Shown: positions 1-64,000 of the stretch, piece after piece
Numbering within the stretch: the first letter of the stretch is position 1
How the letters are laid out: every line of letters starts with the position of its first letter
Assembly (NCBI GenBank): GCA_006386115.1
Contig: VFIW01000086.1
Location: forward strand, 1 to 64,000
Direction of reading: 5' to 3'
Length of the DNA stretch: 64,000 nt
Origin: Globisporangium splendens
Lineage: Eukaryota; Oomycota; Peronosporomycetes; Pythiales; Pythiaceae
Notes under the pieces: generated by a model
Told to the model about the DNA's origin: nothing
The model's database searches: none
Seen by the model: only the letters and a program-made list of their open reading frames with translations
Translations under genes and position numbers: made by a program

Positions 1-72
1 AGGTTTGACGACGCGGCTTTAAGCACGTCGCGCATTCCTGTCCAAGACCCTGCGAGCATCCTTGTTTGGAAC

Positions 73-1923
73 ATGGATGCTACAGGAACCCCACTCGGCC
101 CAGCAATACCGAAAACTGTCGAGTTGACTATTGAGGGTTTCCCTCATTTGTCTTCTCATGAGTGGATGGCGCTTGAGCGCATGCGAGATGTCATCGGAGA
201 GGCTGCCGTGGTCAGCCTGCTTCGGTCGGCGTCTCCGGAGGACCAGAAGAGCGCGGCGGTCGGCTTCATGCACCACGAGATCATGTCCTCCCGGAAGCAG
301 GTCGCAACCCTTGTTTCCTCACTCAGGACGGTGCCGCTGAAGCTTGACGTCTCTCCGTATCGCGGCGGAGAGAACGAACCTCTCTCACGATGGTTCGTCG
401 AGTTGGATGCAGCCACCGCTGCAAGACAACTGCGAGACCCTTCGCAGCAAGTGTTGTTCGCGATGTCCAACCTTGCGGGTCGTGCGAAGAGCTGGGCATA
501 TGGCAAGCGTTTAGTCGATCTAAACTGCTTCCCCAGCTACGACCACTTCAAGACCGAACTCAAGAAGGCGTTTGAACCTCCACAGAGTGAGTTCCGTGCG
601 TGCGCCGAGTTCCTCAAGCTTCGTCAAGGTCGTTTCGACCTTCACTCGTATGCACAACGTGCTCGCTACTTGGTGTCGAGCATCGTTGACGAGCCGATTG
701 ACGTTCCGACGCAAGTCGTGACGCTCATGACGGGTCTGAACGATGGTCCGATTCGGAACCAACTGTTCCGCGAGTACCCCAAGACGCTGGACGAAGCCAT
801 TGAGCGCGCGATGCAAGAAGAGTTCAGCATCAAGCAAGCGAAATTCCATGGCTTTGCGTCGAGACCAATGCGGCAATCAAATGTCGTGCATGATGGTCCC
901 GAGCCTACAGACATCTCGTACATTTCCACGCCTGGGAATGAGCGTCCTCGCAACGATGGGAAGTGTTTCCGTTGCGGGAAGCCGGGTCACATTGCTCGGA
1001 ACTGCAAGGTGTCTTTGCCGGGTCGGCAAACGACACAGGGTGCTCGTTCGAACAACCGCGATCGTTCTTACGGTCGTCGGTTCGAGCGGTCACCTGGGCC
1101 AAAAAAACGGGAATGGACAGTAGGGGTGGGGCCTCCTACTGGCCCGGAAAAGAGGACTGTGGACGTTGTGGAGACACAGGACTCTGGCTCCTATGTGCAT
1201 CAAGCACATGCAGTTTCCACTATGAGTGAGAAGAGTGTCAGTCAAACGTCAAGTTTGATCGTTCACAAAGTTCATGTAGACGGTATTGCAACGCCTCTAC
1301 GAGCTTTGGTTGACACTGGTGCGTCGAACAACTTTGTTCGGAATGAAGTGATCGTCAGGCATGGTGTCTTCGTGCCTGATGCGAATGAAGAGAAGGCAAT
1401 GATTGTCCGGTTGGCAAATGGGTCAACTGTGAAGATGCCGAAGCGCGTGGTGCGCTTGGCAATCAAGTGTGAAGATTTCCGAGGTGAAGACGAGCTTATT
1501 TTACTCGACCTCGATGACAAGTTTGACATCATCCTGGGAATGCCGTGGTTGAAGCGTTACCAACCTAGCATTGACTGGATGAATATGAAGATCTCCGTTG
1601 ACAAGTCACGCGATGTTGACTTGTGCTGCACAACAACGGATGAAGTTGTATGGGTGTATACATCTGTGGAAGAGATCCCAGATGTCCCTTGTGATATTGT
1701 GGTGTGCGATGGCCCCCCATGTTCACAAGTGGTACCCATTTTGAAGAAGATGAACGGAGGTGGAGCAGTCAGGCGCCAGAAAAAGACTGTCTCCTTTACC
1801 ATCGACGACGAGAGGGTTCGCGATGGCGTTGACAAGAGTGAATGGAAGAGGAACAGACACCCTTCCCAAGAAGAAGAAGACCAGCAAGAAGAGTGTTTCG
1901 CCAAGAGTTTTGAGTTCCCCTGA
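73..1923 (+). CDS. Gag and aspartic protease of gypsy A
   Basis: An open frame of 616 residues. Residues ~1-290 are a retrotransposon Gag (capsid-like, with the YDHFKTELKKAFEPP and LRQGRFDLHSYAQRAR stretches), which packages element RNA in cytoplasmic particles. Residues 298-311 are a CCHC zinc knuckle (CFRCGKPGHIARNC) that binds nucleic acid. The retroviral-type aspartic protease follows, with active-site DTGAS at D414 and the ILGMPWL motif near its end. Gag and protease share one frame here, unlike element B. The frame runs out at 1923; RT sequence continues in the +1 frame from about 1800. The start at 73 is chosen because it is the first ATG of the frame and matches the gag position in B, ~70 nt after the leader. 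The ORF itself is intact, although the downstream pol is not. Confidence 0.88.
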   Translation: MDATGTPLGPAIPKTVELTIEGFPHLSSHEWMALERMRDVIGEAAVVSLLRSASPEDQKSAAVGFMHHEIMSSRKQVATLVSSLRTVPLKLDVSPYRGGENEPLSRWFVELDAATAARQLRDPSQQVLFAMSNLAGRAKSWAYGKRLVDLNCFPSYDHFKTELKKAFEPPQSEFRACAEFLKLRQGRFDLHSYAQRARYLVSSIVDEPIDVPTQVVTLMTGLNDGPIRNQLFREYPKTLDEAIERAMQEEFSIKQAKFHGFASRPMRQSNVVHDGPEPTDISYISTPGNERPRNDGKCFRCGKPGHIARNCKVSLPGRQTTQGARSNNRDRSYGRRFERSPGPKKREWTVGVGPPTGPEKRTVDVVETQDSGSYVHQAHAVSTMSEKSVSQTSSLIVHKVHVDGIATPLRALVDTGASNNFVRNEVIVRHGVFVPDANEEKAMIVRLANGSTVKMPKRVVRLAIKCEDFRGEDELILLDLDDKFDIILGMPWLKRYQPSIDWMNMKISVDKSRDVDLCCTTTDEVVWVYTSVEEIPDVPCDIVVCDGPPCSQVVPILKKMNGGGAVRRQKKTVSFTIDDERVRDGVDKSEWKRNRHPSQEEEDQQEECFAKSFEFP

Positions 1924-2518
1924 TCAAGGTACAAGTGGTGATGACGAAGGGAGTGTCCAAGCACAAGACATTCCAAGCGAGTTTGCGAATATCGCGGTCT
2001 ACAATGAAGAAGGTGACGTGGATGTAATCCGTCACGTGAAGGTTGAAAATCCTCCAAGTTCAGTCGAAGAGTTGATTTCCTTGCCATCGATGAGCAAGAA
2101 GACATTGGAGCGCAGCCTAGCGAGAGGCGACATTGCGCAAGTGTGTGTGGTTGTCGAAATGGTCGACGAAGGCTTCGTCAACACAGCATCGAGTGCGGAT
2201 GCAGATGTGTTGGACGAAAAGACACGGAAGGAAAGGTTCGAGGAGCAGTCGTGAGATGCCCTCAAGAAGAACCCCGTGTATGCGCTTGCCAGGGAATTTG
2301 AAGACATTTTCCCTGACAAGGTGCCGGACGAATTGCCATTCAATAGAGGCATTCGTCATGAGATTGATGTACTTCCTGGCACGAAGTACTGCATCACAAG
2401 ACAGTGGCCGTTGCCAAAGGAACAAGTCGAGGCAATCGACGAGTTCTTTGCACAACGTGCTAAGGCTGGTCATGTGCGGGAGAGCAAGTCTCCGCATTGC
2501 AGCCCACTTTCTGTGTGA
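1800..2518 (+). pseudogene. Gypsy A pol: protease-RT spacer and RT N-terminus (broken)
   Basis: This frame carries the acidic spacer between protease and RT (VEELISLPSMSKKTLERSL, matching the EEMSYELFLTDLERD spacer of element B) and then the RT start with DVLPGTKYCITRQWPLPKEQVEAIDEFF. An in-frame TGA at 2252-2254 replaces the tryptophan seen in B (AAQDWDAVK), so it reads as a TGG to TGA nonsense mutation. Near 2505 one base is missing from a run of C, which sends RT into the next frame. The entry point from the gag-protease frame near 1800 needs a +1 shift; whether that was ever programmed cannot be decided from one copy. Confidence 0.8.
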
Positions 2519-4335
2519 AGAAGGCAACTGGAGGTTGGCGCATTGTTCACGCTTTCAACAAGCTGAACGACGCGACAATTCCAGCCCAGACTCCGGTTCC
2601 ACACAAGGATATGATCCTTGATGGAATGGTTGGCAACACCGTCTTCAGTGCTATCGATCTGAAAGATGGGTTCTGTCGGATTCGAATGCGCGAAGACGAT
2701 GTTCCACTAACCGCAGTGAGTACCCCGAGTGGTATGCTGTGGGAATGGTTAGTGATGCCACAGGGACTGAAGAATGCTCCTGCGACCTTCAATCGAATGG
2801 TCACGAACGTTCTTCGTCCTCTGCGAACATTTGCACCAAGTTACTTTGACGATATTTTCGTTCACAGTAAGACCACGAATGGGGAGTCTGATGTCGATGT
2901 TCATCTCGATCATCTTCGTCAAGTTTTCCAGGTCATGCGTGAGAACAAACTCTACGCAAACTTGAAGAAGTGCATGTTGTTCGCCCCCGAGATCCCTGTC
3001 CTCGGTTGTTTTGTGGGCAAGAGCGGTGTTCGAGTCGATCCGGAGAAGGTCAAAGCTATTGACGATTGGCCAGTGCCAAAGAACGTCAAGCAGCTACGAC
3101 AATGGTTGGGTCTAGCCAACTACTTGCACAAGTACACGCGCAATTATGCAGCGTTGGTGCAACCCCTCACACAGCTCTTGAAGAAAGACGTTGAGTGGAA
3201 GTGGTCGAAAGACCATCAGACGGCGTTCGAAGGAGTCAAGAGGAGTCTTCGAGAAGCTCCTGTCTTGGCTCTGCCAAACCACGACAAGCCGTTCCACGTC
3301 GTCTGTGATGCGAGCGACTATGCCATCGGTTGCACATTGATGCAACACGATGATGAGGGTCACGAGCGAGTTGTGTCGTATCAGTCACGACAACTCCGAC
3401 CCGCAGAGCGGAACTGCCCAGTTCATGACAAGGAACTTCTGGCGATGAAGTATTCTTTGGTCAAGTTCCGTGTGTATCTGCTTGGCGAGGAGCGCTTTGC
3501 TATCTGCACTGATCACGCATCTCTGCGTACAGCAGTGAAGACTCCTCATTTGTCGCAAAGAATGGCGAGATGGTTCTCCTTCTTTGCAGAGTACAACTTC
3601 GTTGTACACTACAAGCCAGGCAAGACGAACATCTTAGCCGATGCGCTGTCAAGACGTCCGGATTACGATCCGAAGACCAAGAGTGAAGACACGGACGGAG
3701 CGTGTCGACTCTGTGAAGATGTTCAAGCGATCGCGGTGCGAGCTGCGACTACAGTGCGAGAAGAGATTGTCGAAGGGTACAAGTCTGACGAAACATGTCA
3801 GGACTTGCTGAAGTACTTCAAGGACCCTTCGGACAAAGCACTGCAAGGTCTTCCGTCGCGCACAAGATCGCGAGTTCACCGCTTCCGAGTACACAATAGG
3901 TTGTTGTACTATGCGGTCGAACAAGGGGATACAGCAAGGGTTGTTGTTCCCAACGACGAAGGTCTGCGTCATCGACTCTTGTATGAGTACCATGACAGCC
4001 CTTCGGGTGGCCATCTCGGACGTGAGAAAACGTTTCTCAGTCTTTCCCGGGATTACTACTGGCCACACATGTACAAGTGGGTTCGCAAGTGCGTGAGGAC
4101 TTGCGAGATCTGCCAACGAGTGAAACCTTCTGGTTCCACGCAGGCACCACTTCGTTCATTGGCTGTCCCATCGGACAGTTGGAAGTCTGTGAGTATGGAT
4201 TTCATATTCGGACTTCCAAGAGACACACATGGACGCAATGCATCCTTGTGTTTGTGGACCGATTCAGCAAGATGGTTCATCTTGCGCCTGTTTCGGACAA
4301 GATCTCTGCTGAGAAGACTGCCGAGGTCTTTGTAG
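2497..4335 (+). pseudogene. Gypsy A pol: reverse transcriptase, RNase H, integrase zinc domain
   Basis: A 612-codon open stretch. RT copies the element RNA into cDNA; its catalytic YFDD is at residues 116-119, preceded by the FSAIDLKDGF and MPQGLKNAPATF motifs. RNase H follows (VVCDASDYAIG, KELLAMKYSLVKFR, TDHASLRT, ADALSRRP). The integrase HHCC zinc-binding domain is present (HDSPSGGHLGREKTF then CEICQRVKP), and the first catalytic aspartate of the integrase core is in SMDFIFGLP. Around 4238 the homology moves to another frame, explained by loss of one base, so the last ~30 residues here are out of frame. The upstream continuation is in a different frame across the ~2505 deletion. Confidence 0.87.
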
Positions 4336-5672
4336 ACGTCGTATTCCGTCTACACGGACTACCAGTCGAGATCGTGTCTGACCGTGACACCCGTTTCACG
4401 TCCAAGTTCTGGCGTGCACTGTTCGGACTTCTGGACACCAAGTTGTCCATGTCAACAGCGGCACACCCTGAAACGGACGGTCAAACAGAGCAAGTGAATC
4501 GCGTCCTCGAAGACGTGTTGCGCAGCTACGCAACGTCTTTCAAAGAGTGGAGCGACTATCTCCCTCTTGCCGAGTTTGCGTTGAACAACTCCACGCATGT
4601 CTCGACAGGTCACTCTCCATTTTATGTGAACTATGGCATTCACCCTCGAGTGCCTGCTTCCGTAATGGGTGAGGTCTCTACCTTAAGTGGGGGAGGGATT
4701 CCGGCTCATGGTAACAAGCCGAAGTCGTCTTACGACCTGAATGCTGCTTCCGAGTTGAAAGCCAATTTTGACTCGATGAAACCCCTCGACGGCCTAACAA
4801 GTCGTGAAGAGCAGCAAGTCGATGACTTTGTTGTGAGGAGACAAGCCGTTGTGAGGTTTGTTCGAGACGCAATCACGAAGGCTCAGGATCTGCAAAAGGA
4901 ACAAGCAGACAAGAGCGGAAGGAAGAACAAGCAAGTGTATAAGATCAATGATCTTGCATTACTTAGCACGGCGAACCTGCCTGAACATGCAGTGTCCAAC
5001 TTGGGAAGCTCGAAGCTTCTGCCAAGGTTCATTGGACCATTCAAGGTAGTGAAATGCAATGGTGATGCCTACACGCTAGACATACCTACACGCATGCGTC
5101 TACACCCTACATTTTATGTGGGTAGACTGAAGCCTTACCTTCCAAGTGGATCTGCGGATCCTACGAGATCTTCCGCAAACGATCGAGCTGGTCGTGAAGC
5201 TTCTACACTTGATTGCGAAGAGCAAACAGCTCATCGCTCTGGAGATTCTTCTCGGCGTACAGGAGTTGCAGGACGTCGAAGGATTGGTCCTTCACTGCCT
5301 CCAACGCTTGAAGACGAGAATGGTACTCACCACGAAGTATCTCGAGTGCCGAACCTGCCTCTTCCACAGAGCGCAACAGGCGATCGTGAGCCAACTCACG
5401 AGACTTCACGTTCTTCCAGAGTCGAACAAGTTCGTCTTGAACCTGTTGGAACCGTTCCACGAAACGGGACTCCAAAGCCGAACACTGGGCAGAACCTTCT
5501 GTCAGATCGTCGATCTTCGACTCATGATCGGCGACAAGGTTCTCGAGACTCTCGCAGCGTTCCTCAAGCGTCGAACAACGATGCTGCAAAGCCTCGATTT
5601 GCCCACGATGAGCACTCTTCCACTTCCAGAGTCGCTCAATCGTTTTCTCGTTCAGCCCCACCCCGTTGTTAG
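4077..5672 (+). pseudogene. Gypsy A pol: integrase core, C-terminal domain and linker
   Basis: Genuine coding starts near 4238, where LVFVDRFSKMVHLAP enters this frame. It holds the second and third acidic residues of the DDE integrase core (SDRDTRF and the ETDGQTEQVNR region), then the C-terminal domain with LLPRFIGPFKVV and HPTFYVGRLKPY. Integrase inserts the cDNA into the genome. From ~5150 to 5660 the product is a Ser/Arg/Thr-rich, low-complexity linker without recognisable fold. That same DNA read on the minus strand encodes a long heptad-patterned coiled coil, see the antisense entry. The frame ends at 5672 because of a one-base deletion around 5652-5666 that separates it from the chromodomain. 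Confidence 0.85.
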
Positions 5673-6227
5673 ACTCTCAGGGAGAGCATCGCTGGGTGGT
5701 TCAGTCGATTGTTGATCATGAAGATCGACCGACTCATCGTCGAGGAAAGAAGCAGTTGAACCATCAACGCTTCTACAGAGTTCGGTGGCGTGGATATCCA
5801 CCGAGCTCGGACACGTGGGAACCTCGTCAGACATTGGAGTCTGATGTTCCCGACGTGGTCCGCAGCTATGAGAACTGCTTGTAGCGTCGCCAGGGACGAC
5901 ACTACGACGACCAGAGCTAAGGTTCGCTCTGTCGTCAGCGGGAGTTCTTCTTTGGGCACGAGCATTGCCACGACGAAGAAGACGCTCCATCTTGTTCTCA
6001 TTCTCAAGACGAACAAATGTTCGCCATGAGTCTCTCTGGGCTGCGACGTGTTGGTTCGGATCATCGCGATCGTTGATCCGACGCCAACTGAAGAACCGCT
6101 CCTTGTAGAACTCGAGATCCCCCTTCTTCTTCAGAATGGGAGAAATGTCGAAGAGTTCTGGAGCTGTCCGCTGTCGCTTGGACGACGGACGTTCTTCACG
6201 GTTCACTTGGTCACTTGGTCGCTTCAT
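5203..6227 (-). pseudogene. Antisense coiled-coil ORF of gypsy A (one frameshift)
   Basis: This minus-strand reading frame starts at ATG 6227 (an upstream in-frame ATG at 6326 lies in the 3' LTR), runs opposite the pol 3' tail, chromodomain and linker, and stops at 5203. The first part (6227-5652) begins with a basic stretch (KRPSDQ...SSKRQR) resembling a bipartite nuclear signal. The second part (5661-5203) is a long heptad-patterned coiled coil (IEALQHRCSTLEERCESLEN and onward). The parts are one base out of frame; restoring one base near 5652-5666 gives about 341 codons and at the same time rejoins pol. Antisense codon position 1 lies opposite sense position 1, the same phase as in element B and not the codon-aligned phase typical of shadow ORFs. 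No function is known to me; regulatory or nuclear roles are inference. Confidence 0.6.
5666..5884 (+). pseudogene. Gypsy A pol: C-terminal chromodomain
   Basis: About 70 residues contain a chromodomain fold signature: HRWVVQSIVDHED, then FYRVRWRGYPPSSDTWEP, then SDVPDVVRSY. In chromoviral integrases this module binds modified histone tails and steers insertion to heterochromatin. It sits one frame away from the integrase linker; adding back one base near 5652-5666 joins the two. The stop is TAG at 5882-5884. The minus strand of the whole domain is also open, as the middle of the antisense ORF. Confidence 0.85.
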
Positions 6228-6290
6228 TGCCGAATGGAAAGTGAACTGCTCCGAAAGGTCTGCAAAAGTACGCAAGGTACTTGTGACTTT

Positions 6291-6303
6291 AAGGAGGGGG
6301 TGA
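6291..6303 (+). other. Polypurine tract of gypsy A
   Basis: The run aaggagggggtga lies directly before the LTR start TGTAATGG; such tracts prime plus-strand cDNA synthesis. If the LTR instead starts at TGATG (6301), the tract ends at 6300. Confidence 0.7.
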
Positions 6304-6440
6304 TGTAATGGGCCATAACCAGCCATTACATGAAGGTGGATCTGTTCCCAGATCTAGTGTGCCATACACCACCTTCAGCGTGCATTGTGGAGACACAAAT
6401 AACAAAAGGGATTACGGTAAGACAGTCCCCACATGCACGT

Positions 6441-6463
6441 GTGACGTCATTCGATGACGTCAC
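6441..6463. promoter_or_regulatory. Double TGACGTCA (CRE-type) palindrome in A LTR
   Basis: The sequence gtgacgtcat-tcg-atgacgtcac is a perfect inverted repeat with 10-bp arms and a 3-bp spacer. Each arm holds TGACGTCA, the classical palindromic site for CREB/ATF-type bZIP factors. Its place in the U3 part of an LTR fits an enhancer. Binding is inferred from the motif only. Confidence 0.6.
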
Positions 6464-6474
6464 GAGTGTTCTCT

Positions 6475-6554
6475 GTGCTGATCAGTGCAGAATGTTGTTC
6501 TCATGTACTAATCAGTACTGAGCAATGACATCCATGTACTAATCAAGTACTGAG
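6475..6554. promoter_or_regulatory. Three palindromic repeats in A LTR
   Basis: Related imperfect palindromes lie at 6475-6490 (gtgctgatcagtgcag), 6505-6522 (gtactaatcagtactgag) and 6536-6554 (gtactaatcaagtactgag). The last two are spaced 31 bp apart. Repeated palindromes next to the CRE pair look like an LTR enhancer array. Confidence 0.5.
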
Positions 6555-6763
6555 TGATGGTTCCTGCTTGGGAAACTGGACTGGCGACGAGACCGACGTG
6601 TCTCTGCCGCCTGGAGTGAGTGGTGCGAGCCAATCACTTTGCAGGGATTTTATACAAGACTTGAAGTTCAAGCTTGTAGAAGATCCCGTAGGTTCAACCT
6701 CAGTGTACCCAAGGTTTTATATATCATATTCATAGGTTTTATTGTGTATATTTAGGTTTTAGT

Positions 6764-6770
6764 TATAAAA
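6764..6770 (+). promoter_or_regulatory. TATA-like box in A LTR
   Basis: tataaaa, about 460 nt into the LTR and downstream of the palindromes, is a plausible core promoter for the element transcript. The position of transcription start is not visible. Confidence 0.4.
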
Positions 6771-6839
6771 GCTGTAGGATCCCTTGGGGTTCATTAGCAA
6801 GTAGCGACAGGAACCATAACCATTTTTAATTCAGTTGCA

Positions 6840-7460
6840 AATTTTCCTCCGAGCCCTCAAGTTTTCTTCCTCCCTCCAAGTCGGGAGATCGCTTCCTCAT
6901 CGCACAAGCGTGTGTGCCGTGTTTGAGGGACTGTTGTTAACAGCGCCCACTTGCACGTGAGGTACGACGAAATTCTTGTACCCTCGAGGCCCTCTGGCGA
7001 AATACGCTCTGCGCCTAGCGCGCAGAACGCACATTCAAAAACCCCCGGCACCCCGCATGGGTTGCCTGCACGCACACACTCGGAGTGTATGCGATTGAGC
7101 TTCCCTCGGAAGGAGTGACACTCATAGCGCTCACGCGCATCGCGAAAGCGACGCATGAGCCCGCCGCCGCGAGCCCGCACCAGCGCTCCAAACCTCACTC
7201 AAACCGACATGCCAAACATGCCAAACTTGCCACTTGCCACTTGCCACTTGCGCGCGCAAAAACGCAAAACCGCAAAACCGCAAAACCGCAAAACGCCAAC
7301 ACTCGCTCAAGCCAACTCGCCACATGCACATTCGCGCACCTTGCCATCACGTACCCGCTCTTGCTCGCTCGCTCGCTCGCTCTCCCACATGCAATGCACC
7401 ACGCCGCCGCGAGCCCGCGCCATCGCACCAGCGCTCCAAACCTCACTCAAACCGACATGC
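6840..7460. other. Gene-free spacer with short repeats
   Basis: No convincing coding signal. It contains (CGCAAAAC)x4 at 7263-7294, a (GCTC)n run at about 7363-7382, and a ~50-bp direct repeat (gccgccgcgagcccgc...aaaccgacatg) at 7161-7211 and 7402-7460, the second copy with a short insertion. Open frames here are low-complexity His/Pro/Arg products of the repeats. Confidence 0.6.
7161..7460. repeat. Direct repeat pair flanking microsatellites
   Basis: The unit gccgccgcgagcccgc...cagcgctccaaacctcactcaaaccgacatg occurs at 7161-7211 and again at 7402-7460. Between the copies lie the CGCAAAAC and GCTC arrays. Confidence 0.65.
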
Positions 7461-7878
7461 TGTTAAAGGTCGAAAGCGGTCGATGGACGGAATCTAGAAG
7501 AGAAGAGCTTGAGATGGTAAAATGGAAAGTGAGATTGGCTTAGAGTGTGGTTGCGCCGCAGTGCATGGCGCAAGCCATCACCGTTGGACACAAACACTGA
7601 TGTGTGGATGCGAGCTTCGATCGCTCGCAGCCACAAGAAACTAGTGGTCACTACGCTCTTAGCCACACAAAGTGGGTGGGTGTGGGTACCTACGCTAGCC
7701 AATCAAAATGCAGAGTCCTACGCTGTCACACTTCGGACCTTATCCCATATGCATGATTACGCACTGTGCAGATGGTGATGTCATGGGGTCGACAGTCATC
7801 TGCACATGAGTGCTGGTCCCGTTGCTGAATGCACAGCGTGGGCACAAGCGCGGCACAGTGTGCCAGCGACTTGGTACA
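7461..7878 (-). repeat. Candidate 3' LTR of copia-3
   Basis: In the minus orientation it begins TGTACCAAG just after the copia-3 stop codon and a purine-rich stretch (gagggaggctattaag), and could end ...CCTTTAACA at 7461, giving TGT...ACA ends. There is no second LTR in the window to confirm it. Confidence 0.35.
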
Positions 7879-7879
7879 C

Positions 7880-8638
7880 TTAATAGCCTCCCTCAACGGG
7901 GACAGCAACGATGCCGAGTGCGGTCGTCAAGTCTTGGTGTCTCGGACCTGGCAACCCCTTGGTGAGCAGATCGGTCAACATCTTGGCTGTCTCGCAGTAC
8001 ACGACTCCCACGGCACCGGACTTCACTTCGTCACGGATGTGATGGAACTTGATGTCGATGTGCTTGGCTCGACCATGGTTGACTGGGTTCTTGGTCATCT
8101 TGATGCATGACTGGTTGTCTTCGTGGATCACGAGCTTGGGGCAGTCGGCGCCGGCAGCAGTGAGGATCTCGCACAGAAGTCGGTGCACCCACTTGCCTTC
8201 TTGGATCGCCAGGCTGAGCGCAATGTACTCGGCCTCACTCGTCGAGAGCGACACGCTGGACTGTTTCTTGCTGCCCCAGCTGACCGGTCCGCCGACCATC
8301 TTGAACACATAGCCGGAAGTCGACTTGCGATCCGTAACGTCGCCGGCCCAGTCGGCGTCGGAGTAGCACTCGAAGTCGACTTGTCCGCTCGACTTGAATC
8401 GAATGCCGTGTGACTTGGTGCCTTGCAAGTACCGAAAAATGCGCTTGACCGCCGTCCAGTGCAAACTTGCGGCGATTCCATGAAGCGCGCAACCATGCCG
8501 ACTGCGAACGCGATGTCGGGCCGCGTCGCGCACATCAAGTGCATGAGTGCACAGACGGCTTCACGAAAAGGCGCATCGGTGGCAGCCGAGTCGGGGTCGA
8601 ACTTGAGCATTTTTGTGCTGATGTCGACCGGACTTGCC
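7880..8638 (-). pseudogene. Copia-3 pol 3' part: end of RT and RNase H
   Basis: Translated on the minus strand this is the C-terminal part of a Ty1/copia polyprotein distinct from C and D: ALMHLMCATRPDIAFAVGMV, then [22 protein letters not shown], the STSEAEYIAL RNase H motif and KHIDIKFHHIRDEV. RNase H removes RNA from the RNA-DNA hybrid. One frameshift near 8465 divides it (frames 8610-8128 and 8533-7880). Its upstream half lies ~41 kb away at 49525-50646: when one copy of the gcagg duplication is removed, ...EECKPA joins ASPVDISTKM... in frame. The gene was therefore split by insertion of the C array. Confidence 0.88.
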
Positions 8639-8643
8639 GCAGG
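8639..8643. repeat. Target-site duplication gcagg, left copy
   Basis: gcagg directly precedes the first C LTR (TGTTGAAACG). The identical gcagg follows the last C LTR at 49525-49529. Five bp is the usual size for copia integrases. Confidence 0.88.
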
Positions 8644-8999
8644 TGTTGAAACGGGGCACTTGAGTGGTTGGATGCAAAATGCAAAGTGATTGATTGAATG
8701 AGGTCCTTAGTTCACATGCACACATGCCACCTCTAAGCCTACTGGATTCTTTCTGGATTCTTGTCTGTACTATCCACAAAGAATATTACTCATAAACAGC
8801 TGGTGGGTGCGATCAGATCCTGCACCCACAATCATGTCTTACCTGTCGTAAACATATTGCCGTATATACTGGAGTGGCGTAAACACGCACATTCAGACTT
8901 GACTGTCGCAATCTTGACATTCGGACAAACTCGACACTCGACAGTTACACAGTCGGTGCTCGAGTCGCACTTTCGACAACATTGTCAACATTGTCAACA
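8644..8999 (-). repeat. C LTR 1 (left edge of array)
   Basis: 356 bp, TGTTGAAACG...TTGTCAACA in plus orientation, with two copies of the 9-bp cattgtcaa repeat at its U3 end. A TATA-like gtatata is present in the middle. It is flanked outside by gcagg. Confidence 0.88.
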
Positions 9000-11900
9000 C
9001 TCCCACTCGACTTGACGGCGACTTGGATTCCGAGTTTGCTTCGGAGTGCGCCAAACTGGTTCGTGCCGATCGCCTTCGTCATCATGTCTGCGAGCATGTC
9101 TTCGGTCGGACAGTATTCCAACACGACTTGGTCATCTTCGACTTTTTCGCGAACAAAGTGGTAACGGATGTCGATGTGTTTGGTGCGCTTGTGAAACTCG
9201 GGATTTTTCGCAAGTGCGATCGAACCTTGGTTGTCTTCGAATACCTTCACCGGTCGATCACTCGAGTGTTCACCGGGCTCGCACAGAATGCCTTTCAACC
9301 AAACTGCTTCTTGGGTTGCTTCGGACAGTGCCATGTACTCTGCTTCCGTCGACGACAGTGCCACAGATCGCTGTTTCTTGCTTCGCCAACTGATGCACCC
9401 GCCGTTGAGAATTAATGCATATCCACTTGTGCTTCGGCGAGAGTCGATGTCGCCAGCCCAATCCGCATCGGAGTACCCAATAAGCTCACCACTTGTGTTG
9501 GCTGAGAACGTGATACCATGCGTCTGGGTGCCATTGAGATACCGGAATACGCGCTTGAGTGCTTGCCAGTGCGTCGGACACGGGTCGGATGCAAACTGAC
9601 TCAGCACTCCCACTGCCGCTGCGAGGTCCGGTCGAGTTGCCACCATGAGGTACATCAGACACCCAACAGCACTTCGGTACGGCACGTTCTTCATTGTTTC
9701 GTCGTGCTTGCAACCGCCTTCGCACATATTCTTCACCAACTTGAGACTCGCATCTTGCGGACTCTTGACCGGTTTGCTGTCACTCATGCCAAACTTGCAC
9801 AAGATCGATTGCGCGAACTTGGTCTGTCGAATCGAAACTGCACCGGACACCGCATCTCGCTTGATCTCCATACCGAGACAATACTTGAGTTCACCCATGT
9901 CGGTCATCTCGAATCGCTTGCACAACGCGCGCTTGGTCGTCGCCAACATACCTTCGCTGCTGCACGCAATGATCAAATCATCCACGTACAACACCACAAA
10001 CACCATCTCGACACCATCGCGCTTGACGTACACACAGTGATCCAACTCGCACTTGGTAAAACCACACTCCAGCATGAATGCGTCGATGGTCTGGTTCCAC
10101 ATTCGCGGCGCTTGCTTCAAACCATACAACGAACGCTTCAATTTGCACACGTAGTCGGGATGCGCTTGGTCGACATACCCATCGGGTTGCTTCATGTAGA
10201 TGTCTTCGTCCAACACACCGTTCAGGAACGCGGTCTTGACATCCATCTGGTGTAGCATCAAATTGTACTTGGCAGCAAGACTGAGGATGATCCAGATCGA
10301 TGTGAACTTGGCCACTGGTGCAAACGTTTCTTCGTAGTCGATGCCGTACTTCTGCGAAAATCCCTTCGCCACGAGTCGTGCCTTGTGTCGATCGATCTCG
10401 CCATCTTGGTTCTCCTTCACCTTGAACACCCACTTGCACCCGATGGCTTTGCGTCCCGGTGGCAGTGCCACGACGTCCCACGTGTCGTTCTCCTTCAGTG
10501 ACTGGTACTCCGATTCACACGCTTCACGCCACTTGCTCGCGTCGCTGGATTACATCGCCGACTCGAACGTCGTCGGCAACTCTCCCACTGAATACACGAC
10601 GTGAGCAGCATGGAGCGCAGACAAGTCATCGAGAGACGTCGGTCGATTGGTTAACTTGGAACTTGGGGTCGCACCACTCATTCGACTGACTCCACCAGTG
10701 CGCTTCGGTCGTGGGGTTTCGGTCACATTTTCCAAAGACTGGGACCGAGTGTGACGCCTGATGCCGCTGATGTGCTCCAAACTGCCTTCCTCTTTCCTTG
10801 TCGATTCAGCTTCTTGCTGGGCTCTCGACTCGCTTTCTTGCTCTTCATTCTCATTGGCGTCCATGTCTTCATCCGAGTCATCGTGTCGAGAGTCTTCTTC
10901 ATCCGTGTTGTCATCGACGATGTCGATGTTCGCTTGCTTGGTTGTCGCACCTCCATGTCGTTGACCATCGTCAAAGATGTCTTCCATGAACTTGGCATCG
11001 CGACTCACAAACACTCGACCACTTGCAATGTCTTCGAACCGATACGCTTTCTCGTGCTCTGAGTACCCCAAAAACCGACATCGAGTCGACCTCGCGTCCA
11101 GCTTCAGTCGCTTCGCACTTGGCACATGCACGTACGCGTGGCACACAAAAACCTTCAGATTTGTCAGCAATGGGGACTTGCCACTCCACACTTCGAACGG
11201 CGACTTGTCACAGTTGACCGCACGACTTGGGCACCGGTTCCGCAGAAACGTCGCGGTCGTGACAGCTTCACCCCAATACGACTTCGGCATCTTGGCATGT
11301 TCCAACATGCAACGAGCACACTCCACCAATGTCCGGTTCATCCGTTCGGCGACACCATTGAGTTGAGGCGTGTACGGCGGTGTGAACTGCTGCACGATGC
11401 CACGGTCAGCACAAAACTTGGACATCTTCGCAGACTTGTACTCTCCGCCGTTGTCGCACCGCAGCACTTTCACGCGTCTTCCGGTCTGGGTCTCACCAAA
11501 CTTCACAAACTGGACAAACTGGACAAACTTGTCAAACACTTCCGACTTGCTCTGCATCAAGTACACGACGCAGTAGCGCGACTTGTCGTCGATGAACGTC
11601 GCGAAATAGCGTTTCCCACTGAACGTCGGCGTTTGCATCGGACCGCACACGTCGCTGTGCACGATGTCGAGGAGACTGTTGCTGCGCACTTTGGTTGAAT
11701 CGTGGAAACTCGCACGAGTCTGTTTGCCGATCGCACACCCATCGCACAACTCCCACTTGCTCACCGATGTGAGGTCGATGCCAGTACCGAGTTTCTTCTT
11801 CACGATCGTTTCGAGTCCGCCGTGACCGATGTGTCCGAGGCGCAGATGCCACAAATACGCTTTCGAAGTCGAACTTAACTCACTTGCGGCAAGTGCGCGC

Positions 11901-13201
11901 GCGTTGCTGACTGGAATCGGAGTCATGCTGAGCTTGAACAGTCCCTTGCCGATACGCTTCCCGATCGTCCAACTTGCACCCTTCAGCTTCACGAAACACT
12001 TGTCGACGTCGAACGTGATCGGACCCACATCCTTGGTGAACCGACTCACTGCGAAGAGGTTCCGACTCAATTTGGGGATATACCACACATTCGTGAGTAC
12101 GCCTTTCCGAGGTCCGCGCGGAGTCTCCATCATCATCTCGACATCGCCACATCCGATTGCTTCGACTGTTCCATCGTCCGCAAGGTGCACTTGCACAGGC
12201 TTGATCGCACGACAGTTCTTCAAACACGCTTTCGAGCAGGTCATGTGCTGGGTCGCACCAGAGTCAATCAACCATATCGACACATCCGCATGTCCACCGA
12301 CGTCGTCCCGAGCCATGAACAGGTAGTCGTTGTCGTCAAAACCAGTGTCGTCGCGCGCAAAGTGCGCATGCTGTTGGCGCCGATGATCGCTGTTTTCTTG
12401 GTTGCGAGTAGGGCACTCCGCGATCCAGTGGCCGTGTTTCCCGCAGTGTCGACACGCGCCAGTCTTCTTCATCGGACGTCCCTTCCGTTTCGAGTCGCTT
12501 GTCATGAACGCTTGATCGGACGCAAAACCTTCACCATGTTGTTCCTTGCGCTTCATGTCTTCGTGCATCAATCGCGCAGTCACCAGTTCCCACGTCAGCG
12601 TGTCCGCACGCGACTCCAACGCAGTGATGAGGAACTGGTACGACTCGCTCAAACTGCCGAGCAGCGTGATCACGAGGTCTTCCTCACTGACCGGAGCGCC
12701 GACCGCGTCGAGCTGTTCCGCCAGTGTCTTCAACTTGTTGATGTGCTGGAGCACGTCGTCGCCGTCTTCCATCATCGTCGTGAAAAAGCGTCGACGAAGA
12801 AAGAGCTTGTTGGCGAGACTCTTCTTCTCGAAGTGCGCCTCCAGCTTCGACCATGCATCGTGCGCTCCACTTGCTGAACGAACCAACGGCAGTTGCGAGT
12901 CTTCCAAAGCGAGACAGATGATCGCGAGTGCCTTGCGAGACTTCTTCCGGTACACCGCTTGGTCGCTCTCGGTCTGGCAGTGTTCCAGCTTGATTTCACC
13001 GCTGACGACTTCCCACAGCTCACGCTCTTCCAGCACCATTTGCATCTTGAACTTCCACGTGTGGAAGTTGGTTCCGTCGAACTTGTTGATACGGGAGGCG
13101 GTGGAATCCGTGTTGGCGGAGGCAGCGGCGGCAGAATCGGCGAAGGTTGGGCTCATAACCTGTTGAAACGGGGCACTTGAGTGGTTGGATGCAAAATGCA
13201 A
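8945..13201 (-). pseudogene. C array unit 1 gag-pol (one nonsense codon)
   Basis: The span equals 1419 codons, the same as intact unit 5, and is open except for one TAA at 10550-10552 where other units have GAA ([10 protein letters not shown]). The upstream 883 residues carry Gag, the CCHC knuckle, protease ([10 protein letters not shown]), GAG-pre-integrase and integrase; the downstream part holds RT and RNase H. Unit-specific features are a 9-bp in-frame duplication near 11515 (KFVQFVQFVKF) that also underlies unit 2, and HADVSIWL in place of HADASIWL. The polyprotein would be truncated before RT, so it could give Gag-PR-IN only. Confidence 0.9.
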
Positions 13202-13525
13202 AGTGATTGATTGAATGAGGTCCTTAGTTCACATGCACACATGTTACCTCTAAGCCTACTGGATTCTTTCTGGATTCTTGTCTGTACTATCCACAAAGAA
13301 TATTACTCATAAACAGCTGGTGGGTGCGATCAGATCCTGCACCCACAATCATGTCTTACCTGTCGTAAACATATTACCGTATATACTGGAGTGGCGTAAA
13401 TACGCACATTCAGACTTGACTGTCGCAATCTTGACATTCGGACAAACTCGACACTCGACAGTTACACAGTCGGTGCTCGAGTCGCGCTTTCGACAACATT
13501 GTCAACATTGTCAACATTGTCAACA
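13161..13525 (-). repeat. C LTR 2
   Basis: 365 bp with three copies of the 9-bp repeat at the U3 end. It carries two variants (gtaaatacgc and gtcgcgctttcg) that recur in the LTR at 57259. Confidence 0.88.
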
Positions 13526-15744
13526 CTCCCACTCGACTCGACGGCGACTTGGATTCCGAGTTTGCTTCGGAGTGCGCCAAACTGGTTCGTGCCGATCGCC
13601 TTCGTCATCATGTCTGCGAGCATGTCTTCGGTCGGACAGTATTCCAACACGACTTGGTCATCTTCGACTTTTCCGCGAACAAAGTGGTAACGGATGTCGA
13701 TGTGTTTGGTGCGCTTGTGAAACTCGGGATTTTTCGCAAGTGCGATCGAACCTTGGTTGTCTTCGAATACCTTCATCGGTCGATCACTCGAGTGTTCACC
13801 GAGCTCGCACAGAATGCCTTTCAACCAAACTGCTTCTTGGGTTGCTTCGGACAGTGCCATCCGTCGACGACAGTGCCACAGATCGCTGTTTCTTGCTTCG
13901 CCAACTGATGCACCCGCCGTTGAGAATTAATGCATATCCACTTGTGCTTCGGCGAGAGTCGATGTCGCCAGCCCAATCCGCATCGGAGTACCCAATAAGC
14001 TCACCACTTGTGTTGGCTGAGAACGTGATACCATGCGTCTGGGTGCCATTGAGATACCGGAATACGCGCTTGAGTGCTTGCCAGTGCGTCGGACACGGGT
14101 CGGATGCAAACTGACTCAGCACTCCCACTGCCGCTGCGAGGTCCGGTCGAGTTGCCACCATGAGGTACATCAGACACCCAACAGCACTTCGGTACGGCAC
14201 GTTCTTCATTGTTTCGTCGTGCTTGCAACCGCCTTCGCACATATTCTTCACCAACTTGAGACTCGCATCTTGCGGATTCTTGACCGGTTTGCTGTCACTC
14301 ATGCCAAACTTGCACAAGATCGATTGCGCGAACTTGGTCTGTCGAATCGAAACTGCACCGGACACCGCATCTCGCTTGATCTCCATACCGAGACAATACT
14401 TGAGTTCACCCATGTCGGTCATCTCGAATCGCTTGCACAACGCGCGCTTGGTCGTCGCCAACATACCTTCGCTGCTGCACGCAATGATCAAATCATCCAC
14501 GTACAACACCACAAACACCATCTCGACACCATCGCGCTTGACGTACACACAGTGATCCAACTCGCACTTGGTAAAACCACACTCCAGCATGAATGCGTCG
14601 ATGGTCTGGTTCCACATTCGCGGCGCTTGCTTCAAACCATACAACGAACGCTTCAATTTGCACACGTAGTCGGGATGCGCTTGGTCGACATACCCATCGG
14701 GTTGCTTCATGTAGATGTCTTCGTCCAACACACCGTTCAGGAACGCGGTCTTGACATCCATCTGGTGTAGCATCAAATTGTACTTGGCAGCAAGACTGAG
14801 GATGATCCGGATCGATGTGAACTTGGCCACTGGTGCAAACGTTTCTTCGTAGTCGATGCCGTACTTCTGCGAAAATCCCTTCGCCACGAGTCGTGCCTTG
14901 TGTCGATCGATCTCGCCATCTTGGTTCTCCTTCACCTTGAACACCCACTCGCACCCGATGGCTTTGCGTCCCGGTGGCAGTGCCACGACGTCCCACGTGT
15001 TGTTCTCCTTCAGTGACTGGTACTCCGATTCACACGCTTCACGCCACTTGCTCGCGTCGCTGGATTCCATCGCCGACTCGAACGTCGTCGGCAACTCTCC
15101 CACTGAATACACGACGTGAGCAGCATGGAGCGCAGACAAGTCATCGAGAGACGTCGGTCGATTGGTTGACTTGGAACTTGGGGTCGCACCACTCATTCGA
15201 CTGACTCCACCAGTGCGCTTCGGTCGTGGGGTTTCGGCCACATTTTCCAAAGACTGGGACCGAGTGTGACGCTTGATGCCGCTGATGTGCTCCAAACTGC
15301 CTTCTTCTTGCCTTGTCGATTCAGCTTCTTGCTGGTCTCTCGACTCGCTTTCTTGCTCTTCATTCTCATTGGCGTCCATGTCTTCATCCGAGTCATCGTG
15401 TTGAGAGTCTTCTTCATCCGTGTTGTCATCGACGATGTCGATGTTCGCTTGCTTGGTTGTCGCACCTCCATGTCGTTGACCATCGTCAAAGACGTCTTCC
15501 ATGAACTTGGCATCGCGACTCACAAACACTCGACCACTTGCAATGTCTTCGAACCGATACGCTTTCTCGTGCTCGGAGTACCCCAAAAAACCTACATCGC
15601 GTCGCCCTCGCGCCAGCTTCAGTCGCTTTCGCACTTGGCACCTGCACTACGCGTGGCCCCCAAAAACCTTCAATTTGTCATCAGATGGGGACTTGCCACT
15701 CACACACTCGAAACGGCGACTTTTGCGACCGTGTTGACCGCACT
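13462..15744 (-). pseudogene. C array unit 2 gag-pol, 3' part
   Basis: RT and RNase H half of a C polyprotein, cut off at 15744 by the insertion of gypsy B. An 11-bp deletion near 13860 (gtactctgctt missing between cagtgccat and ccgtcg) shifts the RNase H frame. From ~15590 to 15744 the sequence has many single-base indels against the other units. The upstream half resumes at 24280. It shares the variant FVRGKVEDD with the copy at 57560, suggesting exchange between arrays. Confidence 0.85.
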
Positions 15745-15749
15745 ACTTG
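15745..15749. repeat. Target-site duplication acttg, left copy (gypsy B)
   Basis: acttg occurs here and at 24275-24279. Uninterrupted C units read ...gcacgacttgggcacc at this point, so removal of B and one acttg recreates the empty site apart from one base change. Confidence 0.85.
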
Positions 15750-16285
15750 TTAACCGGACACTTCCGAGTTACGCAGCACGGTACGTGTGTGAGAGAAGCG
15801 TATGCAACGCTTCTCTCAAGGACTCTGTTCCGAGAGCGGTTGCCTGCTTCCTGCAGTGCAACAATCGGTTACCTATAGATCTCTATAGAGTAACCGTCGA
15901 TAACCAAAGGCTTTAGTTAACGGTAAAAAATGGAACTGTTTATTTGTTGGAGGTTGCCCTCTGTAGGACAACCTGGATTATCTTTATGTAACTATGAACA
16001 ATAGCAACCTCAAGTGTAATTACTCCCCATGGGACAATGAGTGGCCATGAAAGACTAACGCTAGTTGTCTTATGTGATTGGATGAAATGCATGTTCAATT
16101 ATATCCAATCGGAGGCGCCGTCACTCAGACTGGCTGCCGGCTCCACCGTGAAGGTTCGATCAAGTACGACGAACCTCATGGTTCGGTCTTAAACTTGTTG
16201 CGCGTACTCTACGTACCGCAAGGTTCGGTTTGGTTGTGTGGTACAACACAAGTGCGTAACCATGTTACAGTGTAACCCCGTTACA
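15750..16285 (-). repeat. 3' LTR of gypsy B
   Basis: In element orientation it starts TGTAACGGGGTTACA (a palindrome) and ends GGTTA(C)A; one base of the terminal TGTAAC is missing compared with the partner at 23740-24274. An AATAAA polyadenylation-like signal lies at 15939-15944 on the minus strand. Confidence 0.88.
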
Positions 16286-16298
16286 CCATTCTCCACTT
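16286..16298 (-). other. Polypurine tract of gypsy B
   Basis: Minus-strand aagtggagaatgg lies immediately before the 3' LTR start TGTAACGGGG. Confidence 0.65.
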
Positions 16299-16469
16299 AA
16301 AGTGCGAAACACTCGAAGGGTCGGTGTGAGAAACGTGTGGATCTCGCGCGTGTGCGCCGGGAAAGGGGAACATTCGTGTATTCCTCGGGAAAGAGCACAG
16401 CGGCGACGCGTGCGTTAATTTCACCGAGTGTTGGTACATATAGTCACTGTGCTCGCGCACGTGAGTATC

Positions 16470-18014
16470 ATGGCCACCAACAAAGCTGTCCGCGAGAAGC
16501 TCGCGCGACAAAAAGGGGAAGGCGTCGGCACTCTCGTCGAAACTTTGCGCAAGCGCGAGGAAGACAGAGAGGTCGCGTCGAGCGCAAGACGAACGACGGT
16601 CACCGCGGATGCGGTCGACGTGCCTGCGGAGAGCGACGGCAGGTCTGCTCCCACATCTGATAGCGCTCCTGCTATAAGCAGTGAGCTGCGATTCGGAGAT
16701 CTCCCTTCCGTGAAGCCGCTGTTCGCGCGTGCTTTGGAAGAGGAGGAAGCGACTGAGGAATTCCTCGTCGTTGACAATGACGGGAGCTCGCTTGAAGACG
16801 AGGGAGCGCTCACCGTGAAGCTCGGCTCCATCGACGAGTGGGTCGAGTACGAGGAGTTGCAAAGCGAGCGACACGCCGCTTATCTCCACGAGCTCGAGCG
16901 AGATCCATCCGCTGACGTCTCGATGTATCGGACGAAGGAGGAAAATGACGCCGTTGAGGCTGTCAACAATCGTAAGAGGAAGCACGAAGTCCTCATTACA
17001 AACGAAGAGGCAGGAGTGCGAGCCATCGTTCACGATGAGCTCAAGTACTCACTGCCCGAAATGCCGCCGCCAGAACTATGGCCGGCTGGCAAGACCGCAT
17101 CGAATCTGCTCGCGAGAGCTAGACTTTGTGCGCGGGACTATGACGCTCAATTTAAAAATTGGCGTGAAAAGCGATTGCGGGGTGAAAATGGGGAATTGCG
17201 TATTCACCCGATCCCAGTCGTCCTCTTTGTTGGAGAGACGGAAGAAGAGTACGATGCCGACTTCATGTCGTGCATCAGTAAAATTAAGGGAGGTAGCACT
17301 CGCACAGTGTCTACCGATCCGACAGCGCAACGCAGTCAACGCATGCAATTTGCAGTTGACCGTGTTCGTCTGTTTCGCTTCAAGCAGGGCGGTGGCACGC
17401 CTCTGCGAGCGGGTGGTCGCGCTGGTAACAGGCGACAAATTACTCGCGCGAATGACAGTCCCTCAGTTGCGCCTCAAAGGCGTCAACAAGATCCGGGACG
17501 TCTTCGCGAAGACGCTCAGCAGGCTCCCACGAGCTCTGCGACACATCGTACCCACGCCACTTCACAAGGTAGTGGGTGTTCCCCTTACGCCGCTGCACAC
17601 GTAGCAGGCGCTCAACATGGTTGTGGCGCTGTCCCTGCTTGTCAATCAGCGGGACAGGTGGCGCCCTACTTCGCTTCAGCATCGGTGGTTGCACCAGATG
17701 CGGTGGTTCAGATGGTTCACGCGAACGCATCGTCTTTGGGGGCGCTACAGCAAGACGTCCGTACCTTTCGCCAGCAATATCTGGACGAAACCTCGCTGTT
17801 GAAGCAGAGGGTGACAGCGCTTGAGACGGAGCTGAAGGGAGCTCGTCAGATGCTGGAGGAGTACCATGTCCGCGGGAAGCACTTCCACGCGAGGTACGCT
17901 CCGCGAGTGAAGACGCTTTGGGAGAGGCACAACGCGCTCGTGTCTCGATGGGCGGCGTCTGAGCCCCCTGATGAGACCGACGTGCTCCCGCACTGGGATA
18001 AAAATCCACAGTAG
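16470..18014 (+). CDS. Antisense coiled-coil protein of gypsy B
   Basis: An uninterrupted plus-strand frame of 514 residues, antisense to the element. The ATG at 16470 is preferred over the in-frame ATG at 16428 because its context (atcATGg, A at -3 and G at +4) is good and it lies 185 bp inside the 3' LTR. The first ~970 nt lie beyond the pol stop, so that part is not a shadow of any pol frame; the last ~575 nt overlap the chromodomain and linker. The protein is charged and acidic at first, has a basic cluster RKRKH at residues 168-172, a Gln/Ala-rich middle, and a coiled coil at about residues 422-475 (LLKQRVTALETELKGARQML). It stops just after the position opposite FYVGLLKRY of integrase. 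Its location, phase and architecture match the antisense ORF of element A. No known family is recognised; a nuclear or regulatory role is inference. Confidence 0.7.
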   Translation: MATNKAVREKLARQKGEGVGTLVETLRKREEDREVASSARRTTVTADAVDVPAESDGRSAPTSDSAPAISSELRFGDLPSVKPLFARALEEEEATEEFLVVDNDGSSLEDEGALTVKLGSIDEWVEYEELQSERHAAYLHELERDPSADVSMYRTKEENDAVEAVNNRKRKHEVLITNEEAGVRAIVHDELKYSLPEMPPPELWPAGKTASNLLARARLCARDYDAQFKNWREKRLRGENGELRIHPIPVVLFVGETEEEYDADFMSCISKIKGGSTRTVSTDPTAQRSQRMQFAVDRVRLFRFKQGGGTPLRAGGRAGNRRQITRANDSPSVAPQRRQQDPGRLREDAQQAPTSSATHRTHATSQGSGCSPYAAAHVAGAQHGCGAVPACQSAGQVAPYFASASVVAPDAVVQMVHANASSLGALQQDVRTFRQQYLDETSLLKQRVTALETELKGARQMLEEYHVRGKHFHARYAPRVKTLWERHNALVSRWAASEPPDETDVLPHWDKNPQ

Positions 18015-19410
18015 CGTCATGGTAGCGTTTCAGCAAACCCACGTAGAACACGGGGTGCGTTGCCATTCTCGTTGGGAGATCGAGCTTGTAATTCAAGTCT
18101 CCAATCTTCTCCACAACAGTGTATGGCCCGATAAATCGTGGCAACAACTTACTCCCGCTGGGGAGCGTTGTGACTGCATCGTTTGGTAGGTTTTTAATGC
18201 TTAAAAGCACTTTATCACCCACACAAAACGTTTGTTTGTTCTTTCTACCCGATTTATCGGCGTAGAGCTTTTGCTTGTCTTGCGCAGCAGCTAGTTGGTC
18301 GCGTACGCGACGCAACAATGCTGCGCGCTCATCGACAAATTGCCGCGCTGCCGCGACGGCTTTGTCTTGCTTTTTCGTTGCTCTCGCAGCGCGTGCTGCA
18401 GAGAGATCTATTTCTGCGCCGGTGTGTGACACCGCGCGTCCTTCCATTCGTGGCTGACGCTCACGCGAGCAGTCGCCTGATTCCGTCTGAGACTGGCTAT
18501 TTTTAGCACGAGTACCGTAACTCAGTACCGTGGGAGAGCCATCTATAGACACACGAGTACCGTAACTCAGTACCGTGGGAGATCCATCTTTAGGGACACG
18601 TGTACCGTAACTCAGTACCGTGCCCGACATGTCAATACTCTGCGTGCTGTCCGGTAAGACCGTGACAGATTCGGAACGCGATCGCACAGGCGGCGCATCG
18701 CGCGCGTCCACGTGAGCGGTCGACACCACGTCCGGTGACGGAGATCGCGCGCTCGCATCGAGCGCAGCGAGTTGCCCTCCCACCGCAGAACGTTCGACGC
18801 CCTCGAACAGAGTGGCGGGTACGCGCGGGTGCCGCAGCGAGTTAAAATAGAACGGAGTCACGGCCGAAGAGTCGTGCTCGCTGCTATTTATAGCAAACTC
18901 GGCGTACGGCAGCCAGCGGCTCCAGTCGCGGGGATGATCGACAGCGATGCTGCGAAGAATATCCTCGACGACACGGTTCACGCACTCGGTTTGCCCGTCT
19001 GTCTCGGGGTGATCGGCAGTGGACAACGCCAGATCTGTGCCGAGCAGGCGAAAGAGTTCGCGCCAAAGGCAGCGGTAAAACGCGGGTCCCGGTCTGATAC
19101 AATAGACTCGGGCAAGCCGTGATAGCGGAACACGTGCTCTAAAAATAGGCACGCCGTCTCTTGCGCAGTGACATGCTTGCGCACGGGTGCAACATGCACC
19201 ATTTTGCTCAGTCGGTCGACGAACACGACGACGCCTGTGTTGCGCGCCTTGTCTTCCGGGAAACCGAAGACGAAATCCATGCTGACCGACTTCCAGCAGT
19301 CTTGCGGAATCGGCAGCGGCGCTTTGTTCTTGCCCGCAGGCTTCACGCGCTGGCACTGCTCGCATGAGCGTACATAATTGGCCACCCATTTGTATTGGTG
19401 TGGCCACCAA
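17440..19410 (-). pseudogene. Gypsy B pol: integrase core end, linker, chromodomain
   Basis: Real homology begins near 19065, where FYRCLWRELFRLLGTDLAL continues the integrase core from another frame after a lost T in a run of T (TTTGGCGC for TTTTGGCGC). It includes HPETDGQTECVNR with the third catalytic acidic residue, the C-terminal domain (LLPRFIGPYTVV, HPVFYVGLLKRY), a long Ser/Pro/Arg-rich linker and a chromodomain (LLRVQRRKG, HYLVKWRGYDVSQSSWEP, VPDLVDAFEAQL). The region 18480-18620 encodes three short repeats (VLSYGTRV). The stop is at 17440, about 1.15 kb before the 3' LTR; that long tail is occupied by the antisense ORF. Confidence 0.87.
18490..18640 (-). repeat. Triple short tandem repeat in B integrase tail
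   Basis: The stretch acgagtaccgtaactcagta recurs three times (about 18507, 18552 and 18598, ~46 bp apart), encoding GTVLSYGTRV-type repeats in pol. Confidence 0.7.
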
Positions 19411-21815
19411 AACACATTAGACACTTGCAAGAAGGTCTTTTCACGCCCGAGATGCCCACTCGCTGGTGCATCGTGAAACTCATGCAGGATCGAAAGTTTC
19501 AGATCCTGGTCATGCGGTACATACACACGCGGGTAATCGAAGTTGGACAGTCGATGCCACAACAACCCGTCGTGGTAACTAAACCGAGCAAGCTTTGACT
19601 CGAGTTTGGCAGGCAATGACTCTTTGGACGAGCCGTCAAAGTGAGCAAGCAACAAGCGACACTCATCGTCCTTTGCATAAAGCGACTGAATATTGTCCTT
19701 GAGCTTTGTTTGCACTCGACTGATGCTCAGATGCATGAGATCAGGAGTGCGCTCCAAGCACAGGGCGTCAGAGCTGTCGTCAGCGCTCGACTCGTAATCT
19801 GGACGGCGCGAGAGCGCGTCCGCCAGAACATTTTCCTTTCCCGGCTTGTATTCGACCCGAAAGTTGAACTCGGAGAAGAAAGCAAGCCATCGCGCCATTC
19901 GCTGCGATAAATGGGGGGAATTAATCGCGGTCCGCAAGGACGCGTGGTCCGTGTACACAACGAACGGTGTCGCACCCAAAAGGTGGACCCTGAACTTCAA
20001 GAGAGCGTACTTGATCGCAAGCAGCTCCTTGCCGTGCACAGGATAATTCTTTTCAGCTGCCTTAAGCAGTCTGCTTTGGTATGATACGACGCGCTCATGG
20101 CCGTCATCATCCTTCTGCATCAGCGCACAGCCGATTGCAAAATCGCTGGCATCGCACACGACACTGAAGGCTTTCGTGTGGTCCGGCAACGCCAGGACAG
20201 GAGCGCGAACGAGCGACTCCTTCACGTCAATGAATGCATTCATGACATCATTCGTCCAGTCCCACTCGACATCCTTTTTTAAGAGATGCGTGAGCGGACG
20301 GACTCTTGCCGCATAGTTATGGCTGTACTTGTGCAAGTAATTTGCCAAGCCAAGCCACTTGCGCAAGTCCTTGACATTCTTTGGGATCGGCCAGTCGGCG
20401 ATCGCCTTGATCTTCTCTGGGTCCGCGCGGACGCCAGCTTTGCCAACATAGCAGCCCAGGATCGGTATCTCTGAGGCGCCAAAGATGCATTTCTTCAGGT
20501 TGCAATACAGACTGTTGTCTCGTAAGCACTGCAACACTGAGCGCAAATGTCTCTTGTGCACGTCAACGACACTGAGACCTCCTTCGGCACGACTGTGCAC
20601 GAAGATGTCATCGAAATAGCTCGGTGCATACGCACGATGAGGACGCAGAAGATGCGTTACCAGACGATTGAACGTCGCTGGTGCATTCTTCAAACCTTTC
20701 GGCATAACGAGCCACTCCCACAGCATCCCGCTGGGTGTGCTTACTGCCGTCAAGGGAACGTCACTCTCTCGCATGAGGATCTGATAGAACCCATCCATCA
20801 GATCCAGTGCGGAGAACACTGTCGAGCCACCCATGGAGTCGATCAAGACATCCTTCCTTGGGATCGGCGTTTGTGCCGGAATGGTGGCGGCGTTCAGCTT
20901 GTTGAAAGCGTGAACAATGCGCCATCCACCAGTCGCTTTCCGCACACAAAACGTGGGTGAGCTGTGTGGAGACTTGCTTTCTCTCACATGACCGGCGAGG
21001 GCACGTTTCGCGAAGAACTCGTCGATTGCCTCAACCTGCTCGCGGGGCAGCGGCCATTGTCTGGTCACGCAATATTTGCTCCAGGGCTCGAGGTCAATCT
21101 CGTGCCGTACGCCACGATCAACGGGCAGGGCACTTGGCGCTTTGTCGGGAAACACATCTTTGAACTCCCACAATAAGTCAAAGTATGGACTGCCTTTCAC
21201 GGCGTCCCAATCCTGAGCAGCAAACCGTTTCTGTTTGTCTGGCTCTAAAACACTCTCATCCGCAGTGGACGAGGTGCATAGCTCGCCACGCGGAAACGCA
21301 GTCGGAACGACGATCTCGCGGATCTGATCACGCTCTAGATCCGTAAGAAAGAGTTCATAACTCATTTCTTCGAGGGATACGATCGCCTCAACGGTACTCG
21401 GCAGCTCATGGAGCGCCGCAAATTCAGCGAAGAACACTTCGTCTGATGCGTTTGCTTCCGGACCGCGCTTCGCGCGTCTGAGCGCCACGTCAACGTGAGC
21501 GCGATCTATCGACGGATCCGAGGTCCTGTCGAAGGCGCGCAGCGAAGTTGCAGCTGCATTGAGAGATGGGGCAATCGTGTGCGAGGCGGCCGTTTCCTCA
21601 GCAACAGATGCCAATGCACTGTCTCTCTCGCGAGCTGACAACTTGCGTCGCCCTCGTCGGTTGATGCGAACGCGCGACCTCGCGGTTCTGAGCTCCAGTA
21701 CTGCACCGTCAGGGTGGTACGAGCTGGCTGACGCGTGTACACCTGTACTGTCGCTGTCACTTGCGGGGGCTGGCTCGGGTGCTCTGGAGCCGCACACTTG
21801 CGCACCAGTGTCCAC
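18978..21815 (-). pseudogene. Gypsy B pol: RT, RNase H, integrase N-terminus
   Basis: A 945-codon frame. After an acidic spacer (EEMSYELFLTDLERDQIREI) comes the RT with catalytic YFDD at residues 400-403 and the FSALDLMDGF and MPKGLKNAPATF motifs; then RNase H (VVCDASDFAIG, KELLAIKYALLKFR, DHASLRT, ADALSRRP), the integrase HHCC domain (HDAPASGHLGREKTF, CEQCQRVKP) and the first two core aspartates (SMDFVFGF, VSDRDPRF). The frame leaves the homology near 19065 because one T is missing, and the last ~28 residues are spurious. It needs a -1 shift from the protease frame upstream near 21800. Confidence 0.88.
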
Positions 21816-22639
21816 GTCTGGACTTCCTGGCGCTTCCGCACAAACTGGGCTACCTGCCGCAGTTGATCTCTTTGCTGGGCTCGCTGCCTCAGCGCATCTT
21901 CTAGCTGGGCTCCCTGAGCGGGGCTCGCTGCCGCCGCTTGTCTTCCTGCTGGGCTCCCTGCCACAGCGTGTTCAAAGCTCGCATCCATTGCGTGGAAATT
22001 TTCCCGCAACCTTCGCTCTTCATCAGAGGAAGGGGTGGAGCTTCCGATTGTGCGTGCTCGCCAATCGATCCAAGGCTGATGTTTCGCCAGCCAAGGCATC
22101 CCTAGGATGAGGTCGTACCTCGACCCCATCGCTAGTACCACGAACGTTTCTTTGCAGACAAAGTCGCAAAAACTGAAAGAGAGTTCGACTTGAACCCCTT
22201 CAGTGTGTACTGTCGACCCATCGGCCAGACGTACGATCATCTTCTCGCGCTTGCCACTGTGGACAAGTCGCTCATACGCTTGCAGACTCTGTTCCAGAGC
22301 TGCCTTCGAGACGAAGTTCTGTGACGCACCGCAGTCAACAAGAACCGTCATTTTCTTCTCATAGCCCTTCACATCGGCGCTATATACCAACATCTCACTC
22401 GGAGCCTTGTTGTCAAGAGCTCCTGGGACTAAGCTTCCCATCTGCACGACTCTAGTAGTCGGCGACGCCGAAGCTATAGAGTCTGTCTCAGTAGAGCGTC
22501 CCGCTTCTACTGAGACATTCCGTTTCCCTTTCTTGCCACAGCGGATCTGCCACCTCGGTGAGCGTGGTTGCCGCGCGGCGTTTGGTAGTCCCTCGCCTGA
22601 TTTCCAGTGCGAGGAGCGGGCTGCCTTGGAGCGGGACAC
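21506..22639 (-). pseudogene. Gypsy B aspartic protease and spacer
   Basis: Middle frame of the element. The protease domain runs from the VVQMGSLVPG region through ILVDCGASQNF-type active site (D102, with Cys in place of the usual Thr/Ser, so DCG not DTG/DSG) to DLILGMPWLAKHQPWIDW. It should cleave the Gag-Pol polyprotein in particles. After ~residue 190 the frame becomes Gln/Ala-rich and then loses homology; RT resumes in the next frame. Entry from gag is by a -1 shift near 22510-22545. Whether the -1 shifts are programmed or mutational is open. Confidence 0.82.
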
Positions 22640-23667
22640 TTCGACTGATAGTGTCCCCGCTTGCCACAGTTAAAGCAGGTCACTTCGGCGCTGCTGAGAT
22701 CCATTGGTGTCGGACCATGGAAGCGCCGCTCATTCGTGACTGCTCGGTGGCTGTGATGCGCACCGTTGTGGCGGCCAGCGTTCCAATCAGGTCGGCTGAC
22801 TCTGAACGATTGCTGCTCAACGAGCGCAATGCGGATCGCATCTTCCATCGTGGCCGGCAAGCGTCGGTACAACTCCTGACGCGCTGGTCCACTGTTGAGG
22901 CCGTTGAGAAACGCAGGCACTTTCACAGACTCAGGCAAAGGGCTGGTCGTGATCGCCGCGCACAGGCTTCTCATCTCCTGGATGTATCGTTCCAGTGAGA
23001 GTTTCCCTTGTTTCAAGGAGAAGAAACGACCTTGCAACAGCACTTCGTTGTTCGGAGGCTGATACATGGCGGTGATTCTCGCACGGAAAATATCCCACGT
23101 GTCGAATGCACACTCATCGGCGAGCAGCGTCGAGAATGCCCATTCCGACGCTCGACCGCGCAGGTTCGAGATGGCGTAAGACACCATCTGCTCGTTGCTG
23201 TCGATGAGCTGAGCCTTGGCGCAACGCTCCACGGCGAGCAGCCAGTGGATGAGCTTGTCGCCATCCGCACCATCGAATTTCGGAGCGTCGATCTTGACAG
23301 CTCTCGGGCGGGGAGTTTGGGACGCGGGTGTCTGAGGCGCAGAAGCCGCACTCGACAAAGACGTGGCTGCACCAGCAACCACAGATACCACTCGCTCGAG
23401 CGCTTCGCGCGACTCAGCAGCTGAGCGCAGCATCTCTGCGGTCAAGCTTGCGGTGGCTTGCATTTGTGCTTGCGCACTTCGCTCTCCTTCGAGGCGCTGA
23501 GCGTTCGAGAAGTTCTCGAACTGCTCGAGTCGAAAGATTTGCTGTTCCGGCGACGCCGAGAGCACGTCTAGAGCGACTTGGTCGCCTAGCGCTTGTGCCA
23601 TTCGGGTCAGCACACTCCGGTGTTCAGCCGAGAGGTGCGGGAACTGCGCAGGGTCAATTGACGCCAT
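22507..23667 (-). CDS. Gag of gypsy B
   Basis: 386 residues. Starts MASIDPAQFPHLSAEHRSVL, related in pattern to GFPHLSSHEWMAL of gag A. A capsid-like core (VKIDAPKFDGADGDKLIHWL, SNLRGRASEWAF, SLKQGKLSLERYIQEMR, FLNGLNSGPARQEL) is followed by a CCHC zinc knuckle CFNCGKRGHYQSKC at 331-344 and a basic tail. It would form the particle and bind the element RNA. The ATG at 23667 lies ~70 nt after the primer site. Truncated second copies of this gene, with the start codon changed, lie at 51247, 53942 and about 56645 on the other strand. Confidence 0.9.
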   Translation of the reverse strand: MASIDPAQFPHLSAEHRSVLTRMAQALGDQVALDVLSASPEQQIFRLEQFENFSNAQRLEGERSAQAQMQATASLTAEMLRSAAESREALERVVSVVAGAATSLSSAASAPQTPASQTPRPRAVKIDAPKFDGADGDKLIHWLLAVERCAKAQLIDSNEQMVSYAISNLRGRASEWAFSTLLADECAFDTWDIFRARITAMYQPPNNEVLLQGRFFSLKQGKLSLERYIQEMRSLCAAITTSPLPESVKVPAFLNGLNSGPARQELYRRLPATMEDAIRIALVEQQSFRVSRPDWNAGRHNGAHHSHRAVTNERRFHGPTPMDLSSAEVTCFNCGKRGHYQSKCPAPRQPAPRTGNQARDYQTPRGNHAHRGGRSAVARKGNGMSQ

Positions 23668-23722
23668 TATGAATCCTTGAGGAAGCGATTCAGGCAGTCA
23701 CCTCTGCCGGGTCGTAGATTGA

Positions 23723-23737
23723 CTACTAGTGCTACCA
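23723..23737 (-). other. Primer-binding site of gypsy B
   Basis: Minus-strand TGGTAGCACTAGTAG begins two bases after the 5' LTR; TGG pairs with a tRNA 3' CCA end. The tRNA species is not identified. Confidence 0.65.
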
Positions 23738-23739
23738 GT

Positions 23740-24274
23740 TGTAACCGGACACTCCCGAGTTACGCAGCACGGTACGTGTGTGAGGAAGCGTATTCAACGC
23801 TTCTCTCAAGGACTCTGTTCCGAGAGCGGTTGCCTGCTTCCTGCAGTGCAACAATCGGTTACCTATAGGTCTCTATAGAGTAACCGTCGATAACCAAAGA
23901 CTTTAGTTAACGGTAAAAATGGAACTGTTTATTTGTTGGAGGTTGCCCTCTGTAGGACAACCTGGATTATCTTTATGTAACTATGAACAATAGCAATCTC
24001 AAGTGTAATTACTCCCCATGGGGCAATGAGTGGCTATGAAAGACTAACGCTAGTTGTCTTATGTGATTGGATGAAATGCATGTTCAATTATGTCCAATCG
24101 GAGGCGCCGTCACTCAGACTGGCTGCCGGCTCCACCGTGAAGGTTCGAGCAAGTACGACGAACCTCATGGTTCGGTCTTAAACTTGTTGCGCGTACTCTA
24201 CGTACCGCAAGGTTCGGTTTGGTTGTGTGGTACAACACAAGTGCGTAACCATGTTACAGTGTAACCCCGTTACA
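23740..24274 (-). repeat. 5' LTR of gypsy B
   Basis: 535 bp, TGTAACGGGGTTACA...GGTTACA in element orientation. Partner of 15750-16285. Confidence 0.9.
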
Positions 24275-24279
24275 ACTTG
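24275..24279. repeat. Target-site duplication acttg, right copy (gypsy B)
   Basis: Matches 15745-15749. Confidence 0.85.
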
Positions 24280-26250
24280 GGCACCGGTTCCGCAGAAACG
24301 TCGCGGTCGTGACGGCTTCACCCCAATACGACTTCGGCATCTTGGCATGTTCCAACATGCAACGAGCACACTCCACCAATGTCCGGTTCATCCGTTCGGC
24401 GACACCATTGAGTTGAGGCGTGTACGGCGGTGTGAACTGCTGCACGATGCCACGGTCAGCACAAAACTTGGACATCTTCGCAGACTTGTACTCTCCGCCG
24501 TTGTCGCACCGCAGCACTTTCACGCGTCTTCCGGTCTGGGTCTCACCAAACTTCACAAACTGGACAAACTGACAAACTTGTCAAACACTTCCGACTTGCT
24601 CTGCATCAAGTACACGACGCAGTAGCGCGACTTGTCGTCGATGAACGTCGCGAAATAGCGTTTCCCACTGAACGTCGGCGTTTGCATCGGACCGCACACG
24701 TCGCTGTGCACGATGTCGAGGAGACTGTTGCTGCGCACTTTGGTTGAATCGTGGAAACTCGCACGAGTCTGTTTGCCGATCGCACACCCATCGCACAACT
24801 CCCACTTGCTCACCGATGTGAGGTCGATGCCAGTACCGAGTTTCTTCTTCACGATCGTTTCGAGTCCGCCGTGACCGATGTGTCCGAGGCGCAGATGCCA
24901 CAAATACGCTTTCGAAGTCGAACTTAACTCACTTGCGGCAAGTGCGCGCGCGTTGCTGACTGGAATCGGAGTCATGCTGAGCTTGAACAGTCCCTTGCCG
25001 ATACGCTTCCCGATCGTCCAACTTGCACCCTTCAGCTTCACGAAACACTTGTCGACGTCGAACGTGATCGGACCCACATCCTTGGTGAACCGACTCACTG
25101 CGAAGAGGTTCTGACTCAATTTGGGGATATACCACACATTCGTGAGTACGCCTTTCCGAGGTCCGCGCGGAGTCTCCATCATCATCTCGACATCGCCACA
25201 TCCGATTGCTTCGACTGTTCCATCGTCCGCAAGGTGCACTTGCACAGGCTTGATCGCACGATAGTTCTTCAAACACGCTTTCGAGCAGGTCATGTGCTGG
25301 GTCGCACCAGAGTCAATCAACCATATCGACGCATCCGCATGTCCACCGACGTCGTCCCGAGCCATGAACAGGTAGTCGTTGTCGTCAAAACCAGTGTCGT
25401 CGCGCGCAAAGTGCGCATGCTGTTGGCGCCGACGATCGCTGTTTTCTTGGTTGCGAGTAGGGCACTCCGCGATCCAGTGGCCGTGTTTCCCGCAGTGTCG
25501 ACACGCGCCAGTCTTCTTCATCGGACGTCCCTTCCGTTTCGAGTCGCTTGTCATGAACGCTTGATCGGACGCAAAACCTTCACCATGTTGTTCCTTGCGC
25601 TTCATGTCTTCGTGCATCAATCGCGCAGTCACCAGTTCCCACGTCAGCGTGTCCGCACGCGACTCCAACGCAGTGATGAGGAACTGGTACGACTCGCTCA
25701 AACTGCCGAGCAGCGTGATCACGAGGTCTTCCTCACTGACCGGAGCGCCGACCGCGTCGAGCTGTTCCGCCAGTGTCTTCAACTTGTTGATGTGCTGGAG
25801 CACGTCGTCGCCGTCTTCCATCATCGTCGTGAAAAAGCGTCGACGAAGAAAGAGCTTGTTGGCGAGACTCTTCTTCTCGAAGTGCGCCTCCAGCTTCGAC
25901 CATGCATCGTGCGCTCCACTTGCTGAACGAACCAACGGCAGTTGCGAGTCTTCCAAAGCGAGACAGATGATCGCGAGTGCCTTGCGAGACTTCTTCCGGT
26001 ACACCGCTTGGTCGCTCTCGGTCTGGCAGTGTTCCAGCTTCATTTCACCGCTGACGACTTCCCACAGCTCACGCTCTTCCAGCACCATTTGCATCTTGAA
26101 CTTCCACGTGTGGAAGTTGGTTCCGTCGAACTTGTTGATACGGGAGGCGGTGGAATCCATGTTGGCGGAGGCAGCGGCGGCAGAATCGGCGAAGGTTGGG
26201 CTCATAACCTGTTGAAACGGGGCACTTGAGTGGTTGGATGCAAAATGCAA
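24280..26250 (-). pseudogene. C array unit 2 gag-pol, 5' part
   Basis: Gag, zinc knuckle, protease and most of the integrase of unit 2, separated from its RT half by gypsy B. The 9-bp duplication seen in unit 1 is present near 24565 but with one base less, which breaks the integrase frame (frames 26250-24553 and 24556 onward). Start options are as for unit 5. Confidence 0.87.
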
Positions 26251-26574
26251 AGTGATTGATTGAATGAGGTCCTTAGTTCACATGCACACATGCTACCTCT
26301 AAGCCTACTGGATTCTTTCTGGATTCTTGTCTGTACTATCCACAAAGAATATTACTCATAAACAGCTGGTGGGTGCGATCAGATCCTGCACCCACAATCA
26401 TGTCTTACCTGTCGTAAACATATTACCGTATATACTGGAGTGGCGTAAACACGCACATTCAGACTTGACTGTCGCAATCTTGACATTCGGACAAACTCGA
26501 CACTCGACAGTTACACAGTCGGTGCTCGAGTCGCACTTTCGACAACATTGTCAACATTGTCAACATTGTCAACA
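26210..26574 (-). repeat. C LTR 3
   Basis: 365 bp, three copies of the 9-bp repeat. Confidence 0.88.
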
Positions 26575-29500
26575 CTCCCACTCGACTCGACGGCGACTTG
26601 GATTCCGAGTTTGCTTCGGAGTGCGCCAAACTGGTTCGTGCCGATCGCCTTCGTCATCATGTCTGCGAGCATGTCTTCGGTCGGACAGTATTCCAACACG
26701 ACTTGGTCATCTTCGACTTTTTCGCGAACAAAGTGGTAACGGATGTCGATGTGTTTGGTGCGCTTGTGAAACTCGGGATTTTTCGCAAGTGCGATCGAAC
26801 CTTGGTTGTCTTCGAATATCTTCACCGGTCGATCACTCGAGTGTTCACCGAGCTCGCACAGAATGCCTTTCAACCAAACTGCTTCTTGGGTTGCTTCGGA
26901 CAGTGCCATGTACTCTGCTTCCGTCGACGACAGTGCCACAGATCGCTGTTTCTTGCTTCGCCAACTGATGCACCCGCCGTTGAGAATGAATGCATATCCA
27001 CTTGTGCTTCGGCGAGAGTCGATGTCGCCAGCCCAATCCGCATCGGAGTACCCAATAAGCTCACCACTTGTGTTGGCTGAGAACGTGATACCATGCGTCT
27101 GGGTGCCATTGAGATACCGGAATACGCGCTTGAGTGCTTGCCAATGCGTCGGACACGGGTCGGATGCAAACTGACTCAGCACTCCCACTGCCGCTGCGAG
27201 GTCCGGTCGAGTTGCCACCATGAGGTACATCAGACACCCAACAGCACTTCGGTACGGCACGTTCTTCATTGTTTCGTCGTGCTTGCAACCGCCTTCGCAC
27301 ATATTCTTCACCAACTTGAGACTCGCATCTTGCGGACTCTTGACCGGTTTGCTGTCACTCATGCCAAACTTGCACAAGATCGATTGCGCGAACTTGGTCT
27401 GTCGAATCGAAACTGCACCGGACACCGCATCTCGCTTGATCTCCATACCGAGACAATACTTGAGTTCACCCATGTCGGTCATCTCGAATCGCTTGCACAA
27501 CGCGCGCTTGGTCGTCGCCAACATACCTTCGCTGCTGCACGCAATGATCAAATCATCCACGTACAACACCACAAACACCATCTCGACACCATCGCGCTTG
27601 ACGTACACACAGTGATCCAACTCGCACTTGGTAAAACCACACTCCAGCATGAATGCGTCGATGGTCTGGTTCCACATTCGCGGCGCTTGCTTCAAACCAT
27701 ACAACGAACGCTTCAATTTGCACACGTAGTCGGGATGCGCTTGGTCGACATACCCATCGGGTTGCTTCATGTAGATGTCTTCGTCCAACACACCGTTCAG
27801 GAACGCGGTCTTGACATCCATCTGGTGTAGCATCAAATTGTACTTGGCAGCAAGACTGAGGATGATCCGGATCGATGTGAACTTGGCCACTGGTGCAAAC
27901 GTTTCTTCGTAGTCGATGCCGTACTTCTGCGAAAATCCCTTCGCCACGAGTCGTGCCTTGTGTCGATCGATCTCGCCATCTTGGTTCTCCTTCACCTTGA
28001 ACACCCACTTGCACCCGATGGCTTTGCGTCCCGGTGGCAGTGCCACGACGTCCCACGTGTCGTTCTCCTTCAGTGACTGGTACTCCGATTCACACGCTTC
28101 ACGCCACTTGCTCGCGTCGCTGGATTCCATCGCCGACTCGAACGTCGTCGGCAACTCTCCCACTGAATACACGACGTGAGCAGCATGGAGCGCAGACAAG
28201 TCATCGAGAGACGTCGGTCGATTGGTTGACTTGGAACTTGGGGTCGCACCACTCATTCGACTGACTCCACCAGTGCGCTTCGGTCGTGGGGTTTCGGTCA
28301 CATTTTCCAAAGACTGGGACCGAGTGTGACGCTTGATGCCGCTGATGTGCTCCAAACTGCCTTCTTCTTGCCTTGTCGATTCAGCTTCTTGCTGGGCTCT
28401 CGACTCGCTTTCTTGCTCTTCATTCTCATTGGCGTCCATGTCTTCATCCGAGTCATCGTGTTGAGAGTCTTCTTCATCCGTGTTGTCATCGACGATGTCG
28501 ATGTTCGCTTGCTTGGTTGTCGCACCTCCATGTCGTTGACCATCGTCAAAGACGTCTTCCATGAACTTGGCATCGCGACTCACAAACACTCGACCACTTG
28601 CAATGTCTTCGAACCGATACGCTTTCTCGTGCTCGGAGTACCCCAAAAACCGACATCGAGTCGACCTCGCGTCCAGCTTCAGTCGCTTCGCACTTGGCAC
28701 ATGCACGTACGCGTGGCACCCAAAAACCTTCAGATTTGTCAGCAATGGGACTTGCCACTCCACACTTCGAACGGCGACTTGTCACAGTTGACCGCACGAC
28801 TTGGGCACCGGTTCCGCAGAAACGTCGCGGTCGTGACGGCTTCACCCCAATACGACTTCGGCATCTTGGCATGTTCCAACATGCAACGAGCACACTCCAC
28901 CAATGTCCGGTTCATCCGTTCGGCGACACCATTGATTTGAGGCGTGTACGGCGGTGTGAACTGCTGCACGATGCCACGGTCAGCACAAAACTTGGACATC
29001 TTCGCAGACTTGTACTCTCCGCCGTTGTCGCACCGCAGCACTTTCACGCGTCTTCCGGTCTGGGTCTCACCAAACTTCACAAACTGGACAAACTTGTCAA
29101 ACACTTCCGACTTGCTCTGCATCAAGTACACGACGCAGTAGCGCGGCTTGTCGTCGATGAACGTCGCGAAATAGCGTTTCCCACTGAACGTCGGCGTTTG
29201 CATCGGACCGCACACGTCGCTGTGCACGATGTCGAGGAGACTGTTGCTGCGCACTTTGGTTGAATCGTGGAAACTCGCACGAGTCTGTTTGCCGATCGCA
29301 CACCCATCGCACAACTCCCACTTGCTCACCGATGTGAGGTCGATGCCAGTACCGAGTTTCTTCTTCACGATCGTTTCGAGTCCGCCGTGACCGATGTGTC
29401 CGAGGCGCAGATGCCACAAATACGCTTTCGAAGTCGAACTTAACTCACTTGTGGCAAGTGCGCGCGCGTTGCTGACTGGAATCGGAGTCATGCTGAGCTT

Positions 29501-30766
29501 GAACAGTCCCTTGCCGATACGCTTCCCGATCGTCCAACTTGCACCCTTCAGCTTCACGAAACACTTGTCGACGTCGAACGTGATCGGACCCACATCCTTG
29601 GTGAACCGACTCACTGCGAAGAGGTTCCGACTCAATTTGGGGATATACCACACATTCGTGAGTACGCCTTTCCGAGGTCCGCGCGGAGTCTCCATCATCA
29701 TCTCGACATCGCCACATCCGATTGCTTCGACTGTTCCATCGTCCGCAAGGTGCACTTGCACAGGCTTGATCGCACGATAGTTCTTCAAACACGCTTTCGA
29801 GCAGGTCATGTGCTGGGTCGCACCAGAGTCAATCAACCATATCGACGCATCCGCATGTCCACCGACGTCGTCCCGAGCCATGAACAGGTAGTCGTTGTCG
29901 TCAAAACCAGTGTCGTCGCGCGCAAAGTGCGCATGCTGTTGGCGCCGACGATCGCTGTTTTCTTGGTTGCGAGTAGGGCACTCCGCGATCCAGTGGCCGT
30001 GTTTCCCGCAGTGTCGACACGCGCCAGTCTTCTTCATCGGACGTCCCTTCCGTTTCGAGTCGCTTGTCATGAACGCTTGATCGGACGCAAAACCTTCACC
30101 ATGTTGTTCCTTGCGCTTCATGTCTTCGTGCATCAATCGCGCAGTCACCAGTTCCCACGTCAGCGTGTCCGCACGCGACTCCAACGCAGTGATGAGGAAC
30201 TGGTACGACTCGCTCAAACTGCCGAGCAGCGTGATCACGAGGTCTTCCTCACTGACCGGAGCGCCGACCGCGTCGAGCTGTTCCGCCAGTGTCTTCAACT
30301 TGTTGATGTGCTGGAGCACGTCGTCGCCGTCTTCCATCATCGCCGTGAAGAAGCGTCGACGAAGAAAGAGCTTGTTGGCGAGACTCTTCTTCTCGAAGTG
30401 CGCCTCCAGCTTCGACCATGCATCGTGCGCTCCACTTGCTGAACGAACCAACGGCAGTTGCGAGTCTTCCAAAGCGAGACAGATGATCGCGAGTGCCTTG
30501 CGAGACTTCTTCCGGTACACCGCTTGGTCGCTCTCGGTCTGGCAGTGTTCCAGCTTGATTTCACCGCTGACGACTTCCCACAGCTCACGCTCTTCCAGCA
30601 CCATTTGCATCTTGAACTTCCACGTGTGGAAGTTGGTTCCGTCGAACTTGTTGATACGGGAGGCGGTGGAATCCGTGTTGGCGGAGGCAGCGGCGGCAGA
30701 ATCGGCGAAGGTTGGGCTCATAACCTGTTGAAACGGGGCACTTGAGTGGTTGGATGCAAAATGCAA
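26511..30766 (-). pseudogene. C array unit 3 gag-pol (frameshift)
   Basis: Full-length C polyprotein broken only by loss of one G in a GGGG run near 28745, within the integrase C-terminal region ([10 protein letters not shown] in intact units). This divides it into frames 30766-28739 (Gag to integrase, 675 residues) and 28763-26511 (RT, RNase H, 750 residues). Unit 4 has the identical deletion and also shares DDKPRYC, so units 3 and 4 share a recent common source over this part. Unit 3 alone has FFTAMMEDGD and ALATSELSS. Confidence 0.9.
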
Positions 30767-31081
30767 AGTGATTGATTGAATGAGGTCCTTAGTTCACATG
30801 CACACATGCTACCTCTAAGCCTACTGGATTCTTTCTGGATTCTTGTCTGTACTATCCACAAAGAATATTACTCATAAACAGCTGATGGGTGCGATCAGAT
30901 CCTCCACCCACAATCATGTCTTACCTGTCGTAAACATATTACCGTATATACTGGAGTGGCGTAAACACGCACATTCAGACTTGACTGTCGCAATCTTGAC
31001 ATTCGGACAAACTCGACATTCGACAGTTACACAGTCGGTGCTCGAGTCGCACTTTCGACAACATTGTCAACATTGTCAACA
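30726..31081 (-). repeat. C LTR 4
   Basis: 356 bp, two copies of the 9-bp repeat; contains two private changes (cagctgatggg, cctccaccc). Confidence 0.88.
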
Positions 31082-34000
31082 CTCCCACTCGACTCGACGG
31101 CGACTTGGATTCCGAGTTTGCTTCGGAGTGCGCCAAACTGGTTCGTGCCGATCGCCTTCGTCATCATGTCTGCGAGCATGTCTTCGGTCGGACAGTATTC
31201 CAACACGACTTGGTCATCTTCGACTTTTTCGCGAACAAAGTGGTAACGGATGTCGATGTGTTTGGTGCGCTTGTGAAACTCGGGATTTTTCGCAAGTGCG
31301 ATCGAACCTTGGTTGTCTTCGAATATCTTCACCGGTCGATCACTCGAGTGTTCACCGAGCTCGCACAGAATGCCTTTCAACCAAACTGCTTCTTGGGTTG
31401 CTTCGGACAGTGCCATGTACTCTGCTTCCGTCGACGACAGTGCCACAGATCGCTGTTTCTTGCTTCGCCAACTGATGCACCCGCCGTTGAGAATGAATGC
31501 ATATCCACTTGTGCTTCGGCGAGAGTCGATGTCGCCAGCCCAATCCGCATCGGAGTACCCAATAAGCTCACCACTTGTGTTGGCTGAGAACGTGATACCA
31601 TGCGTCTGGGTGCCGTTGAGATACCGGAATACGCGCTTGAGTGCTTGCCAATGCGTCGGACACGGGTCGGATGCAAACTGACTCAGCACTCCCACTGCCG
31701 CTGCGAGGTCCGGTCGAGTTGCCACCATGAGGTACATCAGACACCCAACAGCACTTCGGTACGGCACGTTCTTCATTGTTTCGTCGTGCTTGCAACCGCC
31801 TTCGCACATATTCTTCACCAACTTGAGACTCGCATCTTGCGGACTCTTGACCGGTTTGCTGTCACTCATGCCAAACTTGCACAAGATCGATTGCGCGAAC
31901 TTGGTCTGTCGAATCGAAACTGCACCGGACACCGCATCTCGCTTGATCTCCATACCGAGACAATACTTGAGTTCACCCATGTCGGTCATCTCGAATCGCT
32001 TGCACAACGCGCGCTTGGTCGTCGCCAACATACCTTCGCTGCTGCACGCAATGATCAAATCATCCACGTACAACACCACAAACACCATCTCGACACCATC
32101 GCGCTTGACGTACACACAGTGATCCAACTCGCACTTGGTAAAACCACACTCCAGCATGAATGCGTCGATGGTCTGGTTCCACATTCGCGGCGCTTGCTTC
32201 AAACCATACAACGAACGCTTCAATTTGCACACGTAGTCGGGATGCGCTTGGTCGACATACCCATCGGGTTGCTTCATGTAGATGTCTTCGTCCAACACAC
32301 CGTTCAGGAACGCGGTCTTGACATCCATCTGGTGTAGCATCAAATTGTACTTGGCAGCAAGACTGAGGATGATCCGGATCGATGTGAACTTGGCCACTGG
32401 TGCAAACGTTTCTTCGTAGTCGATGCCGTACTTCTGCGAAAATCCCTTCGCCACGAGTCGTGCCTTGTGTCGATCGATCTCGCCATCTTGGTTCTCCTTC
32501 ACCTTGAACACCCACTTGCACCCGATGGCTTTGCGTCCCGGTGGCAGTGCCACGACGTCCCACGTGTCGTTCTCCTTCAGTGACTGGTACTCCGATTCAC
32601 ACGCTTCACGCCACTTGCTCGCGTCGCTGGATTCCATCGCCGACTCGAACGTCGTCGGCAACTCTCCCACTGAATACACGACGTGAGCAGCATGGAGCGC
32701 AGACAAGTCATCGAGAGACGTCGGTCGATTGGTTGACTTGGAACTTGGGGTCGCACCACTCATTCGACTGACTCCACCAGTGCGCTTCGGTCGTGGGGTT
32801 TCGGTCACATTTTCCAAAGACTGGGACCGAGTGTGACGCTTGATGCCGCTGATGTGCTCCAAACTGCCTTCTTCTTGCCTTGTCGATTCAGCTTCTTGCT
32901 GGGCTCTCGACTCGCTTTCTTGCTCTTCATTCTCATTGGCGTCCATGTCTTCATCCGAGTCATCGTGTTGAGAGTCTTCTTCATCCGTGTTGTCATCGAC
33001 GATGTCGATGTTCGCTTGCTTGGTTGTCGCACCTCCATGTCGTTGACCATCGTCAAAGACGTCTTCCATGAACTTGGCATCGCGACTCACAAACACTCGA
33101 CCACTTGCAATGTCTTCGAACCGATACGCTTTCTCGTGCTCGGAGTACCCCAAAAACCGACATCGAGTCGACCTCGCGTCCAGCTTCAGTCGCTTCGCAC
33201 TTGGCACATGCACGTACGCGTGGCACCCAAAAACCTTCAGATTTGTCAGCAATGGGACTTGCCACTCCACACTTCGAACGGCGACTTGTCACAGTTGACC
33301 GCACGACTTGGGCACCGGTTCCGCAGAAACGTCGCGGTCGTGACGGCTTCACCCCAATACGACTTCGGCATCTTGGCATGTTCCAACATGCAACGAGCAC
33401 ACTCCACCAATGTCCGGTTCATCCGTTCGGCGACACCATTGAGTTGAGGCGTGTACGGCGGTGTGAACTGCTGCACGATGCCACGGTCAGCACAAAACTT
33501 GGACATCTTCGCAGACTTGTACTCTCCGCCGTTGTCGCACCGCAGCACTTTCACGCGTCTTCCGGTCTGGGTCTCACCAAACTTCACAAACTGGACAAAC
33601 TTGTCAAACACTTCCGACTTGCTCTGCATCAAGTACACGACGCAGTAGCGCGGCTTGTCGTCGATGAACGTCGCGAAATAGCGTTTCCCACTGAACGTCG
33701 GCGTTTGCATCGGACCGCACACGTCGCTGTGCACGATGTCGAGGAGACTGTTGCTGCGCACTTTGGTTGAATCGTGGAAACTCGCACGAGTCTGTTTGCC
33801 GATCGCACACCCATCGCACAACTCCCACTTGCTCACCGATGTGAGGTCGATGCCAGTACCGAGTTTCTTCTTCACGATCGTTTCGAGTCCGCCGTGACCG
33901 ATGTGTCCGAGGCGCAGATGCCACAAATACGCTTTCGAAGTCGAACTTAACTCACTTGCGGCAAGTGCGCGCGCGTTGCTGACTGGAATCGGAGTCATGC

Positions 34001-35273
34001 TGAGCTTGAACAGTCCCTTGCCGATACGCTTCCCGATCGTCCAACTTGCACCCTTCAGCTTCACGAAACACTTGTCGACGTCGAACGTGATCGGACCCAC
34101 ATCCTTGGTGAACCGACTCACTGCGAAGAGGTTCCGACTCAATTTGGGGATATACCACACATTCGTGAGTACGCCTTTCCGAGGTCCGCGCGGAGTCTCC
34201 ATCATCATCTCGACATCGCCACATCCGATTGCTTCGACTGTTCCATCGTCCGCAAGGTGCACTTGCACAGGCTTGATCGCACGATAGTTCTTCAAACACG
34301 CTTTCGAGCAGGTCATGTGCTGGGTCGCACCAGAGTCAATCAACCATATCGACGCATCCGCATGTCCACCGACGTCGTCCCGAGCCATGAACAGGTAGTC
34401 GTTGTCGTCAAAACCAGTGTCGTCGCGCGCAAAGTGCGCATGCTGTTGGCGCCGACGATCGCTGTTTTCTTGGTTGCGAGTAGGGCACTCCGCGATCCAG
34501 TGGCCGTGTTTCCCGCAGTGTCGACACGCGCCAGTCTTCTTCATCGGACGTCCCTTCCGTTTCGAGTCGCTTGTCATGAACGCTTGATCGGACGCAAAAC
34601 CTTCACCATGTTGTTCCTTGCGCTTCATGTCTTCGTGCATCAATCGCGCAGTCACCAGTTCCCACGTCAGCGTGTCCGCACGCGACTCCAACGCAGTGAT
34701 GAGGAACTGGTACGACTCGCTCAAACTGCCGAGCAGCGTGATCACGAGGTCTTCCTCACTGACCGGAGCGCCGACCGCGTCGAGCTGTTCCGCCAGTGTC
34801 TTCAACTTGTTGATGTGCTGGAGCACGTCGTCGCCGTCTTCCATCATCGTCGTGAAAAAGCGTCGACGAAGAAAGAGCTTGTTGGCGAGACTCTTCTTCT
34901 CGAAGTGCGCCTCCAGCTTCGACCATGCATCGTGCGCTCCACTTGCTGAACGAACCAACGGCAGTTGCGAGTCTTCCAAAGCGAGACAGATGATCGCGAG
35001 TGCCTTGCGAGACTTCTTCCGGTACACCGCTTGGTCGCTCTCGGTCTGGCAGTGTTCCAGCTTCATTTCACCGCTGACGACTTCCCACAGCTCACGCTCT
35101 TCCAGCACCATTTGCATCTTGAACTTCCACGTGTGGAAGTTGGTTCCGTCGAACTTGTTGATACGGGAGGCGGTGGAATCCATGTTGGCGGAGGCAGCGG
35201 CGGCAGAATCGGCGAAGGTTGGGCTCATAACCTGTTGAAACGGGGCACTTGAGTGGTTGGATGCAAAATGCAA
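31027..35273 (-). pseudogene. C array unit 4 gag-pol (frameshift)
   Basis: Same layout as unit 3 with the same one-G deletion near 33255 and the same DDKPRYC variant, but with [10 protein letters not shown] where unit 3 has PQINGVAERM, and with ANMDSTAS and SGEMKLEHC at the N-terminus as in unit 2. The combination of shared variants from different neighbours indicates exchange between units. Confidence 0.9.
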
Positions 35274-35597
35274 AGTGATTGATTGAATGAGGTCCTTAGT
35301 TCACATGCACACATGCTACCTCTAAGCCTACTGGATTCTTTCTGGATTCTTGTCTGTACTATCCACAAAGAATATTACTCATAAACAGCTGGTGGGTGCG
35401 ATCAGATCCTGCACCCACAATCATGTCTTACCTGTCGTAAACATATTACCGTATATACTGGAGTGGCGTAAACACGCACATTCAGACTTGACTGTCGCAA
35501 TCTTGACATTCGGACAAACTCGACACTCGACAGTTACACAGTCGGTGCTCGAGTCGCACTTTCGACAACATTGTCAACATTGTCAACATTGTCAACA
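35233..35597 (-). repeat. C LTR 5 (3' LTR of the intact unit)
   Basis: 365 bp, three copies of the 9-bp repeat. The last 20 codons of the unit 5 polyprotein and its stop lie inside this LTR. Confidence 0.88.
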
Positions 35598-38500
35598 CTC
35601 CCACTCGACTCGACGGCGACTTGGATTCCGAGTTTGCTTCGGAGTGCGCCAAACTGGTTCGTGCCGATCGCCTTCGTCATCATGTCTGCGAGCATGTCTT
35701 CGGTCGGACAGTATTCCAACACGACTTGGTCATCTTCGACTTTTTCGCGAACAAAGTGGTAACGGATGTCGATGTGTTTGGTGCGCTTGTGAAACTCGGG
35801 ATTTTTCGCAAGTGCGATCGAACCTTGGTTGTCTTCGAATATCTTCACCGGTCGATCACTCGAGTGTTCACCGAGCTCGCACAGAATGCCTTTCAACCAA
35901 ACTGCTTCTTGGGTTGCTTCGGACAGTGCCATGTACTCTGCTTCCGTCGACGACAGTGCCACAGATCGCTGTTTCTTGCTTCGCCAACTGATGCACCCGC
36001 CGTTGAGAATGAATGCATATCCACTTGTGCTTCGGCGAGAGTCGATGTCGCCAGCCCAATCCGCATCGGAGTACCCAATAAGCTCACCACTTGTGTTGGC
36101 TGAGAACGTGATACCATGCGTCTGGGTGCCATTGAGATACCGGAATACGCGCTTGAGTGCTTGCCAATGCGTCGGACACGGGTCGGATGCAAACTGACTC
36201 AGCACTCCCACTGCCGCTGCGAGGTCCGGTCGAGTTGCCACCATGAGGTACATCAGACACCCAACAGCACTTCGGTACGGCACGTTCTTCATTGTTTCGT
36301 CGTGCTTGCAACCGCCTTCGCACATATTCTTCACCAACTTGAGACTCGCATCTTGCGGACTCTTGACCGGTTTGCTGTCACTCATGCCAAACTTGCACAA
36401 GATCGATTGCGCGAACTTGGTCTGTCGAATCGAAACTGCACCGGACACCGCATCTCGCTTGATCTCCATACCGAGACAATACTTGAGTTCACCCATGTCG
36501 GTCATCTCGAATCGCTTGCACAACGCGCGCTTGGTCGTCGCCAACATACCTTCGCTGCTGCACGCAATGATCAAATCATCCACGTACAACACCACAAACA
36601 CCATCTCGACACCATCGCGCTTGACGTACACACAGTGATCCAACTCGCACTTGGTAAAACCACACTCCAGCATGAATGCGTCGATGGTCTGGTTCCACAT
36701 TCGCGGCGCTTGCTTCAAACCATACAACGAACGCTTCAATTTGCACACGTAGTCGGGATGCGCTTGGTCGACATACCCATCGGGTTGCTTCATGTAGATG
36801 TCTTCGTCCAACACACCGTTCAGGAACGCGGTCTTGACATCCATCTGGTGTAGCATCAAATTGTACTTGGCAGCAAGACTGAGGATGATCCGGATCGATG
36901 TGAACTTGGCCACTGGTGCAAACGTTTCTTCGTAGTCGATGCCGTACTTCTGCGAAAATCCCTTCGCCACGAGTCGTGCCTTGTGTCGATCGATCTCGCC
37001 ATCTTGGTTCTCCTTCACCTTGAACACCCACTTGCACCCGATGGCTTTGCGTCCCGGTGGCAGTGCCACGACGTCCCACGTGTCGTTCTCCTTCAGTGAC
37101 TGGTACTCCGATTCACACGCTTCACGCCACTTGCTCGCGTCGCTGGATTCCATCGCCGACTCGAACGTCGTCGGCAACTCTCCCACTGAATACACGACGT
37201 GAGCAGCATGGAGCGCAGACAAGTCATCGAGAGACGTCGGTCGATTGGTTGACTTGGAACTTGGGGTCGCACCACTCATTCGACTGACTCCACCAGTGCG
37301 CTTCGGTCGTGGGGTTTCGGTCACATTTTCCAAAGACTGGGACCGAGTGTGACGCTTGATGCCGCTGATGTGCTCCAAACTGCCTTCTTCTTGCCTTGTC
37401 GATTCAGCTTCTTGCTGGGCTCTCGACTCGCTTTCTTGCTCTTCATTCTCATTGGCGTCCATGTCTTCATCCGAGTCATCGTGTTGAGAGTCTTCTTCAT
37501 CCGTGTTGTCATCGACGATGTCGATGTTCGCTTGCTTGGTTGTCGCACCTCCATGTCGTTGACCATCGTCAAAGACGTCTTCCATGAACTTGGCATCGCG
37601 ACTCACAAACACTCGACCACTTGCAATGTCTTCGAACCGATACGCTTTCTCGTGCTCGGAGTACCCCAAAAACCGACATCGAGTCGACCTCGCGTCCAGC
37701 TTCAGTCGCTTCGCACTTGGCACATGCACGTACGCGTGGCACCCAAAAACCTTCAGATTTGTCAGCAATGGGGACTTGCCACTCCACACTTCGAACGGCG
37801 ACTTGTCACAGTTGACCGCACGACTTGGGCACCGGTTCCGCAGAAACGTCGCGGTCGTGACGGCTTCACCCCAATACGACTTCGGCATCTTGGCATGTTC
37901 CAACATGCAACGAGCACACTCCACCAATGTCCGGTTCATCCGTTCGGCGACACCATTGATTTGAGGCGTGTACGGCGGTGTGAACTGCTGCACGATGCCA
38001 CGGTCAGCACAAAACTTGGACATCTTCGCAGACTTGTACTCTCCGCCGTTGTCGCACCGCAGCACTTTCACGCGTCTTCCGGTCTGGGTCTCACCAAACT
38101 TCACAAACTGGACAAACTTGTCAAACACTTCCGACTTGCTCTGCATCAAGTACACGACGCAGTAGCGCGACTTGTCGTCGATGAACGTCGCGAAATAGCG
38201 TTTCCCACTGAACGTCGGCGTTTGCATCGGACCGCACACGTCGCTGTGCACGATGTCGAGGAGACTGTTGCTGCGCACTTTGGTTGAATCGTGGAAACTC
38301 GCACGAGTCTGTTTGCCGATCGCACACCCATCGCACAACTCCCACTTGCTCACCGATGTGAGGTCGATGCCAGTACCGAGTTTCTTCTTCACGATCGTTT
38401 CGAGTCCGCCGTGACCGATGTGTCCGAGGCGCAGATGCCACAAATACGCTTTCGAAGTCGAACTTAACTCACTTGCGGCAAGTGCGCGCGCGTTGCTGAC

Positions 38501-39790
38501 TGGAATCGGAGTCATGCTGAGCTTGAACAGTCCCTTGCCGATACGCTTCCCGATCGTCCAACTTGCACCCTTCAGCTTCACGAAACACTTGTCGACGTCG
38601 AACGTGATCGGACCCACATCCTTGGTGAACCGACTCACTGCGAAGAGGTTCCGACTCAATTTGGGGATATACCACACATTCGTGAGTACGCCTTTCCGAG
38701 GTCCGCGCGGAGTCTCCATCATCATCTCGACATCGCCACATCCGATTGCTTCGACTGTTCCATCGTCCGCAAGGTGCACTTGCACAGGCTTGATCGCACG
38801 ATAGTTCTTCAAACACGCTTTCGAGCAGGTCATGTGCTGGGTCGCACCAGAGTCAATCAACCATATCGACGCATCCGCATGTCCACCGACGTCGTCCCGA
38901 GCCATGAACAGGTAGTCGTTGTCGTCAAAACCAGTGTCGTCGCGCGCAAAGTGCGCATGCTGTTGGCGCCGACGATCGCTGTTTTCTTGGTTGCGAGTAG
39001 GGCACTCCGCGATCCAGTGGCCGTGTTTCCCGCAGTGTCGACACGCGCCAGTCTTCTTCATCGGACGTCCCTTCCGTTTCGAGTCGCTTGTCATGAACGC
39101 TTGATCGGACGCAAAACCTTCACCATGTTGTTCCTTGCGCTTCATGTCTTCGTGCATCAATCGCGCAGTCACCAGTTCCCACGTCAGCGTGTCCGCACGC
39201 GACTCCAACGCAGTGATGAGGAACTGGTACGACTCGCTCAAACTGCCGAGCAGCGTGATCACGAGGTCTTCCTCACTGACCGGAGCGCCGACCGCGTCGA
39301 GCTGTTCCGCCAGTGTCTTCAACTTGTTGATGTGCTGGAGCACGTCGTCGCCGTCTTCCATCATCGTCGTGAAAAAGCGTCGACGAAGAAAGAGCTTGTT
39401 GGCGAGACTCTTCTTCTCGAAGTGCGCCTCCAGCTTCGACCATGCATCGTGCGCTCCACTTGCTGAACGAACCAACGGCAGTTGCGAGTCTTCCAAAGCG
39501 AGACAGATGATCGCGAGTGCCTTGCGAGACTTCTTCCGGTACACCGCTTGGTCGCTCTCGGTCTGGCAGTGTTCCAGCTTGATTTCACCGCTGACGACTT
39601 CCCACAGCTCACGCTCTTCCAGCACCATTTGCATCTTGAACTTCCACGTGTGGAAGTTGGTTCCGTCGAACTTGTTGATACGGGAGGCGGTGGAATCCAT
39701 GTTGGCGGAGGCAGCGGCGGCAGAATCGGCGAAGGTTGGGCTCATAACCTGTTGAAACGGGGCACTTGAGTGGTTGGATGCAAAATGCAA
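35534..39790 (-). CDS. C array unit 5: intact Ty1/copia Gag-Pol polyprotein
   Basis: One uninterrupted frame of 1418 residues from 39790, or 1403 from the second ATG at 39745, which is my preferred start because it sits in the primer-binding site and begins the MSP sequence shared with D. Domains in order: copia Gag (UBN2-like, [20 protein letters not shown]), CCHC knuckle [14 protein letters not shown] (250-263), protease with DSGA at D313, GAG-pre-integrase ([14 protein letters not shown]), DDE integrase ([32 protein letters not shown]), acidic hinge, RT with YVDD at 1069-1072, RNase H ([28 protein letters not shown]). Integrase before RT defines Ty1/copia. It reads through into the 3' LTR, ending in a VDN repeat. 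It is the only C unit here with no break and so the best candidate for activity or for supplying proteins to the others. Confidence 0.93.
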   Translation of the reverse strand: MHFASNHSSAPFQQVMSPTFADSAAAASANMDSTASRINKFDGTNFHTWKFKMQMVLEERELWEVVSGEIKLEHCQTESDQAVYRKKSRKALAIICLALEDSQLPLVRSASGAHDAWSKLEAHFEKKSLANKLFLRRRFFTTMMEDGDDVLQHINKLKTLAEQLDAVGAPVSEEDLVITLLGSLSESYQFLITALESRADTLTWELVTARLMHEDMKRKEQHGEGFASDQAFMTSDSKRKGRPMKKTGACRHCGKHGHWIAECPTRNQENSDRRRQQHAHFARDDTGFDDNDYLFMARDDVGGHADASIWLIDSGATQHMTCSKACLKNYRAIKPVQVHLADDGTVEAIGCGDVEMMMETPRGPRKGVLTNVWYIPKLSRNLFAVSRFTKDVGPITFDVDKCFVKLKGASWTIGKRIGKGLFKLSMTPIPVSNARALAASELSSTSKAYLWHLRLGHIGHGGLETIVKKKLGTGIDLTSVSKWELCDGCAIGKQTRASFHDSTKVRSNSLLDIVHSDVCGPMQTPTFSGKRYFATFIDDKSRYCVVYLMQSKSEVFDKFVQFVKFGETQTGRRVKVLRCDNGGEYKSAKMSKFCADRGIVQQFTPPYTPQINGVAERMNRTLVECARCMLEHAKMPKSYWGEAVTTATFLRNRCPSRAVNCDKSPFEVWSGKSPLLTNLKVFGCHAYVHVPSAKRLKLDARSTRCRFLGYSEHEKAYRFEDIASGRVFVSRDAKFMEDVFDDGQRHGGATTKQANIDIVDDNTDEEDSQHDDSDEDMDANENEEQESESRAQQEAESTRQEEGSLEHISGIKRHTRSQSLENVTETPRPKRTGGVSRMSGATPSSKSTNRPTSLDDLSALHAAHVVYSVGELPTTFESAMESSDASKWREACESEYQSLKENDTWDVVALPPGRKAIGCKWVFKVKENQDGEIDRHKARLVAKGFSQKYGIDYEETFAPVAKFTSIRIILSLAAKYNLMLHQMDVKTAFLNGVLDEDIYMKQPDGYVDQAHPDYVCKLKRSLYGLKQAPRMWNQTIDAFMLECGFTKCELDHCVYVKRDGVEMVFVVLYVDDLIIACSSEGMLATTKRALCKRFEMTDMGELKYCLGMEIKRDAVSGAVSIRQTKFAQSILCKFGMSDSKPVKSPQDASLKLVKNMCEGGCKHDETMKNVPYRSAVGCLMYLMVATRPDLAAAVGVLSQFASDPCPTHWQALKRVFRYLNGTQTHGITFSANTSGELIGYSDADWAGDIDSRRSTSGYAFILNGGCISWRSKKQRSVALSSTEAEYMALSEATQEAVWLKGILCELGEHSSDRPVKIFEDNQGSIALAKNPEFHKRTKHIDIRYHFVREKVEDDQVVLEYCPTEDMLADMMTKAIGTNQFGALRSKLGIQVAVESSGSVDNVDNVDNVVESATRAPTV
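35598..35606 (-). other. Polypurine tract of C unit 5
   Basis: Minus-strand gagtgggag directly precedes the LTR start TGTTGACAATG; the same tract precedes the other C LTRs. Confidence 0.7.
39738..39749 (-). other. Primer-binding site of C (half tRNA-iMet type)
   Basis: Minus-strand GGTTATGAGCCC follows the LTR end CAACA at once. It is complementary to GGGCUCAUAACC, the anticodon stem-loop of initiator tRNA-Met as in yeast. Drosophila copia is known to use the 5' half of initiator tRNA-Met as primer. The ATG inside the site (39743-39745) is the proposed Gag start. Confidence 0.75.
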
Positions 39791-40105
39791 AGTGATTGAT
39801 TGAATGAGGTCCTTAGTTCACATGCACACATGCTACCTCTAAGCCTACTGGATTCTTTCTGGATTCTTGTCTGTACTATCCACAAAGAATATTACTCATA
39901 AACAGCTGGTGGGTGCGATCAGATCCTGCACCCACAATCATGTCTTACCTGTCGTAAACATATTACCGTATATACTGGAGTGGCGTAAACACGCACATTC
40001 AGACTTGACTGTCGCAATCTTGACATTCGGACAAACTCGACACTCGACAGTTACACAGTCGGTGCTCGAGTCGCACTTTCGACAACATTGTCAACATTGT
40101 CAACA
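39750..40105 (-). repeat. C LTR 6
   Basis: 356 bp, two copies of the 9-bp repeat. Confidence 0.88.
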
Positions 40106-41423
40106 CTCCCACTCGACTCGACGGCGACTTGGATTCCGAGTTTGCTTCGGAGTGCGCCAAACTGGTTCGTGCCGATCGCCTTCGTCATCATGTCTGCGAG
40201 CATGTCTTCGGTCGGACAGTATTCCAACACGACTTGGTCATCTTCGACTTTTTCGCGAACAAAGTGGTAACGGATGTCGATGTGTTTGGTGCGCTTGTGA
40301 AACTCGGGATTTTTCGCAAGTGCGATCGAACCTTGGTTGTCTTCGAATATCTTCACCGGTCGATCACTCGAGTGTTCACCGAGCTCGCACAAATGCCTTT
40401 CAACCAAACTGCTTCTTGGGTTGCTTCGGACAGTGCCATGTACTCTGCTTCCGTCGACGACAGTGCCACAGATCGCTGTTTCTTGCTTCGCCAACTGATG
40501 CACCCGCCGTTGAGAATGAATGCATATCCACTTGTGCTTCGGCGAGAGTCGATGTCGCCAGCCCAATCCGCATCGGAGTACCCAATAAGCTCACCACTTG
40601 TGTTGGCTGAGAACGTGATACCATGCGTCTGGGTGCCATTGAGATACCGGAATACGCGCTTGAGTGCTTGCCAGTGCGTCGGACACGGGTCGGATGCAAA
40701 CTGACTCAGCACTCCCACTGCCGCTGCGAGGTCCGGTCGAGTTGCCACCATGAGGTACATCAGACACCCAACAGCACTTCGGTACGGCACGTTCTTCATT
40801 GTTTCGTCGTGCTTGCAACCGCCTTCGCACATATTCTTCACCAACTTGAGACTCGCATCTTGCGGACTCTTGACCGGTTTGCTGTCACTCATGCCAAACT
40901 TGCACAAGATCGATTGCGCGAACTTGGTCTGTCGAATCGAAACTGCACCGGACACCGCATCTCGCTTGATCTCCATACCGAGACAATACTTGAGTTCACC
41001 CATGTCGGTCATCTCGAATCGCTTGCACAACGCGCGCTTGGTCGTCGCCAACATACCTTCGCTGCTGCACGCAATGATCAAATCATCCACGTACAACACC
41101 ACAAACACCATCTCGACACCATCGCGCTTGACGTACACACAGTGATCCAACTCGCACTTGGTAAAACCACACTCCAGCATGAATGCGTCGATGGTCTGGT
41201 TCCACATTCGCGGCGCTTGCTTCAAACCATACAACGAACGCTTCAATTTGCACACGTAGTCGGGATGCGCTTGGTCGACATACCCATCGGGTTGCTTCAT
41301 GTAGATGTCTTCGTCCAACACACCGTTCAGGAACGCGGTCTTGACATCCATCTGGTGTAGCATCAAATTGTACTTGGCAGCAAGACTGAGGATGATCCGG
41401 ATCGATGTGAACTTGGCCACTGG
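40051..41423 (-). pseudogene. C array unit 6 gag-pol, 3' part
   Basis: RT palm to RNase H of unit 6, cut at 41423 by insertion of copia D in the FAPVAKFTSIRI region. One base is missing near 40390 (gctcgcacaaatgcc versus gctcgcacagaatgcc), which shifts the RNase H frame. The upstream part continues at 46341. Confidence 0.88.
41419..41423. repeat. Target-site duplication actgg, left copy (copia D)
   Basis: actgg here and at 46336-46340. Uninterrupted C units read ggccactggtgcaaacg, which is recovered on removing D and one copy. Confidence 0.92.
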
Positions 41424-41752
41424 TGTTGGTAAGACACCTCGATCTGCGACGGTGTGATTACCGGTACCACCGGTATCTACCAGTTGTACTAACCTTCACT
41501 CTTGGCATCACCATTATTCCGATGGTTGCACCATTTGATTACGACAGGTACGACATGGGTGTGGGTTCGGAATCTGATCCGTACCCACCATCTGTTTATG
41601 TAGAAGATTCTTTGTGGATAGTACAGACAAGTATCCAGAAAAGAATCCAGTAGGCTTAGATGTAGCAGGCACCAGGCATGCATGCGAACTAAGGACCTCA
41701 TTCAATCAATCACTTTGCATTTTGCATCCCACCACTCAAGCTATTTTCAATA
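41424..41752 (+). repeat. 5' LTR of copia D
   Basis: 329 bp, TGTTGGTAAG...TTTTCAATA; the final CAATA is CAACA in the partner. The change creates a TAG in the upstream extension of the Gag frame. Confidence 0.9.
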
Positions 41753-41764
41753 GGTTATGAGCCC
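41753..41764 (+). other. Primer-binding site of copia D with embedded Gag ATG
   Basis: ggttatgagccc, identical to the C primer site, complementary to the initiator tRNA-Met anticodon arm. The ATG at 41757-41759 begins the polyprotein. Confidence 0.75.
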
Positions 41765-44700
41765 AAGCTCGTTTGACTCTGCCGCCGCCGCCACCACCTC
41801 CACCAACGCAACCATGGACTACGCCAACACCTCCCGCATCAACAAGTCCGAAGGAACCAACTTCCACGCGTGGAAGTTCAAGATGCAGATGGTGCTCGAA
41901 GAACGTGACCTGTGGGAGGTCGTCAGCGGGGAAGTGAAGCTCGAGCACTGCGTGAGCGAGATGGACCAAGCGACGTTCAAGAGGAAGTCTCGCAAGGCGA
42001 TGGCGATCATCTGCCTCGCGATGGAAGACTCGCAACTGCCGTTGGTTCGTTCAGCAAGTGGAGCGCACGATGCATGGTCGAAGCTGGAGGCGCACTTCGA
42101 GAAGAAGAACCTCGCTAACAAGCTCTTTCTTCGTCGTCGTTTCTTCACGACGATGATGGAAGAAGGTGATGATGTGCTCGCGCACATCAACAAGTTGAAG
42201 ACTCTGGCGGAGCAGCTCGACGCGGTCGGCGCTCCGGTCAGCGAGGAAGACTTGGTAATCACGCTTCTCGGAAGCCTGAGCGAGTCGTACCAGTTCCTCG
42301 TCACTGCGTTGGAATCGCGTGCGGACACGTTGACATGGGAACTAGTGACGTCTCGGCTCCTCCATGAAGACATGAAGCGCAAGGAACAAGGCGGCGACGG
42401 GGTCGCTGCTGGCCAAGCGTTCATGACGGGCGACAAGAAGCGCAGTGCGCGGCCAGGCAAGAAGACCGGCGCGTGCAACTACTGCGGCAAGATGGGTCAT
42501 TGGATCGCGGAGTGTCCCTCGCGGATCCATGACAACGCGAACCGGCAACGTCCACAGCGTGCGAATGTGGCGCACAACCAAGATGAAGACTCGGGCGACT
42601 TCCTGTTTGCAGTCGGCAAGGGGAGCAAGGGGAGCGGCGACGGCGCCAAGAACCCGACATGGCTCACCGACTCGGGCGCGACGCAGCACATGTCGTACTC
42701 GAAGCGGTTCATGATCAACTACAAGAACATCGATCCAGTCGACGTGCATCTCGCAGACGACGGTGTCGTGCAAGCGATCGGCAGCGGTGACATCGTGATG
42801 ACAATGAAGACTCCAAGCGGCGACAAGAAGGGTGTGCTCACGAATGTGTGGCACATCCCCAAATTGACACGCAACCTGTTCTCGGTCGGCCGATTCACGA
42901 AGGACGTCGCGCCGATGACGTTCGACACCAGTGTCTGCTACGTGAACCTCAAGGGCCAGAAGTGGAAGGTCGGCGAGCGCGCAGGCAAGGGTCTGTTCAA
43001 GCTGTGCATGACACCTGTGAAGACAGAGTTGGCGAGAGTCGCAAGCGCTGCTGCGGATATTCCGCGAGCTGGTAAGTCGTATTTGTGGCATCTCCGACTC
43101 GGTCACATCGGCCACGGTGGTCTCGACGCGATTGTGAAACAGAAGCTCGGCGTCGGCATCGACATCACGTCGGTGAGCAAGTGGGAGCTGTGCGGCGGAT
43201 GTGCGCTCGGCAAGCAGACGCGTGTGAGTTTCCAGTCGACTGCGCCCGAGCGCGCCAAGAATGTGCTTGACGTCGTACACAGCGATGTGTGCGGCCCGAT
43301 GCAGACGTCGACATTCTCCGACAAGCGATACTTCGTGACGTTCATCGACGACAAGTCGCGGTTCTGTGTGGTGTTCCTGCTTCGCAGCAAGTCGGAAGTG
43401 CTGGACAAGTTTGTGCAGTTCGTCAAGTTTGCGGAGACCCAGACCGGAAGGCGCGTGAAGGTGCTTCGGAGTGACAACGGCGACGAGTACGTGTCCAACA
43501 AGTTCGCCGCATTCTGCCGTGATCGAGGCATCGTGCAGCAGTTCACGCCGCCATACACGCCGCAGCTCAACGGAGTGGCCGAGCGTATGAATCGGACGTT
43601 GGTCGAGAGTGCGCGCTGTATGCTCGAGCATGCCGGTCTGTCCAAGCAGTACTGGGGTGAAGCAGTGGCGACGGCGGCGTTTCTGCGCAATCGGTGTCCG
43701 ACGCGGGCGATCGGTCACGACAAGTCCCCACACGAGGTGTGGACGCAGAAGAAGCCGTTGTTGAAAAATCTGAAGGTCTTCGGGTGCCACGCGTACGTGC
43801 ACGTGCCAAGCGAGAAGCGGTCGAAGCTCGGCGCGCGGTCGGTGTTATGCCGTTTCCTCGGCTACTCCGACCACGAGAAGGCGTATCGGTTCGAGGAGCT
43901 GTCGAGCGGTCGGATCGTCGTGAGTCGCGACGCGCAGTTCATGGAAGACACGTTCGACAGCGGCAAGCGCACTCAAATCGGCAGCAAGGCAGTCGAGTTT
44001 CGTGACGCGGATGAAGCGACCGACGGTGAAGGCGACGACGACCATGACTACGAGGAGAGCGACGAAGACATGGGCGAGCAGCCGGTGGAGCCAGTACCGA
44101 CGCACGAGAGACCGTCAGAGCCAAGACCGACGAACGAGCGGCCGCAATGGCAGCAACGGCAAACGCCACGTCAGCAGCCACAGCGACCGCAACAACCGAA
44201 TGTCGAGTACCCACCGGGGTCCAAGCGTCACTCGCGGACGCACTCGCTTGAAGTTCTGTCGGAGCCGCCCGTGGAGAAGCGTTATGGACGCGTGGGTCGT
44301 ACAAGTGGAGCAAGTTCGACGCCAGCACCAGGTCCAAGGTCATCGCTCGATGACATGTCGGCGCTACTCGCGTCGATTGAAGAAGAAGAAGAATGCGCTC
44401 ACGTCGTGTATTCAGGGGGAGATTTGCCGACGTCGTTCGAGTCGGCGATGGAATCCAGCGACGCGAGCAAGTGGAAGGAAGCGTGCGACTCCGAGTTCGA
44501 GTCGCTATGCAAGAACGAGACGTGGGAACTCGTGCCACTGCCACGCGGTCGCAAGGCCATCAGCAGCAAGTGGGTCTTCAAGGTGAAGGAGACCGTCGAG
44601 GGTCTCATCGAGCGGTACAAGGCGCGTCTCGTGGCGAAGGGATTCCTGCAGAGGTACGGCGTGGACTTCGAGGAGACGTTCGCGCCGGTGGCCAAGTTCG

Positions 44701-45947
44701 CGTCGATCCGGATCATCTTGAGCATCGCGGCACAGTACAAGTTCGTGCTGCACCAGATGGATGTCAAGACCGCGTTCCTCAATGGTCTGCTCGATGAAGA
44801 GATCTACATGAAGCAACCCGTGGGATTCGTCGACTCCAAGTACCCCGACCATGTCTGCAAGCTCAAGCGCGCGTTGTACGGTCTCAAGCAGTCGCCTCGC
44901 ATGTGGAACCAGACCATCGACGAGTTCATGCGCAAGATCGGCTTCACCAAGTGCGAGATGGATCACTGCGTGTACGTCAAGCGTGATGGCTCGGCCATGA
45001 TGTTCGTGGTGATCTACGTCGACGACCTCATCCTCGCGTGCAACGACATGGATCTGCTCGCGGCGACCAAGCGTGCGTTGAGTGAGCGCTTCGAGATGTC
45101 CGACCTCGGCGAACTCAAGTACTGCCTCGGCATGGAAGTCGAGCGTGATGACAAGTCGGGCGACGTGTCGATGCGGCAGACCAAGTTCCTTCAGTCGATC
45201 CTGAGCAAGTTCGGAATGCAAGATTGCAAGCCCGTGAAGACACCACAAGACCCCGGACTCAAGTTGACCAAGACCATGTGCGAAGGTGGTTGCAAGCACG
45301 ACGAGACCATGAAGGGTGTGCCATACCGCAGCGCGGTTGGTGCCGTGATGTACCTGATGGTTGGTACCCGCCCAGACCTCGCCGCGGCCGTGGGCACACT
45401 GAGCCAGTTTGCCGCCGATCCGTGTCCGACACACTGGCAAGCCCTCAAGCGCGTGCTCCGGTACCTGCAAGCGACTCCGACGCACGGCATTCGTTTCTTC
45501 GGCTCCGGCTCCGGCGAGCTGATCGGCTACTCGGACGCGGACTGGGCGGGCGACATCGAGACTCGACGCAGCACCAGCGGCTACGTGTTCGTGCTCAACG
45601 GTGGATGCATCAGCTGGCGCAGCAAGAAGCAGCGCACCGTGGCGCTATCTTCAACAGAAGCCGAGTACATGGCGCTGTCGGAAGCGACCCAAGAGGCAGT
45701 GTGGCTCAAGGCGTTCATGCATGAACTCGGTGAAGATGCGGGCGACGGTGCCTTGACGGTGTTCGAAGACAACCAAGGCGCGATCGCGTTGGCCAAGAAC
45801 CCCGAGTTCCACAAGCGCACCAAGCACATCGACATCCGCTACCACTTTGTGCGCGAGAAGGTCGAAGACGGTCAAGTGGTGCTGGAGTACTGTCCGACAC
45901 AAGAGATGCTCGCAGACCTCATGACGAAGCCGATCGCCACCGCGTAG
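41757..45947 (+). CDS. Copia D Gag-Pol polyprotein
   Basis: 1396 residues, uninterrupted. The start at 41757 is forced because the upstream in-frame extension holds a TAG in the 5' LTR. Domains: copia Gag ([20 protein letters not shown]), CCHC knuckle [14 protein letters not shown] (240-253), protease DSGATQHM (D305), GAG-pre-integrase ([14 protein letters not shown]), integrase ([32 protein letters not shown]), a Gln/Pro/Arg-rich hinge, RT with YVDD at 1087-1090, RNase H ([30 protein letters not shown]). The integrase second-aspartate motif reads DNGDEY where C has DNGGEY. The stop TAG at 45945 replaces a probable CAG (C reads GTNQFGAL), removing about 25 residues after RNase H and probably harmless. 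It is the least damaged full element here together with C unit 5. Confidence 0.93.
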
Positions 45948-45994
45948 TTCGACGCTCTCCGCACCAAGTTGGGCATCCAAGTCGCTATCGAATC

Positions 45995-46003
45995 GAGCGG
46001 GGG
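45995..46003 (+). other. Polypurine tract of copia D
   Basis: gagcggggg directly before the 3' LTR start TGTTGGTAAG. Confidence 0.75.
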
Positions 46004-46335
46004 TGTTGGTAAGACACCTCGATCTGCGACGGTGTGATTACCGGTACCACCGGTATCTACCAGTTGTACTAACCTTCACTCTTGGCATCACCATTATTCC
46101 GATGGTTGCACCATTTGATTACGACAGGTACGATATGGGTGTGGGTTCGGAATCTGATCCGTACCCACCATCTGTTTATGTAGAAGATTCTTTGTGGATA
46201 GTACAGACAAGTATCCAGAAAAGAATCCAGAAGGCTTAGATGTAGCAAGCAGCAGCACGCATGCATGCGAACTAAGGACCTCATTCAATCAATCACTTTG
46301 CATTTTGCATCCCACCACTCAAGCTATTTTCAACA
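46004..46335 (+). repeat. 3' LTR of copia D
   Basis: 332 bp, ending CAACA; pairs with 41424-41752. Confidence 0.92.
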
Positions 46336-46340
46336 ACTGG
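46336..46340. repeat. Target-site duplication actgg, right copy (copia D)
   Basis: Matches 41419-41423. Confidence 0.92.
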
Positions 46341-49211
46341 TGCAAACGTTTCTTCGTAGTCGATGCCGTACTTCTGCGAAAATCCCTTCGCCACGAGTCG
46401 TGCCTTGTGTCGATCGATCTCGCCATCTTGGTTCTCCTTCACCTTGAACACCCACTTGCACCCGATGGCTTTGCGTCCCGGTGGCAGTGCCACGACGTCC
46501 CACGTGTCGTTCTCCTTCAGTGACTGGTACTCCGATTCACACGCTTCACGCCACTTGCTCGCGTCGCTGGATTCCATCGCCGACTCGAACGTCGTCGGCA
46601 ACTCTCCCACTGAATACACGACGTGAGCAGCATGGAGCGCAGACAAGTCATCGAGAGACGTCGGTCGATTGGTTGACTTGGAACTTGGGGTCGCACCACT
46701 CATTCGACTGACTCCACCAGTGCGCTTCGGTCGTGGGGTTTCGGTCACATTTTCCAAAGACTGGGACCGAGTGTGACGCTTGATGCCGCTGATGTGCTCC
46801 AAACTGCCTTCTTCTTGCCTTGTCGATTCAGCTTCTTGCTGGGCTCTCGACTCGCTTTCTTGCTCTTCATTCTCATTGGCGTCCATGTCTTCATCCGAGT
46901 CATCGTGTTGAGAGTCTTCTTCATCCGTGTTGTCATCGACGATGTCGATGTTCGCTTGCTTGGTTGTCGCACCTCCATGTCGTTGACCATCGTCAAAGAC
47001 GTCTTCCATGAACTTGGCATCGCGACTCACAAACACTCGACCACTTGCAATGTCTTCGAACCGATACGCTTTCTCGTGCTCGGAGTACCCCAAAAACCGA
47101 CATCGAGTCGACCTCGCGTCCAGCTTCAGTCGCTTCGCACTTGGCACATGCACGTACGCGTGGCACCCAAAAACCTTCAGATTTGTCAGCAATGGGGACT
47201 TGCCACTCCACACTTCGAACGGCGACTTGTCACAGTTGACCGCACGACTTGGGCACCGGTTCCGCAGAAACGTCGCGGTCGTGACGGCTTCACCCCAATA
47301 CGACTTCGGCATCTTGGCATGTTCCAACATGCAACGAGCACACTCCACCAATGTCCGGTTCATCCGTTCGGCGACACCATTGAGTTGAGGCGTGTACGGC
47401 GGTGTGAACTGCTGCACGATGCCACGGTCAGCACAAAACTTGGACATCTTCGCAGACTTGTACTCTCCGCCGTTGTCGCACCGCAGCACTTTCACGCGTC
47501 TTCCGGTCTGGGTCTCACCAAACTTCACAAACTGGACAAACTTGTCAAACACTTCCGACTTGCTCTGCATCAAGTACACGACGCAGTAGCGCGACTTGTC
47601 GTCGATGAACGTCGCGAAATAGCGTTTCCCACTGAACGTCGGCGTTTGCATCGGACCGCACACGTCGCTGTGCACGATGTCGAGGAGACTGTTGCTGCGC
47701 ACTTTGGTTGAATCGTGGAAACTCGCACGAGTCTGTTTGCCGATCGCACACCCATCGCACAACTCCCACTTGCTCACCGATGTGAGGTCGATGCCAGTAC
47801 CGAGTTTCTTCTTCACGATCGTTTCGAGTCCGCCGTGACCGATGTGTCCGAGGCGCAGATGCCACAAATACGCTTTCGAAGTCGAACTTAACTCACTTGC
47901 GGCAAGTGCGCGCGCGTTGCTGACTGGAATCGGAGTCATGCTGAGCTTGAACAGTCCCTTGCCGATACGCTTCCCGATCGTCCAACTTGCACCCTTCAGC
48001 TTCACGAAACACTTGTCGACGTCGAACGTGATCGGACCCACATCCTTGGTGAACCGACTCACTGCGAAGAGGTTCCGACTCAATTTGGGGATATACCACA
48101 CATTCGTGAGTACGCCTTTCCGAGGTCCGCGCGGAGTCTCCATCATCATCTCGACATCGCCACATCCGATTGCTTCGACTGTTCCATCGTCCGCAAGGTG
48201 CACTTGCACAGGCTTGATCGCACGATAGTTCTTCAAACACGCTTTCGAGCAGGTCATGTGCTGGGTCGCACCAGAGTCAATCAACCATATCGACGCATCC
48301 GCATGTCCACCGACGTCGTCCCGAGCCATGAACAGGTAGTCGTTGTCGTCAAAACCAGTGTCGTCGCGCGCAAAGTGCGCATGCTGTTGGCGCCGACGAT
48401 CGCTGTTTTCTTGGTTGCGAGTAGGGCACTCCGCGATCCAGTGGCCGTGTTTCCCGCAGTGTCGACACGCGCCAGTCTTCTTCATCGGACGTCCCTTCCG
48501 TTTCGAGTCGCTTGTCATGAACGCTTGATCGGACGCAAAACCTTCACCATGTTGTTCCTTGCGCTTCATGTCTTCGTGCATCAATCGCGCAGTCACCAGT
48601 TCCCACGTCAGCGTGTCCGCACGCGACTCCAACGCAGTGATGAGGAACTGGTACGACTCGCTCAAACTGCCGAGCAGCGTGATCACGAGGTCTTCCTCAC
48701 TGACCGGAGCGCCGACCGCGTCGAGCTGTTCCGCCAGTGTCTTCAACTTGTTGATGTGCTGGAGCACGTCGTCGCCGTCTTCCATCATCGTCGTGAAAAA
48801 GCGTCGACGAAGAAAGAGCTTGTTGGCGAGACTCTTCTTCTCGAAGTGCGCCTCCAGCTTCGACCATGCATCGTGCGCTCCACTTGCTGAACGAACCAAC
48901 GGCAGTTGCGAGTCTTCCAAAGCGAGACAGATGATCGCGAGTGCCTTGCGAGACTTCTTCCGGTACACCGCTTGGTCGCTCTCGGTCTGGCAGTGTTCCA
49001 GCTTGATTTCACCGCTGACGACTTCCCACAGCTCACGCTCTTCCAGCACCATTTGCATCTTGAACTTCCACGTGTGGAAGTTGGTTCCGTCGAACTTGAT
49101 ACGGGAGGCGGTGGAATCCGTGTTGGCGGAGGCAGCGGCGGCAGAATCGGCGAAGGTTGGGCTCATAACCTGTTGAAACGGGGCACTTGAGTGGTTGGAT
49201 GCAAAATGCAA
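46341..49211 (-). pseudogene. C array unit 6 gag-pol, 5' part
   Basis: Gag to the start of RT, open through to the D insertion. It has an in-frame 3-bp loss at about 49100 (SRIKFDGTN versus SRINKFDGTN) that is shared with the unit at 60164-61822 in the second array. Apart from the D insertion and the downstream base loss near 40390 this unit would be intact. Confidence 0.9.
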
Positions 49212-49524
49212 AGTGATTGATTGAATGAGGTCCTTAGTTCACATGCACACATGCTACCTCTAAGCCTACTGGATTCTTGTCTGTACTATCCACAAAGAAT
49301 ATTACTCATAAACAGCTGGTGGGTGCGATCAGATCCTGCACCCACAATCATGTCTTACCTGTCGTAAACATATTACCGTATATACTGGAGTGGCGTAAAT
49401 ACGCACATTCAGACTTGACTGTCGCAATCTTGACATTCGGACAAACTCGACACTCGACAGTTACACAGTCGGTGCTCGAGTCGCACTTTCGACAACATTG
49501 TCAACATTGTCAACATTGTCAACA
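49171..49524 (-). repeat. C LTR 7 (right edge of array)
   Basis: 354 bp: three 9-bp repeats, and an 11-bp loss (one of two copies of the ctttctggatt stretch). The same loss is in the LTR at 61782. Followed by gcagg. Confidence 0.88.
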
Positions 49525-49529
49525 GCAGG
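49525..49529. repeat. Target-site duplication gcagg, right copy
   Basis: Pairs with 8639-8643. The same five bases also follow the C LTRs at 52219 and 54914, as duplicates of this junction. Confidence 0.85.
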
Positions 49530-50642
49530 CTTGCACTCTTCCATGCCGAAACGCCGCAAAATGTCGTCGACGTAACGACGCTGGCACAGTGTCACACTGC
49601 CATCGTCGTGGTCGATGAGCTCGATGCCGAGCACGAACTTGCACTTGCTGCTGTCGGTCATCTCGAAGCGCTGCTTGAGCTGCTGCTTCACTTGCGCAAT
49701 GATCTCGACGGAACTTCCGGTCACGATCACGTCGTCGACGTACACCAGGAGCAACGCGCACTGATTATCGACGACCTTGAGGTATAGACACGGGTCGAAG
49801 TCGGACACGGCAAAGCCGATCGAGCGCACGAACTCGTCGAAAGTCTCGTTCCACACGCGAGACGCCTGCTTGAGACCATAGATCGACTTGAGCAGCTCGA
49901 GGCAGTCGTGGTCGGAGTCGATCTCCATGCCTTCGGGCACCAAGATGAACACGACTTCTTTCATCGCGCCGTACAGGAACGCCGTCACGACGTCGAGTTG
50001 GTCGACGGGCCAGCCGAAAAATTTGGCGAGCGCGATCACGATGCGCAGCGTCACGTACTTCACGACTGGCGCGAACGTCTCCGTGTAGTCGATGCCGTAC
50101 TTCTGTTTGAACCCCTTTGCGACGAGTCGAGCCTTGTACTTGTTGATCGACCCGTCCGCGTTGCGCTTGATCTTGAAAACCCACTTGGTACCGATAGCGC
50201 GTTGACCGGCAGGGAGCTTCGCCGCGCGGAACACACCGCGCAATCTCATCGACTTGAGCTCGGCGCGAATCGCATCGCGCCAGTGCACTTGGTCGGGGCC
50301 GCTGACAGCTTCTTGAAACGAGGTTGGCGCAGACATGTCGGTCGCAACGACCATGTTCGCGCTTGCGCGCCACCACTCCACGGGCGAAATGCGCTGCCGA
50401 GTCGAACGCCGAGTCGCACCGTCGTCATTGTCGTCCTTCACATCGTCTTCGGTCGGGATTTCGGCCGACTGCGACGCACCAGCACGGCGTTTGCCAGTGT
50501 ACTTGAAGTCGGAAAGTCGATAGCCTCCCTCGATGTCGATCGCCTCAAGTCGAGTCAGGAGTTCCGAAACGCCACCCGCCGAGTTGTTCAGAAGCGAACC
50601 GCCGATCACGGACTCGTCGAAGTTGACATCGCGACTGATCAC
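49525..50642 (-). pseudogene. Copia-3 pol: integrase end and RT, copy 1
   Basis: Minus-strand frame from 50642 with the integrase tail (SRDVNFDES), an acidic/basic hinge, and RT: GTKWVFKIKRNADGSINKYK, KYGIDYTETFAPVVKYVTLR, QLDVVTAFLYGAMKE, YGLKQASRVWNETF and catalytic YVDDVIVTGSS. The homology ends at the insertion point in EECKPA and continues at 8638. The N-terminal Gag/protease part is missing because a plus-strand gypsy B inserted at 50647. Different from C and D in sequence, so a third copia family. Confidence 0.88.
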
Positions 50643-50646
50643 AACG

Positions 50647-51174
50647 TGTAACGGGGTTACACTGTAACATGGTTACGCACTTGTGTTGTGCCACACAACC
50701 AAACCTTGCGGTACGTAGAGTACGCGCAACAAGTTTAAGACCGAACCATGAGGTTCGTCGTACTTGCTCGAACCTTCACGGTGGAGCCGGCAGCCAGTCT
50801 GAGTGACGGCGCCTCCGATTGGATATAATTGAACATGCATTTCATCCAATCACATAAGACAACTAGCGTTAGTCTTTCATAGCCACTCATTGCCCCATGG
50901 GGAGTAATTACACTTGAGATTGCTATTGTTCATAGTTACATAAAGATAACCAGGTTGTTCTACAGAGGGCAACCTCCAACAAATAAACAGTTCCATTTTT
51001 ACCGTTAACTAAGTCTTTGGTTATCGACGGTTACTCTATAGAGACCTATAGGTAACCGATTGTTGCACTGCAGGAAGCAGGCAACCGCTCTCGGAACAGA
51101 GTCCTTGAGAGAAGCGTTGCATACGCTTCCTCACACACGTACCGTGCTGCGTAACTCGGAAGTGTCCGGTTACA
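50647..51174 (+). repeat. Gypsy-B-family 5' LTR, copy 1
   Basis: 528 bp, TGTAACGGGGTTACA...CCGGTTACA, same family as the LTRs of element B but plus-oriented. An AATAAA lies at 50982-50987. It is followed by a primer site TGGTAGCACTTGTAG at 51177. Confidence 0.88.
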
Positions 51175-51246
51175 ACTGGTAGCACTTGTAGTCAATCTAC
51201 GACCCGGCAGAGGTGACTGCCTGAATCGCTTCCTCAAGGATTCATA

Positions 51247-51853
51247 ATCGCGTCAATTGACCCTGCGCAGTTCCCGCACCTCTCGGCTGAACACCGGAGT
51301 GTGCTGACCCGAATGGCACAAGCGCTAGGCGACCAAGTCGCTCTAGACGTGCTCTCGGCGTCGCCGGAACAGCAAATCTTTCGACTCGAGCAGTTCGAGA
51401 ACTTCTCGAACGCTCAGCGCCTCGAAGGAGAGCGAAGTGCGCAAGCACAAATGCAAGCCACCGCAAGCTTGACCGCAGAGATGCTGCGCTCAGCTGCTGA
51501 GTCGCGCGAAGCGCTCGAGCGAGTGGTTTCTGTGGTTGCTGGTGCAGCCACGTCTTTGTCGAGTGCGGCTTCTGCGCCTCAGACACCCGCGTCCCAAACT
51601 CCCCGCCCAAGAGCTGTCAAGATCGACGCTCCGAAATTCGATGGTGCGGATGGCGACAAGCTCATCCACTGGCTACTCGCCGTGGAGCGTTGCGCCAAGG
51701 CTCAGCTCATCGACAGCAACGAGCAGATGGTGTCTTACGCCATCTCGAACCTGCGCGGTCGAGCGTCGGAATGGGCATTCTCGACGTTGCTCGCCGATGA
51801 GTGTGCATTCGACACGTGGGATATTTTCCGTGCGAGAATCACCGCCATGTATC
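51247..51853 (+). pseudogene. Truncated gypsy-B gag, copy 1
   Basis: About 202 codons of the N-terminal half of B Gag (SIDPAQFPHLSAEHRSVLTR to RARITAMY). The normal start ATG is ATC at 51247-51249, the same change seen in copy 2, so it predates the duplication. It stops at gtatc where a C LTR begins; element B reads gtatcagcctcc there. No zinc knuckle. Confidence 0.87.
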
Positions 51854-52218
51854 TGTTGAAACGGGGCACTTGAGTGGTTGGATGCAAAATGCAAAGTGAT
51901 TGATTGAATGAGGTCCTTAGTTCACATGCACACATGCTACCTCTAAGCCTACTGGATTCTTTCTGGATTCTTGTCTGTACTATCCACAAAGAATATTACT
52001 CATAAACAGCTGGTGGGTGCGATCAGATCCTGCACCCACAATCATGTCTTACCTGTCGTAAACATATTACCGTATATACTGGAGTGGCGTAAATACGCAC
52101 ATTCAGACTTGACTGTCGCAATCTTGACATTCGGACAAACTCGACACTCGACAGTTACACAGTCGGTGCTCGAGTCGCACTTTCGACAACATTGTCAACA
52201 TTGTCAACATTGTCAACA
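51854..52218 (-). repeat. C LTR without internal region (junction 1)
   Basis: 365 bp. Left flank gtatc and right flank gcagg do not match, so this is not a simple solo LTR but a recombination junction. Confidence 0.88.
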
Positions 52219-53336
52219 GCAGGCTTGCACTCTTCCATGCCGAAACGCCGCAAAATGTCGTCGACGTAACGACGCTGGCACAGTGTCACACTGCCATCGT
52301 CGTGGTCGATGAGCTCGATGCCGAGCACGAACTTGCACTTGCTGCTGTCGGTCATCTCGAAGCGCTGCTTGAGCTGCTGCTTCACTTGCGCAATGATCTC
52401 GACGGAACTTCCGGTCACGATCACGTCGTCGACGTACACCAGGAGCAACGCGCACTGATTATCGACGACCTTGAGGTATAGACACGGGTCGAAGTCGGAC
52501 ACGGCAAAGCCGATCGAGCGCACGAACTCGTCGAAAGTCTCGTTCTACACGCGAGACGCCTGCTTGAGACCATAGATCGACTTGAGCAGCTCGAGGCAGT
52601 CGTGGTCGGAGTCGATCTCCATGCCTTCGGGCACCAAGATGAACACGGCTTCTTTCATCGCGCCGTACAGGAACGCCGTCACGACGTCGAGTTGGTCGAC
52701 GGGCCAGCCGAAGAATTTGGCGAGCGCGATCACGATGCGCAGCGTCACGTACTTCACGACTGGCGCGAACGTCTCCGTGTAGTCGATGCCGTACTTCTGT
52801 TTGAACCCCTTTGCGACGAGTCGAGCCTTGTACTTGTTGATCGACCCGTCCGCGTTGCGCTTGATCTTGAAAACCCACTTGGTACCGATAGCGCGTTGAC
52901 CGGCAGGGAGCTTCGCCGCGCGGAACACACCGCGCAATCTCATCGACTTGAGCTCGGCGCGAATCGCATCGCGCCAGTGCACTTGGTCGGGGCCGCTGAC
53001 AGCTTCTTGAAACGAGGTTGGCGCAGACATGTCGGTCGCAACGACCATGTTCGCGCTTGCGCGCCACCACTCCACGGGCGAAATGCGCTGCCGAGTCGAA
53101 CGCCGAGTCGCACCGTCGTCATTGTCGTCCTTTACATCGTCTTCGGTCGGGATTTCGGCCGACTGCGACGCACCAGCACGGCGTTTGCCAGTGTACTTGA
53201 AGTCGGAAAGTCGATAGCCTCCCTCGATGTCGATCGCCTCAAGTCGAGTCAGGAGTTCCGAAACGCCACCCGCCGAGTTGTTCAGAAGCGAACCGCCGAT
53301 CACGGACTCGTCGAAGTTGACATCGCGACTGATCAC
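52219..53336 (-). pseudogene. Copia-3 pol fragment, copy 2
   Basis: Near-identical to 49525-50642. It has an additional nonsense codon TAG at 52545-52547 (W in the YGLKQASRVWNETF motif) and KEAVFIL for KEVVFIL. Confidence 0.88.
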
Positions 53337-53340
53337 AACG

Positions 53341-53869
53341 TGTAACGGGGTTACACTGTAACATGGTTACGCACTTGTGTTGTGCCACACAACCAAACCT
53401 TGCGGTACGTAGAGTACGCGCAACAAGTTTAAGACCGAACCATGAGGTTCGTCGTACTTGCTCTAACCTTCACGGTGGAGCCGGCAGCCAGTCTGAGTGA
53501 CGGCGCCTCCGATTGGACATAATTGAACATGCATTTCATCCAATCACATAAGACAACTAGCGTTAGTCTTTCATAGCCACTCATTGCCCCATGGGGAGTA
53601 ATTACACTTGAGATTGCTATTGTTCATAGTTGCATAAAGATAACTCAGGTTGTTCTACAGAGGGCAACCTCCAACAAATAAACAGTTCCATTTTTACCGT
53701 TAACTAAGTCTTTGGTTATCGACGGTTACTCTATAGAGACCTATAGGTAACCGATTGTTGCACTGCAGGAAGCAGGCAACCGCTCTCGGAAGAGAGTCCT
53801 TGAGAGAAGCGTTGCATACGCTTCCTCACACACGTACCGTGCTGCGTAACTCGGAAGTGTCCGGTTACA
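53341..53869 (+). repeat. Gypsy-B-family 5' LTR, copy 2
   Basis: 529 bp, near-identical to copy 1. Confidence 0.88.
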
Positions 53870-53941
53870 ACTGGTAGCACTTGTAGTCAATCTACGACCC
53901 GGCAGAGGTGACTGCCTGAATCGCTTCCTCAAGGATTCATA

Positions 53942-54548
53942 ATCGCGTCAATTGACCCTGCGCAGTTCCCGCACCTCTCGGCTGAACACCGGAGTGTGCT
54001 GACCCGAATGGCACAAGCGCTAGGCGACCAAGTCGCTCTAGACGTGCTCTCGGCGTCGCCGGAACAGCAAATCTTTCGACTCGAGCAGTTCGAGAACTTC
54101 TCGAACGCTCAGCGCCTCGAAGGAGAGCGAAGTGCGCAAGCACAAATGCAAGCCACCGCAAGCTTGACCGCAGAGATGCTGCGCTCAGCTGCTGAGTCGC
54201 GCGAAGCGCTCGAGCGAGTGGTTTCTGTGGTTGCTGGTGCAGCCACGTCTTTGTCGAGTGCGGCTTCTGCGCCTCAGACACCCGCGTCCCAAACTCCCCG
54301 CCCAAGAGCTGTCAAGATCGACGCTCCGAAATTCGATGGTGCGGATGGCGACAAGCTCATCCACTGGCTACTCGCCGTGGAGCGTTGCGCCAAGGCTCAG
54401 CTCATCGACAGCAACGAGCAGATGGTGTCTTACGCCATCTCGAACCTGCACGGTCGAGCGTCGGAATGGGCATTCTCGACGTTGCTCGCCGATGAGTGTG
54501 CATTCGACACGTGGGATATTTTCCGTGCGAGAATCACCGCCATGTATC
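53942..54548 (+). pseudogene. Truncated gypsy-B gag, copy 2
   Basis: Same limits and same ATG to ATC start change as copy 1; one residue differs (SNLHGRA for SNLRGRA). Confidence 0.87.
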
Positions 54549-54913
54549 TGTTGAAACGGGGCACTTGAGTGGTTGGATGCAAAATGCAAAGTGATTGATT
54601 GAATGAGGTCCTTAGTTCACATGCACACATGCTACCTCTAAGCCTACTGGATTCTTTCTGGATTCTTGTCTGTACTATCCACAAAGAATATTACTCATAA
54701 ACAGCTGGTGGGTGCGATCAGATCCTGCACCCACAATCATGTCTTACCTGTCGTAAACATATTACCGTATATACTGGAGTGGCGTAAATACGCACATTCA
54801 GACTTGACTGTCGCAATCTTGACATTCGGACAAACTCGACACTCGACAGTTACACAGTCGGTGCTCGAGTCGCACTTTCGACAACATTGTCAACATTGTC
54901 AACATTGTCAACA
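54549..54913 (-). repeat. C LTR without internal region (junction 2)
   Basis: 365 bp, again flanked by gtatc on the left and gcagg on the right. Confidence 0.88.
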
Positions 54914-56048
54914 GCAGGCTTGCACTCTTCCATGCCGAAACGCCGCAAAATGTCGTCGACGTAACGACGCTGGCACAGTGTCACACTGCCATCGTCGTGG
55001 TCGATGAGCTCGATGCCGAGCACGAACTTGCACTTGCTGCTGTCGGTCATCTCGAAGCGCTGCTTGAGCTGCTGCTTCACTTGCGCAATGATCTCGACGG
55101 AACTTCCGGTCACGATCACGTCGTCGACGTACACCAGGAGCAACGCGCACTGATCATCGACGACCTTGAGGTATAGACACGGGTCGAAGTCGGACACGGC
55201 AAAGCCGATCGAGCGCACGAACTCGTCGAAAGTCTCGTTCCACACGCGAGACGCCTGCTTGAGACCATAGATCGACTTGAGCAGCTCGAGGCAGTCGTGG
55301 TCGGAGTCGATCTCCATGCCTTCGGGCACCAAGATGAACACGACTTCTTTCATCGCGCCGTACAGGAACGCCGTCACGACGTCGAGTTGGTCGACGGGCC
55401 AGCCGAAAAATTTGGCGAGCGCGATCACGATGCGCAGCGTCACGTACTTCACGACTGGTGCGAACGTCTCCGTGTAGTCGATGCCGTACTTCTGTTTGAA
55501 CCCCTTTGCGACGAGTCGAGCCTTGTACTTGTTGATCGACCCGTCCGCGTTGCGCTTGATCTTGAAAACCCACTTGGTACCGATAGCGCGTTGACCGGCA
55601 GGGAGCTTCGCCGCGCGGAACACACCGCGCAATCTCATCGACTTGAGCTCGGCGCGAATCGCATCGCGCCAGTGCACTTGGTCGGGGCCGCTGACAGCTT
55701 CTTGAAACGAGGTTGGCGCAGACATGTCGGTCGCAACGACCATGTTCGCGCTTGCGCGCCACCACTCCACGGGCGAAATGCGCTGCCGAGTCGAACGCCG
55801 AGTCGCACCGTCGTCATTGTCGTCCTTCACATCGTCTTCGGTCGGGATTTCGGCCGACTGCGACGCACCAGCACGGCGTTTGCCAGTGTACTTGAAGTCG
55901 GAAAGTCGATAGCCTCCCTCGATGTCGATCGCTCTAAAGTCGAGTCAGGAGTTCCGGAAAAACGCCACACGCCCCGGGGGGGAAGGGTTGTTCAGAAGCG
56001 AACGCGATCACGGACTCGTCGAAGTGACCATCGCGATGATCACAACCG
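54914..56048 (-). pseudogene. Copia-3 pol fragment, copy 3
   Basis: Clean to about 55925, then dense indels destroy the integrase tail. Otherwise as copies 1 and 2 with VVDDQCALL for VVDNQCALL. Confidence 0.82.
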
Positions 56049-56950
56049 GGTACGGGGTTACACTGTAAATGGTACGCAAATTGTGTTGGTGCACACAAAC
56101 CAAACATTGCGGTAAGTAGAGTAGCCAAAAGTTTAAGACCGAACCATGAGTTTCGTCAGTACTTGCTCGAACCTTCACGGTGGAGCGGCAGCCAGTTGGT
56201 TGACGGCGCATCACGATGGGATAGAATTGAACATGCATTTAATCCAATAAAAATAAGACAACTAGAGTTAGTCTGTCATAGCCAATCATTGCCCAATGGG
56301 GAGTAATTAACTTGAGATTGCTATTGTTATAGTGCATAAAGATAAACTCAGGTTGTCTACAGAGGGCAACCTCCAACAAATAAACAGTTCCATTTTAACC
56401 GTTAACTAAAGGTCGTTGGTTATCGACGGTACTCTAAGAGGACCTATAGCGTAACGAGTGTTGCCACTGCAGGAAGCACGGGCAACAGCTCTCGGAAGAG
56501 TCTGAGAGAAGACGGTGAATACGCTTACCTTCACACACGTACCGTGCTGCGTAACTCGGAAGTGTCCGGGTACAAAACTGGTAGATTGTAGTCAATCTAC
56601 GACCGGCAGAGGTGAATGCCTGAAATCGCTTCATCAAGGATTCTAATCGGCGTCAACAATTGACCCGCGCAGTATACCGCACCTCTCGGCTGAACACCGG
56701 AGTGTGCTGACCCGAAGGGCCCAAGCGCTAGGCGACCAAGTAGCTCTAGATCGTTGCTCTCGGCGTCGCCGGAACAGCAATCTTCGACTCGAGCAGTTCG
56801 AGAACTTCTCGAACGATCAGCGCCTCGCAAGGAGAGCGAAGTGCGCAAGCACAAATGCAAGCCACCGCAAAGCTTGAACGCAGAGATCGCTGCGCCTCAG
56901 CGCTGAAGTCCGCGAAGGCTCGAGCGAGTGGTTTCTGTGGTTGCTGGTGC
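55925..56950. other. Block of dense single-base indels
   Basis: Compared with the two neighbouring copies, this ~1-kb block has insertions and deletions in and around short homopolymers at high density, with sharp edges. It looks like uncorrected long-read consensus, not decay. Confidence 0.7.
56049..56575 (+). repeat. Gypsy-B-family 5' LTR, copy 3 (indel-rich)
   Basis: Recognisable as the B LTR but with an indel every ~15-30 bases; limits are approximate. Confidence 0.7.
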
Positions 56951-57258
56951 AGCCACGTCTTTGTCGAGTGCGGTTTCTGCGCCTCAGACACCCGCGTCCC
57001 AAACTCCCCGCCCAAGAGCTGTCAAGATCGACGCTCCGAAATTCGATGGTGCGGATGGCGACAAGCTCATCCACTGGCTGCTCGCCGTGGAGCGTTGCGC
57101 CAAGGCTCAGCTCATCGACAGCAACGAGCAGATGGTGTCTTACGCCATCTCGAACCTGCGCGGTCGAGCGTCGGAATGGGCATTCTCGACGTTGCTCGCC
57201 GATGAGTGTGCATTCGACACGTGGGATATTTTCCGTGCGAGAATCACCGCCATGTATC
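56576..57258 (+). pseudogene. Truncated gypsy-B gag, copy 3 (indel-rich start)
   Basis: The first ~370 bases are full of indels; from ~56950 the sequence is clean and matches the other copies through RARITAMY. It ends at gtatc, followed by the C LTR of the second array. Confidence 0.78.
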
Positions 57259-57623
57259 TGTTGAAACGGGGCACTTGAGTGGTTGGATGCAAAATGCAAA
57301 GTGATTGATTGAATGAGGTCCTTAGTTCACATGCACACATGCTACCTCTAAGCCTACTGGATTCTTTCTGGATTCTTGTCTGTACTATCCACAAAGAATA
57401 TTACTCATAAACAGCTGGTGGGTGCGATCAGATCCTGCACCCACAATCATGTCTTACCTGTCGTAAACATATTACCGTATATACTGGAGTGGCGTAAATA
57501 CGCACATTCAGACTTGACTGTCGCAATCTTGACATTCGGACAAACTCGACACTCGACAGTTACACAGTCGGTGCTCGAGTCGCGCTTTCGACAACATTGT
57601 CAACATTGTCAACATTGTCAACA
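57259..57623 (-). repeat. C LTR, left edge of second array
   Basis: 365 bp, three 9-bp repeats; shares gtaaatacgc and gtcgcgctttcg with C LTR 2. Confidence 0.88.
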
Positions 57624-60600
57624 CTCCCACTCGACTCGACGGCGACTTGGATTCCGAGTTTGCTTCGGAGTGCGCCAAACTGGTTCGTGCCGATCGCCTT
57701 CGTCATCATGTCTGCGAGCATGTCTTCGGTCGGACAGTATTCCAACACGACTTGGTCATCTTCGACTTTTCCGCGAACAAAGTGGTAACGGATGTCGATG
57801 TGTTTGGTGCGCTTGTGAAACTCGGGATTTTTCGCAAGTGCGATCGAACCTTGGTTGTCTTCGAATATCTTCACCGGTCGATCACTCGAGTGTTCACCGA
57901 GCTCGCACAAAATGCCTTTCAACCAAACTGCTTCTTGGGTTGCTTCGGACAGTGCCATGTACTCTGCTTCCGTCGACGACAGTGCCACAGATCGCTGTTT
58001 CTTGCTTCGCCAACTGATGCACCCGCCGTTGAGAATGAATGCATATCCACTTGTGCTTCGGCGAGAGTCGATGTCGCCAGCCCAATCCGCATCGGAGTAC
58101 CCAATAAGCTCACCACTTGTGTTGGCTGAGAACGTGATACCATGCGTCTGGGTGCCATTGAGATACCGTAATACGCGCTTGAGTGCTTGCCAATGCGTCG
58201 GACACGGGTCGGATGCAAACTGACTCAGCACTCCCACTGCCGCTGCGAGGTCCGGTCGAGTTGCCACCATGAGGTACATCAGACACCCAACAGCACTTCG
58301 GTACGGCACGTTCTTCATTGTTTCGTCGTGCTTGCAACCGCCTTCGCACATATTCTTCACCAACTTGAGACTCGCATCTTGCGGACTCTTGACCGGTTTG
58401 CTGTCACTCATGCCAAACTTGCACAAGATCGATTGCGCGAACTTGGTCTGTCGAATCGAAACTGCACCGGACACCGCATCTCGCTTGATCTCCATACCGA
58501 GACAATACTTGAGTTCACCCATGTCGGTCATCTCGAATCGCTTGCACAACGCGCGCTTGGTCGTCGCCAACATACCTTCGCTGCTGCACGCAATGATCAA
58601 ATCATCCACGTACAACACCACAAACACCATCTCGACACCATCGCGCTTGACGTACACACAGTGATCCAACTCGCACTTGGTAAAACCACACTCCAGCATG
58701 AATGCGTCGATGGTCTGGTTCCACATTCGCGGCGCTTGCTTCAAACCATACAACGAACGCTTCAATTTGCACACGTAGTCGGGATGCGCTTGGTCGACAT
58801 ACCCATCGGGTTGCTTCATGTAGATGTCTTCGTCCAACACACCGTTCAGGAACGCGGTCTTGACATCCATCTGGTGTAGCATCAAATTGTACTTGGCAGC
58901 AAGACTGAGGATGATCCGGATCGATGTGAACTTGGCCATTGGTGCAAACGTTTCTTCGTAGTCGATGCCGTACTTCTGCGAAAATCCCTTCGCCACGAGT
59001 CGTGCCTTGTGTCGATCGATCTCGCCATCTTGGTTCTCCTTCACCTTGAACACCCACTTGCACCCGATGGCTTTGCGTCCCGGTGGCAGTGCCACGACGT
59101 CCCACGTGTCGTTCTCCTTCAGTGACTGGTACTCCGATTCACACGCTTCACGCCACTTGCTCGCGTCGCTGGATTCCATCGCCGACTCGAACGTCGTCGG
59201 CAACTCTCCCACTGAATACACGACGTGAGCAGCATGGAGCGCAGACAAGTCATCGAGAGACGTCGGTCGATTGGTTGACTTGGAACTTGGGGTCGCACCA
59301 CTCATTCGACTGACTCCACCAGTGCGCTTCGGTCGTGGGGTTTCGGTCACATTTTCCAAAGACTGGGACCGAGTGTGACGCTTGATGCCGCTGATGTGCT
59401 CCAAACTGCCTTCTTCTTGCCTTGTCGATTCAGCTTCTTGCTGGGCTCTCGACTTGCTTTCTTGCTCTTCATTCTCATTGGCGTCCATGTCTTCATCCGA
59501 GTCATCGTGTTGAGAGTCTTCTTCATCCGTGTTGTCATCGACGATGTCGATGTTCGCTTGCTTGGTTGTCGCACCTCCATGTCGTTGACCATCGTCAAAG
59601 ACGTCTTCCATGAACTTGGCATCGCGACTCACAAACACTCGACCACTTGCAATGTCTCGAACCGCATACGCTTTCTCGTGCTCGGTACATACCCCAAAAA
59701 ACCGGACACGAAGTAGGACCCCTCGCGTCAGCTTCAGGAGCTTCGAACTTGGCACATGCACGTACGCGTGGCACCAAAAAAACTTCATGATTTGTCAGCA
59801 ATGGGACGGCCACTCACACACTTACGAACGGCGGACTGTCACAGTGACCGAACGATTGGGGCACCGGTTCCGCAGAAACAGCTGCGGTGTGACGGCTTAC
59901 CCAATTACGAACTTCGGAATCTTGGAATGTTACAACATGCAACGACACACTCCACAAGTCCGGTTCATCCGTTCGGCCGACCCCATTGATTTGGGAGGTT
60001 GTACGGCGGCTCGTGAACTGCTGCACGAGACAACGGTCAGCACAAAACTGGGGACATATTCGCCAGACTTTACTCTCCCGCCGTTGTGCCACCGACAGAA
60101 CTTTCACGCGGCTTCCGGTATGGGTCCACCAAACTTAAAACTGGACAAACTGGTCAAACACATTCACGAAATGCTCTGCATCAAGTACACGACGCAGTAG
60201 CGCGACTTGTCGTCGATGAACGTCGCGAAATAGCGTTTCCCACTGAACGTCTGCGTTTGCATCGGACCGCACACGTCGCTGTGCACGATGTCGAGGAGAC
60301 TGTTGCTGCGCACTTTGGTTGAATCGTGGAAACTAGCACGAGTCTGTTTGCCGATCGCACACCCATCGCACAACTCCCACTTGCTCACCGATGTGAGGTC
60401 GATGCCAGTACCGAGTTTCTTCTTCACGATCGTTTCGAGTCCGCCGTGACCGATGTGTCCGAGGCGCAGATGCCACAAATACGCTTTCGAAGTCGAACTT
60501 AACTCACTTGCGGCAAGTGCGCGCGCGTTGCTGACTGGAATCGGAGTCATGCTGAGCTTGAACAGTCCCTTGCCGATACGCTTCCCGATCGTCCAACTTG

Positions 60601-61822
60601 CACCCTTCAGCTTCACGAAACACTTGTCGACGTCGAACGTGATCGGACCCACATCCTTGGTGAACCGACTCACTGCGAAGAGGTTCTGACTCAATTTGGG
60701 GATATACCACACATTCGTGAGTACGCCTTTCCGAGGTCCGCGCGGAGTCTCCATCATCATCTCGACATCGCCACATCCGATTGCTTCGACTGTACCATCG
60801 TCCGCAAGGTGCACTTGCACAGGCTTGATCGCACGATAGTTCTTCAAACACGCTTTCGAGCAGGTCATGTGCTGGGTCGCACCAGAGTCAATCAACCATA
60901 TCGACGCATCCGCATGTCCACCGACGTCGTCCCGAGCCATGAACAGGTAGTCGTTGTCGTCAAAACCAGTGTCGTCGCGCGCAAAGTGCGCATGCTGTTG
61001 GCGCCGACGATCGCTGTTTTCTTGGTTGCGAGTAGGGCACTCCGCGATCCAGTGGCCGTGTTTCCCGCAGTGTCGACACGCGCCAGTCTTCTTCATCGGA
61101 CGTCCCTTCCGTTTCGAGTCGCTTGTCATGAACGCTTGATCGGACGCAAAACCTTCACCATGTTGTTCCTTGCGCTTCATGTCTTCGTGCATCAATCGCG
61201 CAGTCACCAGTCCCCACGTCAGCGTGTCCGCACGCGACTCCAACGCAGTGATGAGGAACTGGTACGACTCGCTCAAACTGCCGAGCAGCGTGATCACGAG
61301 GTCTTCCTCACTGACCGGAGCGCCGACCGCGTCGAGCTGTTCCGCCAGTGTCTTCAACTTGTTGATGTGCTGGAGCACGTCGTTGCCGTCTTCCATCATC
61401 GCCGTGAAAAAGCGTCGACGAAGAGAGAGCTTGTTGGCGAGACTCTTCTTCTCGAAGTGCGCCTCCAGCTTCGACCATGCATCGTGCGCTCCACTTGCTG
61501 AACGTACCAACGGCAGTTGCGAGTCTTCCAAAGCGAGACAGATGATCGCGAGTGCCTTGCGAGACTTCTTCCGGTACACCGCTTGGTCGCTCTCGGTCTG
61601 GCAGTGTTCCAGCTTGATTTCACCGCTGACGACTTCCCACAGCTCACGCTCTTCCAGCACCATTTGCATCTTGAACTTCCACGTGTGGAAGTTGGTTCCG
61701 TCGAACTTGATACGGGAGGCGGTGGAATCCGTGTTGGCGGAGGCAGCGGCGGCAGAATCGGCGAAGGTTGGGCTCATAACCTGTTGAAACGGGGCACTTG
61801 AGTGGTTGGATGCAAAATGCAA
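57560..61822 (-). pseudogene. Second C array, unit a gag-pol
   Basis: RT and RNase H (59650-57560) and Gag to integrase (61822-60185) are clean and typical of C. Between ~59650 and 60185 dense indels break the integrase C-terminal region. Variants FVRGKVEDD (shared with unit 2) and SRIKFDGTN (shared with unit 6) show mixed ancestry. Private changes include TMMEDGN-type FFTAMMEDGND and FAPMAKF. Confidence 0.87.
59650..60185. other. Block of dense single-base indels
   Basis: Sharply bounded indel-rich block within an otherwise >98% similar C unit; probably low-quality consensus. Confidence 0.7.
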
Positions 61823-62135
61823 AGTGATTGATTGAATGAGGTCCTTAGTTCACATGCACACATGCTACCTCTAAGCCTACTGGATTCTTGTCTGTACTAT
61901 CCACAAAGAATATTACTCATAAACAGCTGGTGGGTGCGATCAGATCCTGCACCCACAATCATGTCTTACCTGTCGTAAACATATGACAGTATATACTGGA
62001 GTGGCGTAAACACGCACATTCAGACTTGACTGTCGCAATCTTGACATTCGGACAAACTCGACACTCGATAGTTACACAGTCGGTGCTCGAGTCGCACTTT
62101 CGACAACATTGTCAACATTGTCAACATTGTCAACA
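61782..62135 (-). repeat. C LTR between units a and b of second array
   Basis: 354 bp with three 9-bp repeats and the same 11-bp loss as C LTR 7. Confidence 0.88.
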
Positions 62136-64000
62136 CTCCCACTCGACTCGACGGCGACTTGGATTCCGAGTTTGCTTCGGAGTGCGCCAAACTGGTTCGT
62201 GTGATCGCCTTCGTCATCATGTCTGCGAGCATGTCTTCGGTCGGACAGTATTCCAACACGACTTGGTCATCTTCGACTTTTTCGCGAACAAAGTGGTAAC
62301 GGATGTCGATGTGTTGTTTTGGGGGGGCGCTGTGAACTCGGGGATTTTGCAAAGTGCGATAGAAACCTGGTTGTCTTCGAATATCTTCACGGTCGATCAC
62401 TCGAGGGTCACCGATCTCGCACAAAATCGCCTTTAACCAAACTGCTTTGGTTGCTTCGGACAGTGCCTGTACTCTGCTTCCGTCGACGACAGGCACCCCA
62501 GACGCTGTTTCTTGCTTCGCCAACGACATGCACCCGCCGTGAGAATGAATGCATATCCACTTGTGCTTCGGCGAGAGTCGATGTCGCCAGCCCAATCCGC
62601 ATCGGAGTACCCAATAAGCTCACCACTTGTGTTGGCTGAGAACGTGATACCATGCGTCTGGGTGCCATTGAGATACCGGAATACGCGCTTGAGTGCTTGC
62701 CAATGCGTCGGACACGGGTCGGATGCAAACTGACTCAGCACTCCCACTGCCGCTGCGAGGTCCGGTCGAGTTGCCACCATGAGGTACATCAGACACCCAA
62801 CAGCACTTCGGTACGGCACGTTCTTCATTGTTTCGTCGTGCTTGCAACTGCCTTCGCACATATTCTTCACCAACTTGAGACTCGCATCTTGCGGACTCTT
62901 GACCGGTTTGCTGTCACTCATGCCAAACTTGCACAAGATCGATTGCGCGAAAATTGGTCTGTCGAATCGCAACGGCAACCGGACACCGTTCTCGCTTGAT
63001 TCTCATACGAGACAATAATGAGTTCACCCATGTCGGTCATCTCAGACCGCTTGAACAACGCGCGCTTGGTCGTCGCACATACCTTCGCGCTGCACAGCAA
63101 TGATCACATCATCACGTACACAACACACAACAAACATCTAGACACCATCGCGCTCTGACGTACAACAGTGATCCCAACTAGCACTTGTAAAACCACACTC
63201 ACGCATGAATGGCGTCGATGGTTCTGTTCCACATTCGCGGACGCTTGCTTCCAAACCAGACAACGAACGCTCAATTGCACACGTAGTCGGGGATGCGCTT
63301 GTCGACATTATCATCGGGTTGATTTCAGGGAGATGTCTTAGTCCAAAACACGTTCAGGAACGCGGGTCTTGACATCCATTGGTGTAGCAATCAAATTGTA
63401 CTTGGCCAGCAAGACCCGAGGCTATCCGATCGATGTGACTTGGCCACTGCACGTGCAAAGTTTCTTCGTAGTCCCCGAGCCGTATTCTGCGAAAAATCCC
63501 TTCGCCCCTGAGTCGTGCCTTGTGTCGATCGATCTCGCATCTTGGTTTCTCCTTCCACCTTGAACACCACCTTGCCACCCGATGGCTGTGCGCCCGGTGG
63601 CAGTGCACGACGTCCCACGGTCGTTCTCTTCGTGATGGTACTCCGATCACACGCTTCACGCCCACTTGGATCGCGTCGCTGGATTCCATCGCAAGCCCGA
63701 AACGTCGTCGGGCAACTCTCACACGGAATACACGGACGTGAGCAAGCATGGAGCGGCAGGGACAATCACGAGAGACGTCACGGTCGATTGGGGGACTTGG
63801 AACTTGGGGTCGCACCACTCATTCGACTGACTCCACCAGTGCGCTTCGGTCGTGGGGTTTCGGTCACATTTTCCAAAGACTGGGACCGAGTGTGACGCTT
63901 GATGCCGCTGATGTGCTCCAAACTGCCTTCTTCTTGCCTTGTCGATTCAGCTTCTTGCTGGGCTCTCGACTCGCTTTCTTGCTCTTCATTCTCATTGGCG
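62072..64000 (-). pseudogene. Second C array, unit b gag-pol (partial, indel-rich)
   Basis: RNase H and RT of another C unit, from the stop at 62072 to the window end. Clean stretches (62545-62945, 63800-64000) alternate with indel-rich ones (about 62200-62545 and 62945-63800), so no long frame survives. The acidic hinge before RT is visible in the last 200 bases. Confidence 0.8.
62945..63800. other. Block of dense single-base indels
   Basis: Against the other seven C copies this block has an indel about every 15-25 bases. Same interpretation as the blocks at 55925 and 59650. Confidence 0.7.

Follow-up and report, generated by a model that had tools for sequence, protein, structure and literature searches.

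A long open reading frame runs on the strand opposite the end of pol in a Ty3/gypsy retrotransposon of Globisporangium splendens, and the question raised by this locus is whether that frame is a gene. The window analysed is a stretch of 64,000 nucleotides (contig VFIW01000086.1, positions 1 to 64,000), in which the retrotransposon, designated element A, represents a chromodomain gypsy family present in many copies; the genome searched was the assembly of 53,310,241 bases in 195 contigs. A first-pass annotation of the window had proposed a conserved overlapping antisense gene in element A and in a second gypsy element, B. The analysis described below indicates that these chromodomain gypsy elements very likely carry a real, selected, protein-coding antisense gene that serves the element. 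The features of element A are as follows.

73 to about 6954, plus strand: element A (Ty3/gypsy), with its 5' LTR before the window start
73..5141, plus strand: gag-protease and pol of element A, with pol split over two frames in the window copy
73-1923, plus strand: gag-protease of element A
5112-5138, plus strand: FYVGRLKPY motif of A pol, just past the antisense stop
5139..5674, plus strand: spacer of A pol between integrase and chromodomain, with the coiled-coil part of the antisense gene on the other strand; the sense protein is weakly conserved here
5164..5202, minus strand: last antisense residues in intact A copies, past the early stop of the window copy
5203..6227, minus strand: antisense gene of element A, window copy, as 6227-5655 and about 5670-5203 in different frames
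5675..5881, plus strand: chromodomain of A pol (PF00385, E 6.5e-13), opposite the antisense gene
5882-5884, plus strand: A pol stop
6304..6954, plus strand: putative 3' LTR of element A, in a window without an LTR pair

The A pol contains reverse transcriptase, RNase H, integrase and SH3-like domains and a C-terminal chromodomain. The inner edge of its 3' LTR was placed by eye, from the terminal CA and the purine tract, and the outer edge by the loss of homology among 59 copies; the antisense ATG at 6227 lies ~76 bp from this putative inner edge (counted by eye). The frame that had been described on the minus strand from 6227 to 5203 is present, though split in two in the window copy, which is broken: an indel near 5655-5673 puts both the antisense gene and pol out of frame. 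A tblastn search with the protein of an intact copy (P0001) placed the start and N-terminal part at 6227-5655 and the C-terminal part at about 5670-5203. The stop at 5203 is premature, and the frame of intact copies extends to the position of window 5164. The intact gene has about 355 codons (copy L019 encodes a 355-residue protein), with ~240 codons opposite pol, across the chromodomain and the spacer, and about 115 codons beyond pol. The anatomy that had been claimed, a start near the 3' LTR, passage through the chromodomain and spacer and a stop beside FYVGRLKPY, was borne out. Element B has the same arrangement.

15747..16285, minus strand: 3' LTR of element B, 97.8% identical to 23739-24274
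16470..18014, plus strand: antisense gene of element B, uninterrupted over 514 codons in the window copy
17440-17442, minus strand: B pol stop
17470..17619, minus strand: chromodomain of B pol (PF00385, E 2.8e-14), opposite the antisense gene
23739..24274, minus strand: 5' LTR of element B, from the LTR pair comparison

The B antisense ATG lies 185 bp inside from the 3' LTR; about 324 codons lie beyond pol and the rest overlap it, and the overlap amounts to about 190-240 codons across A and B. Each element has, between pol and its 3' LTR, an open frame that runs antisense to gag-pol, and in both, as proposed, antisense codon position 1 lies opposite sense position 1. In this phase the antisense third position pairs with the sense second position, and the antisense second with the sense third, so that the two strands can be distinguished by where changes fall. 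Element B also contains, at window 18507-18641, a 45-bp unit repeated three times; the repeats lie where the pol frame is open, upstream of the SH3-like domain.

The antisense sequence is abundant in the genome. A 224-residue probe from the A antisense protein gave 150 scored matches among 446 candidates, the matched part being free of stops in 135 of them, and a second antisense query from an A subfamily gave 116 scored matches among 477 candidates. The B antisense gene gave 83 matches among 192 candidates, some of them belonging to a second family, B2, with 61-63% identity. A 32-base pattern taken from the antisense gene opposite the A spacer occurred 326 times genome-wide, and its control pattern 0 times. 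For a count without frame bias, 125 scored integrase matches (1072 candidates) were inspected for antisense sequence downstream, as presence of the sequence and not of an intact frame. An antisense-probe match was found just downstream, on the opposite strand, for 88 of the 125; among the remaining 37, 13 lay on contigs covered by the listed occurrences of the 32-base pattern, which was in place in all 13. Together with copy L085, which was read directly, the antisense sequence is present beside at least 102 of the 125 integrase matches, the other 23 being unchecked, and is not confined to scattered copies at a length no greater than composition predicts. Two copies were fetched from the 37: L085 was intact, and in L086 the frame was open but lacked the ATG where other copies have it. 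Of the 60 A copies fetched, 46 contained the complete frame, 350-360 codons counted from the usual start, and 14 did not.

The synonymous codons of the overlapping part of pol were shuffled in 2000 trials per copy, and the antisense frame was scored as open or closed. The A frame was left open in 0/2000 shuffles for each of five copies, with a mean of 6.2-8.9 stops, and the B frame in 0.2-0.85% of 2000 shuffles (three copies). The long opposite frames of the copia elements in the window had been described as holding antisense position 1 against sense position 3; this was mostly right, being the case for four of the five tested, and failed for the remaining one, which faces position 2. In the former register an antisense stop corresponds to a whole sense codon, so that synonymous shuffling cannot close these four frames and says nothing about them; in the fifth, 1.6% of shuffles left the frame open. 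The copia-type repeats themselves, at window 8643-40048 and 51853-62069, share one orientation and a spacing of about 4.5 kb, and several pairs are 99-100% identical, as in a tandem array with shared LTRs.

Evidence for selection came from the codon positions at which copies differ. Variable columns, defined by a minor allele in at least three copies, were counted in the 46 intact A copies in three zones, beyond pol (115 codons), chromodomain (74) and spacer (168). In this order of zones, the counts by antisense position 1/2/3 were 12/8/19, 7/13/9 and 33/28/69, in copies that are non-independent and were selected via antisense matches; the spacer gave p 1e-5, and the zone beyond pol (0.09) and the chromodomain (0.38) were not significant alone. 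The signal was larger between subfamilies, each represented by one copy. In the same order of zones, the changes by antisense position were 5/4/13, 4/6/5 and 28/22/57 for A1-A2, 33/31/54, 14/20/9 and 45/29/68 for A1-A3, 98/104/160, 17/35/18 and 57/47/81 for B-B3, and 116/89/177, 10/18/10 and 5/1/6 for B-B2, whose spacers are too similar to tell. Antisense versus sense protein identity was 0.87 vs 0.88 in the chromodomain and 0.74 vs 0.55 in the spacer for A1-A2, 0.63 vs 0.79 and 0.65 vs 0.45 for A1-A3, and 0.44 vs 0.65 and 0.33 vs 0.13 for B-B3.

These differences did not depend on aligning by the antisense protein in element A, as a nucleotide-based alignment left the A numbers unchanged. For B-B3 the nucleotide alignment gave 17/33/18 in the chromodomain and 37/34/58 in the spacer, after exclusion of 40 aligned positions that were out of register, and antisense versus sense identities of 0.44 vs 0.64 and 0.40 vs 0.17. 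Transversions alone kept the same order across the overlap in A1-A3, A2-A3, B-B3 and B2-B3, and the chromodomains of A1-A2 and B-B2 had too few changes to tell. The ratio of nonsynonymous to synonymous change (N/S), calculated for 80 sampled pairs per class (675 near pairs, 360 far) with changes creating antisense stops excluded, was 0.43 for the antisense frame beyond pol. In the chromodomain it was 0.57 (near) and 0.67 (far) for the antisense frame and 0.23 and 0.38 for the sense frame; in the spacer it was 0.26 and 0.49 for antisense and 0.80 and 1.34 for sense. The codon positions and the rate ratios therefore show that selection preserves the antisense protein past the end of pol and across the spacer, and that pol dominates in the chromodomain.

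That the frame is a chance by-product of pol codon usage and local composition, with no protein made, has a precedent in the gene-free long opposite frames that exist in the window, for example in the copia elements, but this reading is refuted by the codon-position tests and retains a negligible probability, since every shuffle closed the frame in the five A copies, spacer variation is highest at sense position 2, contrary to the pattern expected if pol coding were the sole constraint, and the gene extends past pol with an antisense third-position bias. Purifying selection on the antisense protein keeps the frame open in two element lineages; the differences between copies show selection on the backward protein, which is the product of a real gene and not of a chance reading frame. 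Within each lineage, the codon-position tests, the synonymous shuffles and many homologous proteins support the proposal that the overlapping gene is conserved. In a further reading the antisense transcript has its effect as an RNA, for example by forming double-stranded RNA or by hindering transcription of pol, which leaves the open frame as an incidental feature; this reading draws on the RNA roles that passages of PMC10186651 describe for retroviral antisense transcripts and passages of PMC7264820 discuss for plant elements. However, the changes follow antisense codon positions, and relatives as distant as 43% identity conserve amino acids, a pattern that a role as RNA does not call for; we regard this reading as highly improbable.

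The predicted antisense proteins form two families. The A family comprises 82 proteins with 43-99% identity over the aligned part, and no relatives in named species other than G. splendens were found among these 82 from sequence search or the 85 from profile search. Among the best 8000 candidates, the B family comprises 34 proteins with 37-98% identity, none in a named species other than G. splendens. Relatives were also sought in viral contigs with the A and B profiles and in prokaryote contigs with the A profile, and none were found in these collections, from which records near the window's genome may have been left out. In A proteins the conserved features are a basic motif close to the N-terminus, the sequences FYKERFFxWRR and SWRTFVRLENE, and a long C-terminus with heptad periodicity; conserved in B proteins are a head with MPPPxxWP, NLLARARV, HPIPV and GETE, and a shorter heptad-periodic stretch before YAPRVKxLW. 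The heptad periodicity of the C-terminus was matched by 0/1000 shuffles for each of two query and seven relative proteins (0.58 for the A N-terminus). The shared fold type claimed for A and B held only as far as this coiled-coil-like C-terminus. The claim of a basic N-terminus was right in part, the first 60 residues having 15 K/R vs 11 D/E in A and 12 vs 11 in B. The motif K-K/R-x-K/R, which resembles the NLS consensus, occurs near the start in 18/23 A proteins and 0/16 B proteins, and arises in 30% of shuffles of the first 44 residues of the A query.

A Pfam search of the 23 A and 16 B proteins gave scattered matches of coiled-coil type, any one family matching at most 2/23 A and 1/16 B proteins, and a PDB profile search gave no match for B and, for A, four weak ones at E 0.0016-0.0061, each either a short designed coil or a tail needle; neither search yielded a convincing known domain or solved-structure family. 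An origin from gag or pol was likewise set aside, as tblastn of eight antisense proteins against the window matched the antisense genes alone. Public G. splendens hypothetical proteins, for example FI667_g1773 (a cluster of 78 sequences), are transposon antisense genes, and some public gene models join antisense genes to Gag or copia parts (P0046, P0086).

We propose that the antisense accessory gene begins just inside the 3' LTR, fills the gap between pol and LTR and runs back through the chromodomain and the integrase-chromodomain spacer. The load is divided along the overlap, with pol dominant in the chromodomain and the antisense protein dominant in the spacer. Antisense transcription would be driven by a promoter within the 3' LTR or next to it. 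Inspection by eye showed matches to the oomycete initiator YCAYTYY, as defined in the passage of PMC3599244 drawn on here, ~20 bp before the A ATG and at the LTR edge in B; these matches may well be due to chance. The product may be a coiled-coil, self-associating accessory protein for the element's own cycle. The A protein could act in the nucleus, affecting element transcription or integration at chromatin, as is known for HTLV-1 HBZ and has been proposed for plant Grande and Retand proteins; nuclear action is suggested by the NLS-like motif, and we consider a nuclear regulatory step possible, at a little short of an even chance. In another reading the gene is real and encodes, rather than a nuclear regulator, a helper of structural or cytoplasmic kind, such as a coiled-coil protein that partners Gag particles. 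The coiled-coil-like C-terminus is all that A and B proteins have in common, the NLS-like motif is missing from the start of all 16 B proteins, and no DNA-binding family was matched, all of which fits a helper; against it, the basic motif near the start is conserved in 18 of the 23 A proteins, and the analogues described in passages of PMC7264820 and PMC10186651 are nuclear. We consider a helper role possible, though less likely than not.

The first-pass annotation had taken the same location, phase and fold type in two lineages as evidence for a conserved overlapping gene. Whether A and B share one antisense gene by descent was addressed by profile comparison. The pols of A and B are 63% identical over 590 residues. 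The full antisense profiles matched with a probability of 57% (E 1e-4) over the complement of the shared chromodomain and the beginning of the coil, a likeness that is confounded because sense conservation and coil composition can create it there. The N-terminal parts alone gave a probability of 0.4% (E 0.15) and the C-terminal coil parts alone 9.9% (E 0.0032, 27 columns), so that no significant A-B profile similarity was found outside the strand opposite the chromodomain. Homology of the two proteins was not supported by this comparison and is left unproven, the sole full-length match being one that crosses from the chromodomain-opposite strand into the coil. Place, phase and architecture recur in A and B; common descent of the proteins is unproven.

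If A and B acquired their antisense genes independently, the shared place and phase would be convergence. Pols that are 63% identical yet have profile-unrelated heads, and coils weakly alike at best, are what such independent gain would leave. The start region, the phase, the stop beside FYVGxLKxY and the order of head, chromodomain complement and coil are nevertheless all shared, the full-profile likeness reaches E 1e-4, albeit in a confounded stretch, and heads can be exchanged, since those of B and B2 are 51% identical and their spacer parts 96%. We consider independent gain an even call. A joint reading, offered tentatively and judged somewhat doubtful, is that A and B come from one ancestor that already had the antisense gene and that the heads have since been replaced or have diverged past recognition; the pol spacer would now be chiefly the gene's back, with a chromatin-reading domain on one strand and, on the other, a nuclear partner or regulator of the element. 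Mosaics between subfamilies were seen in L054 and L079-L082: relative to B, the B2 copies have a diverged antisense head and a near-identical spacer part, L082 has a B2-like head with a B tail, and L054 mixes A1- and A2-like parts. A short look-alike in the heads, FYKERFFxWRR in A and YDxxFxxWRE in B, is not significant (0.4%) and is possibly a trace of common origin.

The selected antisense gene proposed here for chromodomain elements is closest in kind to the antisense accessory ORFs of plant Retand and Grande and to hbz of HTLV-1. Passages of PMC7264820 and PMC11963269 report antisense ORFs located between pol and the 3' LTR in plant Retand, Grande (gene23) and RIRE2 and in fungal Boty; like those of A and B, they are of protein length and kept in most copies, and in its passage on Grande the review PMC7264820 gives the antisense protein as nuclear and transcribed from its own promoter. 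The plant and Boty genes are placed between pol and LTR in these passages, which mention no pol overlap (the word 'overlap' has 0 occurrences in PMC7264820 and PMC11963269), whereas ~190-240 codons lie opposite pol in A and B; the host here is an oomycete and the element has a chromodomain. The Retand antisense protein contains TRP28 (PF04195), which was not found in the 23 A or 16 B proteins at E 0.01, and Retand has a non-chromovirus pol without a chromodomain, unlike the A and B pols. HTLV-1 hbz, an analogue with known action in the part of PMC10186651 used, is likewise read antisense, from the side of the 3' LTR, and its product ends in a coiled coil. HBZ has a bZIP domain, whereas the A and B proteins match no bZIP family, have only a heptad-periodic C-terminus and bear no sequence relation to it; that part of PMC10186651 presents HBZ as a nuclear protein that represses the provirus and is transcribed from the 3' LTR. 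Chronos, in the sections of PMC5348765 consulted, is likewise an oomycete Ty3/gypsy element with a chromodomain after the integrase, at the end of pol. It is described there with a dual RNase H, the second of plant type, whereas the A and B pols match RT_RNaseH and RT_RNaseH_2 only (E up to 1), and the word 'antisense' has 0 occurrences in that paper. A literature search by title and the start of the abstract gave, among the matches listed, none on an antisense gene in oomycete gypsy elements. What is new here is the oomycete host and the long pol overlap with measured selection on both strands; the antisense accessory gene itself is of a known kind.

Long antisense overlaps in which both proteins are under selection are hard to prove, and a high-copy family supplies the evidence internally: in one phase, over ~1 kb, the constrained strand switches from antisense to sense and back to antisense. 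Antisense accessory genes are thereby extended to the chromodomain elements of oomycetes, and some hypothetical proteins of the published G. splendens gene set are explained as transposon genes. Whether retroelements repeatedly evolve hbz-like partners becomes a testable question.
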